A stretch of 64,000 bases of DNA from Stutzerimonas nosocomialis (GTDB taxonomy: Bacteria > Pseudomonadota > Gammaproteobacteria > Pseudomonadales > Pseudomonadaceae). The notes beneath the pieces were generated by a model. It saw only the letters and a list, made by a program, of their open reading frames with translations, searched no databases and was not told the DNA's origin. The translations under genes and the position numbers were made by a program. Location: the NCBI RefSeq assembly GCF_005876855.1, contig NZ_QLAE01000019.1, forward strand, positions 1-64,000, written 5' to 3'. Position 1 is the stretch's first letter. Every line of letters starts with the position of its first letter. Positions 1 through 64,000 of this stretch are shown here, piece by piece.

Positions 1-415
<415 letters not shown>

Positions 416-430
416 GAAGGTCTCGCCAGG

Positions 431-455
431 AAAGGGCCCCCTCGGGGGCCTTTTC
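431..455 (+). terminator. Rho-independent terminator of tuf
   Basis: The stem GGCCCCC / GGGGGCC has a 2-nt TC loop. It is extended by an A-run paired with the following T-run (TTTT), and it begins 15 bp after the tuf stop codon. It separates the tuf transcript from the S10 operon. Confidence 0.9.
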
Positions 456-471
456 TATTGTTGATCATTTA

Positions 472-500
472 TTGACACCCTAAGGGGCCATCCGTACAAT
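472..500 (+). promoter_or_regulatory. Sigma-70 promoter of the S10 operon
   Basis: A perfect -35 TTGACA (472-477) and a good -10 TACAAT (495-500) are separated by exactly 17 bp. They lie between the tuf terminator and rpsJ, which leaves a leader of about 55-60 nt before the rpsJ start. No long L4-type attenuator leader like that of E. coli fits in this space. Confidence 0.85.
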
Positions 501-564
501 TGCGCCTCCTTTTATCGGGCGTATTGCGCACGGTAGGGATGGCTACTTGGAGTCTGAGGTCAAA

Positions 565-876
565 ATGCAAAACCAACAAATCCGTATTCGGTTGAAGGCT
601 TTTGACCATCGCCTGATCGATCAATCAACCCAGGAAATCGTGGAAACCGCGAAACGTACTGGTGCTCAGGTGCGTGGTCCGATTCCGCTGCCTACCCGCA
701 AAGAGCGGTACACCGTTCTGGTTTCTCCGCACGTCAACAAAGACGCGCGCGACCAGTACGAAATTCGTACCCATAAGCGTGTGCTGGATATCGTCCAGCC
801 GACCGACAAGACTGTCGATGCGCTGATGAAGCTCGATCTTGCGGCTGGTGTGGAAGTGCAGATCAGCCTCGGCTAA
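565..876 (+). CDS. rpsJ: 30S ribosomal protein S10 / NusE
   Basis: Small-subunit head protein that also acts as NusE in antitermination complexes. The 103-residue product starting [20 protein letters not shown] has the full family length. An in-frame start lies further upstream (547), but the added residues are not part of the family and the ATG at 565 follows a GAGG-like ribosome site. It is the first gene of the S10 operon, behind the promoter at 472-500. Confidence 0.98.
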
Positions 877-960
877 AACCGCCTCGGTTTTAGTCGTGTA
901 ACGCTCTGAAATGGGCGGCCATAGCGGGTGAAAGCCCCGTACACTCAAGAGGTTTCAAAA

Positions 961-1596
961 ATGACTATTGGTGTAGTCGGTCGTAAATGCGGTATGACCC
1001 GCGTTTTCACCGAAGAAGGTGTCTCTATTCCGGTCACGGTCATCGAGGTCGAGCCGAATCGCGTCACCCAGTTCAAGAATGAAGACAGCGACGGCTATCG
1101 TGCCGTTCAGGTGACTGTCGGTGAGCGTCGCTCCTCGCGCGTGACCAAGGCTCAGGCCGGTCATTTCGCCAAGGCGAGCGTTGCCGCTGGTCGTAGCGTC
1201 TATGAGTTCCGTCTGGAAGACGGCGACTACAGCGCTGGCGATCAGATCAGTGCCGAGATCTTCGAGGCTGGTCAGCTTGTGGATGTCACGGGCCAGTCCA
1301 AGGGTAAAGGCTATGCCGGTACCATCAAGCGCTGGAATTTCCGTGGTCAAGACAATACCCACGGTAACTCCGTCTCCCACCGCGCTCCGGGTTCGATTGG
1401 CCAGTGCCAGACTCCCGGTCGTGTTTTCAAGGGCAAGAAGATGTCCGGGCACCTGGGCGCCGAGCGCGTCACTGTGCAGTCCCTGGAAATCGTACGCGTC
1501 GACGCTGAACGTAACCTGCTGCTGATCAAGGGTGCCGTTCCTGGCGCTACTGGCAGCGACGTGGTTGTGCGTCCGGCCGTCAAGGCTCGCGGGTAA
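961..1596 (+). CDS. rplC: 50S ribosomal protein L3
   Basis: Early-assembly 23S rRNA binding protein near the peptidyl transferase centre. The start at 961 gives [16 protein letters not shown], the standard N terminus, and a 211-residue protein. The L3 signature around [20 protein letters not shown] is present; its central Gln is the usual target of the PrmB methylase. The frame stays open back to 928, but those residues are non-homologous. It sits 85 bp after rpsJ and 12 bp before rplD in the S10 operon. Confidence 0.98.
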
Positions 1597-1608
1597 GGGG
1601 GAGTTCAC

Positions 1609-2211
1609 ATGCAATTGAATGTTAATGGCTCTCAAGCCATCGAAGTCTCCGATCGCACCTTTGGCGGTGAATTCAACGAGACGCTGGTGCACCAGGCTGT
1701 CGTCGCCTACATGGCTGGCGGTCGTCAGGGCAGCAAGCAGCAGAAGACCCGTTCCGACGTTTCCGGTGGCGGCAAGCGCCCGTGGCGTCAGAAGGGCACC
1801 GGTCGTGCTCGTGCCGGTACCTCCCGTGGTCCGATCTGGCGTGGCGGTGGTGTGACCTTCGCTGCTCGTCCGCAGAACCACGAGCAGAAGCTCAACAAGA
1901 AGATGTATCGCGCTGCGCTGCGTTCCATCCTCGCTGAGCTGGTTCGTTCTGATCGTCTGGTTGTCGTCGAAGATTTCGCCGTCGATGCGCCCAAGACCAA
2001 GGTGCTTGCCAGCAAGCTCAATGGCATGGGTCTGAACGACGTGCTGATCGTTTCCGACGCCGTTGATCAGAATCTGTATCTGGCGGCCCGCAATCTGCCG
2101 CACGTCGATGTGCGCGATGTCCAGGGTTCGGATCCCGTCAGCCTGATCGCCTATGACAAGGTGTTGATCACCGTGTCGGCTGTGAAGAAATTCGAGGAGC
2201 TGCTGGGATGA
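1609..2211 (+). CDS. rplD: 50S ribosomal protein L4
   Basis: Large-subunit protein whose extended loop lines the exit tunnel. In enterics it also represses the S10 operon. The 200-residue product carries the conserved basic tunnel loop (about residues 45-90; motif [20 protein letters not shown]). It follows rplC by 12 bp with a GGGGGAG ribosome site. Its stop codon overlaps the rplW start by 4 bp (ATGA), so L4 and L23 are translationally coupled. Confidence 0.98.
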
Positions 2212-2507
2212 ACCAGGAACGCGTATTCAAAGTTCTGCTTGGCCCGCATGTCTCCGAGAAGGCAACCATGCTGGCTGACAGCAAGAGCCAATTCGTTTTC
2301 AAGGTTGCCACCGATGCAACCAAGCTGGAAATCAAGAAGGCCGTCGAAAGCCTGTTCAACGTGAAAGTGGCCAAGGTCAGCACCCTGAACGTTCAGGGCA
2401 AGACCAAGCGCACCGCTCGCGGTCTGGGCAAGCGTAACGACTGGAAGAAGGCGTACATCGCACTTCAGCCGGGCCAGGATCTCGATTTCTCCAGCAGTGC
2501 TGAGTAA
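2208..2507 (+). CDS. rplW: 50S ribosomal protein L23
   Basis: Protein at the tunnel exit that forms the docking site for trigger factor and SRP. The 99-residue product has the typical [18 protein letters not shown] terminus and a central loop with [20 protein letters not shown]. Its start overlaps the rplD stop (ATGA). rplB follows after 14 bp. Confidence 0.98.
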
Positions 2508-2521
2508 GGAAGGGGTGCATC

Positions 2522-3346
2522 ATGGCAATCGTTAAATGCAAACCGACTTCCGCGGGCCGCCGTTTCGTGGTCAAGGTGGTCAATCAGGAGCTGCACAAAG
2601 GCGCTCCTTATGCACCGCTGCTCGAGAAGAAGTCGAAGTCCGGTGGCCGTAACAACAACGGTCGCATCACCACTCGCCACATCGGCGGTGGTCACAAGCA
2701 GCATTACCGTCTGGTCGACTTCCGTCGCAACGACAAGGATGGCATTCCTGCCATCGTCGAGCGCGTCGAATACGACCCGAACCGTACTGCGCACATCGCT
2801 CTGCTGAAGTACGCCGACGGCGAGCGTCGCTACATCATCGCGCCGAAGGGCGTGAGCGCCGGTGACCAGCTGGTCTCTGGTGTCGCTGCTCCGATCAAGG
2901 CCGGTAACAGCCTGCCGCTGCGCAACATCCCGGTCGGTTCTACCGTCCACGGGATCGAGCTCAAGCCGGGCAAGGGTGCTCAGATCGCGCGTTCCGCTGG
3001 TGCTTCGGCTCAGCTGGTCGCTCGTGAAGGCGCCTACGTAACCCTGCGTCTTCGCTCCGGCGAGATGCGCAAGGTGCTGTCCGAGTGCCGTGCGACCCTG
3101 GGCGAAGTCTCGAACTCCGAGCACAGCCTGCGTTCGCTGGGCAAGGCGGGCGCCAAGCGCTGGCGTGGTGTTCGTCCGACCGTTCGCGGTGTGGCAATGA
3201 ACCCGGTCGACCACCCGCACGGCGGTGGTGAAGGTCGTACCTCCGGTGGTCGTCATCCGGTGTCGCCATGGGGCTTCCCAACCAAGGGTGCGAAGACCCG
3301 CGGTAACAAGCGCACCGATAACATGATCGTCCGTCGTCGCAAGTAA
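2522..3346 (+). CDS. rplB: 50S ribosomal protein L2
   Basis: Universally conserved 23S rRNA binding protein needed for subunit joining and peptidyl transfer. The product has 274 residues, the normal length. Visible hallmarks are [20 protein letters not shown] near the N terminus and the C-terminal [19 protein letters not shown] block that contains the essential histidine. It is preceded by a GGAAGGGG ribosome site and followed by rpsS after 16 bp. Confidence 0.98.
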
Positions 3347-3362
3347 CTAGAGGGATACGACT

Positions 3363-3638
3363 GTGCCGCGTTCTCTGAAAAAAGGTCCTTTTATCGATCT
3401 TCACCTACTGAAGAAGGTCGAGACGGCGGTTGAAAAGAATGATCGCAAGCCGGTGAAAACCTGGTCGCGTCGTTCGATGATCCTGCCGCAGATGGTCGGT
3501 CTGACCATCGCTGTACACAACGGTCGCCAGCATGTCCCTGTTCTCGTGAACGAAGACATGGTCGGCCATAAACTCGGCGAGTTTGCTGGTACCCGCACTT
3601 ATCGTGGGCACGTAGCAGACAAGAAAGGCAAGCGTTAA
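3363..3638 (+). CDS. rpsS: 30S ribosomal protein S19
   Basis: Small-subunit head protein that pairs with S13 near the A-site tRNA. It starts with GTG, which gives the standard [19 protein letters not shown], and has 91 residues. It lies between rplB and rplV with gaps of 16 and 11 bp. Starting at GTG keeps the family N terminus exactly, so the start is secure. Confidence 0.97.
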
Positions 3639-3649
3639 GGGGTGGAATG

Positions 3650-3982
3650 ATGGAAGTAGCCGCTAAGTTGTCGGGCGCTCGCATCTCCGCCCAGAAAGCC
3701 CGCCTGGTCGCCGACCAGATCCGCGGGAAGAAGGTGGGCGAAGCGCTCAACCTCCTGGCTTTCAGCAGTAAGAAAGCCGCCGAGATCATGAAAAAAGTGC
3801 TGGAGTCGGCCGTGGCCAACGCCGAGCACAACGAAGGCGCCGATGTGGATGACCTGAAGGTCTCCACCGTCTTCGTCAACGAGGGGCGTTCGCTGAAGCG
3901 CATCATGCCGCGAGCCAAAGGCCGCGCTGATCGCATCGTCAAGCGGTCTTGCCATATCACTGTCAAGGTTGCGGACAAGTAA
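3650..3982 (+). CDS. rplV: 50S ribosomal protein L22
   Basis: Exit-tunnel protein whose beta hairpin forms the constriction with L4; changes there give macrolide resistance. The 110-residue product starts [20 protein letters not shown] and ends in the conserved hairpin [19 protein letters not shown]. Tandem ATG codons occur at 3647 and 3650. The second matches the family N terminus and has better spacing from AAGGGG. Confidence 0.97.
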
Positions 3983-3995
3983 CGGAGTCGATCAG

Positions 3996-4682
3996 ATGGG
4001 TCAGAAAGTACATCCCACTGGCATTCGCCTGGGAATCGTCAAGGAGCACACCTCCGTCTGGTACGCAGACGGTCGGACTTATGCGGACTATTTGCTCGCA
4101 GATCTGAATGTGCGTGAGTACCTCCAAGACAAACTAAAAAGCGCGTCCGTTAGCCGTATCGATATCCATCGTCCGGCTCAAACCGCACGCATCACCATCC
4201 ACACCGCTCGTCCTGGCATCGTGATCGGGAAGAAGGGTGAGGACGTGGAGAAGCTGCGTCAGGACCTGACCAAGCAAATGGGTGTTCCGGTTCACATCAA
4301 CATCGAAGAGATCCGCAAGCCGGAACTCGACGCCATGTTGGTTGCCCAGAGCGTAGCCCAGCAGCTGGAGCGTCGCGTGATGTTCCGTCGCGCCATGAAG
4401 CGCGCCGTACAGAACGCCATCCGCATTGGTGCGAAAGGCATCAAGATTCAGGTGAGCGGCCGCCTTGGCGGTGCTGAAATCGCTCGTACCGAATGGTATC
4501 GCGAAGGTCGTGTGCCACTGCACACCCTGCGTGCGGATATCGATTACGCCACCTACGAAGCGCACACCACTTACGGTGTGATCGGCGTCAAGGTCTGGAT
4601 CTTCAAAGGCGAAGTGATTGGTGGTCGCCAGGAAGAGCTCAAGCCTCAAGCGCCTGCGCCTCGTAAAAAAGCTGCTAAATAA
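3996..4682 (+). CDS. rpsC: 30S ribosomal protein S3
   Basis: Part of the mRNA entry-channel helicase together with S4 and S5. The start at 3996 gives [20 protein letters not shown], the classic N terminus, and a 228-residue protein. The KH domain with [16 protein letters not shown] lies around residues 65-85. The C terminus ends in a short basic tail rich in Lys and Ala. It follows rplV by 13 bp. Confidence 0.98.
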
Positions 4683-4694
4683 GGGGTACGCCAA

Positions 4695-5108
4695 ATGTTG
4701 CAACCCAAGCGTACAAAATTCCGCAAGCAGATGACCGGCCACAACCGTGGTCTGGCTCAGCGCGGTAGCAAGGTCAGCTTCGGCGAGTTCGCGCTGAAGT
4801 CCGTCTCCCGTGGTCGTTTGACTGCGCGCCAGATCGAGGCCGCTCGTCGTGCCTTGACGCGTCACGTGAAGCGTGGCGGCAAGATCTGGATCCGTGTATT
4901 CCCCGACAAGCCGGTTACCAAGAAGCCCCTCGAAGTTCGTATGGGTAAAGGTAAGGGTAACGTCGAGTACTGGGTAGCCCAGATTCAGCCGGGCAAGGTG
5001 CTCTACGAGATCGAGGGTGTTTCCGAAGAGCTGGCGCGTGAGGCATTCGCCCTGGCTGCTGCAAAGCTGCCGCTCGCCACCTCCTTTGTTAAGCGGACGG
5101 TGATGTGA
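4695..5108 (+). CDS. rplP: 50S ribosomal protein L16
   Basis: Binds helices at the A-site side of the peptidyl transferase centre and contacts tRNA. The 137-residue product starts [19 protein letters not shown]. It contains the [20 protein letters not shown] block with the hydroxylatable Arg environment of the family. Its stop TGA shares one base with the rpmC start (TGATG). Confidence 0.98.
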
Positions 5109-5299
5109 TGAAAGCGAATGAACTTCGTGAAAAATCCGCTCAGCAGCTGAACGAGCAACTGCTCGAGCTGCTGCGCGACCAGTTCAATCTGCGTATGCAG
5201 AAAGCGACTGGCCAGTTGGGGCAGTCTCACCTGCTCTCGCAAGTCAAGCGCGACATCGCTCGTGTCAAGACTGTGCTCAACCAGCAGGCAGGTAAGTGA
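5108..5299 (+). CDS. rpmC: 50S ribosomal protein L29
   Basis: Small helical protein next to L23 at the tunnel exit. The 63-residue product starts [20 protein letters not shown] and shows the typical two-helix heptad pattern ending [18 protein letters not shown]. The ATG at 5108 overlaps the rplP stop by one base. A GTG three bases upstream is less likely. Confidence 0.96.
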
Positions 5300-5301
5300 T
5301 C

Positions 5302-5568
5302 ATGGCTGAAGCTCAGAAAACCATTCGTACGCTGACCGGACGTGTCGTCAGCGACAAGATGGACAAGACCATCACCGTTCTGATCGAGCGCCGCGTCAAG
5401 CACCCGATCTACGGCAAATACGTGAAGCGTTCGACCAAGCTGCACGCCCACGACGAAACCAACCAGTGCCGTATCGGCGACAAGGTCACCATTCGCGAGA
5501 CTCGTCCGCTGGCCAAGACCAAGTCCTGGATGCTGGTTGACGTCGTCGAACGTGCCGTTGAAGTCTAA
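5302..5568 (+). CDS. rpsQ: 30S ribosomal protein S17
   Basis: Primary 16S rRNA binding protein with an OB fold. The 88-residue product starts [20 protein letters not shown] and carries [20 protein letters not shown], the family signature. It begins 2 bp after the rpmC stop. An upstream ATG at 5296 overlaps rpmC and is not conserved. Confidence 0.97.
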
Positions 5569-5591
5569 GGGCTAGGGGTCGGAGAAATTAT

Positions 5592-5960
5592 ATGATTCAG
5601 ACTCAATCCATGCTCGATGTGGCCGACAACAGCGGTGCCCGTCGCGTCATGTGCATCAAGGTGCTCGGCGGTTCCCACCGCCGTTACGCCGGTATTGGCG
5701 ACATCATCAAGGTCACGGTCAAGGAAGCGATTCCGCGTGGCAAGGTGAAGAAGGGTCAGGTAATGACCGCAGTCGTCGTCCGTACCCGTCATGGCGTTCG
5801 TCGCGCAGACGGCTCCATCATTCGTTTCGACGGCAACGCTGCTGTTCTGCTGAACAACAAGCAGGAGCCGATCGGTACGCGTATCTTCGGGCCCGTGACG
5901 CGTGAACTTCGCTCTGAGAAGTTCATGAAGATCGTCTCGCTCGCCCCTGAAGTGCTGTAA
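5592..5960 (+). CDS. rplN: 50S ribosomal protein L14
   Basis: Interface protein that helps form bridges to 16S rRNA and is the target of the silencing factor RsfS. The product of 122 residues starts [20 protein letters not shown]. It is the usual first gene of the spc cluster. No separate promoter or terminator is visible in the 23-bp gap after rpsQ, so the S10 and spc clusters look co-transcribed here. Confidence 0.98.
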
Positions 5961-5972
5961 GGAGTAGCCCGC

Positions 5973-6287
5973 ATGCAAAAGATTCGTCGCAACGACGAGA
6001 TCATCGTCATCGCCGGCAAAGACAAGGGCAAGCGCGGTAAGGTGCTCAAGGTGCTCGCTGACGACCGTCTGGTCGTCGGTGGAGTCAATCTCGTCAAGCG
6101 CCACACCAAGCCGAACCCGATGTCGGGCGTTCAAGGCGGTATCGTCGAGAAAGAGGCGCCTCTGCACGTCTCTAACGTTGCCATTTTCAATGGCGAAACC
6201 AACAAGGCTGACCGCGTGGGTTTCAAGGTTGAAGAAGGCAAGAAAATTCGTGTCTTCAAGTCGACCCAAAAGCCGGTTGACGCTTGA
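5973..6287 (+). CDS. rplX: 50S ribosomal protein L24
   Basis: Assembly-initiating 23S rRNA binding protein. The 104-residue product carries the KOW motif in its first half ([18 protein letters not shown], about residues 10-30). It lies 12 bp after rplN with a strong AAGGAG ribosome site and 20 bp before rplE. Confidence 0.98.
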
Positions 6288-6307
6288 GACTGCTTAGGTA
6301 AATGACC

Positions 6308-6847
6308 ATGGCACGACTGAAAGAAGTTTATCGGAAGGAAATCGCGCCGAAGCTGAAGGAAGAACTTCAGCTTGCGAACGTGATGGAAGTTCCGCGCATC
6401 ACCAAAATCACCCTGAACATGGGTCTTGGCGAAGCGATCGGTGACAAGAAAATCATCGAGAACGCTGTAGCCGATCTTGAAAAGATCACCGGTCAGAAGG
6501 TCGTCGTGACCCATGCCCGCAAGTCCATCGCCGGCTTCAAGGTCCGCGAAGGCTGGCCGATCGGCGTCAAGGTCACCCTGCGTCGCGATCGCATGTACGA
6601 ATTCCTGGATCGTCTGCTTTCCATCTCCCTGCCGCGCGTGCGTGACTTCCGCGGCCTGAATGCCAAATCCTTCGATGGACGCGGCAACTACAGCATGGGC
6701 GTGAAAGAGCAGATCATCTTCCCGGAAATCGATTACGACAAGATCGATGCGCTGCGTGGCCTGGACATCACCCTGACCACGACCGCTCGGACGGATGACG
6801 AAGGCCGCGCTCTGCTGCGCGCTTTCAAATTCCCGTTCCGTAACTGA
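6308..6847 (+). CDS. rplE: 50S ribosomal protein L5
   Basis: 5S rRNA binding protein of the central protuberance that contacts P-site tRNA. The start at 6308 gives [20 protein letters not shown] and 179 residues. The family signature [15 protein letters not shown] lies around residues 35-50. An ATG at 6302 would only add two residues. rpsN follows after 13 bp. Confidence 0.97.
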
Positions 6848-6860
6848 TTGGAGTAGGCAC

Positions 6861-7166
6861 ATGGCAAAGCAAAGCATGAAGAACCGCGAGCTGAAGCGTC
6901 AGCAGACGGTTGCCAAGTACGCCCAGAAGCGTGCGGCGCTCAAGGCTGTCATCGCCAACCCGAACTCCACGCCGGAAGCGCGCTGGGAAGCTCAGGTTTC
7001 CCTGCAGAAGCAGCCGCGTGACGCGAGCGCCTCGCGCCTGCGTAACCGCTGCCGCCTGACCGGTCGTCCGCATGGTGTGTACCGCAAGTTCGGTCTTGCG
7101 CGTAACATGCTGCGCCAAGCGGCCATGCGTGGGGACGTTCCGGGTCTGGTCAAGGCCAGCTGGTAA
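6861..7166 (+). CDS. rpsN: 30S ribosomal protein S14 (long, zinc-free form)
   Basis: 16S rRNA head protein. The 101-residue product starts [20 protein letters not shown] and has the C-terminal [20 protein letters not shown] core. The CxxC zinc pairs of the short S14 type are absent, so this is the zinc-independent class usual in Pseudomonas. A 191-bp spacer with hairpins separates it from rpsH. Confidence 0.97.
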
Positions 7167-7357
7167 GTTCCAGACCAGGTTCGCCGCTTCCGCGGTGAAC
7201 CCAGGTTTCAATCAAGCCCCTTATGGGGCTTGATTCGTTTATGAGTAGTCTCTAGAATGTCCGGCTCGCCTGAGCCTGGCATTTTTCTGCCTGTGCAAAG
7301 AGCAGGCGACAAAGAGCCTCCAGAAGGCTGTTTCTTTTTATCAGGAGCCACAAGCCC
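7167..7357 (+). promoter_or_regulatory. rpsN-rpsH spacer with two strong hairpins
   Basis: This gap is unusually long for a ribosomal operon. It contains stem 1, GGTTCGCCGC-TTCC-GCGGTGAACC (7178-7201, one G-T wobble), and stem 2, AATCAAGCCCC-TTAT-GGGGCTTGATT (7210-7235, perfect 11 bp). A weaker GCCTG/CAGGC pair lies near 7290-7315. Stem 2 looks like a terminator but is followed by only a short T-run (CGTTTA). It may act as an attenuator, a processing site or a partial terminator. No coding frame is credible here. Confidence 0.6.
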
Positions 7358-7750
7358 ATGAGTATGCAGGACCCGTTAGCGGACATGCTAACTCGTATCC
7401 GTAATGCCCAGATGGCTGAAAAGTCTGTCGTAAGCATGCCGTCTTCCACGCTGAAGGTGGCGGTAGCCAATGTTCTCCAGAGCGAAGGCTACATCACGGG
7501 TTTCCAGGTCAGCAGCGACGCCAAGCCGCAGCTGTCCATCGAGCTTAAGTATTTCGAAGGCCGTCCGGTCATCGAGGAACTCAAGCGCGTCAGCCGTCCT
7601 GGCCTTCGCCAGTACAAATCCGTCGATCAACTGCCGAAAGTTCGCGGTGGTCTGGGTGTCTCGATCGTCTCCACCAACAAGGGTGTGATGACTGACCGCG
7701 CTGCTCGTGCCGCTGGCGTTGGCGGCGAAGTGCTCTGCACTGTGTTCTAA
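7358..7750 (+). CDS. rpsH: 30S ribosomal protein S8
   Basis: Primary central-domain 16S rRNA binder; in E. coli it is the translational repressor of the spc operon. The 130-residue product starts [20 protein letters not shown] and ends with the conserved [17 protein letters not shown]. It is preceded by a TCAGGAG ribosome site and the structured spacer at 7167-7357. Confidence 0.98.
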
Positions 7751-7762
7751 GGGGGGATAAGC

Positions 7763-8296
7763 ATGTCTCGCGTTGCTAAGAACCCCGTCAAGCTGCCCGC
7801 TGGCGTTGAAATCAAGCTGGCCGGCCAGCAGCTGTCGGTGAAGGGTGCCAAGGGCGCTCTGGAACTGAATGTTCATCCTTCCGTGGAAGTCATTCAGGAA
7901 GCCGGTGAGCTGCGTTTTGCCGCCCGTAACGGCGATCAGCAGAACCGCGCCATGGCCGGTACTACCCGTGCACTGGTGAACAACATGGTAATCGGCGTCA
8001 GCCAGGGCTTCGAGCGCAAGCTCCAGCTCGTGGGCGTCGGCTACAAGGCGCAAGCCAAAGGTCAAGTGCTCTCGCTGGCTCTGGGCTTCTCGCACCCGGT
8101 GGACTACGAACTGCCGCAGGGCGTTACCGCTGAGACCCCCAGCCAGACCGATATCCTGATCAAGGGTGTCGACAAGCAGCTGGTCGGTCAGGTGGCCGCT
8201 GAAATCCGTGATTTCCGTCGTCCGGAGCCTTACAAGGGCAAGGGCGTGCGTTACTCGGATGAAGTGGTCCGTCGTAAAGAAGCCAAGAAAAAGTAG
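7763..8296 (+). CDS. rplF: 50S ribosomal protein L6
   Basis: Protein near the factor-binding site of the large subunit, built of two related alpha/beta domains. The 177-residue product starts [20 protein letters not shown]. The C-terminal signature ADIRD-like segment appears as [20 protein letters not shown]. It sits between rpsH (12 bp) and rplR (10 bp). Confidence 0.98.
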
Positions 8297-8306
8297 GGCA
8301 TAGCAA

Positions 8307-8657
8307 ATGAGCGTAAAGAAAGAAACTCGTCTGCGTCGCGCTCGCAAGGCACGCCTGAAGATGCGCGAGCTGGAAACCGTGCGCCTTTGCGTGCACCGCT
8401 CCGCTCAGCACATCTACGCCCAGGTCATTTCGGCCGACGGCGGCAAGGTGCTGGCCAGCGCTTCGACTCTGGACAAAGAGCTGCGTCAAGCGGCGACCGG
8501 CAACGTCGACGCTGCCAAGAAGGTTGGTCAGTTGGTGGCTGAGCGCGCGAAAGCCGCCGGCGTCACCCAGGTCGCATTCGACCGTTCTGGCTTCAAGTAC
8601 CACGGTCGTGTCAAGGCACTGGCTGATGCTGCTCGTGAAGGCGGGCTGGAGTTCTAA
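8307..8657 (+). CDS. rplR: 50S ribosomal protein L18
   Basis: 5S rRNA binding protein. The 116-residue product begins [20 protein letters not shown], a basic N-terminal tail, and ends [20 protein letters not shown] followed by EGGLEF, the conserved C terminus. It lies in the usual position between rplF and rpsE, with only 3 bp before rpsE. Confidence 0.98.
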
Positions 8658-8660
8658 GTT

Positions 8661-9161
8661 ATGGCAAATAACGAGCAAAAGCGCGACGAAGGCTACATCG
8701 AGAAGCTGGTTCAGGTTAATCGCGTCGCCAAAACCGTAAAGGGTGGTCGTATCTTCACCTTCACCGCACTGACTGTCGTCGGTGATGGCAAGGGTCGTGT
8801 CGGTTTCGGTCGCGGCAAGTCCCGCGAAGTGCCTGCTGCGATTCAGAAGGCCATGGAAGCTGCGCGTCGCAACATGATCCAGGTCGACCTGAATGGCACC
8901 ACGCTGCAGTATCCGGTGAAGTCCGCCCATGGCGCTTCGAAGGTTTACATGCAGCCGGCATCCGAAGGTACCGGTGTCATCGCTGGTGGTGCCATGCGCG
9001 CCATCCTTGAAGTCGCTGGCGTGCACAACGTTCTGGCCAAGTGCTACGGCTCCACCAACCCGGTCAACGTGGTTCACGCTACGTTCAAAGGGCTGAAGGC
9101 CATGCAGTCGCCTGAATCTGTTGCTGCCAAGCGTGGCAAGAGCGTCGAGGAGATTTTCTGA
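8661..9161 (+). CDS. rpsE: 30S ribosomal protein S5
   Basis: Fidelity protein of the mRNA entry channel. The 166-residue product holds the double-stranded-RNA-binding-like N domain ([20 protein letters not shown]). The loop [18 protein letters not shown] is the classical site of spectinomycin resistance changes. rpmD starts 2 bp after the stop. Confidence 0.98.
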
Positions 9162-9163
9162 TC

Positions 9164-9343
9164 ATGGCTAATACCGTCAAGGTCACGCTGATCAAAAGTG
9201 TCAGCGGTCGCATCCCCAATCACAAGCTGTGCGTCAAGGGCCTGGGCCTGCGTCGCATTGGTCACACCGTAGAAGTTCAGGACACTCCTGAAAATCGCGG
9301 CATGATCAACAAGGCTTATTACATGCTCCGTGTGGAGGGCTAA
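9164..9343 (+). CDS. rpmD: 50S ribosomal protein L30
   Basis: Small large-subunit protein of 59 residues. The frame starts with ATG at 9164 ([18 protein letters not shown]), carries the core [20 protein letters not shown] and stops with TAA at 9341-9343. It lies exactly between rpsE and rplO, the invariable place of this gene. The gaps are 2 and 3 bp. Confidence 0.97.
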
Positions 9344-9346
9344 GCC

Positions 9347-9781
9347 ATGCAACTGAACGATCTGCGTTCCGCGCCGGGTGCCCGTCGCGAAAAGCTGCGT
9401 CCGGGTCGTGGTATCGGTAGCGGTCTGGGCAAGACCGGCGGCCGTGGCCACAAAGGTCAGACTTCCCGCTCCGGTGGCACCATCGCCCCCGGCTTCGAGG
9501 GCGGTCAGCAGCCTCTGCATCGTCGTCTGCCGAAGTTCGGCTTTACCTCGCTCAAGGCCATGGATCGCGCAGAAGTGCGTACGTCCGAGCTGGCCAAGGT
9601 CGAGGGCGATGTCGTCACCGTGCAAAGCCTCAAGGATGCCAACGTCATCAACCAGAACGTACAGCGTGTGAAAGTCATGCTGTCGGGCGAGGTTGGTCGC
9701 GCGGTTACCCTCAAGGGCATTGGCGCCACCAAAGGCGCGCGTGCGGCTATCGAAGCAGCTGGCGGCAAGTTCGAGGACTAA
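9347..9781 (+). CDS. rplO: 50S ribosomal protein L15
   Basis: Late-assembly large-subunit protein. The 144-residue product starts [20 protein letters not shown] and shows the glycine-rich arginine loop [19 protein letters not shown] followed by [18 protein letters not shown]. It is directly joined to secY: TAA at 9779-9781 is followed by ATG at 9782. Confidence 0.98.
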
Positions 9782-11113
9782 ATGGCTAAGCAAGGTGCTC
9801 TCTCCGCGTTGAGTAACGGTGGGCTGTCCGAGCTCTGGGCACGTCTGCGCTTTCTGTTCATGGCGATCATCGTCTACCGGATAGGCGCACATATCCCGGT
9901 GCCCGGGATCAACCCTGACCGGCTCGCCGAACTGTTCCGACAGAACGAGGGAACCATCCTTAGCTTGTTCAACATGTTTTCCGGCGGCGCGCTGGAGCGG
10001 ATGAGCATCTTTGCGCTGGGGATCATGCCGTACATCTCGGCATCGATCATCATGCAGCTCATGACCGCTGTCAGCCCGCAGCTGGAGCAGTTGAAAAAAG
10101 AAGGCGAGGCCGGTCGACGCAAGATCAGCCAGTACACCCGTTACGGGACGCTGGTACTCGCTTTCGTTCAGGCAATCGGCATGTCCGTGGGGCTTGCTGG
10201 GCAAGGCGTAGCGTTCAGCAGCGACTTCGGCTTCTACTTCGTAGCGGTCACGACGTTCGTTTCGGGCGCCATGTTCATGATGTGGCTGGGTGAGCAGATC
10301 ACCGAACGGGGCGTGGGCAACGGTATCTCGATGCTCATCTTCGCCGGGATCGTGGCTGGCCTGCCGGGTGCCTTTGGTCAGTCGTTCGAGTCGGCGCGTC
10401 AGGGTGATATCAATATCATCGCGCTGCTCGCCATCGGGCTGCTGGCCGTTGCGATCATCGGTTTCGTGGTGTTCATCGAGCGTGGTCAGCGGCGCATCGC
10501 CGTGCATTACGCCAAGCGTCAGCAGGGCCGCAAGGTCTTCGCTGCGCAGACCAGCCATCTGCCGTTGAAGGTCAACATGGCGGGCGTGATTCCGGCGATC
10601 TTCGCCAGCAGCCTGCTGTTGTTCCCCGCTTCGCTGGGTACCTGGTTCGGGCAGTCCGAGGGTCTGGGCTGGCTGCAGGACATCTCCCAGGCCATCGCGC
10701 CGGGGCAGCCGTTGAACATTCTGCTGTTTAGTGCAGGGATCATCTTCTTCTGCTTCTTCTACACGGCGCTGATGTTCAACCCGAAGGATGTGGCCGAGAA
10801 CCTGAAAAAGTCTGGTGCCTTTATCCCGGGTATTCGCCCAGGTGAGCAGTCGGCGCGCTATATCGATGGCGTGATGACTCGTCTGACCATGTTCGGTGCC
10901 CTTTACATTACGGCCGTCTGCCTGCTTCCGCAGTTCCTTGTGGTGGCGGCTAATGTACCGTTCTACCTTGGCGGGACCTCGCTGCTGATCGTGGTTGTGG
11001 TTGTCATGGACTTCATGTCCCAAGTGCAATCGCATCTGATGTCGCACCAGTACGAGTCCCTGATGAAAAAAGCCAACCTGAAGGGTTATGGCGGCAGCGG
11101 AATGATCCGCTGA
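9782..11113 (+). CDS. secY: Protein translocase channel subunit SecY
   Basis: Central pore of the SecYEG inner-membrane translocon. The 443-residue product has about ten hydrophobic segments. The signature [15 protein letters not shown] lies at about residues 80-95 and the cytosolic loop [20 protein letters not shown] near 230-250, which contacts SecA and ribosomes. It starts at the base after the rplO stop, so the two are translationally coupled. rpmJ follows 28 bp later. Confidence 0.98.
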
Positions 11114-11141
11114 GCTACCCGTAAGGTTCGAGGAGTTGGTG

Positions 11142-11258
11142 ATGAAAGTTCGTGCATCGGTCAAAAAGCTGTGCCGTAACTGCAAAGTCATCCGTCGCGA
11201 CGGTGTCGTGCGGGTGATCTGCAGCGCAGAGCCGCGTCACAAGCAGCGCCAAGGCTGA
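11142..11258 (+). CDS. rpmJ: 50S ribosomal protein L36 (zinc-binding form)
   Basis: The 38-residue frame [20 protein letters not shown] ... HKQRQG runs from ATG at 11142 to TGA at 11256-11258 behind an AGGAG ribosome site. Cys11, Cys14, Cys27 and His33 form the zinc knuckle, so this is the zinc-dependent paralog type. It closes the spc cluster after secY, before a hairpin and a new promoter. Confidence 0.96.
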
Positions 11259-11279
11259 TTGTGAGTCCAGCGTAAGAAG

Positions 11280-11303
11280 CCCGGCAGCTAGTGCGCTGCC
11301 GGG
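11280..11303 (+). terminator. Hairpin after rpmJ (spc operon end)
   Basis: A perfect 9-bp stem CCCGGCAGC / GCTGCCGGG has a 6-nt loop and lies 21 bp after the rpmJ stop. The trailing T-run is poor (TTGAATATTTG), so termination may be partial and some read-through into the alpha operon is likely. Confidence 0.65.
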
Positions 11304-11332
11304 TTGAATATTTGTTATTACAGCGCTAATAT
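11304..11332 (+). promoter_or_regulatory. Possible promoter of the alpha operon
   Basis: TTGAAT (11304-11309) and TAATAT (11327-11332) are spaced 17 bp apart. They start right after the rpmJ hairpin and lie 60 bp upstream of rpsM. The match to the sigma-70 consensus is good but was judged by eye only. Confidence 0.55.
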
Positions 11333-11391
11333 CTCGCGCCCTATTTCTTGGCTTCCGGGGCGTAGGTAGCTGTCAATTGGAGTTTCACTGA

Positions 11392-11748
11392 ATGGCCCGT
11401 ATTGCAGGCGTCAACATTCCGGATAACAAGCACACTGTTATCTCGCTGACCTACATCTACGGTGTAGGCCGCACTCGTGCACAGGAAATCTGTGCCGCTA
11501 CCGGTGTCAATCCGGCGGCGAAGATCAAGGATCTCTCCGACGAGCAGGTTGAACTGCTGCGCGGCGAAGTCGGCAAGTTCATCGTTGAAGGCGACCTGCG
11601 TCGCGAAGTCAACATGAAAATCAAGCGCTTGATGGACCTGGGTTGCTATCGCGGCCTGCGTCATCGTCGTGGTCTTCCGGTCCGCGGTCAGCGCACCAAG
11701 ACCAACGCCCGTACCCGTAAGGGCCCGCGCAAGCCGATCCGCAAGTAA
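11392..11748 (+). CDS. rpsM: 30S ribosomal protein S13
   Basis: Head protein that bridges to the large subunit and touches P-site tRNA. The 118-residue product starts [20 protein letters not shown] and ends with the basic tail [20 protein letters not shown]. It is the first gene of the alpha operon, 18 bp before rpsK. Confidence 0.98.
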
Positions 11749-11766
11749 TCGCGTAGGAATTTAGTC

Positions 11767-12156
11767 ATGGCAAAACCTGCTGCTCGTCCTCGTAAGAAAG
11801 TCAAAAAGACGGTGGTTGATGGGATCGCCCACATCCATGCGTCGTTCAACAACACCATCGTGACCATCACGGATCGTCAGGGCAACGCCCTGTCCTGGGC
11901 TACCTCTGGTGGTTCGGGCTTCCGTGGCTCGCGCAAGAGCACCCCGTTCGCTGCCCAGGTTGCGGCAGAGCGCGCCGGTCAGGCTGCGCTGGAATACGGT
12001 CTGAAGAACCTCGACGTCAACGTCAAGGGTCCAGGTCCGGGTCGCGAGTCCGCCGTTCGTGCTCTGAACGGTTGTGGCTACAAAATCGCCAGCATCACCG
12101 ACGTGACGCCGATCCCGCACAACGGGTGCCGTCCGCCGAAGAAGCGCCGCGTGTAA
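11767..12156 (+). CDS. rpsK: 30S ribosomal protein S11
   Basis: Platform protein that contacts mRNA upstream of the P site. The 129-residue product has the signature [18 protein letters not shown] at its C terminus and [20 protein letters not shown] in the N-terminal third. It is followed by rpsD after 17 bp. Confidence 0.98.
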
Positions 12157-12173
12157 TCAGGAGACAGTGAAAA

Positions 12174-12794
12174 ATGGCTCGTTATATTGGTCCCAAGTGC
12201 AAACTGTCTCGTCGTGAAGGCACCGATCTCTTCCTGAAGAGTGGTGCGCGCGCGCTCGAATCCAAGTGCAACATCGAAACGCCTCCGGGCGTACACGGCC
12301 AGCGCCGTGGTCGTCTGTCGGATTACGGCACCCAGCTGCGTGAAAAGCAGAAAGTGCGCCGTATCTATGGCGTCCTCGAGCGTCAGTTCAGCGGTTACTA
12401 CAAGGAAGCTGCCAGCCGCAAGGGCGCTACCGGCGAGAACCTGCTGCAGCTGCTCGAGTGCCGTCTGGACAACGTCGTTTACCGTATGGGCTTCGGCTCC
12501 ACTCGCGCGGAATCGCGTCAGCTGGTATCGCACAAGTCCATCACCGTTAACGGTCAGACCGTGAACATCCCGTCCTACCAGGTCAAGGCCGGTGACGTGG
12601 TTGCTGTTCGCGAGAAGTGCCGCAATCAGCTGCGCATCGCCCAGGCCCTCGACCTCTGCGCACAGCGCGGCCGTGTGGAGTGGGTTGATGTGGACGCCGA
12701 GAAGAAGTCCGGTGTGTTCAAGAGTGTGCCGGCCCGCAGCGATCTGTCCGCCGACATCAACGAAAACCTGATTGTCGAGCTCTACTCCAAGTAA
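12174..12794 (+). CDS. rpsD: 30S ribosomal protein S4
   Basis: Primary 16S rRNA 5'-domain binder; in E. coli it also represses the alpha operon. The 206-residue product starts [20 protein letters not shown]. It contains the S4 RNA-binding domain around residues 95-155 ([20 protein letters not shown]). It lies 22 bp before rpoA. Confidence 0.98.
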
Positions 12795-12816
12795 GGGCTA
12801 GAAAATAGGTGTATCC

Positions 12817-13818
12817 ATGCAGAGTTCGGTAAATGAGTTCCTGACCCCCCGCCATATCGATGTGCAGGTGGTCAGTCCGACCCGCGCCAAGATCACGCTC
12901 GAGCCGCTCGAGCGTGGTTTCGGCCATACCCTGGGCAACGCGCTGCGTCGCATTCTGTTGTCCTCCATGCCCGGCTGCGCTGTGGTCGAGGCTGAGATCG
13001 ACGGTGTGCTCCACGAGTACAGCGCCATCGAGGGCGTTCAGGAAGACGTCATTGAAATCCTGCTCAACCTCAAGGGAATCGCCATCAAGCTTCACGGCCG
13101 TGATGAAGTGACCCTGAGCCTGGTGAAGAAGGGTGCGGGCGCTGTAACCGCAGCCGATATCCAACTGGATCATGATGTTGAAATCGTCAATGGCGATCAC
13201 CTGATCGCCAACCTGGCGTCCAACGGTGCGCTCAACATGAAGCTCAAGGTCGCTCGCGGCCGCGGTTACGAGCCTGCAGATGCGCGTCAGAGCGATGAAG
13301 ACGAAAGCCGTAGCATCGGCCGTCTGCAGCTCGACGCCACCTTCAGCCCGGTTCGCCGTGTTGCTTATGTTGTTGAGAACGCCCGTGTCGAGCAGCGTAC
13401 CAACCTGGACAAGCTGGTCATCGATCTGGAAACCAACGGCACCCTGGATCCTGAAGAAGCGATCCGCCGTGCCGCCACCATCCTCCAGCAGCAGCTGGCT
13501 GCGTTCGTCGACCTGAAGGGCGACAGCGAGCCGGTGGTTGTGGAACAGGAAGATGAGATCGATCCGATCCTGCTGCGTCCGGTTGACGACCTGGAACTGA
13601 CCGTACGTTCGGCCAACTGCCTCAAGGCAGAAAACATCTACTACATCGGTGACCTGATTCAGCGCACCGAAGTCGAGCTGTTGAAAACGCCGAACCTGGG
13701 CAAGAAGTCCCTGACCGAAATCAAGGACGTTCTGGCCTCGCGTGGTCTGTCCCTCGGTATGCGCCTCGATAACTGGCCGCCGGCAAGTCTCAAGAAGGAC
13801 GATAAGGCCACGGCCTGA
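12817..13818 (+). CDS. rpoA: RNA polymerase alpha subunit
   Basis: Assembly platform of RNA polymerase. The product has 333 residues. The N-terminal dimer domain shows [20 protein letters not shown] at about residues 32-51. A linker near 235-250 leads to the C-terminal domain, whose [20 protein letters not shown] segment carries the UP-element and activator contact surface. It follows rpsD in the alpha operon and is followed by rplQ after 45 bp. Confidence 0.99.
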
Positions 13819-13863
13819 TCGCCACTAGTCACCGAACTGTACGTTTGGTAAGGAATTTCAATC

Positions 13864-14253
13864 ATGCGTCATCGTAAAAGTGGCCGTCATCTGAGCCGCA
13901 CCAGCGCACACCGCAAGGCCATGTTCCAGAACATGGCAGTGTCGCTGTTCGAGCACGAACTGATCAAAACCACCCTGCCCAAGGCCAAAGAACTGCGTCG
14001 CGTTGCCGAGCCGCTGATCACCCTGGCCAAGGAAGACAGCGTAGCCAACCGTCGTCTGGCATTCGACCGTACCCGTTCGAAAGCCATCGTCGGCAAGCTG
14101 TTCAACGATCTGGGCAAGCGCTACGCCACCCGCCAGGGCGGCTACCTGCGTATCCTCAAGTGCGGTTTCCGCGCTGGCGACAATGCGCCCATGGCGTATG
14201 TCGAGCTGGTTGACCGTCCGGTCACTGGCGAAGTCGAAGCTGCTGCCGAATAA
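13864..14253 (+). CDS. rplQ: 50S ribosomal protein L17
   Basis: Tunnel-exit rim protein and last gene of the alpha operon. The 129-residue product starts [20 protein letters not shown] and carries the [20 protein letters not shown] signature. A strong terminator follows 15 bp downstream. Confidence 0.98.
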
Positions 14254-14267
14254 GGCCGTTTGCGTTA

Positions 14268-14297
14268 GAAAAAACCGGGCCTGGCCCGGTTTTTTTA
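14268..14297 (+). terminator. Rho-independent terminator of the ribosomal operons
   Basis: An A-run, then the stem ACCGGGC with loop CTG and GCCCGGT, then seven T. It lies 15 bp after rplQ and ends the S10-spc-alpha transcription block. Confidence 0.92.
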
Positions 14298-14415
14298 TGC
14301 CTGCCGTTTTGTCTTCTCTATCGGTGGGCTTGATTCAATAAATTGGGTCTTTTGCTCTAGGTTCCTTATCGTAGCGCCCATACCGCAGCGGCGGATTTCA
14401 TAAGGAGCTTAAAAC

Positions 14416-15873
14416 ATGAGCGATCGACTCACTCTTACGACGGCCAGTGGCGTACCTGTCGCCGACAACCAGAACTCGCGTTCCGCGGGCCCTCGCGGGC
14501 CGCTGCTGCTGGATGACTTTCACCTCGTCGAAAAGCTGGCCCATTTCAACAGGGAAGTGATCCCGGAGCGTCGCGTGCATGCCAAGGGTTCGGGTGCGTA
14601 CGGGACCTTTACCGTCACGGCGGACATCACTCGCTATAGCTGCGCCAGGCTGTTCGAGTCGGTTGGCAAGCAGACCCCGATGTTTCTGCGCTTCTCGACT
14701 GTTGGCGGCGAGCGGGGGTCGGCCGATACCGAGCGTGACCCGCGCGGTTTCGCGGTGAAGTTCTACACCGAAGAGGGCAACTGGGATGTGGTGGGCAACA
14801 ATACGCCGGTGTTCTTCCTGCGCGATCCGATCAAGTTCCCGGACTTCATCCACACTCAAAAACGTGATCCCTGGACCAACCTGAAGAGCCCGCAAATGAT
14901 GTGGGATTTCTGGTCGCTGTCGCCCGAGGCGCTGCACCAGGTCACGATTCTGTTCTCCGATCGGGGCATCCCGGATGGGTACCGCTTCATGCATGGCTTT
15001 GGCAGTCACACGTTCAGTGTGATCAACGCCAACGGCGAGCGCCACTGGGTGAAGTGGCACTACAAGTCGATGCAGGGCATCCGGAACCTGGCGCCTGCCG
15101 AGGCAGCCCGCCTGGCGGGCACCGATCCCGATTACGCCCAGCGCGACCTGTTCCAGGCGATCGAGCGTGGGGAGTTCCCGAAGTGGCGGGTGTGCATGCA
15201 GGTGATGAGCGAGGCACAGGCCAACGCTCACCGCGAGAACCCATTCGATGTGACCAAGACCTGGTCGCAAAAGGAGTTTCCGCTGATCGAGGTGGGTGTG
15301 ATCGAGCTCAATCGCAATCCGCAGAACTACTTCGCGGAGGTCGAGCAGGCGGCTTTCGCGCCGAGCAATGTGGTACCCGGGGTCGGGCTTTCGCCGGACC
15401 GCATGCTGCAAGGGCGCGTGTTCGCCTACGCCGATGCGCATCGCTATCGCATCGGTACCAACCATCAGCAACTGCCGGTCAACGCGCCGCGTTGCCCCTA
15501 CCATAACTACCAGCGCGATGGCGCCATGCGTTTCGATGGCAATGGCGGTTCGGCGCCCAACTACGAGCCCAACAGTCACGCTGGCGCACCGAAGCAGGCA
15601 CCGCAGTATGCCGAGCCACCGCTGGCCCTCAGTGGCGCGGCCGATCGCTACGATCATCGCCTGGACGAGGACTACTACAGCCAGGCCGGTGCGTTGTTCC
15701 GCCTGATGAATGCCGAACAGCAGGCGTTGCTGATCAGCAACATCGTCGGCGCCATGCAGTCGGTGACGCGCGACGTCCAGCTGCGTCAGCTGGCGCATTT
15801 CGCCAAGGCCGATCCGGCCTATGGCGCGGGTGTCGCCCAGGGGCTGGGTATCGATATCAGCCAGGTCGTCTGA
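14416..15873 (+). CDS. katA: Catalase, small-subunit heme (clade 3) type
   Basis: Disproportionates hydrogen peroxide in the cytoplasm. The 485-residue product has no signal peptide. The distal histidine lies in [13 protein letters not shown] (about residue 55). [20 protein letters not shown] and the [20 protein letters not shown] block follow. The proximal heme-binding motif appears as [16 protein letters not shown] (about 335-350). An AAGGAGC ribosome site precedes the ATG. In P. aeruginosa katA also follows rplQ, but there bfrA stands between katA and uvrA; here bfrA is absent. Peroxide control by OxyR is likely from the family, but no clear OxyR site was recognised in the 118-bp upstream gap. 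Confidence 0.96.
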
Positions 15874-15890
15874 CGGCCCCAGGCGAGATG

Positions 15891-15919
15891 AAAAAAGCCG
15901 GGCATTTGCCCGGCTTTTC
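15891..15919. terminator. Bidirectional terminator between katA and uvrA
   Basis: An 11-bp stem AAAAGCCGGGC / GCCCGGCTTTT with loop ATTT lies between two convergent genes. It has A and T runs on both sides, so it can stop transcription from both directions. Confidence 0.9.
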
Positions 15920-15931
15920 TCTATCGGTCGA

Positions 15932-18769
<2,838 letters not shown>

Positions 18770-18900
18770 AACAGCCTCGCATGGCGGGCGGAAACCCGAA
18801 AGTATACGGCCAGCGGCGACGCGGCAGCAAAGCAGCGGCGCCTGTGACGATGGGGGGAGGGCTGATAGAATCGCCGCCGGTCAATCACACGAGCGTTCAC

Positions 18901-20283
18901 ATGCAGGATCCGTACAGCGAGCGCATGAGCGCCAGGGAAACCCGTGCGGCGGGTGGGCTGGCGCTCGTATTCGCTTTTCGCATGCTCGGCATGTTCATGG
19001 TTCTCCCGGTACTGGCGACCTACGGCATGGACCTCGCCGGAGCGACGCCCACCCTCATCGGCCTGGCCATTGGTGCATATGGTTTGACCCAAGCGGTGCT
19101 GCAAATTCCGTTCGGCGTGCTTTCCGATCGCATCGGCCGGTTGCCGGTGATCTATGTCGGGCTGCTGATCTTCGCGGCGGGGGCGGCGCTCGCGGCTAGC
19201 GCCGACTCGATCTGGGGCGTGATCGCCGGGCGCATCCTGCAGGGGGCGGGGGCGATTTCCGCGGCGGTGATGGCGTTGCTGTCCGACCTTACCCGCGAGC
19301 AGCATCGCACCAAGGCCATGGCCATGATCGGCATGAGCATCGGGCTGTCCTTCGCCGTGGCGATGGTGGTCGGACCGCTCCTGACCCGTGCCTACGGCCT
19401 GTCGGGTCTGTTCTGGGTGACCGCGCTGATGGCCTTGCTGGGCATCGCCATCATCGCCCTGATGCCGCGCGCTGAGCGGCACATGCAGCACCGGGAATCC
19501 GGTGTGGCCCGCCAGGCCATGGGTGCGACCCTTCGTCACCCCGACCTGTTGCGGCTCGATTTCGCCATCTTCGCGCTGCACGCCATCCTGATGGCCAGCT
19601 TCGTCGCGCTGCCGCTGGCCCTGGTCGATCAGGGCGGGCTGCCCAAGGAACAGCACTGGTGGGTCTATCTGACGGCGCTGCTGGTCGGCTTCTTCGGGAT
19701 GATCCCCTTCATCATCTATGGTGAGAAGAAGCGTCGCATGCGCCATGTGCTGATCGGTGCGGTGGTCGTGCTGCTGGTCTGCGAGCTGTTCTTCTGGCGC
19801 TTCGGCGGCACCCTGCTCGCGCTGGTGATCGGCATGGTGGTGTTCTTCACGGCGTTCAACCTGCTGGAGGCCTCCCTGCCATCGCTGATCAGCAAGGTGG
19901 CTCCGGCCGGCGGCAAGGGCACGGCCATGGGCGTCTATTCCACCAGTCAGTTCCTCGGCGCGGCGCTCGGCGGCATCATGGGCGGCTGGCTGCACCAGCA
20001 CTACGGGCTGTCGGGCGTGTTTCTCGGATGCGCGGTGCTGGCTCTTCTCTGGCTGGCCTTTGCTGTTACTATGCGCGAACCGCCTTATGTCACCAGCCTG
20101 CGCGTGCCGCTGAGCACAACCGCCCTTGCCGAATCCGGGCTGGCCGAGCGCTTGAAGGCAGTCCCCGGTGTGGCGGATGCCGTCGTGGTGGCAGACGAAG
20201 CCGCCCTGTATATCAAGATGGACACTCAACAATTGGACCGTACCTCGCTCGAGCGCCTGATCCAGGCGCCAGCGACGTGCTGA
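18901..20283 (+). CDS. MFS transporter (YajR-like, with C-terminal soluble tail)
   Basis: Inner-membrane major facilitator of 460 residues with about 12 hydrophobic segments. The loop 2-3 signature appears as [17 protein letters not shown], and the MFS motif near the start is [21 protein letters not shown] soluble tail of about 65 residues after the last helix ([20 protein letters not shown]) looks like the ferredoxin-like tail of YajR-type exporters. The start at 18901 is chosen because the hydrophobic core begins shortly after; longer frames upstream are not family-like. It lies 15 bp before ssb, likely in one transcript. Substrate unknown. Confidence 0.85.
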
Positions 20284-20298
20284 ATGTAGGAGATCGTT

Positions 20299-20787
20299 AT
20301 GGCCCGTGGGGTTAACAAAGTCATTCTGGTGGGAACCTGCGGACAGGATCCGGAGACCCGCTACCTGCCCAGCGGCAATGCCGTGACCAACCTGAGCCTG
20401 GCCACCAGCGAGCAGTGGACCGACAAGCAGACCGGACAGAAGGTCGAGAAGACCGAGTGGCACCGTGTGGCGCTGTTCGGCAAAGTGGCCGAGATCGCCG
20501 GCGAGTACCTGCGCAAGGGCTCGCAGGTCTACATCGAAGGCAAGCTGCAGACCCGCGAATGGGAAAAGGATGGTGTGAAGCGTTACACCACCGAGATCAT
20601 CGTCGACATGCAGGGCACCATGCAGCTGCTCGGCGGCCGCAACAACGACAGCGGTGACTCCGCGCCGCGCCAGTCCCAGCCGCGCCCGCAGCGCGAGCCT
20701 CAGCAGGCGCCGCGTCAGCAGCCCAAGCCTGCCGCGCAGCAGCCCGCCCCGGACTACGACAGCTTCGACGACGACATTCCGTTCTGA
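20299..20787 (+). CDS. ssb: Single-stranded DNA-binding protein
   Basis: Binds single-stranded DNA in replication, repair and recombination. The 162-residue product has the OB fold in residues 1-110 (start [20 protein letters not shown]) and a Gln/Pro-rich linker. The acidic tip DSFDDDIPF recruits partner enzymes. An AGGAGAT ribosome site precedes the ATG. The genomic island begins within about 15 bp of its stop codon; the coding sequence itself is intact. Confidence 0.98.
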
Positions 20788-20800
20788 AGTGTAGCTTTTT

Positions 20801-20814
20801 CAGAACCGTAAACA
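20801..20814 (+). repeat. Left island end: 9-bp direct repeat plus GTAAACA
   Basis: CAGAACCGT (20801-20809) recurs at 41751-41759. On this side it runs straight into GTAAACA (20808-20814). The right copy continues into TTCT, which restores the near-perfect palindrome AGAAC-C-GTTCT. This fits an insertion at or inside that palindrome just after the ssb stop codon. Confidence 0.6.
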
Positions 20815-20818
20815 TTAG

Positions 20819-20850
20819 AAGCGAAGCCATTGATTTGGCTTCGCTTTTTT
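20819..20850 (+). terminator. Terminator just inside the left island end
   Basis: An 11-bp stem AAGCGAAGCCA / TGGCTTCGCTT with a 6-nt loop and a six-T run. It stops ssb-side transcription before the recombinase operon and lies inside the inferred island border, so ssb now uses a terminator brought by, or shared with, the island. Confidence 0.85.
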
Positions 20851-20852
20851 AT

Positions 20853-20918
20853 TGTTTACAGAATTTTGCGGAGTAAGAGCTACATTTGTTAAGCGTTTAC
20901 CTCTCGAAGGTGTAAACA
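20853..20918 (+). repeat. Left subterminal GTTTAC/GTAAAC cluster
   Basis: TGTTTACA (20853-20860), AGCTACA (20878-20884), GTTTAC (20895-20900) and GTAAACA (20912-20918) lie in front of the first recombinase gene. The right end (41632-41666) has the same kinds of site in inverted order, with AGCTACA also in the middle. TTGTTTACA followed by TTTTGC is shared as an inverted copy with a 3-nt indel. These are probable recombinase binding arms and may also control the operon. Confidence 0.55.
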
Positions 20919-20919
20919 A

Positions 20920-22206
20920 ATGACTCTGAACCCGTATGCGGTGAAGATAATTGTCTTGGGCTCTGGGGAGCGCTTGCCTGTGCTGGTAGCACTGGCCTCA
21001 GGTGCTCCCTTATTCGAGCCGTCCGTTTACGTCCTCAGCGAGATTCGGGCGACCAACAGAGCGAGCAATACGATTGACCAGATCTTGAGGTCAATCATGG
21101 TGCTCCATCTATTCCTCGACTCGAATCGGATTGATATTGAGCAGCGCATTCAAAACGGCGGTGTTTTTCGTTTAAGCGAGCTTGACGAGCTTGTTCGGTA
21201 CTGCAAGCGCCCTGTCGCCGATCAACTGAAGTGCGATTCGATTTCCCCTTCCCATCCATCCGCTCTTAGACGCGCCGCTGAAAACGTGCGCCTTTTTCAA
21301 CGAAAACTTGCACCACCAGAGGTGGCAGGTCATACCGCAGCTAACCGTATTCGGGTCATCCGGGACTATCTTGATTGGCTCGTGCGATACCATATGGCTC
21401 GCTATCACCCGGGTGCAACTGAGGGCGCGAGGCTTTGGAATGAGTGGACGTCTTGCAAGGATGCGCTGGGCGCGCGACTGCCGCGCCATAAAGGGAGAAA
21501 TACTATTGGGCAGCGGGAAGGGCTTCAGCCAGAGGTGGTGGAGAGACTTCTCAGTGTTACGTCGCCAACATCACCGGACAACCCTTGGAAGGGGAAGAGC
21601 ACACGCATTCGAAATGCTCTCCTAGTTCGCTGGTTCTACGAGCTTGGCCTACGTCGGGGTGAAGTGTTGAACGTAAAGATTTCCGACATTAACTTTCAGT
21701 CGGAGGATCTGACGGTTGTCAGGCGAGCAGACGATCCGCAAGACCCCCGGAAGGATCAACCGCTGGTCAAGACGCGTGACCGAAAGATTCCGTTATCCCC
21801 GAGCCTTTGCAAGCTGACGCACGAATACATAACGAACACGCGTCGAGCCACTGAGGGTGCAAGGCGGCACCCTTACCTATTCATCGCCATGGGCACAGGG
21901 GCGCCTCTCTCGCTCAGTGCTGTGAATGCTATTTTCGCCGAACTGCGGAATACCTTTGATGGCGAATTCGATGCTGTGACTCCGCATGTTCTTCGCCACA
22001 CGTGGAATGATCGCTTCTCGGACATCATGAACAATGCGAAAGTCTCTGAAGCCGAAGAAGAGCGCATGCGATCGTTCTTGATGGGCTGGGCTCCGACCTC
22101 GAAGACCTCTGTCAATTACACCCGTCGGCACGTTCGACTGAAAGCTCAGCAGGTGTCCTTAGCGATGCAAGCCAAGCAAGTAGACGGTGTGACGAGTGAT
22201 GACTGA
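20920..22206 (+). CDS. Tyrosine recombinase 1 of the island trio
   Basis: Site-specific recombinase of 428 residues. An N-terminal SAM-like core-binding part precedes the catalytic domain. Visible catalytic residues are Arg in GLRRGEVLN (about 245), the HxxR box in HVLRHTWND (about 355), Trp in MGWAPTSKT and the nucleophile Tyr in SVNYTRRHV (about 399). Its stop overlaps the start of recombinase 2 by 8 bp (ATGACTGA). A GAAGG ribosome site lies before the ATG and subterminal GTTTAC motifs lie in its leader. It is the first gene of the mobility operon. Its role with the other two recombinases is inferred from RIT/Tn554-like systems. Confidence 0.9.
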   Translation: MTLNPYAVKIIVLGSGERLPVLVALASGAPLFEPSVYVLSEIRATNRASNTIDQILRSIMVLHLFLDSNRIDIEQRIQNGGVFRLSELDELVRYCKRPVADQLKCDSISPSHPSALRRAAENVRLFQRKLAPPEVAGHTAANRIRVIRDYLDWLVRYHMARYHPGATEGARLWNEWTSCKDALGARLPRHKGRNTIGQREGLQPEVVERLLSVTSPTSPDNPWKGKSTRIRNALLVRWFYELGLRRGEVLNVKISDINFQSEDLTVVRRADDPQDPRKDQPLVKTRDRKIPLSPSLCKLTHEYITNTRRATEGARRHPYLFIAMGTGAPLSLSAVNAIFAELRNTFDGEFDAVTPHVLRHTWNDRFSDIMNNAKVSEAEEERMRSFLMGWAPTSKTSVNYTRRHVRLKAQQVSLAMQAKQVDGVTSDD

Positions 22207-23761
22207 AAAAAGATCGATTACCCGTCATTCGTTGGGTGGTTTGACTCTGCCGCCTACTGTGAGGGCCCTCAGCGGAGCGGTGTTCGATCCGAGCACCAAA
22301 CGATGGACATACCATGACGGCCTTCACTCAATCAGTGTGAACTTCGAAAGATTGAATAGATGTGCCACGGACGAGTTAATTGCGGCAGCGAAGTTCCCCT
22401 TGATCTGGTATGCCGAAAACGCTGAAGGGACAACAGTTGTTTCACTTTTTGACCATCTGAGGCGGTTTCTCGAATCCGTATCGATTGCGCAGGGCCAGGT
22501 TGTTGGAAACATTGACGCGCCGCAGCTCGCGAGTTTTCGAGCTTCCCTCTCAACGGATACTGAATGGAAACTAGGCGCCTTGAGTGCCTTTCTCAGAAAG
22601 TGGAATAGCTTGGGAGTGCCATGCGTGACGAATGCTGCTGTGCGCTTTCTCAAAAGTATTCGCCTCAAAGGGAACCGCAAGGGCGCAGCAGTCCTGACGA
22701 TGGATCCGCTCAAAGGGCCGCTTACGGACATTGAACGCTCGGCCACACAAGCGGCACTGAACGATGCCTTTGCCGCCAACAAGGTCGCATTGGATGACTA
22801 TCTTTTGGCTTGGCTTTGTTTGCTCTTGGGGCAGAGAAACATCCAGTTCGCAATGTTGAAGGTCTGCGACGTCAAAGAGATTGCGAAAACGGATGGGAGC
22901 CACGAGTACGTACTGCGAGTGCCTAGGGTTAAGCAAGCAAGTGCCCAGGCGCGACGGGAGCAATTCAAGGAGCGACTGATAACCCCCAGCATCGGAAAAA
23001 TGCTTATAGGCTACGCGAGCAGTGTTCGCGAACGATTCGAGCTTGACGGAAAATTCCCCATTGCGTCGTCGCAAGCGCCTTTGTTTCCTCAAAGGTATAC
23101 GAGGAAAAGGAATCGTCCAGGATTTCACCATCACACATCGCCTGATGAGATTGGCGGCAGAATCAGTTCGGTATTTGAAGCTTTGCAGGTGTATTCAGAG
23201 AGGACCGGCGAACCCATCAAGGTGACCTCTAAAAGGCTGCGACATACGATGGCTACGTCCGCGGCAAGAGAGGGGCACGGCGAGCTAATCATCGCTGAAT
23301 TGCTCGATCACAGCGACACTCAAAATGTCGGAATCTATGTGAAGGCCACACCCGAAATTATTGAAAGGATCGATCGTGCCGTAGCGCTTCGAATGGCGCC
23401 GCTTGCTCATGCATTTGCCGGAGTCATCATCAGTGAGGAGTCGGCGGCGATCCGCGGCGGTGATCCAACGAGTCGTATTGTCGATCCTCGCTTTGACGAA
23501 ACGATGAAGCCGATGGGGAACTGCGGACGCGGCGGACCTTGTGGTTTTATGGCGCCTATCGCCTGTTACACCTGTAAAAACTTCCAGGCCTGGGTCGATG
23601 GTCCTCACGAAGCGGTGCTGGACTATCTGCTGGTCGAGCGTGAACGTCTGACCGCAGTGGCAGATGCCCGTATCGCAGCAGTGAATGATCGAACGATTCT
23701 GGCTGTTGCCGAGGTGGTTGAGCTAACTCGTGAGAAGCGTGGGGAGACGAAGGATGCCTGA
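22199..23761 (+). CDS. Tyrosine recombinase 2 of the island trio
   Basis: Second recombinase, 520 residues. The classical catalytic set is visible: Arg in LLGQRNIQ (about 212), RLRHTMATSAA (HxxR, about 347) and the closing LLDHSDTQNVGIYVK with His and Tyr (about 370-383). Past the catalytic domain is a cysteine group (GNCGRGGPCG, ACYTCKNFQAW, about 440-460) that could bind zinc, followed by a helical tail. A GTG three bases upstream is an alternative start. It overlaps recombinase 1 by 8 bp and recombinase 3 by 8 bp. It resembles TnpB/GmtY-type members of such trios, but the exact family was not tested. Confidence 0.9.
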   Translation: MTEKRSITRHSLGGLTLPPTVRALSGAVFDPSTKRWTYHDGLHSISVNFERLNRCATDELIAAAKFPLIWYAENAEGTTVVSLFDHLRRFLESVSIAQGQVVGNIDAPQLASFRASLSTDTEWKLGALSAFLRKWNSLGVPCVTNAAVRFLKSIRLKGNRKGAAVLTMDPLKGPLTDIERSATQAALNDAFAANKVALDDYLLAWLCLLLGQRNIQFAMLKVCDVKEIAKTDGSHEYVLRVPRVKQASAQARREQFKERLITPSIGKMLIGYASSVRERFELDGKFPIASSQAPLFPQRYTRKRNRPGFHHHTSPDEIGGRISSVFEALQVYSERTGEPIKVTSKRLRHTMATSAAREGHGELIIAELLDHSDTQNVGIYVKATPEIIERIDRAVALRMAPLAHAFAGVIISEESAAIRGGDPTSRIVDPRFDETMKPMGNCGRGGPCGFMAPIACYTCKNFQAWVDGPHEAVLDYLLVERERLTAVADARIAAVNDRTILAVAEVVELTREKRGETKDA

Positions 23762-25823
23762 CAGCCTCGTAGTGTTCACGCCTAGGGCAGAGTGGGATGC
23801 AGCAGAGAACTTAGGCGATTTTATCGCGATGAGCCGGTCTCAACTGACCATTTTCGGTACTGGTCTTCGTTTTAACGATATGACGTGGGATGTCACCGAC
23901 ACCATGCAGCTGAAGGCGCATGGTAAGAAGCGGATCCGCATCTGCTTCTCTACTCAAGAAACAGTGGACGACATACAGCCAACTCAGATGGCCGAGCCGT
24001 TTGTGTCTTTTGCCAAAGCTTACGTCCGCTACATGCAGGGTATGCGGCCAACGAAGAATCCTGCTTTTCGAGTCACTGCGCTGCGCGCCCTTGATGCCGC
24101 TTTCAGGGTGAGCGGTCACTTGATCCCGGTGATGATGGATGGCGACACGTTTAATCGAGCTGCGCGAATTATCGCTGAGCGCCTCTCAGGATCTACGGCC
24201 TATCGAGTAGGGACTCAGCTCGAGTTGATTGCCAGGTTTATGTCTGAGCACCGTCTCACAGCTATTCCGCTATCGTGGCGTAGTCCGATCAATCGACCGC
24301 TCGATACGGTTCGTGTGGGGCAGGAGTTTGACAAGCGCCGTACCGAAAAAATGCCATCTCAAGCCGCATTGGAAGCGCTTCCTAAGACGTTTCAAATTGC
24401 GACCCAACCTAAAGACGTGCTGTTTTCGTCGATTGCCGCGATTCTCTGCTCTGCTCCTGATCGTATCAATGAGGTGTTACTGCTTGCCGAGAGCTGTGAG
24501 GTTCATGACAAAACTTCAGGCGGTAAATATGCCTACGGTCTGCGATGGCAACCGGCTAAGGGGGCTGATCCAATGGTTAAATGGATTATTCCCTCGATGG
24601 CTCCCGTTGTCGCTGAGGCCATCGCCAAAATTAGGCGTTTGACGGAAGACGCTCGTCGTATTGCTCAATGGTATGAGTTTAATCCTGCAAGGCTGTATCT
24701 GCCCCACGATTTGGAACACCTCAGGAGGCAAGAGCTGCTGACAATGGATGAAGTTCAGCAGGTGATTTTGCTGGAGAAAGGGTCCGCTTCATTTGCGAGG
24801 CTATGGTGCACTGCAAATAATGTGTTGTTGATTAGGAATGACAGTGGTGTATGCGCGCGATTTGCTGATGTTGAAAAGGCCGCAATAGCGCAACTTCCAT
24901 CCGGGTTTCCGCTGCTAAACACGGAGATGGGACTCAAATATTCGGAGGCGCTCATCGTAGTGCGGCGTAATGAACTCCACTCTGCAAGAGGTACATTTGG
25001 CTGTGTCATTGAGTCGGTCAGCATCAATCAGGTGAATACTGCACTCGGCACCAGAAGTGAGCATGGCTTTGAGTCGATGTTTGAGCGCCTTGGATTCACT
25101 GAGCCAGATGGCAGCCAAATCCGAGTATCTACCCATCAGTTCCGTCACTACCTGAACACCCTGGCGCAGGCGGGGGGGATGAGCCAGTTGGATATTGCGA
25201 AGTGGTCGGGGCGCTTGGATGTTCGTCAAAACGAGGCTTATGACCATGTGAGCGCAGATCAGATGGTGGCAAAGATTCGCGAGTCCATTGGCGACGAATC
25301 CCATATGTTCGGCCCGCTGGCAAAGCTGCCGAAGAATATCCCGATTTCACGAGATGAGTTTGCACGGCTTAAGATTCCGACAGCCCATACGACTGACTTT
25401 GGCTTCTGCGTCCATGATTACACGATGATGCCATGCGACCGGCATGCCGACTGCATCAACTGCAACGAGCATGTATGCGTGAAGGGCGATGAAGGCAAAG
25501 CCATGATGGTCAAACGTCGGCTACAGGATGCGCAGGAATTGCTGGTGCGTGCTGAAGCTGCGACGGTGAAGGGCTACTACGGAGCGGATCGCTGGATGGA
25601 GCACCATAAGAAGACTGTACTACGTCTGATACAGCTTACAGAGATTCTTGATAACCCAGCAGTTCCAACCGGCTCTGTAATTCAGCTGGCTGATGTTCCG
25701 ATCATTTCTTCGACGGGAGTGGAGCAAGCGCTCGAGGATCGCGCCGCATTGGATGGTTATTCGACGCTAAAGCGCTTGGCGCCGACTAACGCTAGCCGAA
25801 TGAAGCGGAGCAAGCATGGCTAA
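23754..25823 (+). CDS. Tyrosine recombinase 3 of the island trio (large)
   Basis: Largest recombinase, 689 residues from the ATG that overlaps the previous stop by 8 bp (ATGCCTGA). An in-frame ATG at 23730 would lie deeper in the upstream gene. Catalytic residues: Arg in APDRINEVLLL (about 235), HQFRHYLNTLA (about 461) and KWSGRLDVRQNEAYDHV with the final Tyr (about 484-500). A Cys/His cluster follows (GFCVHDY ... PCDRHADCINC ... HVCVKGD, about 551-580), probably a zinc site shared in style with recombinase 2. It resembles TnpB/GmtZ-like integrases. It ends with an 8-bp overlap with the small gene downstream. Confidence 0.88.
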   Translation: MPDSLVVFTPRAEWDAAENLGDFIAMSRSQLTIFGTGLRFNDMTWDVTDTMQLKAHGKKRIRICFSTQETVDDIQPTQMAEPFVSFAKAYVRYMQGMRPTKNPAFRVTALRALDAAFRVSGHLIPVMMDGDTFNRAARIIAERLSGSTAYRVGTQLELIARFMSEHRLTAIPLSWRSPINRPLDTVRVGQEFDKRRTEKMPSQAALEALPKTFQIATQPKDVLFSSIAAILCSAPDRINEVLLLAESCEVHDKTSGGKYAYGLRWQPAKGADPMVKWIIPSMAPVVAEAIAKIRRLTEDARRIAQWYEFNPARLYLPHDLEHLRRQELLTMDEVQQVILLEKGSASFARLWCTANNVLLIRNDSGVCARFADVEKAAIAQLPSGFPLLNTEMGLKYSEALIVVRRNELHSARGTFGCVIESVSINQVNTALGTRSEHGFESMFERLGFTEPDGSQIRVSTHQFRHYLNTLAQAGGMSQLDIAKWSGRLDVRQNEAYDHVSADQMVAKIRESIGDESHMFGPLAKLPKNIPISRDEFARLKIPTAHTTDFGFCVHDYTMMPCDRHADCINCNEHVCVKGDEGKAMMVKRRLQDAQELLVRAEAATVKGYYGADRWMEHHKKTVLRLIQLTEILDNPAVPTGSVIQLADVPIISSTGVEQALEDRAALDGYSTLKRLAPTNASRMKRSKHG

Positions 25824-26271
25824 AAGGCGAGCAAGAAATCTCGATGATCATGCCATCGAACACATTGTCTGTGTGCTGGATGGGTGGTCAGGTAAGCTTT
25901 CTTGGGATCTGCTCATTGAGGCAATTGAGAAGCGACTGGGTGTTCGTTACACGCGTCAGGCACTCGACAAGCGCGCCCGTATTAAATCGACATACCAGGC
26001 TACTAAGGCGCGTCTTAGCAAGGTGCCTGGTTCGTGGCTCCACCAAAAATTATCTACTGCAGAGGTTGGAGCGCTTACAGAACGTCTTAAGCGCTTGGAG
26101 GCCGAGAACGCTCGCCTGAAAGTGGAGAACGAATGTCTGCTCGAGCAATTCGTGACTTGGGCCTATAACGCATATTTGAAAGGGATGACGAAAGAATCTC
26201 TGAGCACGCCCCTTCCTCGCGTGGATAGAGAGCTGACTAAGCTTACCCGCACAGAGATTCGCAGGCGGTAA
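25816..26271 (+). CDS. Small coiled-coil accessory protein of the recombinase operon
   Basis: A 151-residue basic protein. The N-terminal half could form a small helical DNA-binding fold. A heptad stretch follows (ALTERLKRLEAENARLKVEN, about residues 90-115), and the tail is rich in Lys and Arg. Its position after three recombinases and its size match TnpC of Tn554-like elements or GmtX of Gamma-Mobile-Trio elements; this is inference from architecture. The 8-bp overlap ATGGCTAA with recombinase 3 indicates coupled translation and so a common function. It has no catalytic motif. Confidence 0.75.
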   Translation: MAKRRARNLDDHAIEHIVCVLDGWSGKLSWDLLIEAIEKRLGVRYTRQALDKRARIKSTYQATKARLSKVPGSWLHQKLSTAEVGALTERLKRLEAENARLKVENECLLEQFVTWAYNAYLKGMTKESLSTPLPRVDRELTKLTRTEIRRR

Positions 26272-26279
26272 GGGGTAAG

Positions 26280-26555
26280 TCAGAGGTTTCCAAGCTCTTC
26301 CTGGACTCGTTTGAACAGTTGCTCGATGGTCATTGATCTATCGCGCAGTAAGTAACTGTGGACAAGGATCGACACGGGGTGCACCTCCATGACATATGCA
26401 ATCTCGTCAAGCTTATCGAGGGTCGGGCTCTTCAGGCCTCGCTCAAGCGTGCTGAGATAGGTTCTACTGCTTACGTCGGAAAAATCCTCCTGAGTGAGCC
26501 CTTGGCTCATTCTGAGCTGCTTAAGAGCCTGCCCGAATGCTTGTTTCAGTTCCAT
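26280..26555 (-). CDS. XRE-family helix-turn-helix regulator
   Basis: A 91-residue DNA-binding protein. The helix-turn-helix spans LKQLRMSQGLTQEDFSDVSS and continues RTYLSTLERGLKSPTLDKL, the standard XRE pattern. The start at 26555 (MELKQAFGQAL) is preferred; the frame is open much further upstream without recognisable content. It is convergent to the recombinase operon (9-bp gap) and divergent from the gene at 26640. A short palindrome lies in that divergent gap. It probably controls island genes and itself. Confidence 0.85.
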   Translation of the reverse strand: MELKQAFGQALKQLRMSQGLTQEDFSDVSSRTYLSTLERGLKSPTLDKLDEIAYVMEVHPVSILVHSYLLRDRSMTIEQLFKRVQEELGNL

Positions 26556-26592
26556 TTGCCAGCCTCGCAAAAGGAACGATGAGGCCTGCGTG

Positions 26593-26606
26593 AGCTCTTT
26601 AGAGCT
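26593..26606. promoter_or_regulatory. Palindrome between divergent XRE and cargo genes
   Basis: AGCTCT-TT-AGAGCT is a perfect 6-bp inverted repeat. It lies 38 bp from the XRE start and 34 bp from the start of the divergent gene. It is a plausible operator of the XRE protein. Confidence 0.4.
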
Positions 26607-26639
26607 ACAATCTATAGTGTTCATATCCGGAGCTGCGGC

Positions 26640-27065
26640 ATGTTCAGAACACATCTGCAGGCAGAGGTGAAAGGAGCCGTTGCGTTCGGCGATGGTCTTC
26701 GCGTGTGGCGCTACGTCGAGCAGGCAATCCAGTGCCCATGGCTCTATGTCTGCTGGACGGAGAAGAGTGGCGAGGTAACCCTCAGCAGCATGCTGATGGT
26801 TGCAGACATGTCGTTGTTCGAAGACATGTTGACCCGGCAGACCGAGAGGCTGCGCGTGGAGAATGTCCTGCTTGTAAGCCCAAAGCATCTCAATCGAAGC
26901 GCTAGCTGGCTGATGGAGGGGCTTGTGGAGTTATCCGAGGCAATCGGCCCTGCATGCGAGCACCTGGCTTATGTCTATAGGCTGGAAGGTGGTGGCAGCT
27001 ACTGGGACGGATACGTGCAGGATGCGCAGCATACTCCGCTTCGAGTGATTTACTCGCGGAGCTGA
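26640..27065 (+). CDS. Hypothetical island protein
   Basis: A 141-residue soluble protein that I do not recognise. It begins MFRTHLQAEVKGAVAFGDGL and has a mixed alpha/beta pattern with several Trp and Tyr residues. It has no signal peptide, membrane segment or Cys cluster. It is transcribed away from the XRE gene and is followed by another unknown gene after 16 bp, so the two probably form one operon. The hydrophobic rhythm is coding-like and the ATG has an upstream GGAG-like site. Confidence 0.65.
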   Translation: MFRTHLQAEVKGAVAFGDGLRVWRYVEQAIQCPWLYVCWTEKSGEVTLSSMLMVADMSLFEDMLTRQTERLRVENVLLVSPKHLNRSASWLMEGLVELSEAIGPACEHLAYVYRLEGGGSYWDGYVQDAQHTPLRVIYSRS

Positions 27066-27081
27066 TTGTGCGGAGGTGGCA

Positions 27082-27555
27082 ATGAATCTAGACCAACAGG
27101 ATGAAGTGTCTGTCCTTCAGCTAATGAGCGCGATCTGTTCGCGGAGCCCACGAGAGGTTCCTGAAGATGCCCTAGCCGAATTTGCAAAACAGATCTGGTA
27201 TGGAGAGCTGAATCTAGCTGCTCTGCTTAGAAGGCTCCTTGTGCGATCAGACATGGCCGACGAGCAACGGCGAAGGCTGCTCTACGTTATAGATCGGTTG
27301 ATTTGTTACCCCTGCATCCTGCGTTCGAAGGCAACCCTGCTACGGACGATTCTGATGGAATGGGCTGAGCTGAAGCCCACACAACCAACCACCAACGCTA
27401 TCGAACTCGCTGCCCGGCACATGCTGGATAAGAAGGCCCTCGAGTGGGGGCTAGAGGAGGACATTACACCGCAGATGAAATCTGTGCTGCAGTACCAGAC
27501 TCGCCATTACGCGGCATCCTTGGGAAAAACCACGGGTTATAGCGAGAAGGGTTGA
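27082..27555 (+). CDS. Hypothetical island protein (all-helical)
   Basis: A 157-residue protein predicted to be mainly helical, rich in Leu, Arg and Glu, for example NLAALLRRLLVRSDMADEQR. A GGAGG ribosome site at 27072-27076 fixes the ATG at 27082 in preference to a GTG at 27076. It is the second gene after the divergent XRE promoter region. No known domain was recognised. Confidence 0.65.
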   Translation: MNLDQQDEVSVLQLMSAICSRSPREVPEDALAEFAKQIWYGELNLAALLRRLLVRSDMADEQRRRLLYVIDRLICYPCILRSKATLLRTILMEWAELKPTQPTTNAIELAARHMLDKKALEWGLEEDITPQMKSVLQYQTRHYAASLGKTTGYSEKG

Positions 27556-27559
27556 GGAA

Positions 27560-27775
27560 TTAGTCTTCTGGAACACGAAAGCGCCAGTACCTATCCGGTT
27601 TAACCCAGACAACAATAGTCTCAGTCAACTTGCGGAATGCAGCTAGGACAGCTTTACCGATGACGAGATTGCTATCGCTACTCTCAGAAACCAGATAATC
27701 GCGCTTCGCGTTAGATAAAAGATCTACTACCTCATCCAGATAAATGAGCTTTTCTCGCTCAAGCTGGGCGACCAT
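27560..27775 (-). CDS. Small hypothetical protein
   Basis: A 71-residue frame (MVAQLEREKLIYLDEVVDLL start, ending WRFRVPED), convergent with the gene ending at 27555. It has an amphipathic N-terminal helix and a Trp-rich C-terminal strand region. It is plausible as a small antitoxin-like or regulatory protein, but there is no family evidence. The 67-bp gap to the next gene holds no other feature. Confidence 0.45.
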   Translation of the reverse strand: MVAQLEREKLIYLDEVVDLLSNAKRDYLVSESSDSNLVIGKAVLAAFRKLTETIVVWVKPDRYWRFRVPED

Positions 27776-27842
27776 CTACTGTGCGGTTGAGCTGAGGGTG
27801 GCTGACATTAGAGTGTTAAGTAATTAAGTGTATTGGAGTTTA

Positions 27843-29186
27843 TCACTTCACCCTCCAGGAATCTGTTACACCAGCAAGCCAGTTTTGAACAGCGATGATA
27901 CGTTGCTCCACTTCATGGACGTAAGCATCTGCATCGGCATCTGCCACATAGCCATTAGCGACATCAAAATAAGGTCCCCACTCCAATTCGGCAATGTCTT
28001 GGTATCTCTTCTCAAGAGTGTCTGTACCTAAAATCTCATTCATAGATGGGGAAAAGCTGTCTTTTGCCGCATTGTAGCGCAAATGCGCTAATAGCTCTTG
28101 CATAAACCAAGCAACTTGGCTAGGTAGTCCCGTATTGCTCTGTTTGCTGTATACAGTTGGTATGAGTTCATCATATTTTGTTTTACTGTAACGGGTGTGC
28201 ACGTAGTGCTTTCCATATACACACACGCACGTGAAATGGCTGAACGGGTGGCTTACGATGCCGTGAGGCCGAGCCTGGTAGTAGTAGCCATTCATGTAGA
28301 AGTCATAAATGTGCTTGCAAATGGTTTTTTCAGTAAGTTTGCTTTCGAATGCAAAAACACCCTTGAACATCGGTGGGTAGCCATCGTCAAGACGGCCGGC
28401 ATGATGCAGAATATCCAAACTATTCTTTAGTTGCCTTGCATCCAGTTGAGTCTTTACTTCGATTACGGCTCGCACGGAGTTTGCTGGAACGACGACTAAG
28501 TCTCCCTCTCTGAACAGTGGCGCGTAATCAATTCGGTCATAAATTAGTACATCAAATTGCCTAGCGCAGTCGTAAATGAAGCCTGAAGCAACGTGATATC
28601 TCTCAGGTAGATGCTTGCGAAGCATACTGGTCAGCAATTTTTCGCGATACCCTCCGACAGTGGCACCATGTGAGATAATTAAGCGAACTCGCTGACTAAG
28701 AGCTTCGAGTTCACCAGCCATTGATGCAGCGAAAATTCTTCTCTTCTCAATTTCCTTCTGATGTTTACCATGCTCTAAGTAAACCGCTTGTTTAGCGAGG
28801 TTTTTACCTGTGGTGGCTTTAAGATGGCCTTCGGAGATTAAAGCCTTGAGCATGAATGCTATTTGCTCATTAGAGGCATTAATTCTCTTATCGTTGCTAA
28901 CCTTCTCGAGAATCTGGGTCAAAGAGATTTTTTGAGTGTGGCTTATCAGAGAGCTTGTGACGTCCAGTACGAATCGATAAAGCTCAAGATCTGGAGGGCA
29001 TTCTAGATGGGCGCGTATGGAAAAGGGGTGAAGTTCAATCTTTTCCGTACTCGTCAGTTTTCGTTTGAAAGACGATCGGACGTCCTTGATTAGTAAAGAG
29101 CCACTTTCATCTTGCCCCGCGAAACGGTAGAGTTTGAGATCTTCCCATGCATCAGTACTAACGAAGCAAAGGTCATCCAAATTCAT
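27843..29186 (-). CDS. DUF6602-like protein, putative PD-(D/E)xK nuclease
   Basis: A 447-residue protein. Residues 1-150 look like a helical, winged-helix-rich N-terminal region. From about 173 the pattern HGATVGGYREKLL, LPERYHVASGFIYD, FDVLIYDRIDYAPLF and RAVIEVKTQL follows. This matches DUF6602-type domains and a restriction-endonuclease-like fold, with Asp212/Asp217, Glu243 and Lys245 as likely metal and catalytic residues. The gene is AT-rich and sits 84 bp downstream of the ABC-3C cassette on the same strand, so it could be a fourth component or a separate defence gene. Nuclease activity is inference. Confidence 0.7.
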   Translation of the reverse strand: MNLDDLCFVSTDAWEDLKLYRFAGQDESGSLLIKDVRSSFKRKLTSTEKIELHPFSIRAHLECPPDLELYRFVLDVTSSLISHTQKISLTQILEKVSNDKRINASNEQIAFMLKALISEGHLKATTGKNLAKQAVYLEHGKHQKEIEKRRIFAASMAGELEALSQRVRLIISHGATVGGYREKLLTSMLRKHLPERYHVASGFIYDCARQFDVLIYDRIDYAPLFREGDLVVVPANSVRAVIEVKTQLDARQLKNSLDILHHAGRLDDGYPPMFKGVFAFESKLTEKTICKHIYDFYMNGYYYQARPHGIVSHPFSHFTCVCVYGKHYVHTRYSKTKYDELIPTVYSKQSNTGLPSQVAWFMQELLAHLRYNAAKDSFSPSMNEILGTDTLEKRYQDIAELEWGPYFDVANGYVADADADAYVHEVEQRIIAVQNWLAGVTDSWRVK

Positions 29187-29270
29187 ATCTGTTTCCTTAA
29201 AGATAGATATTGCCTGTTAGAGTAGGATTTTGGCCGTGATATGTGTTGGCTAGACTGTCGCCTACTCCAA

Positions 29271-31598
29271 CTAACTGGCTTCTCTGCTCAGGGCTTGCAT
29301 GTTGAATGTTAGAGGCAATAGGCCGGCTCTTGTGAATCGATACCTCATATACGAGGAGATTTCATCCTCGTGAGATGAGACAATTAATTGCCTATCTTTA
29401 AGTTCGCAGCGCAGAAGATCCGTCAAAGATGCAATGTTTACCTCGTCCAGGGATTGAGACGGATCGTCGATCATAATTATGGGGACGCCTGAGTAGACTC
29501 TATTCAATGAGAGGAAGAAGGCGAGACTCAATGCCGATATCTGGCCAGAGCTCATGGATAACATTGCATCGTGATCTGAATATTCAGCAGTCGCAAACCT
29601 GAGTTGATTGCCGTCTTTGCTTTCAATGAATAGCCCAAGTCCGCGCTGATAGTTCTGAATTAGCCTTCCGCTGTATACGTGGAATACCAGTTCTATTTCA
29701 GATATTGTGTGGTCGGAGTAAGCTTTTTCTACTCGCTCCAAGGTTCCGCGCAAGGATGCAACTCGCTCCTTGATTCTGGTTGTCGCTTTATTTTCCTTTC
29801 GGATAGTATCCAGTCTTTGAGTGATGCCTATCAGTGTTGCACTCTTTGCTTCGTTTGCTTTAAGTGAGATGTACTTTAGTTTTGTCTCTAGCGCGTCGCG
29901 CTCTAATACATAGAAATCTGCCTCGTCCTTGAAAGCGGTGGATATTACAGAGCTCCACTGATCTGGAATGTCTGCAATTTCTTCTTGCTTTTGAGCGCGA
30001 AACAAAGCAATCAAATCCGCTAACCGCTTCTCCTCTTCCTCAGGATCTATCGTGTACGTGTCTGGGTAGAGGATCCCTCTTTTGGTAAGCTGGTCGCCGA
30101 GATCTTGTATTCGTTGAATTATCTCTTTATGCCGGCGAAGCACCTGGTGAAGATCTGGATCATAGTTTGATCTTTCGAACTTTAGATCGCTAGTTACACG
30201 CGCAGTCAAAACTGATATAGCCTTTGCTATCGATTCGATTACCTGTACAAGTTTTTTACCGTCCTCGCTTAGGCTCTCAGATAGCTTTTGGGCTCTTTTC
30301 TCTATTGCAGAGAGTAACTCTTCGTGCGTCTTCCAATCCTGCGAACACAGTGGACAGGTATTGTCATTAGGATAAATTTTGAAATGCTTTTCAAGGAGTT
30401 CGCTTTTTAGCCTGCTAATTTCGGCAATAGCTGCGGCGTTCGCTGCTGAGGAAGAGTTTAGTAGGTCACGACTTTTAATCTGCTCTTCAAGGTCGGGAAA
30501 CTCGTCAGGTTGCCAGCCAGGAGTTGTACGAATTTCATCAAACACAATGCTCGCTGCACCCTTTTCCAGAGTCGACAGAGACAATGACAAAGAGTCGACA
30601 TTGGATTTTGTTACGGATAGCGCGGTGAGCTCTCCTGTGGTCTTGCCAACTTGGATTAGAGCTCGTAATAGATTGTTGTTTTTGGAGATGTAGTTCTCGA
30701 TTTTTTCATTGGATATTCTAATCTTGATAGCTTGCTTTAAAGGCAGTAAATCGATTATGTTGCGTATCTCTGTGACATAATTGTCGTGAATTTCTTTTGA
30801 GTATCCAGAAAATAATACTTCCTTGTCCCAGCTCGGTTGAATGTCGGCAGTGCTAAGCTTCTCGTATGCGGCACCTTCCAGTCCGTTCTCTAGCATTGCG
30901 CGGAGTGCTTGGCCTTCTCTATCAAGTCGAGACTCTTCTTCCTGGCGCTCTTTGCTGAGCCTCTGAGTTAATTTCTTTTCCAGGCGCTTGCACTTGCTAA
31001 TTTATGCAACTATAGCGCCTGATTGGATTAGGCTTTCAAGCGCCTTCTTTCGGTTATTTAGGCTGGTCGAAAAAAGATACTCATTCTGGCCTTGCTCTAG
31101 GTAGTTCAGAAAGGAGTAATTTTCTTGGAAATTTTGTCCAAAAAGCTCGGCTATTAAATCATCGCTTTTCAGGTTCTCATCAGTAAAGTCGGTTGATTCA
31201 AAGCTGTCTAACTTATAGAGCTTGAATAGTGAGAAATCGTTCGCCTTATTTTTGTCTTTTGGCCAGAGGCTTTCGCTTGGCGCATGTCTAGCGAGAACTA
31301 TTTTTTCATCGTCTGACTTGAACTCAATTTTTATGTGGAGATCGTTGCCTTGAGATCGCACATTCCAGAATAAGTTGTCCTCATACTTCTTCTTCGTTCC
31401 AATCATTACTTTATCGAAAAGGCGCTCAATTCTCGCTATTTTTCCTGTCAGGAGCAGTTCGATAGCATCAAAAATACTGGTCTTCCCAAAGCCGTTTGGG
31501 CCGTCTAAAGTTAAGAGTGAAGCGGACTCTAAATTCAGAGATATATTTTTGAATGCCTTAAAGCTGGCAATCTCAATTCGGGATATTTTCCAGTTCAT
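29271..31598 (-). pseudogene. ABC-3C Rad50/SMC-like ATPase, split by an in-frame stop
   Basis: ATPase component of an ABC-three-component system. The N-terminal 198 residues contain Walker A GPNGFGKTS (about 33-41) and the Q-loop area YLEQGQNEYLF, then end at TAA (31004-31002). The same frame continues without any shift through KRLEKKLTQRLSKERQEEES into a 541-residue open segment (ATG at 30896). That segment holds coiled coil, a CPLC zinc-hook-like motif (about residue 180), the signature SSGQISALSLAFFLSL, Walker B IIMIDDPSQSLDE and the H-loop VSSHEDE. A full protein would have about 775 residues. A single base change (for example AAA or CAA to TAA) explains the break. Read-through, split-subunit function or a sequencing error are alternatives. 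Confidence 0.85.
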
Positions 31599-32247
31599 TT
31601 TTAATCAATTCCTTGATTAGATCGTCTGTGGCAATGTCATCGCTTTCGGGGATATTTTGGATTTTTTTATAAAGCTCTGTTAGCTCTGACTCTGCTACCG
31701 CAGCCTCTGCCTGAAGCTTTAATGGAACCAGTTCGCGCTTTTCATGGTTCAGTATGAGGAATGGGATCTTTATGAATATTTTTGCGGCAATGCTGTAGGT
31801 AGACGAGGAGAGAGGAGAGTCTTTGTAAGAGTCAAATTGGTTCTTGTCTGATATGGTGCGTAGAAGGTCTGCAAACTCGAATCCAGCTAAGCAATCCTCC
31901 TCCTCTTTTGTGTAGTAAAGTACGTACTTCTTGTAGTGGTACGCGTCTTCTTCAATTGCGAAGATTTTATCTTCTAGCTCTTTGAAGTCCGCGAGTTTTT
32001 CTAATCTTAGCAAACAAATTAAGTCGCAATTTTTCTTGAAGGCGGGGTGCTCGACGAACTCCCTAGGGGCGCTAAAAGAGGCCGCTTCATTTAGTGATTC
32101 TGGAGGCCGCAGCACCGTCATTTCATGCACAATCGCGAAGCGGGCTGCTTCCCCATGCAGGCGAAGAAAGTAAGAGGATTGCTCCGACTCATGAGCCAAA
32201 GAAAATCCTTGCTCATTTAATGCGTTGCTGATTATTCCTCTAAGCAT
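31573..32247 (-). CDS. ABC-3C system middle component
   Basis: A 224-residue protein between the effector and ATPase genes. It overlaps the effector stop by 8 bp (ATGCTTAG) and the ATPase start by 26 bp. The segment HPAFKKNCDLICLLRLEKLA and the C-terminal acidic/helical tail resemble the middle-component families of ABC-three-component systems; this is recognised by position and pattern. Its family role is to link the SMC-like ATPase to the effector. No catalytic motif is visible. The frame is intact, unlike that of the ATPase. Confidence 0.72.
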   Translation of the reverse strand: MLRGIISNALNEQGFSLAHESEQSSYFLRLHGEAARFAIVHEMTVLRPPESLNEAASFSAPREFVEHPAFKKNCDLICLLRLEKLADFKELEDKIFAIEEDAYHYKKYVLYYTKEEEDCLAGFEFADLLRTISDKNQFDSYKDSPLSSSTYSIAAKIFIKIPFLILNHEKRELVPLKLQAEAAVAESELTELYKKIQNIPESDDIATDDLIKELIKNELENIPN

Positions 32248-33463
32248 TTAACTTTCCTTCTGCATCCAGTTTTGTTATGACGTTTATGCTCAGTTCGCGA
32301 GTGATTTTGTTGTCTTGACTGTCCGCTTCGTATTTTGGGTCTGAACCATCATTCTCTGTAATCTTTGTTTCGACTCGGAATGAGTTGAGAGATGAGAATG
32401 CAATCAAGTTGCGGTATTCAAAAAGGAGTGGTTGGAGTCTTCTGTTATTCTTCATCTCCTCCCTGATCCTGTCTATGCATGCGCGGCATTCGCGATCGCT
32501 TAACAATGTTAGTGCGGTAGGTAGGTAGAAATTTGAGTCAGAGTCTATGTAATGGGGCAGGCGCTGGAGAATAGGGTCGATACAGAAGTCCTGAATTAAC
32601 TCAGAGTATCTTCCGATGTCTTCGTGTTGTATCTTTGAAAAACTTTCGGAAGGCTTCATGACTTGGCAGAGACGTAGGAGATCTTCTGGGTATAATTTGT
32701 GCAGGTGTTTGAATAGATCTTGAGCTCTTAGATACTGCTTGTCATTTATTTCCGGTAGCAGGTCGTCAAGTGTTTTTTCGAGATGGTTGAAGAGGTTCTT
32801 TCTTAGCTCTGTTGCAAAGTATTCGACATCATTTTGCAGCCCTTCGGATAGTATGGCGGCTAGAAGTTTGGAGGCGTGTATACGATTCTCAAAAGCTGCC
32901 TTATTCTCAGAAATTCCATCGATTTGATTAATTTTATGGATTTCTATGGCCTTGCTACTGATGCTTTCCGAAATTAAGCAATAATTTTGGTCGGTGAGGC
33001 GTTCGCTTGGTGGAAAGCCCTTGGTGTCATTAAATATGTTTTTTATAAGATCTTTGGTGATCCCTTCTATTTGACCGAGCTCGCAGTATTTTTGGTCGTT
33101 ATACTTATAAAAACTTACGGTCTCGCCGTTCCCCGGGCTGTAGTCCGATGTGTCATCTATTTTTACTGATACGTGGAAATACCGTTTGGTCCCGGCCTTT
33201 CTGTGATTATCAATCTCTGCGGATTTTTTTAGCGCTTTAGCGTAGCTGCCTCTGGTTGAGCCAACCTTTGCTTTGACTTGATGGGCGCTAAGAAGCTTTC
33301 CATCTTTATATATTGCAAAGTCATCGGTGCTGTCTAGCTGCAGCTCGAATTCTCTTTCGCCCTCAAGGATTAATTTTAAACAGTGATAAAGGGCGACCTT
33401 TCCTTGATATACAAACCCACTCCATGAGGAGATTGCGCTATCTGGCTCAGTTAATTCGCTCAA
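32240..33463 (-). CDS. ABC-3C effector with N-terminal nuclease-like domain
   Basis: First gene of the cassette, 407 residues, starting at TTG behind GAAGGG. The N-terminal part shows SSWSGFVYQGKVALYHCLKL, then ELQLDSTDDFAIYKDGKL and HQVKAK. This gives a DD ... QxK set (Asp47/48, Gln62, Lys64) typical of restriction-endonuclease-fold effectors in ABC-3C and Cap4-like proteins. The C-terminal part (about 230-400) is helical and is probably the part recognised by the ATPase/middle component. The predicted role is DNA cleavage upon phage sensing, by analogy. The gene is intact. Confidence 0.75.
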   Translation of the reverse strand: MSELTEPDSAISSWSGFVYQGKVALYHCLKLILEGEREFELQLDSTDDFAIYKDGKLLSAHQVKAKVGSTRGSYAKALKKSAEIDNHRKAGTKRYFHVSVKIDDTSDYSPGNGETVSFYKYNDQKYCELGQIEGITKDLIKNIFNDTKGFPPSERLTDQNYCLISESISSKAIEIHKINQIDGISENKAAFENRIHASKLLAAILSEGLQNDVEYFATELRKNLFNHLEKTLDDLLPEINDKQYLRAQDLFKHLHKLYPEDLLRLCQVMKPSESFSKIQHEDIGRYSELIQDFCIDPILQRLPHYIDSDSNFYLPTALTLLSDRECRACIDRIREEMKNNRRLQPLLFEYRNLIAFSSLNSFRVETKITENDGSDPKYEADSQDNKITRELSINVITKLDAEGKLNA

Positions 33464-33752
33464 TGCGGAGTCCCTTCAGTTTTCGCTAATGTTGCGATGA
33501 TATCATTATGCGATTGGATGCCAACTGCAGCTTTGGTTGGAGGGGGGGCTTGGCATGTGGCGCTGCAAGGAGGTGAGCGCACAGGCACATTCGCAGCTGA
33601 GGTAAGCATGCATTCCCTGCAGTATTTGGCACGACATGGTGGAGTACTGCCGACGACTAATCCCAACGAGGCCAATGTGCCCCGAGGCCGGATAGGGCGT
33701 AACGAAAGGCTTCTGCGTGCATTAACTGCCCCAAGGCCGTGGAATGTAGTGG
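33464..33752. other. Gap between ABC-3C cassette and IS3 remnant
   Basis: About 290 bp upstream of the ABC-3C operon. It should hold the operon promoter on the minus strand, but no convincing -35/-10 pair was seen. Several overlapping frames occur on both strands, none with recognisable protein content. The part near 33740-33760 (TTAATTCATCCCGGACAG) probably contains the outer end of the IS3-family remnant. Confidence 0.4.
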
Positions 33753-34199
<447 letters not shown>

Positions 34200-34275
34200 C
34201 TAGGCCGCGCATTGTAGCGCTAGCGTTTGCTTAGAAGCGGTGGTTCTGCGGATAGGCTTTCCTGGCCCAACCGCA

Positions 34276-34608
34276 TTATCTGAAGGTGAGTTCCTCCAGT
34301 GCCAAGACCAAACTTTCAATCGCGTGTGCGCTGGTTTGCGACGACGCGATTAATCGTTCGACTCGGGACAGCAGATGTTGAGGTGGCCCCATGCTGCACG
34401 GATAGATCGCTATTTGCAGATATGTGCAAATTCTCTCAACATTCTTGCTAATGCGCACAATCTTTCCCTGCTCAATCCTGGACAGTTGAGAGTGATGTAC
34501 GCCGCACGCAGATCCCAGCTGTACAAGGGTCAAGCTACGGGCTGTGCGCGCTTCCCGAATCTGTTTTGCGATCTGGGTGGCAGATAATGTATGGAATTTT
34601 TCGGTCAT
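34276..34608 (-). CDS. XRE/HipB-like helix-turn-helix regulator
   Basis: A 110-residue regulator. The HTH is visible in QIREARTARSLTLVQLGSAC and continues GVHHSQLSRIEQGKIVRISK, close to HipB-type antitoxin/repressor folds. The C-terminal helix probably serves dimerisation. The ATG at 34608 is preferred over one at 34617, because a long palindrome overlaps the more upstream codon. It is divergent from the DUF4031 gene. The operator at 34611-34638 covers both starts, which points to repression of itself and of the + strand genes. Confidence 0.82.
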   Translation of the reverse strand: MTEKFHTLSATQIAKQIREARTARSLTLVQLGSACGVHHSQLSRIEQGKIVRISKNVERICTYLQIAIYPCSMGPPQHLLSRVERLIASSQTSAHAIESLVLALEELTFR

Positions 34609-34610
34609 AA

Positions 34611-34638
34611 TGTGCATAATATTTGCACATTATGCACA
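34611..34638. promoter_or_regulatory. Long palindromic operator between divergent genes
   Basis: TGTGCATAAT (34611-34620) and ATTATGCACA (34629-34638) form a perfect 10-bp inverted repeat around an 8-bp spacer. A second pair, GTGCA ... TGCAC, is nested inside. It touches the XRE start and lies 12 bp from the DUF4031 start, with its last base in the AGGGA ribosome site. It is a clear candidate binding site for the XRE protein. Confidence 0.75.
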
Positions 34639-34650
34639 GGGAAGCCAGTC

Positions 34651-35019
34651 ATGGCCGTCTACGTAGATTCTGAAGAGATCCGCTGGAAAGGGCGCGTGTG
34701 GTGCCATCTGGTTGCTGATTCTCTTGACGAGCTTCACAGCTTTGCGGCTCGATTGGGTCTTCAGCGTAAGTGGTTCCAGAGCAAGAGCTTTTACCCCCAC
34801 TACGATGTGACGCTGTCAGTCAAAGCTCAAGCTATGCGGCTAGGAGCCATTCACGCAGATCGCAGGAAGATCATCGGGTGCTGCAAGCAGATGCGAGCAC
34901 AGTTGCTGGCGCAAAGGGTGCAGCAGCAATCGCCGCTCGATTCAGGAGGAATGCATGGCACCTATTGCCAGACAGCAGGAGCGACCCTTATCGCTGCCGG
35001 AGTACGCGCTCAAGGCTAG
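34651..35019 (+). CDS. DUF4031-family protein
   Basis: A 122-residue product. The first 85 residues have the family pattern: VYVDSEEIRWKGRVWCHLVA, DELHSFAARLGLQRKWFQ and KAQAMRLGAIHADRRK. The function of the family is unknown; its members often sit near nucleotide and phage-related genes. An AGGGA ribosome site lies before the ATG. The last 65 bp overlap the next gene in another frame, so the C-terminal tail after about residue 100 may be less meaningful. Confidence 0.75.
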   Translation: MAVYVDSEEIRWKGRVWCHLVADSLDELHSFAARLGLQRKWFQSKSFYPHYDVTLSVKAQAMRLGAIHADRRKIIGCCKQMRAQLLAQRVQQQSPLDSGGMHGTYCQTAGATLIAAGVRAQG

Positions 35020-36181
35020 CAACAGCTCTCGCTTCAAAGAAGATCCCAAAGCGCTGCAGGTTTTACGTTTTGGCTTCTTCGGTGAAGTGGGAGGATTGCT
35101 GTCTTCGGTGAAGAAGGCAGAGCGTGACCGGCTTGAGGAAACTCAAAGCGAAGTCGCAGCTGAGGAGCTTGGAGATGCTTTGTGGTACTTGGTAAGGGCT
35201 GCCTCGATCCTGCGGTTCACGCCAGATGAGCTGGGGGAAAGTTGCCTGACGGTGCTGAGGCAACGTTTCAAGGAGGGCGAGTGCCCTCCTATTGCGACGG
35301 TGAATTTCAGGCACATTGATGCACTGATCAATACGCGCCGCCAGGAGGACGGCTCCTCTGCAAGGGCCATCCAGCTTGGCGCGCTAGCTCATGCGGCCGG
35401 CATCTTCTGCAATATGCCTGATGGGCAATTGAGGTCCGGTCCGACTCCCACGCTTAGGGATCACCTTGGCGGTCTGCTGGCGGATTTGGCCCTCAGCTGT
35501 GCGAGTTTCGATCTTCACCTTGAAGATGTGGCCCGATACAACCTGGAAAAGATCAAAAGCCGGTGGCCAGGCGAAGATCGGCAGTTCACCCCGTACTTCG
35601 ATCCGGAGCCCGACTTCCCTCGCTACGAGCGGCTGCCTAGGGAGCTGAAGATGGACTTCATCGAGCTGCCGGGGCGCAATGGGCCTTATGTCGTGCAGCA
35701 GCTGAACGGTGTCTTCATCGGCGATCGTTTGACGGATAATAGCAATCAGCCCGACGATTACCGTTTCCACGACGTCTTTCATCTTGCCTATATGGCGTAT
35801 CTTGGATGGTCGCCAGTTTTGCGTGGTTTGCTGAAGCTCAAGCGTAAGTCGAATCCCGTCATCGATGAGAATGAGGATGGGGCTCGGGCCATGATCATCG
35901 AGGAAGGGATCGCAACTTGGATCTTCAACCACGCGAAGCGCAGAAGATTTTACAAGGGCATCGAAGAAGGGGCCCTTGAATATGGCCTGCTCAAGCAGAT
36001 CCATTCCATGGTTGAGGGATATGAGGTTTACCAGTGCCCGTTATGGCAGTGGGAGCTGGCCATCCTGAAAGGGTTCGAGGTATTTCGAGAGCTTCGTACC
36101 AAGCGATCCGGGACCGTAGTGGTCGATATGGTCAACCACCAGCTGACCTTCCAACCTCTCATCGAAAAGAATCTTGTGTGA
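34955..36181 (+). CDS. MazG-like nucleotide pyrophosphohydrolase
   Basis: A 408-residue protein with an N-terminal MazG-like helical domain. FGFFGEVGGLLSSVKKAERD (about 31-50) and EELGDALWYLVRAASILR (about 70-88) supply the Glu/Asp metal ligands (ExxxD type) of all-alpha NTP pyrophosphatases. The C-terminal half contains YRFHDVFHLAYMAYLGWSPV and MIIEEGIATWIFNHAKRRRF, which looks like a second, diverged copy. MazG-type enzymes remove non-canonical or excess nucleoside triphosphates. An AGGAGGA ribosome site lies 4 bp before the ATG. It overlaps DUF4031 by 65 bp and shares one base with the next gene (TGATG). Confidence 0.78.
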   Translation: MAPIARQQERPLSLPEYALKASNSSRFKEDPKALQVLRFGFFGEVGGLLSSVKKAERDRLEETQSEVAAEELGDALWYLVRAASILRFTPDELGESCLTVLRQRFKEGECPPIATVNFRHIDALINTRRQEDGSSARAIQLGALAHAAGIFCNMPDGQLRSGPTPTLRDHLGGLLADLALSCASFDLHLEDVARYNLEKIKSRWPGEDRQFTPYFDPEPDFPRYERLPRELKMDFIELPGRNGPYVVQQLNGVFIGDRLTDNSNQPDDYRFHDVFHLAYMAYLGWSPVLRGLLKLKRKSNPVIDENEDGARAMIIEEGIATWIFNHAKRRRFYKGIEEGALEYGLLKQIHSMVEGYEVYQCPLWQWELAILKGFEVFRELRTKRSGTVVVDMVNHQLTFQPLIEKNLV

Positions 36182-36855
36182 TGACTCCCACCTCTTTCGT
36201 GAAAGCCTTAGCCAGCTTGAGTCTGGACGATGTTTTCAACCCGTATGCGGATACATGCCCCCTGCATGACCGGACAGATGCGGCTTCGTACCGGCGGGCA
36301 AACCTGCGGACATATCTCAGCGCCGCGGCAGACATCGGGGTCGATACCATTTGGATGGGACGAGATCTCGGCTATCGGGGTGGGCGCAGGACTGGCTTGG
36401 CACTGACGGACGAGTTCCATTTGGCGGAGATGGCTAAGGTGTACCCAGGTTGTACGTCCCGGCAGGCCACAAAAGGCCCTGTTATTTCCGAGCGAACAGC
36501 CGCGGAGATCTGGAGGGTCTTGAAGGTGATTGAAAAGCCACCTCTGCTTTGGAATGTCTTCCCATTTCATCCGCACGAGGCGGATAACCCTTTGACCAAC
36601 CGACGCTTCAAAGCGAAGGAGCTCGCTCTGGTGAGCGAACTGAACAATGCATTGATCAAATGGCTGAAGGTTCGGAGGATCATCGCAATCGGTCAAGATG
36701 CCGCCAGTTATGCGACAGCCTTTGGGGTGGAGGTTCTGACTGTCCGACATCCGAGCTACGGTGGGGTGCGAGACTTCCGGGATGGCATGAGACAGATCTA
36801 TGGAATTCCGGAAGGCCTCTTGGGGGCTAGGTCGCCGCAAGGGGTGCTTTTATAA
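36181..36855 (+). CDS. Uracil-DNA glycosylase superfamily protein
   Basis: A 224-residue product with the UDG fold pattern. VFNPYADTCPLHD lies near residue 20 and WMGRDLGYRGGRRTGLAL carries the glycine-rich loop. WNVFPFHPHEADNPLTNRRF (about 120-140), RIIAIGQDA (about 168) and the DNA-intercalating motif VRHPSYGGVRDFRDG (about 185) follow. The first motif lacks the usual GQDPY wording, so it belongs to a divergent branch. It starts at the base shared with the MazG-like stop codon. Its end overlaps the convergent thymidylate-synthase-like gene by 29 bp. The predicted role is removal of uracil or a related base from DNA. Confidence 0.75.
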   Translation: MTPTSFVKALASLSLDDVFNPYADTCPLHDRTDAASYRRANLRTYLSAAADIGVDTIWMGRDLGYRGGRRTGLALTDEFHLAEMAKVYPGCTSRQATKGPVISERTAAEIWRVLKVIEKPPLLWNVFPFHPHEADNPLTNRRFKAKELALVSELNNALIKWLKVRRIIAIGQDAASYATAFGVEVLTVRHPSYGGVRDFRDGMRQIYGIPEGLLGARSPQGVLL

Positions 36856-37666
36856 GCGTTTCATCGATTGGAAACGTTTCAAGCAGCCTGCTCGCTGCGC
36901 GGATGCCGCCGAAGCCGTCATCCAGCTTGGCGTATGTCGATATGCAGGTCAGCGTCCCAGCTTCGTAGCCCGACTCCGTTGCGACGTACTGCTGCAGCTG
37001 GGCCAACCCGATCAAATTGCCCAAGGCCCTTTGAGCGTAGTGGTGGGATCTGTAGATGGCCGTTAGGTCGATTTTCCCGTGCATCAGCTTGAAGGTCACA
37101 TGGCTCAGGCAGGCTGAACCGTAATACTTATGCCGGTCAGAGCTCGGGTCGTAGGTAGGCAGCTCAAACCCGACGCCATTGAGATCTTCTGCAAGGTCCA
37201 CAGCTGGATCGCAAACACCCAGCTCATAAGCTGCCACGTAACGATTTAAATTTTTTGTGCGGATAGCGGCCAGTTTTTCAATAATTTTTTCAAGTGGGTT
37301 GAACGTTACGCCACTTTCATCCTTTCGCTCAATCATGCGTAGCGCATAGGTGCCCCAGCTGCGAGGAGCCATACCGCGCGCCATAATCGTTTTATAATGC
37401 GCGTACCACCCCGGGCGTCCGTAGCGCTTGTAAATGGTCTGCGGGAAGATCGTCCCCGCTGCAGTCATCACCGTGCGCTCTGCATTGCGCTGCCGCAGGG
37501 CCTGACTTACTGAGATGACTACCTGGCGGTCTTCGCTCGTTGCCGCCTGAGGCGAGGTGACTTCCAGGATGACATTGGTGGCATCGTGGTTTTTCTGGCT
37601 TTCCAGGTAACGGATACCGGCCAACCACGCTTGTACTACACGAGACCTCTGGAACACTTCCGTCAT
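36827..37666 (-). CDS. Thymidylate-synthase-like enzyme
   Basis: A 279-residue protein of the TS / dNMP-hydroxymethylase superfamily. The block ACLSHVTFKLMHGKIDLTAI with catalytic Cys186 is followed by YRSHH (about 205-209) and LGNLIGLAQLQQYVA, matching the QRSxD ... N pattern of the family. The usual Asp after RS is a His here, and the C-terminal HxY motif is altered (ISTYAKLDD). Substrate and product may therefore differ from dUMP/dTMP. It is last in a five-gene minus-strand operon, overlapping the protease stop by 4 bp (ATGA). It is not the housekeeping thyA. Confidence 0.75.
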   Translation of the reverse strand: MTEVFQRSRVVQAWLAGIRYLESQKNHDATNVILEVTSPQAATSEDRQVVISVSQALRQRNAERTVMTAAGTIFPQTIYKRYGRPGWYAHYKTIMARGMAPRSWGTYALRMIERKDESGVTFNPLEKIIEKLAAIRTKNLNRYVAAYELGVCDPAVDLAEDLNGVGFELPTYDPSSDRHKYYGSACLSHVTFKLMHGKIDLTAIYRSHHYAQRALGNLIGLAQLQQYVATESGYEAGTLTCISTYAKLDDGFGGIRAASRLLETFPIDETLIKAPLAAT

Positions 37667-38280
37667 CTATCAGCTCCGTAAATACATGATGCATGGTTCG
37701 TCAGGTAAGAATGCGGTACCCATGCGTGACCGTTAACCCCCCAAGACAATCCCCAGCTATTGCAGATCAGGTAATGCTCGGTGCCCGCTTGGTCGTCACC
37801 GTAGCCCACGATCACTACTGCATGCCGACCTGGGAAAACATTCATTTCGAATGACACAACACCATCCACGGGGGACATGAAAGACCTGGTCAATGAAACC
37901 AGAACGCCTACAGGCCTGCCGAGATTCAGCCATTGCTTGATTTTGCCCAGGTCTGCTGCGGCCAGTGTCATATGAGGGCCATAAAGTGAGAGGCCTGTGG
38001 GCAACTCTGGTAGCGGATGGCTTGGCTCATCCTGTTGGTACGGGACGTCATGGTCTTCCGGCAGCCCTGCCGCTGTCGCCGCAATGGCGATTCTTACGTC
38101 TAGGCCTTCGTTGGGCTTCCAGGTGGGGCTTTGGTGTACGGTGGCTAGGTATGCGTATTCGGGACTGAGCAGGTAGTTCGAAAGGTTGCCTTTGATCCCA
38201 GCGAGCGAGAAAGCTACGCACGAACCTCTGCTTCCTTGGTCCCTAGCGCTCATCGATATCATTACGCGCGGTTGAATCAC
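37663..38280 (-). CDS. Papain-like C1 family cysteine protease
   Basis: A 205-residue protein. The active-site Cys21 lies in ARDQGSRGSCVAFS, His in FPGRHAVVIVGYGDD and Asn in LICNSWGLSWG, the full papain triad in the right order. The GTG at 38280 overlaps the upstream stop by 4 bp (GTGA) and has a GAGGAAG site, so it is preferred; an ATG at 38262 is possible. No signal peptide or pro-domain is visible, so the enzyme looks cytoplasmic and ready to act. That is unusual for bacterial C1 peptidases and fits regulation by partners in the operon. Confidence 0.82.
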   Translation of the reverse strand: MIQPRVMISMSARDQGSRGSCVAFSLAGIKGNLSNYLLSPEYAYLATVHQSPTWKPNEGLDVRIAIAATAAGLPEDHDVPYQQDEPSHPLPELPTGLSLYGPHMTLAAADLGKIKQWLNLGRPVGVLVSLTRSFMSPVDGVVSFEMNVFPGRHAVVIVGYGDDQAGTEHYLICNSWGLSWGVNGHAWVPHSYLTNHASCIYGADR

Positions 38281-39293
38281 AGTCGGCCACTTCCTCGAAG
38301 CAAGGCTTCCTTGGCAGCGGAAGAAAGACCGTTCGCTAAACTTTCGAATTGTGCCTGTGTGTCGAAACTGTCGAGCGGCTGCGCCGAGCGATCCCACTGT
38401 TTGCGCTCACTAAGCTGGAGCTTCGAGGGGCCGGTTTGTAGAGCGGGAGCAGGGCAAATCAGATACTCCTGGTAGTGCTCGCCACCAGCGATCAGCGCAC
38501 CTTCATCTGTGGCGCCTTGCTGCGGCAGCAACACCGGCTTAATCATGAAGCCTTCTGAGGATGCCTCGCTGGTATCCCAGACGTAACCGGCACCGGAGTG
38601 GTTTTTTAACCGCACCAGCATTTGATCATCGATGCGCGGTTCGAGAATGAGGTCTCGATCGGCTTCATCCAGCAACCACACATCTCGTTGGGAATTCTCC
38701 AACGGCTTGGACAGTAGAGCCTTCTTGATTGCCGCCGGTTGGACGCGCAGCACCTCGTCAACGACTGAGCGATCAAGTAATCGAAGCCTCTGAAGTGACC
38801 AGGCGGTAGCTGAATAGCTGATACCGAGCCTCAGGGAAAGCTGATAAAGGTTGAACGGGTGCGCGAGATCTGCCACTCCCCAGCCTTTTCGCTTCATAAT
38901 CTTTGCGACAGCCCAGCGGGGCGCCACGAGGCTGTAGGCGAACCAATCGGCTTCCAATTCTTTCTTTGCGGCGGTATTGCTGTAGTCGAGCCGCTCGTCT
39001 GTCGTCGTGCCGTGATCCAGGTAGAAGTGTCCGAGCTCATGAGCACAGGTCATTTGGATAACACCGGCCGGACGCTCGGAATTTACGAGAATTCCTGGAT
39101 GGCTCTCGCTGATGAAGGCCCCCCAGAGCTTTTCCAGCGGCCGGAGCATGACGACCACCCCGGCGGATTGGGCAATCCGGAATGGATCAATACGCGTGTA
39201 GCCGTCTTCCTCGATGCGGCGCTTCGAACCTGACTCTCTAACAACCTCTGCGGCACGCGTGGTAACAGCTCTGATTTGACTTGCAGAGAGCAT
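38277..39293 (-). CDS. ImmA/IrrE-family metalloprotease
   Basis: A 338-residue protein. The zinc motif HELGHF (about 85-90) and the downstream glutamate in AAKKELEADWFAYSLVAP define the ImmA/IrrE (gluzincin-like) domain. It is followed by a 200-residue C-terminal extension of unknown role. Family members cleave partner XRE repressors to turn on mobile-element or stress genes. The XRE gene is directly upstream (9-bp gap) in the same operon, so a repressor-protease switch is likely. It overlaps the C1 protease gene by 4 bp. Confidence 0.85.
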   Translation of the reverse strand: MLSASQIRAVTTRAAEVVRESGSKRRIEEDGYTRIDPFRIAQSAGVVVMLRPLEKLWGAFISESHPGILVNSERPAGVIQMTCAHELGHFYLDHGTTTDERLDYSNTAAKKELEADWFAYSLVAPRWAVAKIMKRKGWGVADLAHPFNLYQLSLRLGISYSATAWSLQRLRLLDRSVVDEVLRVQPAAIKKALLSKPLENSQRDVWLLDEADRDLILEPRIDDQMLVRLKNHSGAGYVWDTSEASSEGFMIKPVLLPQQGATDEGALIAGGEHYQEYLICPAPALQTGPSKLQLSERKQWDRSAQPLDSFDTQAQFESLANGLSSAAKEALLRGSGRL

Positions 39294-39302
39294 CCCTATC
39301 TC

Positions 39303-39653
39303 CTAATTGGCTTTTTTAGCCCTCAAGAAATCAGCAAATCGAGCGACTTCATCTACGTCCTTCTGAGTCAGTCCTTTGACTGCCCTGGCTAGGAAAGCAA
39401 ATTGCTCGGGGCCGGAGTAGCTGGGCTCGCAGCCTGTGAGCAGGTACTCGACTGACCGCCGATAGATGCTTGAAAGCCGTTTGAGCTCTGTTACCTCAAT
39501 TTTGCGAGCACCGGACTCGATTCCAGTTATTGCTGTACGGGGAAGCCCTACGAGCTGGGCAATTTCGGCTTGCGAAAGCCCCAAATACTCCCGAGCAGAC
39601 CTCAATCTCTCTGCGATCTGGAGCCGTTCTTCATCATTCTCAGTTTCACTCAT
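39303..39653 (-). CDS. XRE-family regulator paired with ImmA/IrrE
   Basis: A 116-residue protein. The HTH lies in RLRSAREYLGLSQAEIAQLV and continues GLPRTAITGIESGARKIEVT. The C-terminal part (SVEYLLTGCEPS ... LTQKDVDEVARFADFLRAKK) is typical of SinR/ImmR-like repressors cut by ImmA proteins. It starts at 39653 (MSETENDEERLQIAERL) with an 8-bp overlap with the upstream stop (ATGAGTGA). It probably represses this operon. Confidence 0.85.
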   Translation of the reverse strand: MSETENDEERLQIAERLRSAREYLGLSQAEIAQLVGLPRTAITGIESGARKIEVTELKRLSSIYRRSVEYLLTGCEPSYSGPEQFAFLARAVKGLTQKDVDEVARFADFLRAKKAN

Positions 39654-39921
39654 CTTCCTTCGCCAGGTACGTGAGTACCCCCTCAGTGACTTGTTGAATG
39701 AATTGATCGCGTGACTCGTAACCGCCGTTACGGATGATGACTTCCACCGGAATTTTCTGGCCAACGAGCACGTCGATATCGATCATCGCTTCACAAGCGG
39801 TCAACGAGTCCATAGGTGCGCCCAGGTCATCAATAGATGTGGGGTCGCTGGCTATGGCAATTTCTCGCTCATCCCAGAACACACCCAGCAAATCTTCGAT
39901 TTGGTTTTGAAGTGACGTCAT
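39646..39921 (-). CDS. Acyl-carrier-protein-like small protein
   Basis: A 91-residue acidic protein. The pattern TSIDDLGAPMDSLTACEAMI (about 28-47) copies the DLGxDSL signature of acyl carrier proteins, with Ser39 as the possible phosphopantetheine site. The helix that follows (GQKIPVEVIIRNGGY) and the final helix also match the ACP layout. The ATG at 39921 is chosen; a longer frame to 40107 has no family-like content. TATAAT overlaps the start codon (CCTATAATG) with no clear ribosome site, so translation could be near-leaderless. It is first in the operon with XRE, ImmA, C1 protease and TS-like genes. ACP assignment is by eye only. Confidence 0.55.
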   Translation of the reverse strand: MTSLQNQIEDLLGVFWDEREIAIASDPTSIDDLGAPMDSLTACEAMIDIDVLVGQKIPVEVIIRNGGYESRDQFIQQVTEGVLTYLAKEDE

Positions 39922-40258
39922 TATAGGTGTCTGAAAATCGAACGGTGGCTGTGTCGAAATACAACCATAAGCCGTGGGGTATGGCAACCAGCTAGCATCT
40001 GCTTTCCTCTGCAAGCCTCGTATGAGATCGGCTGCTCGAGCATGAAAGGGGGAGCGGACGGTTGGCTGCGAGAGAACAAGGCAGAGTGCGTAATCCTTCT
40101 GGCGCACGGCCAGTACGTGAATCGCCCGTTTAACACATCATGGAATTTCTTTTTGCAGAGCATTTGCCTCGCTCCCCCTCCCGGTGGGGAAAATCACTCT
40201 AATATCTCCGTCGCGGTACTGAAGACGGGGCCGGTCAGAGTCACCGGGATTCGTTTTC
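39922..40258. other. Intergenic region upstream of the five-gene operon
   Basis: About 335 bp between the ParA-like stop and the ACP-like start, with no recognised gene. The hairpin-capable TCCCC ... GGGGA near 40173-40190 is weak. The minus-strand promoter of the five-gene operon should lie here; TATAAT at the ACP-like start is one possible -10. Confidence 0.4.
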
Positions 40259-41383
40259 TCACATTCTTAGCTCAAAAAGCTCGTCTACGAACTGGTTAAC
40301 CTCGGCTGCCGCGTAAGAGTTAGGTGCTACATCCAAGACAGAGTGGAAGTAGCTAAATCTGGTCCATAGGCTACGATTGCGATTGTAATCGTGAGTTACT
40401 GTCTCATGCGCCGATGTGAAATTGGACTTTAGTAGTGGAATGCCCAGCTTGGTGATATTAAACAGTATGCTTTCACGCTTTTCCTTCTCGTCGGCTTTGG
40501 ATTGATCCAGCTCCATTGCAATTTCTTCGCTGATTTCAACGTAGTCGCCAACGTATTCTTCTAGCTCTATGCTTCTGCCTCCAACATCGCATCTTGTAAT
40601 AAGGCCGAATAGCATTGGGTTTTTCTTCTTCTTGAGTAGGCGCTTGAAGTGAGCAATAAAGTTTTCCGCGCTATAAATGGACTGCTGGCAATTGCTGTCT
40701 AGAACTAACACCACGAGATCAACGAGGTCTCGTACTTTTTCTAGGCTACGGTTTATATCGAAAAGAACGTAGTCATAGTTTTTTTTCAGTTGCTCGTAGG
40801 TTTTCTTCGCATTTCTCTTTCGCTCAAGCCTTTCGGATAGTTCGCTATGGATCAGTGGCCTGAGGTCTATGGTTGATATTGGTTTGTGCGCTCTATTGCG
40901 GTTTAATTCTTTCTCTAGTTTTCTGATTTCAGACTTGGAGAAGAGAATATCTAGCTCATCATAAAAGCTAATTTGGCTTACCAATGAACCAGGTTCTGGG
41001 CTATCCCCTTTCTCAATTTTGCACGTATAAACAATATCGTTGGTCACAATAGCCACCTTAAAACCGCGCTGTACCAAGCAGGCGGCTACATCCACAGTGA
41101 TCGGGGACTTTCCTACGCCACCTTTGTAGGCTGTTATGGATAGGGTTTGCCCAGACTCAGATTCAAAAATGTAATCTTTCAGTTCAGGCGGGATAGCTAT
41201 GCCTGAACGGTGAAAGAAGCACCACAGAGACCTGCGCGTTGGATTCCTTGATGACGAGTCAAAGGCCGATTCATACGATCTCCATGTGCGGTCTTTCACT
41301 CCCGCCCAGTAGGCGGCCTGAGGCACGCTGATGAAGTTCGACTCGCGTGCATGTTTCAGGCATTTACGAAGATGATTTTCCAT
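40259..41383 (-). CDS. ParA/MinD-like ATPase with N-terminal DNA-binding part
   Basis: A 374-residue protein. Residues 1-70 resemble a helix-turn-helix module (SVPQAAYWAGVKDRTWRSYE). The P-loop domain starts with ITAYKGGVGKSPITVDVAAC (87-94 is the deviant Walker A, KS-P instead of KT-T). YDYVLFDINRS follows as the A'/Walker B region with DINRS in place of DxP. The family separates DNA or positions complexes. At the right end of the island it may stabilise or regulate an excised form. The gene is strongly AT-rich. No ParB partner was found in the island. Confidence 0.78.
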   Translation of the reverse strand: MENHLRKCLKHARESNFISVPQAAYWAGVKDRTWRSYESAFDSSSRNPTRRSLWCFFHRSGIAIPPELKDYIFESESGQTLSITAYKGGVGKSPITVDVAACLVQRGFKVAIVTNDIVYTCKIEKGDSPEPGSLVSQISFYDELDILFSKSEIRKLEKELNRNRAHKPISTIDLRPLIHSELSERLERKRNAKKTYEQLKKNYDYVLFDINRSLEKVRDLVDLVVLVLDSNCQQSIYSAENFIAHFKRLLKKKKNPMLFGLITRCDVGGRSIELEEYVGDYVEISEEIAMELDQSKADEKEKRESILFNITKLGIPLLKSNFTSAHETVTHDYNRNRSLWTRFSYFHSVLDVAPNSYAAAEVNQFVDELFELRM

Positions 41384-41780
41384 GGTGTTTCCTCATGCGT
41401 TTCATCAGAGGATATGGGGAGGGCGAGCGCAGCAACAGTTGAGCTTTGTGCCACGTTCGTGGGCAGCGTCCCTTAGAGGCCTGCTCAGCTAGATCCGCTG
41501 GGAGCCATTGATTTGCATGAGTCGGCCGGTGGTGGGGATGAGCGTCTGGGGGCTCTTCCACGAGTTTGATGGCTGCCGATTGGGATGGCACTGCTTTACG
41601 GGGTGACGATTGCCGCTGAAACAAGCAAAATGTAAACAACCCGCCTGTAGCTTGGGCTTTGTTTACATTTTTTCTGTTCGGAGATCGTTATGTGTGTCCA
41701 AGGCCTTGATTTTCAAAGGGTATGCGACCTGTTTACGCTCTCCATGTATACAGAACCGTTCTAAGGAGCCGTTCTAGCCA
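41384..41780. other. Right island end and gap before the epimerase genes
   Basis: About 400 bp without a credible gene. It contains GTAAACA (41632-41638), TGTAGCTT (41646-41653), GTTTACA (41661-41667), GTTTAC (41731-41736) and the direct repeat CAGAACCGT (41751-41759), then AAGGAG in front of the epimerase start. The motifs mirror those at the left end. The promoter of the ParA-like gene must lie in this stretch on the minus strand. Confidence 0.6.
41751..41762 (+). repeat. Right island end: 9-bp direct repeat within a palindrome
   Basis: CAGAACCGT (41751-41759) repeats the left end. With the next three bases it forms AGAAC-C-GTTCT (41752-41762), an inverted repeat with a 1-nt centre. An uninterrupted host sequence would run from the ssb stop through this palindrome to the epimerase start in about 50 bp. 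Confidence 0.6.
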
Positions 41781-42665
41781 ATGCGAATGCGCCTGATGCT
41801 GTTGGGCGGCGGCAATGCCCTGGGTCAGGCGCTGATCCGCCTCGGCGCGGAGGAAGACATCGGATTCCTCGCGCCGCGCCCGCCAGAGCAGGGCTGGGAT
41901 GCGCCCAGCCTGACCCAGCTGCTGGACATCAATCGGCCCGATGTGGTCGTCAACCTCGCCTATTACTTCGACTGGTTCCAGCGCGGACAGGCCGACGAAC
42001 GCTCGCTGGCCGCCCAGGAGCGCGCCGTCGAGCGCCTGGCCGAGCTGTGCCAGCACTACGGGCTGGTGCTGCTGCAGCCTTCGAGCTACCGGGTGTTCGA
42101 CGGTTCGCGAGCGACCGCCTACAGCGAGAAGGACGAGCCGGCGCCGCTCGATGCCCGTGGGCGTGCCCTGTGGCGTCTCGAGCAAAGCGTGCGGGCGCTG
42201 TGCCCCCGGCACGTGCTGCTGCGCTTCGGCTGGCTGCTCGACGACAGTGCCGACGGCTTGCTGGGGCGATTCCTCGAGCGCCTGGAGCACGACGAGCCGT
42301 TGCACCTGGCGGATGACCGGCGCGGCAACCCGACACCGGTCGACGACGCGGCGCGGGTGATCCTGGCGGTCCTCAAGCAGCTCGACTGCGAGGCGCCGCT
42401 CTGGGGCACCTACCATTACGGCGGCCACGAAGCGGCGACACCGCTGGTGGTGGGGCAGGCGATCTACAGCGAGGCGGGGCAGTTCCGCCGGCCCAGATTG
42501 CAGGAGCTCACGCCGATGGCGCACGCCGACCTGCCCGACGCGGCAACCGAGCCGCAGCACGGCGTGCTTGCCTGCAAGAAGATCTTCAATACCTTCGGTA
42601 TCAAGCCCCGCGCCTGGCGCGCGGGCCTGCCGAGCCTGCTGGATCGCTACTATCGCCATGACTGA
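41781..42665 (+). CDS. RmlD-like sugar-nucleotide reductase (SDR)
   Basis: A 294-residue protein of the extended SDR / dTDP-4-dehydrorhamnose-reductase type. The N-terminal nucleotide site is MLLGGGNALGQALIR. NPTPVDDAARVILAVLKQL (about 187-205) is typical of RmlD-like proteins. The catalytic YxxxK pair is not obvious, so activity may be altered. It overlaps the next gene by 8 bp (ATGACTGA). From memory the order reductase - epimerase - OprG resembles PA4069-PA4067 of P. aeruginosa. Its ribosome site lies right next to the island border, so expression may depend on sequence at the insertion point. Confidence 0.75.
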   Translation: MRMRLMLLGGGNALGQALIRLGAEEDIGFLAPRPPEQGWDAPSLTQLLDINRPDVVVNLAYYFDWFQRGQADERSLAAQERAVERLAELCQHYGLVLLQPSSYRVFDGSRATAYSEKDEPAPLDARGRALWRLEQSVRALCPRHVLLRFGWLLDDSADGLLGRFLERLEHDEPLHLADDRRGNPTPVDDAARVILAVLKQLDCEAPLWGTYHYGGHEAATPLVVGQAIYSEAGQFRRPRLQELTPMAHADLPDAATEPQHGVLACKKIFNTFGIKPRAWRAGLPSLLDRYYRHD

Positions 42666-43584
42666 CGCACCTATCCTGGTTACCGGCGGCGCCGGTTTCA
42701 TCGGCTCGAACCTGGTCGACGCGCTCCTCGCGCAAGGGCATCGGATACGCGTGCTCGACGACCTGTCCACCGGCAAGCGCAGCAATCTGCCGGATGACGC
42801 CCGCGTGCAGTTCATCGAGGGCAGCGTGGCCGATGCTTCGCTGGTCGAGCGGGCGGTCGATGGCTGCCGGGCCGTGGTCCACCTGGCCGCGGTGGCTTCG
42901 GTGCAGGCTTCGGTGGACGATCCGGTCGGTACCCACCAGAGCAATTTCATCGGGACGCTCAACGTCTGCGAGGCCATGCGCAAGGCCGGCGTGCGCCGCG
43001 TGCTGTTCGCCTCCAGCGCGGCGGTCTACGGCAACAACGGCGACGGCGGCGCGGTTGACGAGGACACGCCCAAGGCGCCCTTGACGCCCTATGCGGCAGA
43101 CAAGCTGGCCAGCGAGCATTACCTGGAGTTCTACCGGCGTCAGCATGGACTGGAGCCGGCGATCTTCCGCTTCTTCAATATCTACGGACCCCGGCAGGAC
43201 CCGTCTTCGCCCTATTCCGGGGTGATCAGCATCTTCACCGAGCGTGCGCAGAAGGGCCTGCCGATCAGCGTCTTCGGCGATGGCGAGCAGACGCGGGACT
43301 TTCTTTATGTCGCCGACCTGGTGGCGATACTTCAGCAGGCGCTGGACGTGCCAGTGGTGGAGGAGGGGGCGGTCAATGTCGGGCTCAACCGCGCGACCAG
43401 CCTCAATCAGCTGCTGGCCGATATCGGGGCGGTTTCCGGGGGGCTTCCTTCGGTGGAGCATTTGCCGGCCCGCCTGGGCGATATCCGCCACTCCCGCGCC
43501 AACAACGCGCGGCTGCTGCAGCGCTACCGGATGCCGCCTGCCACGCAGATGAGAGAAGGGCTGACGCGTCTGCTGTCGTCCTGA
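42658..43584 (+). CDS. NAD-dependent epimerase/dehydratase (UDP-sugar 4-epimerase-like)
   Basis: A 308-residue extended SDR enzyme. VTGGAGFIGSNLVDALLAQG (about 7-26) binds NAD. FASSAAVYG and TPYAADKLASE give the Ser and YxxxK catalytic residues (about 117-155). RFFNIYGPRQDP and GDGEQTRDFLYVADLV are typical of WbpP/GalE-like epimerases. It is coupled to the preceding reductase by an 8-bp overlap and ends before a bidirectional terminator. The likely role is in surface sugar synthesis; the exact substrate is unknown. Confidence 0.85.
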   Translation: MTDAPILVTGGAGFIGSNLVDALLAQGHRIRVLDDLSTGKRSNLPDDARVQFIEGSVADASLVERAVDGCRAVVHLAAVASVQASVDDPVGTHQSNFIGTLNVCEAMRKAGVRRVLFASSAAVYGNNGDGGAVDEDTPKAPLTPYAADKLASEHYLEFYRRQHGLEPAIFRFFNIYGPRQDPSSPYSGVISIFTERAQKGLPISVFGDGEQTRDFLYVADLVAILQQALDVPVVEEGAVNVGLNRATSLNQLLADIGAVSGGLPSVEHLPARLGDIRHSRANNARLLQRYRMPPATQMREGLTRLLSS

Positions 43585-43606
43585 TCCGGAAAATTCCCCC
43601 AAACGA

Positions 43607-43633
43607 AAACAGGCGCCTCGAGGGCGCCTGTTT
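43607..43633. terminator. Bidirectional terminator between epimerase and OmpW genes
   Basis: An 11-bp stem AAACAGGCGCC / GGCGCCTGTTT with a 5-nt loop (TCGAG), followed by T-rich sequence, between two convergent genes. Confidence 0.9.
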
Positions 43634-43650
43634 CATTTTTGCGGGCGGGC

Positions 43651-44334
43651 TCAGAACTTGTAGCCCAGGCCGACCATGTAGACCATCGGGTCGACATCGA
43701 CGTCGACCTTCAGGCGCCCGACCCCGTCGAGGTGGGTATAGCCGGTGGTGTCGATATCGATGTAGCGCACCTGTGCGTTGATCATCAGGTTGTCGGTGAG
43801 CATGTAGTCCATGCCGACCTGGGCGGCGAGGCCCCAGGAGTTCTTCAGGCTCAGCCCGTCGAAGCCCTTGGCTTGCGCGCTGCTGGAGACCGACTCGTCG
43901 AAGAACCAGGTGTAGTTGATGCCGGCGCCGACATAAGGCTGGAAGGCCGACTTGGTGTCGAGTGGGTAGTAGACCAGGCTCAGGGTCGGCGGCAGGTGCT
44001 TGATGTCCCCGAGCTTGCCGTTGAGCGCGTCCAGGCCCGCCGGAGAGCCCTTGACGCCCACGCTGTGGCTGAACGGCGTGGCGGCCAGCAGTTCGATACC
44101 GACCCGGTCGGTCAGCATGTAGGCGAAGTTCAGGCCCATTTGGGTATCGCTGTCCAGCGTGGCCTGCCCGCCGAGGTCGCCGAGCGCGCCGTGCTTGATG
44201 CCCGAGCTGTCCTCGCGAGCGTCGACGGTGACGGCGCCCGCCCGAACGATGATGTCGCCGGCCTGGTGTGCCTGGGCCAGAGAGGCGGTAAGTGCCATGG
44301 CGAGCACGGAAAGGGTGAGCAGGGGCTTGCGCAT
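43651..44334 (-). CDS. OmpW/OprG-family outer-membrane protein
   Basis: An 8-strand beta-barrel porin for small hydrophobic compounds. The 227-residue precursor starts MRKPLLTLSVLAMALTASLA with a signal peptide cut near AQA-HQ. GDIIVRAGAVTVDAREDSSG is the family N terminus and the last residue is the aromatic Phe (LGYKF) required by the assembly machinery. The position after the epimerase pair matches OprG of P. aeruginosa. A near-perfect ANR/FNR-type box lies 67 bp upstream, fitting the known oxygen control of OprG. Confidence 0.9.
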   Translation of the reverse strand: MRKPLLTLSVLAMALTASLAQAHQAGDIIVRAGAVTVDAREDSSGIKHGALGDLGGQATLDSDTQMGLNFAYMLTDRVGIELLAATPFSHSVGVKGSPAGLDALNGKLGDIKHLPPTLSLVYYPLDTKSAFQPYVGAGINYTWFFDESVSSSAQAKGFDGLSLKNSWGLAAQVGMDYMLTDNLMINAQVRYIDIDTTGYTHLDGVGRLKVDVDVDPMVYMVGLGYKF

Positions 44335-44400
44335 AGTGAACTCCATCGAGCAGGTGTGTTGCGACTGAGGCTCATGGTAGGTCGCTGCGTTTGGAGCAAC

Positions 44401-44414
44401 TTGATCCAGCTCAA
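44401..44414 (-). promoter_or_regulatory. ANR/FNR-like box upstream of ompW/oprG
   Basis: On the minus strand TTGAG-CTGG-ATCAA matches the TTGAT-N4-ATCAA consensus at 9 of 10 positions. It lies 67 bp before the OmpW start codon, a fair position for an activator site. Confidence 0.65.
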
Positions 44415-44549
44415 TAAAGCCTGCCGGCCCGCGCACAGGGAGTCGGTTGCGCTGAGCTCTGCTTGCAGATGATAATGTTTCTCTTTCTGAATCTGCTGCC
44501 GCATCCCATTGTCAGTAATCGATGCAGTAGGCAATGCGCTCGCCAATAT

Positions 44550-44559
44550 TGTTATAACA
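44550..44559. promoter_or_regulatory. Zur-like palindrome upstream of the TonB operon
   Basis: TGTTATAACA, in the context AATATTGTTATAACATAAC, lies 36 bp before the DUF3450 gene. The identical 10-bp palindrome lies in front of zrgA (52641-52650). GTTATA-type palindromes are the core of Zur boxes in gamma-proteobacteria. Confidence 0.65.
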
Positions 44560-44595
44560 TAACGCTTTGATCGCGAAACCGAGGGTCCACTCCGC

Positions 44596-45366
44596 ATGAA
44601 TCTGTACCCGACTCGCTTGCTCGCAGGCGTCCTGTTGTCGTTCTGCCTGCCGTTGCAGGCTGCCCCGCTGGACGAGGCCCTCGACGAGAGTCAGCGCCTG
44701 GCGGCCGAGGCGAAGGCCTCCCAGGCACGGATCGAACAACTGGACGATGCCGCCCGGCAGGCGCTTCTCGACTACCGCAGCGCCGTCCAGCAGGCCGAGG
44801 CCTTGAAGGCCTACAACGAGCAGCTTCGCGAATTGACCGCGGCGCAGCGCAAGGAGCTCGAAGGTTTCCAGCGTCAGCTCGACAGCATCGAACGCACCCA
44901 GGAAGCGGTCACGCCGCAAATGAGCCGGATGGTGCAGGTGCTGGGCGAGTTCATCGCGGCGGATCTGCCGTTCCTGCCGGACGAGCGCGCCGACCGGCTG
45001 GCGCAGTTGCAGGACATGCTGCCCCGTGCGGACATCAGCCTGGCCGATAAATACCGCCGCATCCTCGAGGCCTATCAGATCGAAAGCGACTACGGCCGTA
45101 CGCTGGAGGCCTGGCGCGGCGAGCTTGGCCAAGGTGACGCGGCGCGCAGCGTCGAGTTCTTCAGGCTCGGCCGCACGATGCTCTACTACCAGACCCTCGA
45201 TGCCCACGAGAGCGGCTGGTGGAATCCCAAGGCCCAGCGCTGGGAAGTGCTCGACGGCGGAGCCCGGCGACCCCTTACCCAGGCCATCGCCATCGCCCGG
45301 CAACAACAGGCGCCCGCCTATCTGCAGCTGCCGGTGAAAACCCTGGGCCAGGAGGCCGCGCAATGA
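44596..45366 (+). CDS. DUF3450 periplasmic coiled-coil protein
   Basis: A 256-residue precursor. The signal peptide MNLYPTRLLAGVLLSFCLPL ends near LQA-AP. Long heptads follow (DESQRLAAEAKASQARIEQL, up to about residue 110), then a globular part ending in GWWNPKAQRWEVLDGGARRP. DUF3450 proteins are found in TtpC-ExbB-ExbD-TonB operons and are thought to help that energy-coupling complex in the periplasm. It overlaps the TtpC-like gene by 4 bp (ATGA) and follows the Zur-like palindrome. Confidence 0.85.
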   Translation: MNLYPTRLLAGVLLSFCLPLQAAPLDEALDESQRLAAEAKASQARIEQLDDAARQALLDYRSAVQQAEALKAYNEQLRELTAAQRKELEGFQRQLDSIERTQEAVTPQMSRMVQVLGEFIAADLPFLPDERADRLAQLQDMLPRADISLADKYRRILEAYQIESDYGRTLEAWRGELGQGDAARSVEFFRLGRTMLYYQTLDAHESGWWNPKAQRWEVLDGGARRPLTQAIAIARQQQAPAYLQLPVKTLGQEAAQ

Positions 45367-46709
45367 GTCGTCTGTTCTACCTGCTGTTCGTCGGCCTGAT
45401 CCCTGCCCTGGCGCAGGCCGCCGATCCCCTCACGCCCGACCAGCTGTTGCAGCGCATCCGCAGCGATCGCGCCGCCGAAGTCAGCGCCATGCAGCAGCGC
45501 GAGCAGGCATTCCTCGCCGATCGCGGCGAGCAGTCCCGTCTGCTGGCCCAGGCCCAGGCGGAACTGAACAAGCAAAAGGCCGAGGCCGAGCGGCTGAAGG
45601 CCGATTTCGATCGCCAGGAGTCCGAGCTGGCCGAACAGGAAAAACTGCTGTCGCAGCGGGTTGGTCATCTGGGCGAGCTGTTCGGCGTGGTGCGCCAAAG
45701 CGCCGGGGATATCTCCGGCCAGTGGCAGGACAGCATGCTCAACGTGCAGTACCCCGAGCGCGTGAGGCAGTTGCGCGCTCTGGCCGAGAGCCGCGCGCTG
45801 CCGTCGGCCGAAGACCTGGACGGCTTCTGGATGACCCTGCTCGAAGACCTGGCGGCCAGCGGCCGCGTCGAGCGCGTCGAGCTTCCGGTGGTCTCCGCCG
45901 ATGGCAGCCGAAGCCGCCAGCCGGTGCTTCGCGTCGGCACCTTCTCGGCATTTACCGATGACAGCTTCCTGCGTTACGACGCCGACACCGGCGAGCTGCT
46001 GGCGCCGGCGCGTCAGCCGTCCGGACAGGGCATGGTGCGCGATTACCTGAGCAGCAACGCCGAGCTTGCCACATTGCCGGTCGACCCCAGCCGCGGCACC
46101 TTGCTGGCCCAGCTGCAGCGCCAGCCGAATCTCTGGGATCGGGTCCAGCAGGGCGGTCTGGTGGGTTGGGTGATCATCGCCCTAGGCGTGTTCGGCCTGC
46201 TGCTGGCGGCCTGGCGGATGGTCTATCTCGCGGGCGTAGGCCGCAAGGTCAGCCGCCAGGTCCGCGAACTGAGTACGCCGCGCGACGACAACCCGCTGGG
46301 CCGAGTCATCGGCGTGCTGGGTCCCAAGCCGCAGCTGGCGGACCTGGAGACCTTAGAGCTCAAGCTGGACGAGGCGATCCTGCAGGAAACACCGCCGCTC
46401 GAACGGGGCCAGCCGCTGCTCAAGCTGCTCAGCGCCGTGGCGCCGCTGCTCGGGTTGCTGGGCACCGTGACCGGCATGATCGTCACCTTCCAGGCCATCA
46501 CCCAGAGCGGTGGCGGCGACTCCCGGCTGATGGCCGACGGCATCTCCCAGGCCCTGGTGACCACCGTGCTCGGCCTGGTGGTGGCCATTCCGCTGCTGTT
46601 CCTGCACAGCCTGCTGGCCAGCCGCAGCAAGGCGCTGATCCAGATGCTCGAACAGCAGAGCGCCGGCCTGATCGCGCTGCACCTGTCCGGAGCGCCGCGC
46701 CGTGACTGA
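45363..46709 (+). CDS. TtpC-like MotA/TolQ/ExbB proton channel protein (long form)
   Basis: A 448-residue precursor. The signal peptide MSRLFYLLFVGLIPALAQA and a long periplasmic coiled coil (about 20-130) come first. The membrane domain lies at about 260-430 and includes GGLVGWVIIALGVFGLLLAA and LLKLLSAVAPLLGLLGTVTG, the ExbB/TolQ signature. The layout equals TtpC, the extra component of Vibrio TonB2-type systems, which helps pass proton-motive force to TonB. It is coupled to its neighbours by 4-bp and 8-bp overlaps. Confidence 0.87.
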   Translation: MSRLFYLLFVGLIPALAQAADPLTPDQLLQRIRSDRAAEVSAMQQREQAFLADRGEQSRLLAQAQAELNKQKAEAERLKADFDRQESELAEQEKLLSQRVGHLGELFGVVRQSAGDISGQWQDSMLNVQYPERVRQLRALAESRALPSAEDLDGFWMTLLEDLAASGRVERVELPVVSADGSRSRQPVLRVGTFSAFTDDSFLRYDADTGELLAPARQPSGQGMVRDYLSSNAELATLPVDPSRGTLLAQLQRQPNLWDRVQQGGLVGWVIIALGVFGLLLAAWRMVYLAGVGRKVSRQVRELSTPRDDNPLGRVIGVLGPKPQLADLETLELKLDEAILQETPPLERGQPLLKLLSAVAPLLGLLGTVTGMIVTFQAITQSGGGDSRLMADGISQALVTTVLGLVVAIPLLFLHSLLASRSKALIQMLEQQSAGLIALHLSGAPRRD

Positions 46710-47244
46710 TTTCCACATCCACTGGCTGCGGCTGGTCGACAGCGGCTATGCGCTGCTCGACTTCATGTCCGCGGGCGGCATGGTGATGTGGGCCCTGGCG
46801 GCACTCTGCGTGGTCTATTGGACGCTGGTGTTCGAGCGGCTGTGGTTCATGCGCCGGGTGTTCCCGCGCTGGGTCGAGGAGCGCCGCGCCGCCTGGCATC
46901 GACTCGAGCTCAGCCACAGTCGCCAGCGTGCCGTGCGCAGTGCCTGGCTGGCCCAGGCCCAGCAGCAGCTGACCATGCCGCTGCGGCTGAGCAAGACGCT
47001 GGTGGCGATGTATCCGCTGCTTGGCCTGCTCGGCACCGTCACCGGCATGATCGCGGTGTTCGACGTGCTGGCGCTCAACGGCACCGGCAACCCGCGCGGA
47101 ATGGCCGCGGGCGTGTGGCAAGCGACCTTGCCGACCATGGCCGGCATGGTGCTGGCCATTACCGGACTTTTCAGCCTGGCGCGTCTCGAGCGAAACGCGC
47201 GGCAGGCCCTCGACCGGCTGGCCGACCAGCTGCGTCACGATTGA
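46702..47244 (+). CDS. ExbB-like MotA/TolQ proton channel protein
   Basis: A 180-residue inner-membrane protein starting at GTG, with an 8-bp overlap with the TtpC-like gene (GTGACTGA). Three hydrophobic segments are visible. SKTLVAMYPLLGLLGTVTGM is the channel signature, followed by IAVFDVLALNGTGNPRGMAA. It forms the proton channel with the ExbD-like protein encoded 10 bp downstream. Confidence 0.88.
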   Translation: MTDFHIHWLRLVDSGYALLDFMSAGGMVMWALAALCVVYWTLVFERLWFMRRVFPRWVEERRAAWHRLELSHSRQRAVRSAWLAQAQQQLTMPLRLSKTLVAMYPLLGLLGTVTGMIAVFDVLALNGTGNPRGMAAGVWQATLPTMAGMVLAITGLFSLARLERNARQALDRLADQLRHD

Positions 47245-47254
47245 GGATGTTCTG

Positions 47255-47668
47255 ATGCGAATGCGTCGTCACCATTACCAGCAGGAAGAAGACACCGGCA
47301 TCGACCTCACGCCGATGCTCGACGTGGTCTTCATCATGCTGATCTTCTTCATCGTCACCAGCTCCTTCATCAGGGAGTCGGGTGTCGAAGTGCAGCGGCC
47401 CCAGGCCGATACGGCCAGCGCCCAGGACAAGGGCAACATCCTGATCGCGGTGACCGCCGACGGGCAGGTCTGGATCGACAAGCAGCCGGTCGACGTTCGC
47501 AGCGTCCGCGCCCACGTCGAGAAGATGCGGGTCGATCAGCCCGATGGTGCCGTGGTGGTCCAGGCCGATCAGGACGCGCGCACCGGGCTGGTGGTCCAGG
47601 TCATGGATCAGGCGCGCCTGGCTGGTGTGCAGGACGTCGCGCTGGCGGCCAGCGCAGGAGGGCGATGA
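47255..47668 (+). CDS. ExbD-like biopolymer transport protein
   Basis: A 137-residue protein with one N-terminal membrane anchor. The proton-carrying Asp lies in TGIDLTPMLDVVFIMLIFFI (about residues 15-35), and a periplasmic domain follows. It is the partner of the ExbB-like protein. Its stop overlaps the TonB start (ATGA). Confidence 0.9.
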   Translation: MRMRRHHYQQEEDTGIDLTPMLDVVFIMLIFFIVTSSFIRESGVEVQRPQADTASAQDKGNILIAVTADGQVWIDKQPVDVRSVRAHVEKMRVDQPDGAVVVQADQDARTGLVVQVMDQARLAGVQDVALAASAGGR

Positions 47669-48369
47669 TGCGCCTGGGGTTGTCCTTCGCCGGCGCCTGC
47701 CTCATGGCGCTGGCGCTCTTCGCCCTGATGCTGAGCATGGTCTCGCCACCGCGCAGCAAGGTCGAGGACGATCCGGTGGCGGTCGCCAATTTCGTGCGCA
47801 TGGACAACCGCAGCAGCGAAAGCTCGCCGCGCTCCCGGCAACAGGCACCCGAACCGCCACAGCCGAAGGCGCCGCAGCCGCCGACACCTCCGACCCCGGC
47901 GATGAGCACGCCCAACGCCAGCCTGCCGAAGCTCGACCTGGACATGCCGAGTATCGATACCGGCATCGCCGTCGCGGCGGCGCCCACGCCGAGCCTTTCC
48001 GGATTGACCGCCGCTGCGCCGGCTCCCGCACCGGCCCCCGCGCCGGCGGCGCCGTCCAGCCCGGCGGCGCCCGCGGCACAGTCCGGCGGCCCCGAGCAGG
48101 AAGTCACGCCGCTCAACGACATACGGCCGGAATATCCCTACCGCGCCCGGCAGCAGGGGATCGAGGGCCATATCAAGCTGGCGTTCACCATCACGCCCCA
48201 GGGCCGGGTCGAAAATATCCGCGTGCTCGAAGCGTCGCCGCGCAACGTCTTCGATCGCGAGGCCCGGCGTGCCGCGGCGCGCTGGCGTTTCGCGCCGCGC
48301 ACCGAGGGCGGCGCTGCGGTGTCGCGAGAAGCGGTCAAAACCCTGCACTTCAAACTCGAAGGAGGTTGA
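47665..48369 (+). CDS. TonB-family energy transducer
   Basis: A 234-residue protein. The N-terminal anchor is CLMALALFALMLSMV. A long Pro/Ala-rich spacer follows (about 45-145, including a PAPAPAPAPAAP run), then the C-terminal TonB domain DIRPEYPYRARQQGIEGHIK and the VxxS/AxP-type motif VLEASPRNVFDREARRAA. It transmits energy from the ExbB/ExbD/TtpC complex to TonB-dependent outer-membrane receptors. No receptor gene is present in this operon. A second ATG at 47668 is an equal start option. Confidence 0.88.
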   Translation: MMRLGLSFAGACLMALALFALMLSMVSPPRSKVEDDPVAVANFVRMDNRSSESSPRSRQQAPEPPQPKAPQPPTPPTPAMSTPNASLPKLDLDMPSIDTGIAVAAAPTPSLSGLTAAAPAPAPAPAPAAPSSPAAPAAQSGGPEQEVTPLNDIRPEYPYRARQQGIEGHIKLAFTITPQGRVENIRVLEASPRNVFDREARRAAARWRFAPRTEGGAAVSREAVKTLHFKLEGG

Positions 48370-48370
48370 A

Positions 48371-49462
48371 ATGACACGTTTGCTGCCTTTGCTGATGCTG
48401 GTCGCGTCCTTCTCCTGTGCGGCGCAGAGCATCGATCCGGGCGTGTTCCGCGCCCTCGACACCGCCCAGTCCGCCCAGCAGAAGGGTGACTACGCGGCCG
48501 CCCGGCGTGCGCTGGAAGGCGCCACGCCGCGTCCCGGCAGCCTCGAGGAAGCGCTGTTGTGGCGCAGTCGTGGCTATCTCGCCTGGGCCGAGGGCAACAA
48601 CGCCCAGGCGCTGGATTTCCTGGGCAGGGCGTTCGCCAGCGGCAAGCTCGACGATGAGTCGCAGGCGCGTGAGCGCCTCAACCTGGCGCGCCTGAACCTG
48701 GGTGAGCGCCGCTACGCCCAGGTGGTCAGCCTGCTGTCGGCGCAGGCGGCCAATGCCGACGAGGACGTACTGCAGATGCTGGTGCAGGCCTATCAGGGGC
48801 TCGGCCAGCACACCAAGGCCCTGCCACTGGCCGAGCGCTACGTGCAGCGCAATCCGAAAGCGGCCGACACCTGGTACCAGCTGTTGGTCGCCGGCAACGC
48901 CGAGCTCAAGCGCTACCAGGCCGCCGAGCGCTGGCAGCGCGTGCTGCTGGCGCGTCATCCCGACCGTCCCCGGGACTGGCGTCAGCTTGCCGCGTTGCAG
49001 CAAATGGCCGGTGACGACGACAAGGCGCTGGCGACCTTGCGGGCGGCGCAGGTCAAGGGCATCGCCTTCAGCGAGTCGGAGCTGGACAACCTGGTGCTGC
49101 TGGCCAGCGCCGCAGGGCAACCCTGGCAGGGCGCTAGGCTGCTGGACGGCATGCTGAAGTCCGGTCTGCTGGCGGGCAACGCGACCCGCGAGGAGCGGCT
49201 GGGCATGCTCTGGTGGCAGGCCCGCGAGCGCGGCGCCGCGGCGTCCATCTACCGCAACCTCGCGGGGCGTTCCGGCAATTCCAAGCATTGGCTGAACCTG
49301 GCTCAGCTGGAGCTCGAACAGGCCCACTGGCAGGCAGGGCTCGATGCCTTGCGGCAGGCCGAACGAGCCGGTGCGGAACGTCGCCAGGTGCGTGCGTGGC
49401 GCGAATGGGCCGAGAGCGAACTGAGCTTCGAGCGCGAGCGCCAGGTGGCTCAGGTGCGCTGA
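48371..49462 (+). CDS. TPR-repeat periplasmic protein of the TonB operon
   Basis: A 363-residue precursor with the signal peptide MTRLLPLLMLVASFSCAAQ. It is followed by about eight helical repeats of TPR type (for example AAARRALEGATPRPGSLEEA and RYQAAERWQRVLLARHPDRP). Proteins like this close TtpC/ExbBD/TonB operons and probably act as periplasmic assembly or partner-binding factors. It is separated from the TonB gene by 1 bp with a GGAGG site. It ends 18 bp before the convergent DUF3299 gene. Confidence 0.8.
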   Translation: MTRLLPLLMLVASFSCAAQSIDPGVFRALDTAQSAQQKGDYAAARRALEGATPRPGSLEEALLWRSRGYLAWAEGNNAQALDFLGRAFASGKLDDESQARERLNLARLNLGERRYAQVVSLLSAQAANADEDVLQMLVQAYQGLGQHTKALPLAERYVQRNPKAADTWYQLLVAGNAELKRYQAAERWQRVLLARHPDRPRDWRQLAALQQMAGDDDKALATLRAAQVKGIAFSESELDNLVLLASAAGQPWQGARLLDGMLKSGLLAGNATREERLGMLWWQARERGAAASIYRNLAGRSGNSKHWLNLAQLELEQAHWQAGLDALRQAERAGAERRQVRAWREWAESELSFERERQVAQVR

Positions 49463-49480
49463 AGCCCACGGACGAGTCGA

Positions 49481-49999
49481 TCAGCTGTCCGGCAGCTCGT
49501 AGGGATAGATTTTCTGGGCGTCCATCTGGTAGCCGGCCTCGGCCAGTTCGCTGCTGGCATGCTCGACCCGCAGCGGGCCCTCGATCCAGAAGGGCTCGTA
49601 GAGCACGTCCACCATGACGCCGACCTTGCTGGTCGCATGCACGATCTGGTTCGACGGTGGCGGCGGAACGTGGATGCACGCCCCGAAGTAGGGAACCAGC
49701 AGGAACTCGATCACCCGCCCTTCGTCCGTCATGTCCAGCGGCACGATGTACCCCGGAAGCTTCACGCGCTGACCGTCCAGTTCCTTGACCACCGGGGCCG
49801 AGGGCGACTGCTGCAGGGCGGCGGGGCCGCTCTCGCCTAGCACGTCGGACAGCTGCGAGAAGTCGTGCACCGGAATCGGTGGCGGAGGGGGCGGCGCGTC
49901 GGCCGGTACCAGCTCGGACCAGTTCAGTTCGCGCGGCGAGTCGGCCGCCCAGAGCGGGGCGGCGAAGGCCAGTAGCAGGATCAGAAAAACGCGCGGCAT
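49481..49999 (-). CDS. DUF3299 periplasmic protein
   Basis: A 172-residue precursor. The signal peptide MPRVFLILLLAFAAPLWA is followed by a Pro-rich stretch of six prolines, then the conserved part LPGYIVPLDMTDEGRVIEFL and LVPYFGACIHVPPPPSNQIV. The Cys/His in that motif could bind a metal. It is last in the zrgA-ABC operon, 7 bp after the permease gene. From memory it corresponds to PA4066 of P. aeruginosa, which is reported as zinc-responsive. Confidence 0.8.
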   Translation of the reverse strand: MPRVFLILLLAFAAPLWAADSPRELNWSELVPADAPPPPPPIPVHDFSQLSDVLGESGPAALQQSPSAPVVKELDGQRVKLPGYIVPLDMTDEGRVIEFLLVPYFGACIHVPPPPSNQIVHATSKVGVMVDVLYEPFWIEGPLRVEHASSELAEAGYQMDAQKIYPYELPDS

Positions 50000-50006
50000 G
50001 GGGTCC

Positions 50007-51272
50007 TCACAGTCGGATCGATAGGCCATCGGCCAGCGACTGCCGATAGGCGCGCCAGGCCGGTACGCAGCCCATCAGCAGGGCGGCGCCCAGAATAGCG
50101 CCGAGCAGGCGCCACTCATAGGGGCTCGGCAGCGCCAGCGGCAGGTACAGGCCGTAGCCGCTCTGCAGCGGGCCCTGGGCGAGGGCTATGCCTGCATAGA
50201 GCAGGACGAGCCCCAGCACGACACCGGCCAGGGACAGGGCGAACGCCTCGAGCACGAGCAGGCCGGCGATGTGCCAGGGCCGCGCGCCGACCGAGCGCAG
50301 GATGGCCATCTCCCGGCGTCGCTCGTTGAGGCTGGTGAGGATCGCGGTGAGCATGCCGATCAGGCCGGTCAGCACCACGAACAGCGAGACCACGAAGAGT
50401 GCCTGTTCGGCGGTGCCCATCAGGCTCCACAGCTCCTGCAGCGCCACGCCCGGCAGGATCGCCAGCAGGGGTTCGCCGCGGAACTCATTGATTTCACGCT
50501 GCAGGCTGAAGGTCGCCACCTTGCTGTTGAGACCGAGCAGGAAGGCGGTGATCTGCTTGGGTTGCAGGTCCATGTGGCGGGCCTGTTCGGCATCGATGCG
50601 GGCATTGCCGCGCGCCGGCATGCCGTTCTGCCAGTCGATGTGCAGCGCCTCCATGCCGGCCAGCGAGATGTGCAGCGTGCGGTCCACCGGCGTGCCGGTG
50701 CGCTTCAGGATACCGACGACCCTGAAGGGCTTGTCGTCGTGCTGGACCAGGCTCACCCGGGCCACGCCATGGGCCAGCACGATCTCTTCGCCGAGCCTGT
50801 AGCGCAGCGCATCGGCCACTTCGGCGCCCAGCACCACTTCGAACGGGTCCTCTTCGAACCTGCGGCCTTCGGCGATCTCCAGCGGCTGCTGGCGGGCGTA
50901 GCGGTAGTGTTCGAAATAGCTCTGGCTGGTGCCCAGCACCCGATATCCGCGATGGGAGTCCCCGAGCGACAGCGGTATCGCCCAGCTCACCCGCGGGTGT
51001 TCGGCGAAGTGCTGGAAATGTTCCCAGCGAATGTTGTTGGTCGCGTTGCCGATGCGAAACACCGAGTACAGCAGCAGGTTGACCGAGCCGGAGCGGGCGC
51101 CCACCACCAGGTCGGTGCCACTGATGGTGCTGGCGAAGCTGGCGCGGGCTTCGGTGCGCACCCGCTCGACCGCCAGCAACAGACAGACGGACAGGGCGAT
51201 GGCGAAGACGGTGAGCAGCGCGGTGAAACGGCGATTGTTCAGGCTCGCCAGGGCCAGGCGTAGCAGGTGCAT
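50007..51272 (-). CDS. ABC transporter permease (MacB/FtsX-like)
   Basis: A 421-residue permease. The N-terminal membrane segment is ALLTVFAIALSVCLLLAV. A large periplasmic MacB-like part (about 40-270) follows, then three C-terminal membrane segments (for example ALFVVSLFVVLTGLIGMLTA). It starts at the base directly after the ATPase stop. With the ATPase it forms a LolCDE/MacB-like machine. In the setting of ZrgA and the Zur-like box a role in zinc acquisition or envelope zinc handling is likely, but the substrate is not known. Confidence 0.87.
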   Translation of the reverse strand: MHLLRLALASLNNRRFTALLTVFAIALSVCLLLAVERVRTEARASFASTISGTDLVVGARSGSVNLLLYSVFRIGNATNNIRWEHFQHFAEHPRVSWAIPLSLGDSHRGYRVLGTSQSYFEHYRYARQQPLEIAEGRRFEEDPFEVVLGAEVADALRYRLGEEIVLAHGVARVSLVQHDDKPFRVVGILKRTGTPVDRTLHISLAGMEALHIDWQNGMPARGNARIDAEQARHMDLQPKQITAFLLGLNSKVATFSLQREINEFRGEPLLAILPGVALQELWSLMGTAEQALFVVSLFVVLTGLIGMLTAILTSLNERRREMAILRSVGARPWHIAGLLVLEAFALSLAGVVLGLVLLYAGIALAQGPLQSGYGLYLPLALPSPYEWRLLGAILGAALLMGCVPAWRAYRQSLADGLSIRL

Positions 51273-51980
51273 TCAGATCTCCGAGGGCCGCGCGGCGCGG
51301 TTGAGTTCCAACAGCGACAGGTTGCGGTCGAACAGCGGCGCCAGGCTCTGGTCGTGGCTGACGAACAGGAGGCTGGAGCCGGCTGCCCGGCATTCGGCGA
51401 ACAGCAGCTGCAGGAAGGCTTCCCGGGTGTCGGCGTCGAGCGCCGAGGTGGGTTCGTCGGCGATCACCAGCTCCGGCTGGCCGATCAGGGCGCGGGCTGC
51501 GGCGACGCGCTGCTGCTGGCCGATCGACAGCGCTTCGGCGCGTCTGTCGAGCAGTGCCGACGGCAGTCCCAGGTGGGCCAGCAGTTCGGTGGCGGCTGCA
51601 TCCACGCTGCCGTGGCGGGCGATGGCGCGCTGGCTGCGCTGATGGGAGAAACTGCACGGCAGCGTGACGTTCTCGCGCACCGAGAGAAAGGGCAGCAGGT
51701 TGAACTGCTGAAAGATGTAGCCGGTATGGTCGACGCGAAAACGGTCGCGCGCGCTGGCCGAGAGCTTCTCCAGCTCGCGCCCGAGCAGCCGTACGCTGCC
51801 GCGCCCGGGGACCTGGACGCCGCCGAGGAGGCCGAGCAGGGTGGTCTTGCCGCTGCCCGACGGGCCCTTGAGAAAAAGGCTCTCGCCGGCGTGCAGCTGA
51901 AAGTGGGGAATATCCAGCAGCTCCGCCTGGCCAGGCCAGGCGAAACCGAGGTCGTGCAGCTCGATCAGTGGTTGAGTCAT
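51273..51980 (-). CDS. ABC transporter ATP-binding protein
   Basis: A 235-residue ATPase. Walker A is GPSGSGKTT (about 38), the Q-loop is YIFQQFNLLPFLSV, the signature is LSIGQQQRVAAARAL (a variant of LSGGQ) and Walker B is LVIADEPTSALD. It belongs to the LolD/MacB type. It is encoded between the ZrgA and permease genes, with 31 bp after zrgA, as one operon. Confidence 0.9.
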   Translation of the reverse strand: MTQPLIELHDLGFAWPGQAELLDIPHFQLHAGESLFLKGPSGSGKTTLLGLLGGVQVPGRGSVRLLGRELEKLSASARDRFRVDHTGYIFQQFNLLPFLSVRENVTLPCSFSHQRSQRAIARHGSVDAAATELLAHLGLPSALLDRRAEALSIGQQQRVAAARALIGQPELVIADEPTSALDADTREAFLQLLFAECRAAGSSLLFVSHDQSLAPLFDRNLSLLELNRAARPSEI

Positions 51981-52011
51981 GCGTTACCGCTTAGGGCCAA
52001 GGCTCGAGGTG

Positions 52012-52617
52012 TCAGAAGTTCAGACGCGGATTGCCCGGGGTCAGCTCGACGCCTTGCTGCCCGCTCGGGCCGATCAGTTGTACCTGAATTGTCCGGGTAT
52101 CGGGGAAACGCTGGAACACTGCGTTCAAGTCCAAAGTTTTCAGCGCGCCCGGCGTGGAGCAACTCAGCTGGTAGTGCGCGCTGATGTCGCTGTGCTCGTG
52201 ATCGTGCTCGCCATGCTGGTGATCATGGCCGTGTTCCTCGGCATGCGTGTGCCCATGCGCCTTGCCGCCGAACAGCGGGCTCTCCAGCTCCGTGGACGCT
52301 ACGCTGCAGCCGGCCTGGGCAGGCAGGGAAAACAGCGCCAGCGGTTGCTCCAGCGATTCGCGCGCAGCGTTCAGCGTGGCCTTGTCCGCATCGCTGGTGG
52401 CGGCATGCTCGAAGCCGAGCAGATTCATCGCCGGGCTTTCCAGTTCCAGCTCCAGGGTCTGGCCGTCCAGGGCAACGTTGAGTCGAGCGACGCCATGCTC
52501 GTGAGCGGAAAGGCTGCCGTGCTCATGGTCATGGTCGTGATCATGAGCGTGGCTGTGCTCGGCCGCATGGGCCAGGGGCATGAGGGCGAAGGGGAGCGCT
52601 AGCAGCAGGCGACGCAT
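52012..52617 (-). CDS. zrgA: His-rich periplasmic zinc protein ZrgA (DUF2796)
   Basis: A 201-residue precursor with the signal peptide MRRLLLALPFALMPLAHA. It has two histidine-rich stretches. The first, at about residues 20-40, alternates His with Asp, Glu and Ala. The second, at about 120-142, begins HGHTHAEEHGHD. The rest is the DUF2796/ZrgA fold (ISAHYQLSCSTPGALKTLDL). Members bind zinc and aid its uptake. It leads the zinc operon behind the Zur-like palindrome 24 bp upstream of its start. Confidence 0.88.
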   Translation of the reverse strand: MRRLLLALPFALMPLAHAAEHSHAHDHDHDHEHGSLSAHEHGVARLNVALDGQTLELELESPAMNLLGFEHAATSDADKATLNAARESLEQPLALFSLPAQAGCSVASTELESPLFGGKAHGHTHAEEHGHDHQHGEHDHEHSDISAHYQLSCSTPGALKTLDLNAVFQRFPDTRTIQVQLIGPSGQQGVELTPGNPRLNF

Positions 52618-52640
52618 GGGGAATCTCCTTGGTTTGGTAA

Positions 52641-52650
52641 TGTTATAACA
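52641..52650. promoter_or_regulatory. Zur-like palindrome upstream of zrgA
   Basis: The perfect palindrome TGTTATAACA, inside GTAATGTTATAACAACTTTAC, lies 24 bp upstream of zrgA. It is identical to the site before the TonB operon at 44550-44559. Confidence 0.7.
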
Positions 52651-52720
52651 ACTTTACCGCTGCACTGGCGTTTGCTCAATCGGCATGTAGCATGGCGTCA
52701 ATGCAGGGGAGGCCGTAGCG

Positions 52721-53059
52721 ATGATCAGAATCAGGGGACGCATAGGGGACTGGCCGGTGGACCTCAGCGTCGAGCTGGAGCCCGAGGACTGGGCGCGATT
52801 GAGCGCCGAAGGGCCGGTGGCCGCGCCGCAACCGCAGCCGCAACCGGCTGCGCGCCCGGTCGACGCGCTTTGGGAGGCGGCGCAGCAGGTGCTGCGCCAG
52901 GCCGGAGAGATGGAGGGGCCGCAGTTGCTGGCGGCCCTTGAAGCCCTGGCGGGAAATGCTCAGGCGGGAAAGCGGCTGATGGTTCGCCTGCGCCACAGCG
53001 ACCGGGTACGCCTGGAAACCGGCAAGGACGCGCCGACCTTTTTCTGGGTCGAGCCGTAG
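52721..53059 (+). CDS. Conserved hypothetical protein
   Basis: A 112-residue protein. The N-terminal segment MIRIRGRIGDWPVDLSVELE resembles a small beta domain. A Pro/Gln-rich linker (QPQPQPAARP) and a helical C-terminal part ending DAPTFFWVEP follow. It is divergent from zrgA and convergent with the thioredoxin-like gene. From memory a similar gene stands here in P. aeruginosa. Function unknown. Confidence 0.7.
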   Translation: MIRIRGRIGDWPVDLSVELEPEDWARLSAEGPVAAPQPQPQPAARPVDALWEAAQQVLRQAGEMEGPQLLAALEALAGNAQAGKRLMVRLRHSDRVRLETGKDAPTFFWVEP

Positions 53060-53072
53060 CCCGGTCGATGGC

Positions 53073-53945
53073 TCAGTACAGCGCCTGGTACAGCTTGCGC
53101 CGGTAGAGGGTCACCAGCGGGTGTTCGGTGCCCAGCAGGTCGAACACCTGCAGCAGCGTCTTGTGCGGCAGGCCGTCGGCATAGCTGCGGTTGCGCACGA
53201 ACAACTGGAGCAGGGCTTCGAGTGCCGGCTCGTATTGCTGGCGCGCCAGCTGATGGATGGCCAGCTGATATGCGGCCTCGTCATCCTGGGCATTGGCCGC
53301 CAGGCGGCTTTTCAGGTCGGCGGCTTCCGGCAGTTCGGCGACCTGGCGCAGGAAGGTCAGCTGCGCCCGCGCGCCGGCCAGTGCCTGCTTGTGCTCGTCG
53401 CCCTTGACGGCACCGAGTACGGTCTCGGCTTCGCCAAGCTCACCGCGTTCGGCCAGGCAGCGCGCGTAGAGGATCAGCGCGGCGCCGTTTTCGTTGTCTT
53501 CGCCGAGCAATTGCTTGAGCAGGGCTTCGGCCTCGGCGATCCGCCCCTCGGCGAACGCGGCCTGGGCGGTCTCCAGCAGATCGGCCTGCGGCGCGGCGGG
53601 GAGCTGCACGTGCGGCTGCAGCATGGCGCGGATGGCCGATTCGGGCTGCGCGCCGGCGAAGCCGTCCACCGGCTGGCCATCCTTGAACAGCACCACGGTC
53701 GGCAGGCTGCGGATGCCGAAGCGCGCCACGATGTCCTGCTCGATGTCGCAGTTGACCTTGGCCAGCAGCAGTTCGCCCTGGAACTCCTCGGTGATCTTGG
53801 CCAGCAGCGGCATCAGCGCCTTGCAAGGGGCGCACCACTCGGCCCAGAAATCCACCAGCACCGGCTTGTGGAAGGAGTTCTCGACCACCAGCTGCTCGAA
53901 AGCGGCGGCGCCGGATACCTCGAAGATGTAGGGGGTATCGTTCAT
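53073..53945 (-). CDS. Thioredoxin-like co-chaperone YbbN/CnoX
   Basis: A 290-residue protein. The thioredoxin domain (1-110) has the active-site motif WCAPC in VLVDFWAEWCAPCKALMPLL. C-terminal TPR-like helices (about 125-290) follow, rich in Ala and Leu. YbbN/CnoX proteins protect unfolded proteins under oxidation and pass them to chaperones. Both cysteines are present, so redox activity is possible. The start at 53945 (MNDTPYIFEVSG) is the family start; the frame remains open far upstream only because of base composition. Confidence 0.9.
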   Translation of the reverse strand: MNDTPYIFEVSGAAAFEQLVVENSFHKPVLVDFWAEWCAPCKALMPLLAKITEEFQGELLLAKVNCDIEQDIVARFGIRSLPTVVLFKDGQPVDGFAGAQPESAIRAMLQPHVQLPAAPQADLLETAQAAFAEGRIAEAEALLKQLLGEDNENGAALILYARCLAERGELGEAETVLGAVKGDEHKQALAGARAQLTFLRQVAELPEAADLKSRLAANAQDDEAAYQLAIHQLARQQYEPALEALLQLFVRNRSYADGLPHKTLLQVFDLLGTEHPLVTLYRRKLYQALY

Positions 53946-54025
53946 GGGAATACTCGACACGTCGGGACGACTGAAAGTGGGTGCATGGTAAATGGAGGCG
54001 CCTGGGCAGGAAACAAGGGGCGCGG

Positions 54026-54556
54026 TCAGCGGGTATCGGGGGGCAGGGGCCAGCTGTCCATCTCGCGGTAGCGTACGCCGCCGGGCAGGTTTTCGGACAG
54101 ACAGAGAACGACCCGTTCGGCAGGCCAGCGCAGCGAGACCTGCGGGTGTCGTGCGATCGGCGCGGCCTGCCGGAACAGCGTCACGTGGGGGCGAAAGTCG
54201 GGGTTGTCCTGGGCCAGCCCCTGCGCCACGAGGCGTTGGCCCAGGTCGCGCTGCAGCTCCAGCAAGGCCTGCGGTGGCGCGTCGGGCATGAGGACGGTAA
54301 GGCCGTGTTTCCATTGCTCGAGCCGCTGCAGGTGTAGCTCGAAGCGGTGATGGCACTGCAGCGCGGCGCCGATCCGGCGCAGCTGCGGCAGGCGTGTCGA
54401 CGGCAGGCTGCCGAGAAACGCCAGGGTCAGGTGCAGGTTGGCGGGCGCGGCCGGGCGGCCGTCCAGGCCCAGGCCGTCGCGCCAGGCGGACAGAACCGGG
54501 CGCAGCGGATCGGGACAGGGCAGGGCGAAGAACAGGCGCAGGGTCGGATCGCTCAT
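54026..54556 (-). CDS. thpR: RNA 2',3'-cyclic phosphodiesterase
   Basis: A 176-residue protein of the 2H phosphoesterase superfamily. Both HxT motifs are visible: HLTLAFLGSLPSTRL (about 42) and HVTLFRQAAPIARHP (about 124). RLFFALPCPDPLRPVL is the typical start. It opens the cyclic 2',3'-phosphate of RNA ends; its cellular role is unclear. It is the second of three closely spaced minus-strand genes. Confidence 0.88.
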   Translation of the reverse strand: MSDPTLRLFFALPCPDPLRPVLSAWRDGLGLDGRPAAPANLHLTLAFLGSLPSTRLPQLRRIGAALQCHHRFELHLQRLEQWKHGLTVLMPDAPPQALLELQRDLGQRLVAQGLAQDNPDFRPHVTLFRQAAPIARHPQVSLRWPAERVVLCLSENLPGGVRYREMDSWPLPPDTR

Positions 54557-54573
54557 GGCCGCTGCGCAAGCCC

Positions 54574-55227
54574 TCAGCTATAGGCCTGGTACAGGCTCAC
54601 CCGGCGAAATTCGACGGGTTCGGCAAGGTCCGGCCAGGTGCAGGCGTCGAGCACGGCCAGGCGTCTGTAGGCCGGATGGGCGAAGTTCCGTACGCGCGAG
54701 TCCGCCACCAGTATTTCGCGTCCCCGGCCGAGGAAGTCGTCGAGCAGCGGCAGGTTGGCGCGGTCGTAGAGCACGTCGGCGACGATGAGCAGGTCGTAGC
54801 GCGTGGTCTCGGCGAAAAAGTCCGCCGAGTAATCGAGCGTCACGTTATTGAGGGCCGCATTGGCGCGGCAGGCCTCGAGTGCCACAGGGTCGAGGTCGCA
54901 GGCCACGACCTGCGCTGCGCCGGCCTTTGCCGCGGCGATCGCGGCGACCCCCGAACCGCTCCCGAAATCCAGTACCCGCTTGCCTGCCAGTCGTTCCGGG
55001 TGTTCGGCCAGCCAGCGCGCCAGCGCCAGTCCGCTGGCCCAGCAGAAGCACCAGTACGGCGGCTCTTCCAGGATTCGTCGGGTTTCATCGGGGCTGAAGG
55101 CGCGGTCCATGTTGGCCCCGTCGATCAACCACAGCTGCAGCTCGGTGCCCGGCAGCGTCTCGACCACCAGGCGGGCGTCGCCCAACCGTTCATTCAGGGC
55201 CGCCTGCAGGGCCGCGGGAGCCGTCAC
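54574..55227 (-). CDS. Class I SAM-dependent methyltransferase (lysine methyltransferase type)
   Basis: A 217-residue protein. SAM motif I is [20 protein letters not shown] (about 84-103) and motif II is [36 protein letters not shown] is typical of the seven-beta-strand protein lysine methyltransferases (ETFB-KMT-like). The Trp-rich part [18 protein letters not shown] lies before motif I. Its start overlaps the lipoprotein stop by 4 bp. The target protein is unknown. Confidence 0.85.
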
Positions 55228-55649
55228 GGCGCCGGTTCCAGCCTGAGCGGGCCGAGTGCCTGGCTGGCGCTGCTGCGGATCTGGCGGGCGGGCAGGCGCA
55301 TGATCAGCTGACCGGACTGGGTGACGCGTCCGCGCAGCTCCACGCGCTGGCTCTTGGCGAAGGTCTCGGGGTTGAAGCTGAGAATGAACGGCAGGTCGGT
55401 GCCGCGGCCGTTGAGCTTGACGTTGGCCAGCAGGCGATCCGGCTGCTCGTGGTCGACATCGAGCAGGGCGAGCTCGACTTCGCTGCCGGCCGGCGCGCCG
55501 ACCAGGGTCCCGCTGAGTTCATGCAGCAGCTTGCTGTCGGCCACCGGCAGTTCAGCCACGGGCGGGGTGGTCGGTGGTTCGGCAGGCGGGCTTGCGCAGC
55601 CGGCGAGAAGCACCAGGAGACCGGACAGGACTGCGGGAAATAACGGCAC
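55224..55649 (-). CDS. YbaY-family lipoprotein
   Basis: A 141-residue precursor starting at GTG behind a GAGGAG site. The signal ends in the lipobox LLAGC (Cys at about 17), then comes a Pro-rich linker. The YbaY-like beta domain follows: [40 protein letters not shown] and [17 protein letters not shown]. It is predicted to be membrane-anchored in the periplasm; function is poorly known. It is divergent from nrdR. Confidence 0.82.
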
Positions 55650-55765
55650 GGAAGGCTCCTCGAAACAGGTGGGATGGCCGCTGTATAGCAGCAAATCCCT
55701 CCGCTTGTCTTGACGGTCGGATGCGCTACCATGGCTTTCCCGACGTTCTGACTCCCGCCTTTCCC

Positions 55766-56230
55766 ATGCATTGTCCCTTCTGTAGTGCGAACGATACCAA
55801 GGTCATCGATTCGCGCCTGGTTGCCGAGGGTGACCAGGTCCGGCGTCGCCGCGAGTGCCTCGCTTGCGGCGAGCGTTTCACCACCTTCGAGACCGCCGAA
55901 CTGGTGATGCCGAGGCTGATCAAGCAGGACGGCAGTCGCCAGCCGTTCGACGAGGACAAGCTGCGCGCCGGCATGCAGCGCGCGCTGGAAAAGCGGCCGG
56001 TGAGCGTGGAGCGCCTCGAGGAAGCCATCGCCCACATCAAGAGCAAGCTGCGCGCCACCGGCGAGCGGGAAGTCAAGTCGCTGGTGCTCGGCGAGCTGGT
56101 GATGGCCGAGCTGCAGAAGCTCGACGAAGTGGCCTACATCCGCTTCGCTTCGGTCTACCGGCGCTTCCAGGACCTCAACGAGTTCCGCGAGGAAATCGAG
56201 CGGCTGTCCCGCGAGCCGTCCAAGGCCTGA
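55766..56230 (+). CDS. nrdR: Ribonucleotide reductase regulator NrdR
   Basis: A 154-residue repressor. The zinc ribbon is [18 protein letters not shown] with CxxC (3, 6) and a second pair in [12 protein letters not shown] (31, 34). The ATP-cone that senses ATP/dATP follows ([20 protein letters not shown], about 47-66). It binds NrdR boxes in front of nrd operons. Its stop shares one base with the ribD start, a typical nrdR-ribD arrangement. Confidence 0.95.
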
Positions 56231-57339
56231 TGGACGCCGCCGATCTCCAGCCGATGGCGCGCGCCCTGCAGCTGGCGCGCCAGGGCCTGTATTCGACCCA
56301 CCCCAATCCCCGTGTCGGCTGCGTCATCGTGCGTGACGGCCAGGTCGTGGGCGAGGGATGGCACCAGCGTGCCGGCGAGCCCCATGCCGAAGTGCATGCC
56401 CTGCGCATGGCCGGCGACCGCGCGCGTGGTGCGACCGCCTACGTCACGCTCGAGCCGTGCAGCCATCACGGGCGCACGCCGCCTTGCGCCGATGCGCTGG
56501 TGAAGGCCGGCGTGTCCCGTGTGGTCGCGGCGATGCAGGACCCCAATCCCGAGGTGGGCGGGCGCGGCCTGCAGCGGCTGCGTGACGCCGGGATCGACGT
56601 GGTCTGCGGCGTGCTCGAGGCCGAGGCGCGCGAACTCAATCCCGGTTTCATCAAGCGCATGGAGGGCGGCCTGCCGTTCGTCCGGGTCAAGCTGGCGATG
56701 AGTCTGGACGGGCGCACGGCCATGGCCTCGGGCGAGAGCCAGTGGATCACCGGACCCGCCGCGCGCGCCGATGTGCAGGCGCTGCGGGCGCGGTCGAGCG
56801 TGGTGCTCACTGGCGCCGATACGGTGCTGATCGACGGCGCGCGGCTGACCGTGCGTGCCGAGGAGCTGCGACTGGAACCGTCGCTCGCGGCGCTGGCGCT
56901 GCAACGTCCGCCGTTGCGCGTGCTGGTCGATGGCCGCCTGCGGGTGCCGCTCGATGCGCCATTCTTCCAGGCCGGCCCCGCGCTGGTGGCGACCCTCGAC
57001 GACACCGGGGCGGCGCGTTACCGGGCCGCCGGTCACGAACTGCTGGCGCTGGCCGGCCACGAGCGGGTCGACCTGCCGGCATTGCTGGCGGCGCTCGGTG
57101 CGCGCGGCGCCAATGAGGTGCTGGTCGAGGCCGGCCCGCGACTGGCGGGCGCGTTCGCCGCGCAAGGGCTGGTCGACGAGTACCGGATCTACGTTGCCGC
57201 CAAGCTGCTCGGTTCCTCGGCGCGCCCGCTGCTGGAGCTGCCGCTGGAGCGCATGGCCGAGGCGCGGGAGCTGCGCATCGTCGATCTGCGGGCCGTGGGC
57301 GACGACTGGCGGATCACCGCCCGACCCGTCGCGCACTAG
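56230..57339 (+). CDS. ribD: Bifunctional riboflavin deaminase/reductase
   Basis: Carries out the second and third steps of riboflavin synthesis. The 369-residue product has a deaminase domain with the zinc motif HAEVHAL (about 51) and the PCxxxGxTPPC-type motif LEPCSHHGRTPPCADAL (about 75-92). The C-terminal reductase domain follows (from about 150, RVKLAMSLDGRTAMASGESQ, ending near residue 365). It overlaps nrdR by one base. The rest of the pathway is downstream behind the FMN riboswitch, so ribD itself is not under that switch. Confidence 0.96.
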   Translation: MDAADLQPMARALQLARQGLYSTHPNPRVGCVIVRDGQVVGEGWHQRAGEPHAEVHALRMAGDRARGATAYVTLEPCSHHGRTPPCADALVKAGVSRVVAAMQDPNPEVGGRGLQRLRDAGIDVVCGVLEAEARELNPGFIKRMEGGLPFVRVKLAMSLDGRTAMASGESQWITGPAARADVQALRARSSVVLTGADTVLIDGARLTVRAEELRLEPSLAALALQRPPLRVLVDGRLRVPLDAPFFQAGPALVATLDDTGAARYRAAGHELLALAGHERVDLPALLAALGARGANEVLVEAGPRLAGAFAAQGLVDEYRIYVAAKLLGSSARPLLELPLERMAEARELRIVDLRAVGDDWRITARPVAH

Positions 57340-57409
57340 GCGCCGGCCCGGCGGCGGCTGCACGAACCCCCGGAGTGTGGTAAAAACGCCGTCGGCCGCG
57401 ATGCGGCCA

Positions 57410-57556
57410 CGTTCTCAGGGCGGGGTGCGATTCCCCACCGGCGGTGATGCGCGGCAGGCCAGGCCTGCGCGCTAGCCCGCGAGCGCTTGCCCAGCGGCAA
57501 GGTCAGCAGACCCGGTGCGATCCCGGGGCCGACGGTATAGTCCGGATGAGAGAGAG
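57410..57556 (+). promoter_or_regulatory. FMN riboswitch (RFN element)
   Basis: The conserved 5' block starting CGTTCTCAGGGCGGGGTG and CGATTCCCCACCGGCGGTGA leads into a long variable stem (GCAGGCCAGGCCTGC). Then come AGCAGACCCGGTGCGAT, CCCGGGGCCGACGGTATAGT and the closing CGGATGAGAG. All RFN helices can be formed. It lies 125 bp before ribE and controls ribE and probably ribBA-ribH by FMN level. Confidence 0.93.
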
Positions 57557-57680
57557 CGGGATGCCTCGACGGGCGCCGTTCGCGCGCGCGTCACGATCCC
57601 TATCGATCTGCAGCGCCCTGTTTTTCATAAACAGGAGTTCGTCACATGCCTCACCCACGTTGCCTCTACACGGAGGCTCT

Positions 57681-58343
57681 ATGTTCACTGGAATAATCGA
57701 AGCGATCGGCAGCATCAAGGCGCTGACCCCCAAGGGGGGCGACGTGCGCGTGCACGTCGCGACCGGCAAGCTGGACCTGGCCGACGTCAAGCTCGGCGAC
57801 AGCATCGCGGTCAACGGCGTCTGCCTGACGGCGGTGGCGCTGCCCAGCGATGGCTTCTGGGCCGACGTCAGCCGCGAAACCTTGGCGCGAACCGCCTTCA
57901 TCGACCTCAAGGCCGGCAGCCCGGTCAACCTGGAAAAGGCCCTGACGCCCACCAGCCGCCTGGGCGGGCACCTGGTCAGCGGCCATGTCGACGGCGTCGG
58001 CGAGGTCGTTTCCCGGCAGGACAATGCCCGAGCGGTGCAATTTCGCATCCGCGCGCCCCGCGAACTCGCCAGGTACATCGCCCTCAAGGGTTCGATCACG
58101 GTCGACGGCACCAGCCTGACCGTCAACGCGGTCAATGGCGCCGAGTTCGAGCTGACCATCGTGCCGCACACGCTGGCCGAAACCATCATGGCCGACTACC
58201 GCCCCGGTCGGCAGGTGAACCTGGAGGTCGACCTGCTGGCGCGCTACATCGAGCGCCTGCTGCTGGGCGACAAGGCCGCCGAGCCCAGTGCATCCGGTAT
58301 CAGCGAAGGTTTTCTGGCCGAACACGGCTACCTGAAGAATTGA
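57681..58343 (+). CDS. ribE: Riboflavin synthase alpha chain
   Basis: Last step of the pathway: two lumazines give riboflavin. The 220-residue product has two lumazine-binding repeats. The first begins MFTGIIEAIGSIKALTPKGG and includes NGVCLTAVALP; the second begins LGGHLVSGHVDGVGEVVSRQ with DGTSLTVNAV. The ATG at 57681 follows a GGAGG site. It sits behind the FMN riboswitch. In Pseudomonas naming it is often called ribC. Confidence 0.95.
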   Translation: MFTGIIEAIGSIKALTPKGGDVRVHVATGKLDLADVKLGDSIAVNGVCLTAVALPSDGFWADVSRETLARTAFIDLKAGSPVNLEKALTPTSRLGGHLVSGHVDGVGEVVSRQDNARAVQFRIRAPRELARYIALKGSITVDGTSLTVNAVNGAEFELTIVPHTLAETIMADYRPGRQVNLEVDLLARYIERLLLGDKAAEPSASGISEGFLAEHGYLKN

Positions 58344-58357
58344 AGGAATCTGCCACG

Positions 58358-59446
58358 ATGGCACTCAACAGCATTGATGAACTGATCGAAGACATTCGCG
58401 CCGGCAAGATGGTCATCCTGATGGATGACGAGGATCGCGAGAACGAAGGCGACCTGATCATGGCCGCCGAATGCGTCAAGCCCGAGCACATCAACTTCAT
58501 GGCCCGCTTCGCGCGCGGCCTGATCTGCATGCCGATGAGCCGCGAACGCTGCGAGACGCTGAAGCTGCCGCTGATGGCGCCGCGCAACGGCTCGGGCTTC
58601 GGCACCAAGTTCACCGTCTCGATCGAGGCCGCCGAGGGTGTGACCACCGGCATTTCCGCTGCCGACCGGGCGCGTACCGTGCAAGCCGCCGCGGCGCGCA
58701 ACGCCAGGGCCGAAGACATCGTCAGCCCCGGGCATATCTTCCCGCTGATGGCCCAGCCCGGTGGCACCCTGGCACGCGCGGGGCACACCGAGGCCGCGTG
58801 CGACCTGGCGCGGATGGCCGGTTTCGAGCCGGCCGGGGTGATCTGCGAGATCATGAACGACGACGGCACCATGGCGCGTCGTCCGGAGCTGGAAGTGTTC
58901 GCCGAGCAGCATGGCATCAAGATCGGCACCATCGCCGACCTGATCCACTACCGCCTGCTGCACGAGCGCACCATCGAGCGCGTCGCCGAGCAGCCGCTCG
59001 ACAGCGAGCTGGGCCAGTTCAACCTGGTCACCTACCGCGATTCGGTCGAAGGCGAAGTCCATCTGGCGCTGACCCTCGGGCAGATCCAGGGCGACACGCC
59101 GACGCTGGTGCGGGTGCACAACATGGACCCGCTGCGCGACCTGCTGATGGTTCGCCAGCCGGGGCGCTGGAGCCTGCGTGCGGCCATGGCGACGGTCGCC
59201 GAGGCGGGCAGCGGCGTGGTCCTGCTGCTCGGCCATCCGCTGGACAGCGAGGATCTGCTGGCCCACGTACGCGAAGGGACCAGCGGTCAGGCGAAAACGC
59301 CGGGCACCTACAGCACCGTCGGCGCGGGTTCGCAGATCCTGCGCGACCTGGGCGTGCGGCAGATGCGCCTGATGAGCTCGCCGATGAAGTTCAACGCGAT
59401 ATCCGGCTTCGACCTGGAAGTTGTAGAATACCTGTCCGCCGAATGA
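58358..59446 (+). CDS. ribB: DHBP synthase with degenerate GTP cyclohydrolase II domain (RibBA type)
   Basis: A 362-residue protein. The N-terminal DHBP synthase domain (1-200) is complete: [20 protein letters not shown] and [19 protein letters not shown]. It makes the four-carbon precursor from ribulose 5-phosphate. The C-terminal half is RibA-like in overall pattern ([20 protein letters not shown]), but where RibA has SECLTGD and RCDCG it reads [16 protein letters not shown]. The zinc cysteines are gone, so it should lack cyclohydrolase activity. A stand-alone RibA at 62846 supplies that step. Confidence 0.93.
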
Positions 59447-59507
59447 CCGATGCCAAGGCGCCGCACTGCTCGCGGCGCCTTCGTTCTTTAAAGAGATGAG
59501 TAACGAT

Positions 59508-59984
59508 ATGACCCTGAAGACCATCGAAGGTACCTTCATCGCCCCCCGCGGCAAGTTCGCCCTGGTGGTTGGCCGCTTCAACAGCTTCGTCGTCGAGAGC
59601 CTGGTGAGCGGCGCCGTCGATACCCTGCTGCGCCACGGCATCAACGAAAGCGACATCACCCTCATTCGCGCGCCGGGTGCTTTCGAGATTCCGCTGGTGT
59701 CGCAGAAGGTCGCCCAGCAGGGCGAGTACGACGCCATCATCGCCCTCGGCGCGGTCATTCGTGGCGGCACCCCGCACTTCGAATACGTGGCGGGCGAGTG
59801 CACCAAGGGCCTGGCTCAGGTTTCCATGGAATTCGGCGTACCGGTCGCCTTTGGCGTGCTGACCGTCGACTCCATCGAACAGGCCATCGAGCGCTCGGGC
59901 ACCAAGGCCGGCAACAAGGGCGCCGAAGCCGCGCTTTCTGCACTTGAAATGGTGAGCCTGCTGGCGCAGCTGGAGGCCAAGTGA
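59508..59984 (+). CDS. ribH: 6,7-dimethyl-8-ribityllumazine synthase
   Basis: Penultimate step of riboflavin synthesis; it forms a capsid-like assembly. The 158-residue product starts [40 protein letters not shown] and [20 protein letters not shown] follow, then [20 protein letters not shown], with the catalytic His in TPHFEY. An ATG at 59496 would add four residues. The stop overlaps nusB by 4 bp. Confidence 0.95.
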
Positions 59985-60469
59985 GCCTGAATCGCGACGA
60001 CAGTCCCGACGCCCAGCCGGCCAAGCCGGCCAAAGGGCGCATCGCCACCCGCCGTGTGGCCCGCAGCCTGGCGATGCAGGCGCTGTATCAGTGGCATATG
60101 GCCGGGCAGAGCCTCAATGAAATCGAGGCGCAGTTTCGCGTCGACAACGATTTCGCCGGCGTCGACGGCGCCTACTTCCATGAGCTGCTCACCGGCGTCG
60201 CGCGCAGCAAGACCGAGCTCGATCAGGCCATCGCGCCGCTGCTCGACCGTCCGCTGGAGGAACTCGACCCGGTGGAGCTGGCCATTCTGCGCCTGTCCAC
60301 CTACGAGCTGATGCAGCGTCTGGACGTGCCCTACCGCGTGGTGATCAACGAAGGCATCGAGCTGGCCAAGGTCTACGGCGCCACCGACGGGCACAAGTTC
60401 GTCAACGGCGTGCTGGACAAGCTGGCGCCGAGCCTGCGTAGCGCCGAAGTGCGCGGCGAGCGTCGCTGA
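59981..60469 (+). CDS. nusB: Transcription antitermination factor NusB
   Basis: Binds boxA RNA together with S10 (NusE, rpsJ in this window) in rRNA antitermination. The 162-residue product starts at GTG in a GTGA overlap with ribH. It has the [20 protein letters not shown] start and ends [20 protein letters not shown], the family C-terminal pattern. ribH-nusB-thiL is the standard order. Confidence 0.95.
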
Positions 60470-60482
60470 GCGCTGTCGCACG

Positions 60483-61442
60483 GTGGGCGAGTTCGAGCTG
60501 ATCCGTCACTACTTCGCCGCCGCGACCTGTGCAAGGTCCGGCGGCGAAGTGCTGCTCGGGATCGGCGACGACTGCGCCCTGCTGGCCTTGCCGGCCGGTG
60601 AAGTGCTGGCCGTTTCCACCGATACGCTGGTCGAGACCGTGCATTTTCCCGGCGGCTGCGACCCCGAGCTGCTGGCGCAACGGGCATTGGGCGTATCGGC
60701 CAGCGATCTCGCGGCGATGGGCGCCACGCCGATCGGTTTCACCCTGGCGTTGACCCTGCCCGAGGCCCGGCCATCCTGGCTGGAGGCGTTTTCCCGAGGG
60801 CTGGATGCCATGGCGGCCCGCTGCGCCATGCGGCTGCTCGGCGGCGACACCACCCGTGGCCCGCTCAGCCTGACACTTACCGTCTTCGGCCGCCTGCCGC
60901 GCGGCGCTGCGCTGACCCGCAGCGGCGCGCGGCCGGGCGACCTGCTCTGCGTCGGCGGCCCGCTCGGCGATGGCGCGGGCGCGCTGGCACTGGTGCTCGG
61001 CCAGCGCCAGGCGCCGCCGTCCGTGGCCGATGCCTTGCTGGCCCGCTACTGGGCGCCACGGCCGCAGCTCGAACTGGGCCAGGCCTTGCGTGGCCGCGCC
61101 AGTGCCGCGCTGGATATCTCCGACGGGTTGCTCGGCGATTGCGGCCATATCGCGACGGCCTCCGGCGTGGCGCTGCGTATCGAGTCCGAGCGCATCCCGC
61201 TGTCGGCGCCGCTGCTGCAGCTCCTCGGACACGAGCAGGCCCTGGCTGCCGCGCTGGCGGGTGGCGACGACTATCTGCTGGCCTTTACCCTGCCGCCCGA
61301 TCAGCTGCCGTCGCTTCAGGCGCAGGGCTGGCCTGTCCACCCGATCGGCACGGTCGAGGCGGGCAGCGGCGTGCGGTTGGTCGACAGCGCTGGCGCGCCC
61401 GTGGCCTTCGCCGACCAGGGGTATCGGCATTTTTCCAGCTGA
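60483..61442 (+). CDS. thiL: Thiamine-monophosphate kinase
   Basis: Makes thiamine pyrophosphate from thiamine phosphate with ATP. The 319-residue product starts at GTG (MGEFELIRHYFAAATCARSG). GIGDDCALLALPAGEVLAVS is the Mg-ATP site, and LGVSASDLAAMGATPIGFTL and ALDISDGLLGDCGHIATASG are the other two metal-binding family motifs. It lies 13 bp after nusB and 42 bp before pgpA. Confidence 0.95.
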   Translation: MGEFELIRHYFAAATCARSGGEVLLGIGDDCALLALPAGEVLAVSTDTLVETVHFPGGCDPELLAQRALGVSASDLAAMGATPIGFTLALTLPEARPSWLEAFSRGLDAMAARCAMRLLGGDTTRGPLSLTLTVFGRLPRGAALTRSGARPGDLLCVGGPLGDGAGALALVLGQRQAPPSVADALLARYWAPRPQLELGQALRGRASAALDISDGLLGDCGHIATASGVALRIESERIPLSAPLLQLLGHEQALAAALAGGDDYLLAFTLPPDQLPSLQAQGWPVHPIGTVEAGSGVRLVDSAGAPVAFADQGYRHFSS

Positions 61443-61484
61443 GGTGCTCGGCTGGTCTCGCTTTTACAACAATAAGGATCCGGT

Positions 61485-61985
61485 TTGACTGATTCGCTGC
61501 AGGCGCCCGCTACGCCGGTGCCACCCTCGGTATGGAGCAATCCCTGGCACAACCTGGCATTCGGTTTCGGCTCCGGTACCTTGCCCAAGGCGCCCGGAAC
61601 CTGGGGCTCGCTGGTGGCGCTGCCGTTCGTTCCGCTCTGGCAGCTGTTGCCGGACTGGGGTTACTGGTTGTTGCTCGGCGTAGCCATGCTGTTCGGCTGC
61701 TGGCTGTGCGGCAAGGTCGCCCGGGATCTGGGCGTGCATGACCACGAAGGCATCGTCTGGGACGAGATGGTGGGTATCTGGATCACCCTGTGGCTGGTGC
61801 CCGAGGGCTGGTACTGGCTGCTGGCCGGTTTCGTGGTGTTCAGGGTGATGGATATCGCCAAGCCCTGGCCGATCAGCTGGGTCGACCGCAAGGTGCACGG
61901 CGGCCTGGGCATCATGCTCGACGATGTCCTCGCCGGGGTCGCCGCCTGGCTGGTCATGCAGGGGCTGGTCTGGGCGCTGGTCTGA
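61485..61985 (+). CDS. pgpA: Phosphatidylglycerophosphatase A
   Basis: Inner-membrane enzyme that makes phosphatidylglycerol. The 166-residue product starts at TTG behind AAGGAT. It has four hydrophobic segments and the family motif FGFGSGTLPKAPGTWGSLVA (about 26-45). HDHEGIVWDEMVGIWITLWL supplies acidic residues. It follows thiL as in most Pseudomonas genomes. The unusual TTG start keeps the conserved N-terminal region intact. Confidence 0.92.
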   Translation: MTDSLQAPATPVPPSVWSNPWHNLAFGFGSGTLPKAPGTWGSLVALPFVPLWQLLPDWGYWLLLGVAMLFGCWLCGKVARDLGVHDHEGIVWDEMVGIWITLWLVPEGWYWLLAGFVVFRVMDIAKPWPISWVDRKVHGGLGIMLDDVLAGVAAWLVMQGLVWALV

Positions 61986-62095
61986 GGCCTGCGCGCGATG
62001 CCGTTAACCTGACCTGTTACCCGGAATCGGTTGCACCCCGACGCTATGCTTGGCCGCGTGGCGGCGAAGCCGGATATTTTCTGCGGAGTGAGACG

Positions 62096-62737
62096 ATGCG
62101 TTCGATGCTGTTTGCCGGCCTGCTGCTGGCGATGCCGCTGGCGACTGCGGCAGCGACCCAGGTCCAGGTGGTCGGATTGTTTCCAAACGCGGCCGTGCTG
62201 TTCGTCGACGGGCAGCGCAAGCTGGTCCGGGCCGGGCAGACGGGGCCGGGCGGCGTCCAGGTGATCAGCGCCGACTCGCGCGGCGCGGTGCTGCGTGTCG
62301 ATGGCGTCGAACGTCGATACGAACTCAGCCGCGAGTACAGTGCCGGCTTCGCGGCGCCCAGTCGCGCGCAGATGAGCATCGCCCAGGGCGCGGGCGGTCA
62401 TTACTGGGTCGCCGGCTCGATCGATTCCCAGTCGGTGCAGTTCCTGGTGGATACCGGCGCTTCCTCCGTCGCCATGAACGAGGCGCAGGCGCGGCGACTG
62501 GGCATCGACTACCGGGTGAGCGGCAAGCCGATGGTGGTCAGCACGGCCAGCGGCACCGCCAATGCCTGGCGCGTGCATCTGAGCAGCGTCAAGGTCGGCC
62601 CGCTCGAGGTGCTGGGTGTCGAAGCCGTGGTGATCGAAGGCGGCTCGCCCACCGAGGCGCTGCTGGGCATGAGCTTCCTCAATCGCATCAGCTGGCGCGA
62701 GGACCAGGGCATGCTGCGGCTGGAGTCCAAGCTCTAG
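62096..62737 (+). CDS. Retropepsin-like aspartic protease (periplasmic)
   Basis: A 213-residue precursor with the signal peptide MRSMLFAGLLLAMPLATAAA. The catalytic motif QFLVDTGASSVAMNEAQARR lies at about 117-136, and the C-terminal LLGMSFLNRISWREDQGMLR is typical of the TIGR02281/clan AA family. One DTGA per chain implies a dimeric enzyme. Natural substrates are unknown. It stands alone between pgpA and ribA, 110 bp after pgpA. Confidence 0.85.
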   Translation: MRSMLFAGLLLAMPLATAAATQVQVVGLFPNAAVLFVDGQRKLVRAGQTGPGGVQVISADSRGAVLRVDGVERRYELSREYSAGFAAPSRAQMSIAQGAGGHYWVAGSIDSQSVQFLVDTGASSVAMNEAQARRLGIDYRVSGKPMVVSTASGTANAWRVHLSSVKVGPLEVLGVEAVVIEGGSPTEALLGMSFLNRISWREDQGMLRLESKL

Positions 62738-62845
62738 CGCCCCCCAGTGCGCTGATCGGCCGGATCAGCGCACGCACCACATGCAGCCGGTGGCCTGCTC
62801 AGCTGTTACAATATTGCCCTTTCCTGCCTTTCTGGAGTCTCTCCG

Positions 62846-63463
62846 GTGCCTGTCGTCTTCGTCGCCGCCTCCCAACTGCCGACGCCTTTCGGGGTCTTCA
62901 CCATGCACGGTTTTCTCGACCAGGAAACTGGCAAGGAGCATGTGGTCCTGACGATGGGGGACGTGGCCGATGGCAAACCGGTGCTGGGCCGCCTGCATTC
63001 GGAGTGTCTGACGGGCGATGCGCTGTTCAGCCTGCGCTGCGATTGCGGATTCCAGCTCGAGGCGGCGCTGCGGGCGATCGCCCAGGAAGGCCGCGGCGCC
63101 TTGCTCTATCTGCGTCAGGAGGGGCGCGGCATCGGGCTCTTGAACAAGATTCGCGCCTACGCCCTGCAGGACACCGGAGCCGACACGGTCGAGGCCAACG
63201 AGCGGCTGGGCTTCGCTCCCGACATGCGCGACTACGCCATTTGCCTGCCGATGCTCGAGCATCTGGGCATCGCCGAGATCAAGCTGATGACCAACAACCC
63301 GCGCAAGGTGAGGGCATTGCAGGGCTACGGAATCCGCGTGGTGGAGCGCAAGCCGCTGCAGATCGCGCACAACCCCCACAACGAGAAGTACCTGGCCACC
63401 AAGGCCGGCAAGCTGGGACACATGCTCGGCGAGATCCACCAGGGCGAAGCCGAGCAGTCATGA
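62846..63463 (+). CDS. ribA: GTP cyclohydrolase II
   Basis: First step of riboflavin synthesis from GTP. The 205-residue product starts at GTG with a TGGAG site. The zinc motif [19 protein letters not shown] (about 50-68) has all three cysteines, and [19 protein letters not shown] is the catalytic block. It complements the RibBA-type protein at 58358 that lacks these residues. It is not behind the FMN riboswitch. Its stop overlaps the next start by 4 bp. Confidence 0.95.
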
Positions 63464-63876
63464 TGCGCGAGGCGGCTCGGCGCCAGCTCGCGCGTGACGG
63501 CTGGCTGCAATGGCCGTTGGTGCTGCTTCCGGTGCTGATCAGCAGGCTGCTGTTCGCCGACCTTCAGTTCTTCCCGCAACTGGCGATGCCGCTGTTCTGC
63601 GCGAGCCTGCTGACTTTCTTCTTCAGCCTGGCACGCTTCACCGCCTTCAAGCATGCCCTGATCGCCACCGAGCGTGCGCTCGACACCGATGCCGAACCCG
63701 CTGCCTGGGCCGACTTGCGACGGGTGCGTCGCCGTGCGCTGATCGGTGCGGCACTGCCTGCCTGGCTCGCGGCGACCGGCGTGCCCCTGGGGCTCGAGCC
63801 GGTGGCCCAGTGGCTGCTGGTCGTCGGCAGCCTGGCATTGCTGGTGCTCTACCGCATACCGCGACAGCTGGACTGA
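63460..63876 (+). CDS. Small inner-membrane protein, function unknown
   Basis: A 138-residue protein (one residue less if the second ATG at 63463 is used). Four hydrophobic segments are visible, for example [18 protein letters not shown] and [16 protein letters not shown], with a short charged cytosolic loop ([20 protein letters not shown]). It is joined to ribA by 4 bp and to the BtuF-like gene by one base. From memory a comparable gene stands at this place in P. aeruginosa. Confidence 0.75.
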
Positions 63877-64000
63877 TGCGCAGGCGGCTGCTGCTGTCGC
63901 TGGCCCTGCTGGGCGCGTTCACCGCTGATGCGGCCGAGCGCGTGGTCAGTCTGGCGCCCTCGATGAGTGAAGTCATGCTCGAACTGGGCGCAGGTGAACT
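63876..64000 (+). CDS. btuF: Cobalamin ABC transporter binding protein, N-terminal part (partial)
   Basis: The first 41 codons before the window edge. The signal peptide [19 protein letters not shown] is followed by AERVVSLAPSMSEVMLELGA, the common start of BtuF/FhuD-like periplasmic binding proteins. The start shares one base with the preceding stop (TGATG). The assignment to cobalamin rather than another ligand is probable but not proven by so short a piece. Confidence 0.7.
   Translation, partial: MRRRLLLSLALLGAFTADAAERVVSLAPSMSEVMLELGAGE

Follow-up and report, generated by a model that had tools for sequence, protein, structure and literature searches.

Many bacteria and one archaeon carry, on plasmids or genomic islands, a conserved set of about seven genes that probably serves in defence against invading DNA. 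In it, a switch built from two proteases seems to be coupled to enzymes altering and removing a pyrimidine base in nucleotides and DNA. We analysed this set in a window of 64,000 nt from Stutzerimonas nosocomialis (positions 1–64,000 of the forward strand of contig NZ_QLAE01000019.1, assembly GCF_005876855.1), where an operon headed by an ACP-like gene converges on a MazG-UDG operon (Table 1). The original prediction had placed a tightly joined gene block here, and all frames are open at the positions it gave, with overlaps of 8 bp (ACP/XRE), 4 bp (ImmA/C1) and 4 bp (C1/TS), a gap of 9 bp between XRE and ImmA, and a tail-to-tail overlap of 29 bp between the TS and UDG genes. Two further plus-strand genes, encoding the MazG_C and DUF4031 proteins, are part of the set. 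Taken singly, the UDG-, TS- and ACP-like proteins of the window match no Pfam family.

Table 1. Genes of the set and their positions in the window
Product	Position	Strand	Evidence
DUF4031 small protein	34651..35019	+	PF13223 6.1e-27; first gene of MazG-UDG operon
MazG + MazG_C protein	34955..36181	+	PF18722 6.9e-78, PF03819 2.3e-5
SMUG1-like uracil-DNA glycosylase (UDG-like)	36181..36855	+	SMUG1 fold in model; window protein without Pfam family
TS-fold enzyme, putative C5-pyrimidine modifier	36827..37666	-	TIGR03283 below cut-off; TS fold in model
Papain-like (C1) cysteine protease	37663..38280	-, GTG start	PF00112 (Peptidase_C1) 1.9e-14
ImmA/IrrE metalloprotease + C-terminal chagasin (I42) domain, about residues 205-312	38277..39293	-	PF06114 (Peptidase_M78) 4.2e-12; PF09394 0.0024, under cut-off
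XRE/HTH repressor, CapH/ImmR-like	39303..39653	-	HTH_3 3e-12; PADLOC capH 1.7e-12
ACP-like protein, first gene of ACP operon	39646..39921	-	Profile A3 vs solved ACPs 8.9e-6

Conservation and distribution

Homologs of these genes occur together elsewhere, as the original prediction supposed: in all 50 complete non-redundant loci, each fetched with the TS-like protein as bait, the members found of ACP-XRE-ImmA-C1-TS keep the same order on one strand, and we dropped chance clustering on this ground. XRE adjoins ImmA in 48 of the 50 clusters, and active-site residues are kept in all five families tested. MazG was not found in four complete clusters (L003, L005, L006 and L022) or C1 in three (L011, L016 and L097), and DUF4031 is optional (6/50). 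The carriers span several phyla, including one archaeal plasmid, and 11 of 20 plasmid records are conjugative; mobile-element and defence genes lie in the flanks. The module is rare, occurring in 2 of 298 genomes of the family, one of which is the window's own. It is present on one viral contig (L097), and no match was found among 50,697 phage records. Such conservation on plasmids is compatible with plasmid-serving functions as well as with defence.

A scan of the genome collection with a single protein (P0004) as query returned 26 stretches, none confirmed as a relative, and an alignment query returned 196 relatives, of which the best 80 were used. The counts leave out L102–L114, 13 TS matches from a phylum search in open frames of about 500–790 aa (both members scanned carry a pterin-binding DUF4346 domain), and L015, in which TS is truncated and no other module gene was found. 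Four of 20 plasmid records had C1 matches but no TS, and the match inspected lies in a larger protease gene that stands outside such a set.

A proposed two-protease switch

The anatomy agrees more closely than the original prediction could foresee with a protease-switched module for pyrimidine nucleotides, because ImmA has a chagasin domain beside a papain-like protease. Two points of that prediction change: the MazG-UDG pair is separable, and the base enzyme can be exchanged, which points to a C5-substituted uracil rather than plain uracil (see below). The C1 active site (Q15, C21, H153 and N174) is kept in 41/41 proteins, and ImmA retains its HExxH residues (H85, E86 and H89) in 40/40 and the third ligand E112 in 39/40. 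The ImmA profile matches amoebiasin-2 (5.3e-10), CapP (1.1e-9) and IrrE (5.8e-7).

The chagasin domain is coupled to C1. At E ≤ 0.01, I42 was matched in 34 of 40 C1-bearing ImmAs, with the other six unmatched, versus none of five C1-less ones (Fisher p 3.8e-4, kinship ignored). In the chagasin loops (GY-W, RPW), G236, W239 and W300 are kept in 40/40 ImmAs and Y237 in 35/40; the window ImmA scores 18.6 with I42 against a Pfam cut-off of 27.2 and has KQW in place of RPW. Three C1-bearing ImmAs that had not been used to train a chagasin profile (L003 and L006, of the HMUDK type, and L024, base enzyme unseen) scored 51–83 bits with it, and among nine ImmAs without C1 between ImmA and TS, seven scored at most 5.1 bits and two were unreported. 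Domain identity and co-occurrence suggest that the chagasin domain inhibits the neighbouring C1, and by analogy with ImmR/ImmA systems ImmA would cleave the module's XRE.

CapH/CapP of CBASS and ImmR/ImmA of ICEs likewise pair an HTH repressor with a neighbouring HExxH metalloprotease, and ICEBs1 ImmA is reported to cleave the repressor ImmR (PMC10233336); the module, in contrast, adds the chagasin domain and C1 protease, and its operon also includes ACP and TS. CBASS membership was dropped, as no cyclic-nucleotide synthase (CD-NTase) model was among those that PADLOC matched to the eight proteins of the set in the window. Joint control of both convergent operons by XRE is not supported by a search for a shared operator upstream of the ACP and MazG operons (43 loci, 20 shuffles each): taken together, the best common segments were not distinct from the shuffles, exceeding the shuffle maximum in L002 (13 vs 11) and L026 (12 vs 11) and equalling it in L010 and L013.

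A TS-fold enzyme and an ACP-like protein

Structure prediction upheld the TS fold proposed for the TS-like product. TIGR03283 is matched in 42/42 members, but the window protein reaches 45.4 bits against a cut-off of 174.55 and has no Pfam match, and we therefore file it as a TS-fold enzyme and not as ThyA. All 42 members keep C186, R206 and N217, corresponding to the catalytic Cys, the phosphate Arg and the uracil-reading Asn of ThyA, and in the diverged relatives in L121, L122 and L127 the conserved Tyr-Arg is replaced by Tyr-Ala. The structures closest to the model are dCMP hydroxylases and MilA. MilA and phage AfhB, which modify bases and share the TS fold, are 14–16% identical to the TS-like protein; it differs from them in keeping Asn217, as do uracil-specific TS. 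In an alignment read by eye, the TS-like proteins show no His-x-Tyr opposite the functional His-x-Tyr at which the match to classical TS ends, so the substrate may be other than dUMP.

The phosphopantetheine-attachment Ser (S39) is present in 40/40 ACP-like proteins, preceded by D in 35/40 and followed by L in 22/40 (a DSL-like motif), and four relatives are annotated as acyl carrier protein. The diverged members in L121, L122 and L127 score below 7 bits with the profile and, by eye, have a Ser in similar context. ACPS/PPTase-type genes occur in 8/11 clusters of the HMUDK type, with weak matches (29–32 bits) in three of these, and in 4/39 of the UDG type (Fisher p 1.2e-4). The ACP-like and C1 identities proposed originally are supported by profiles and active-site residues.

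Exchange of the base enzyme

The UDG-like assignment gained in precision: structure prediction gave a SMUG1 fold, above other UDG families. By profile, UDG matches among solved structures were weak (E 0.07–0.3), and PF03167 was matched above its cut-off (34.1 bits) in relative L012 and not in the window UDG. Among the 50 clusters, the base-enzyme slot holds UDG in 39 and HMUDK_hel in 11, never both; without the TS bait, no plasmid record was common to the 40 listed UDG and the 21 HMUDK matches. HMUDK_hel (PF18723), a family named for phage 5-hmdU DNA kinases, is nearly full length in five proteins. The P-loop pattern is absent from 15/15 HMUDK_hel proteins tested (one a fragment), and we rejected them as full 5-hmdU DNA kinases combining the helical domain with a P-loop kinase; thymidylate-kinase-like genes separate from HMUDK occur in L006, L023 and L097. 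An HMUDK-MazG fusion and an ACP-HTH-ImmA-TS-HMUDK-MazG operon on a single strand were also observed.

Because the base enzyme can be exchanged with a protein of the 5-hmdU-DNA-kinase family, the sequences point to C5-substituted uracil, rather than plain uracil, as the target base. SMUG1 is reported to excise 5-hmdU (PMC7922111, PMC6449724). Plain uracil could instead be the substrate of the glycosylase; plain uracil repair was considered as the function and dropped.

MazG keeps E44, E70, E71 and D74 in 44–45 of 45 proteins. The MazG-UDG pair belongs to the set, as had been proposed, but can be separated from it: this cassette was also seen in loci that lack the TS operon, in some of them beside TIR or SIR2 genes. 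HMUDK_hel, too, is present without it: L126 has an HMUDK gene in two pieces and no annotated TS/ImmA set, so HMUDK_hel is not confined to the module. Of 34 MazG_C plasmid records, two have neither UDG nor HMUDK, and L120 and L125 have UDG without annotated MazG.

Model and alternatives

Our preferred reading, held tentatively and a little short of an even chance, is that the module is an inducible conflict system, most likely anti-phage or anti-mobile-element, in which a protease switch controls pyrimidine-base effectors. At rest, XRE would repress the ACP operon and the chagasin domain of ImmA would keep C1 inactive. A trigger would free both proteases, whereupon ImmA would cleave XRE, raising operon expression, and C1 would cut a target. 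The TS-fold enzyme, aided by phosphopantetheinylated ACP, would then modify a uridine nucleotide at C5, the simplest product being 5-hydroxymethyl-dU or a derivative, while MazG_C would control the matching (d)NTP. Excision of the modified base from DNA would fall to the SMUG1-like glycosylase; in clusters of the HMUDK type, HMUDK_hel would act on that base. Abasic or altered sites would result throughout replicating invader DNA. Of this picture, sequence and models show the gene set and its order, the retained active sites, the TS and SMUG1 folds, the chagasin/C1 coupling, the UDG/HMUDK exchange and the location on plasmids and islands; the course of events is proposed. TIR genes beside some glycosylase-MazG pairs also speak for a conflict role.

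In a bolder form of this, which we regard as doubtful, the module would represent a kind of immune system not described before, one that generates a "marked" pyrimidine itself. Here a chagasin-restrained C1 and ImmA would form a two-lock switch, the TS-fold enzyme and ACP would produce an unusual dU derivative, SMUG1-like or HMUDK_hel proteins would turn that base into a lesion in replicating foreign DNA, and MazG_C would protect the host pool; the phosphopantetheine thiol of ACP may trap the C5 methylene intermediate or supply the group that is added at C5.

The module could also be a guard against uracil- or hmU-DNA phages, with MazG removing dNTPs, the glycosylase destroying phage DNA and the TS-like operon merely sensing or signalling. 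The SMUG1-like fold agrees with this, as do the TIR or SIR2 genes near UDG-MazG pairs without the TS operon (5/8 loci inspected), and Brig1 and Brig3, of the same UDG superfamily and with defence surroundings, are reported as proven antiviral effectors (PMC11078745, PMC13160076), although the best match of Brig1 is a family-4 enzyme whereas the module's UDG is SMUG1-like and comes with MazG_C and a regulated operon. We consider such a guard unlikely: it leaves the TS-fold enzyme, active site kept, and the ACP, together in most loci, without a role, and HMUDK_hel, which can fill the slot of the glycosylase, is not known to destroy DNA. Quite unlikely, in our estimate, is self-hypermodification that protects the carrier plasmid, akin to thymidine hypermodification in phages, with the glycosylase purging unmodified precursor base. 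HMUDK_hel and, near part of the loci, dCTP-deaminase-like, thymidylate-kinase-like and phosphopantetheinyl-transferase genes speak for it, as does the share of conjugative carriers, but a SMUG1-like enzyme expected to attack hmU replaces HMUDK_hel in most clusters, a switch with two proteases looks more like the control of a conditional output, and the phage records gave no match.

A toxin-antitoxin or addiction system, with C1 as toxin, chagasin-bearing ImmA and XRE as antitoxin and the nucleotide enzymes as passengers, would suit the plasmid location, the ready toxin-inhibitor pair and the matches of XRE to HipB- and MqsA-type antitoxin models (below cut-offs). We judge it improbable, since some loci lack C1 while keeping ACP-XRE-ImmA-TS-HMUDK-MazG, making the nucleotide enzymes, not C1, the more constant core. 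Thymidylate/dUTP housekeeping genes assembled by chance are barely credible: the families are related to nucleotide metabolism, but this reading is refuted by order and strand that do not vary across phyla, and rarity and the flanking genes argue against it as well.

The module has partial parallels in known systems. Phages M6, ViI and phi W-14 carry TS-type enzymes. Their thymidine hypermodification shares HMUDK_hel with the module and 5-hmdU as the likely common base (PMC6449724). The 15 HMUDK_hel proteins tested here differ in their missing P-loop. We know of no ACP, protease switch or UDG exchange in phage thymidine hypermodification. DefensePredictor reports that units with TS or a 5-hmdU kinase domain protect E. 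coli from phage, and these and its predicted MazG-C/UDG systems have domains in common with the module (PMC13092281); its main text lacks the terms "acyl carrier" and "papain". Our literature search found no paper describing the gene set.

Implications

If the model is true, one mobile module unites a protease cascade that contains its own inhibitor, the chemistry of a carrier protein, and either excision or hypermodification of a base, a combination that to our knowledge has not been described. The chagasin/C1 coupling predicts binding of the inhibitor to the protease encoded next to it, and the UDG/HMUDK exchange predicts that one C5-substituted uracil is the substrate of both base enzymes. 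The literature searched gave no role for standalone HMUDK_hel (21 records) and MazG_C (34 records), which recur on bacterial plasmids; the module would give them a use.

The gene set and its order are conserved

Relatives of the TS-like protein numbered 196 in a genome scan, the best 80 of which were taken further; among plasmids 20 records matched, 18 at coverage of at least 80%, and one viral contig carried a relative. Loci are given L-numbers here. The 99 loci form 57 clusters at 80% TS identity, 50 of which have at least 2.5 kb on each side. Within 6 kb, these 50 contain ImmA (50), XRE (48), ACP (47), the papain-like protease C1 (47), and MazG (45). A script located UDG in 38 of them and visual inspection added L043; HMUDK_hel is in 11, and no cluster has both. 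The script missed annotated genes for the HTH of L004 and the ACPs of L011 and L016, as well as the MazG of L033, which is fused to HMUDK_hel. Wherever present, ACP, XRE, ImmA, C1, and TS lie on one strand in this order (50/50 clusters), and all 38 UDG genes scored lie on the other strand. Carriers, all located with the TS-like or HMUDK protein as bait, span Pseudomonadota, Acidobacteriota, Myxococcota, Planctomycetota, Nitrospinota, Actinomycetota, Cyanobacteriota, and one haloarchaeon. Some copies appear to be decaying, with TS in pieces in L003 and L026 and ImmA and C1 in pieces in L086.

Translations inspected by eye revealed diverged TS-like proteins in three loci of the single-operon type (L121, L122, and L127), in which the family Tyr-Arg is Tyr-Ala and the Cys and Asn are kept; the substrate may be different. 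TS-like matches also occur in Pseudomonadota open frames of ~500–790 aa (L102–L114). These are a separate, divergent TS family, in which the two members scanned, L103 and L106, combine TS with a pterin-binding DUF4346 domain, L106 having an extra HAD domain.

Setting of the module in the window

The TS-like and UDG-like operons converge with a 29-bp tail-to-tail overlap, and the gene overlaps described in the original prediction are correct. GC content is 43–57% at 20–42 kb, where the module lies, compared with 57–65% to the left and 65–71% to the right, and only 2 of 298 family genomes, the window's own included, have the TS-like gene (E ≤ 1e-20). Two proteins of 697 and 151 aa, neither with an NCBIfam match, follow the tyrosine recombinases, and together the four likely constitute an integration module (20920–26271). 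The ABC-3C ATPase seems to be broken into pieces, 31002–31598 being its RecF-like N-terminal part; the small ORFs beside it resemble IS3-type transposase remnants. An imperfect palindrome, TGTGCATAAT-ATTATGCACA, lies at 34611–34638, between the HipB-like HTH gene and the DUF4031-MazG-UDG operon. This HTH and palindrome are possibly that half's own regulator; comparable HTH matches occupy the same position in L017, L020, and L021.

Features of the window and of homologous loci
Feature	Location	Strand	Remark
Tyrosine recombinases	window 20.9–23.8 kb		two side by side
ABC-3C/LmuA-like defence genes	window 27843–33463		ABC-3C/LmuA-like gene at 32.2–33.5 kb
Small ORFs	window 33753–34196	minus	
HipB-like HTH gene	window 34276–34617	minus	divergent from DUF4031-MazG-UDG operon
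DUF4031 gene	window 34651–35019	plus	faces ACP-to-TS operon
MazG_C gene	window 34955–36181	plus	between DUF4031 and UDG-like genes
UDG-like gene	window 36181–36855	plus	3' partner of MazG_C
TS-like gene	window 36827–37666	minus	same operon as C1
C1 protease gene	window 37663–38280	minus	same operon as ImmA
ImmA gene	window 38277–39293	minus	same operon as XRE
XRE gene	window 39303–39653	minus	same operon as ACP-like gene
ACP-like gene	window 39646–39921	minus	operon of five tightly joined genes
ParA/MinD-like ATPase	window 40259–41383		upstream of ACP operon
MazG_C-UDG pair	L116 5862–7669		without TS operon
MazG_C-UDG pair	L117 5898–7666		without TS operon
MazG_C-UDG pair	L118 5853–7645		without TS operon
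MazG_C-UDG pair	L123 5829–7660		without TS operon
HMUDK_hel-MazG-MazG_C fusion	L033 8847–10778		644 aa

A chagasin domain of ImmA accompanies C1

The ImmA proteins have a C-terminal extension of ~100 residues, and against solved structures the ImmA profile matched amoebiasin-2 best (5.3e-10), followed by CapP and IrrE. Amoebiasin-2 is a chagasin-family inhibitor, and chagasins act on papain-like proteases at pM to 100 nM (PMC7863939). The chagasin domain I42 was detected in 34 of 40 ImmAs from C1-bearing loci (E ≤ 0.01). In five loci where no C1 gene separates ImmA from TS, none of the ImmAs matched it (E up to 1); a Fisher test of this difference, with kinship disregarded, gives p = 3.8e-4. 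A chagasin profile built from the alignment A7, with L022, L023, and L044 inside it and L003, L006, and L024 outside, scored 51–109 bits in six ImmAs of HMUDK-type or unassigned loci with C1; on nine C1-less ImmAs it scored at most 5.1 bits in seven, two being unreported. By these matches, the predicted inhibitor is present or absent in step with its presumed C1 target.

UDG and HMUDK_hel are exchanged, and MazG-UDG is separable

Mapped onto the TS tree, UDG requires 4 changes and HMUDK 5, of which well-supported branches force at least 3 and at least 4, respectively; exchange has therefore occurred more than once, with details unsure owing to long branches. As a control independent of the TS bait, we searched plasmids with the UDG, C1, HMUDK, and MazG proteins and compared records among the matches listed. 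The 20 TS records contained UDG (14), HMUDK (5), or, with a truncated TS, neither (1), and 16 of 20 C1 records had TS. By comparison, the UDG records (40 listed of 45) included TS in 14, MazG_C in 23, and HMUDK in none, and 34 MazG_C records had UDG (23), HMUDK (9), or neither (2). C1 is therefore tightly tied to TS, and UDG-MazG is a separable cassette. Among eight UDG loci opened that lack the TS operon, MazG adjoins in six (L116–L119, L123, and L124), TIR genes in four (L116, L117, L118, and L123), and SIR2 genes lie within 7 kb in two (L118 and L119). A TIR-small gene-MazG-UDG layout recurs in three of the four TIR loci. In two cyanobacterial plasmids, ACP-HTH-ImmA-TS-HMUDK-MazG are all on one strand, the first gene being annotated as ACP in one and hypothetical in the other; these operons and the L033 fusion tie both module halves into one function.

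C5-substituted uracil as the proposed common chemistry

We infer that UDG and HMUDK_hel are tied to the same base, and this is the strongest hint at the chemistry. PMC7922111 places 5-hmdU among SMUG1's principal substrates, and PMC6449724 reports heavy degradation of hmU phage SP8 DNA by hSMUG1 plus Endonuclease VIII. HMUDK_hel is, by its Pfam name, the helical domain of phage 5-hmdU DNA kinases; none of 15 standalone HMUDK_hel proteins has a P-loop pattern, and thymidylate-kinase-like genes lie nearby in L006, L023, and L097. dCTP-deaminase-like genes, which could supply dUTP, matched in 8 of 50 clusters (weakly in L017, 63 bits). Phosphopantetheinyl-transferase-type genes accompany 8 of 11 HMUDK-type (three weakly, at 29–32 bits: L032, L044, and L051) versus 4 of 39 UDG-type clusters, supporting a working, loaded ACP; Pfam placed 4 of 123 flank ORFs, not named by the scan, in the ACPS family.

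A candidate defence module

PADLOC has models for kin of ImmA and XRE only (capP, capH, and others), with none for the other six window proteins at E ≤ 0.1, and a full-text literature search found no published description of the gene set. Parts of the module have perhaps been noted before, because DefensePredictor, which cites Burroughs 2015, lists MazG-C, UDG, and aGPT-Pplase among its predicted defence domains (PMC13092281).

The gene set, its order, the active-site residues, two folds, the domain coupling, and the exchange are shown here. In the proposed mechanism, XRE would repress the operon and be cleaved by ImmA, by analogy with ImmR/ImmA, for which PMC10233336 gives a precedent of repressor cleavage; the chagasin domain of ImmA would inhibit C1, and the TS-fold enzyme would perform C5 chemistry in which ACP has a role.

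ABC-3C genes lie near the module in the window and L121, caspase-like genes in L003 and L013, and Shedu in L012, and the flank sample contains GajA-like and Mrr matches; conjugation and integration genes are equally frequent there as defence-type genes. The module probably serves defence, a reading favoured by its position on plasmids and islands, by the defence-type neighbours of some copies and of lone UDG-MazG pairs, and by the finding in PMC13092281 that E. coli gains phage protection from units, possibly relatives of this module, in which a TS or 5-hmdU kinase domain occurs.
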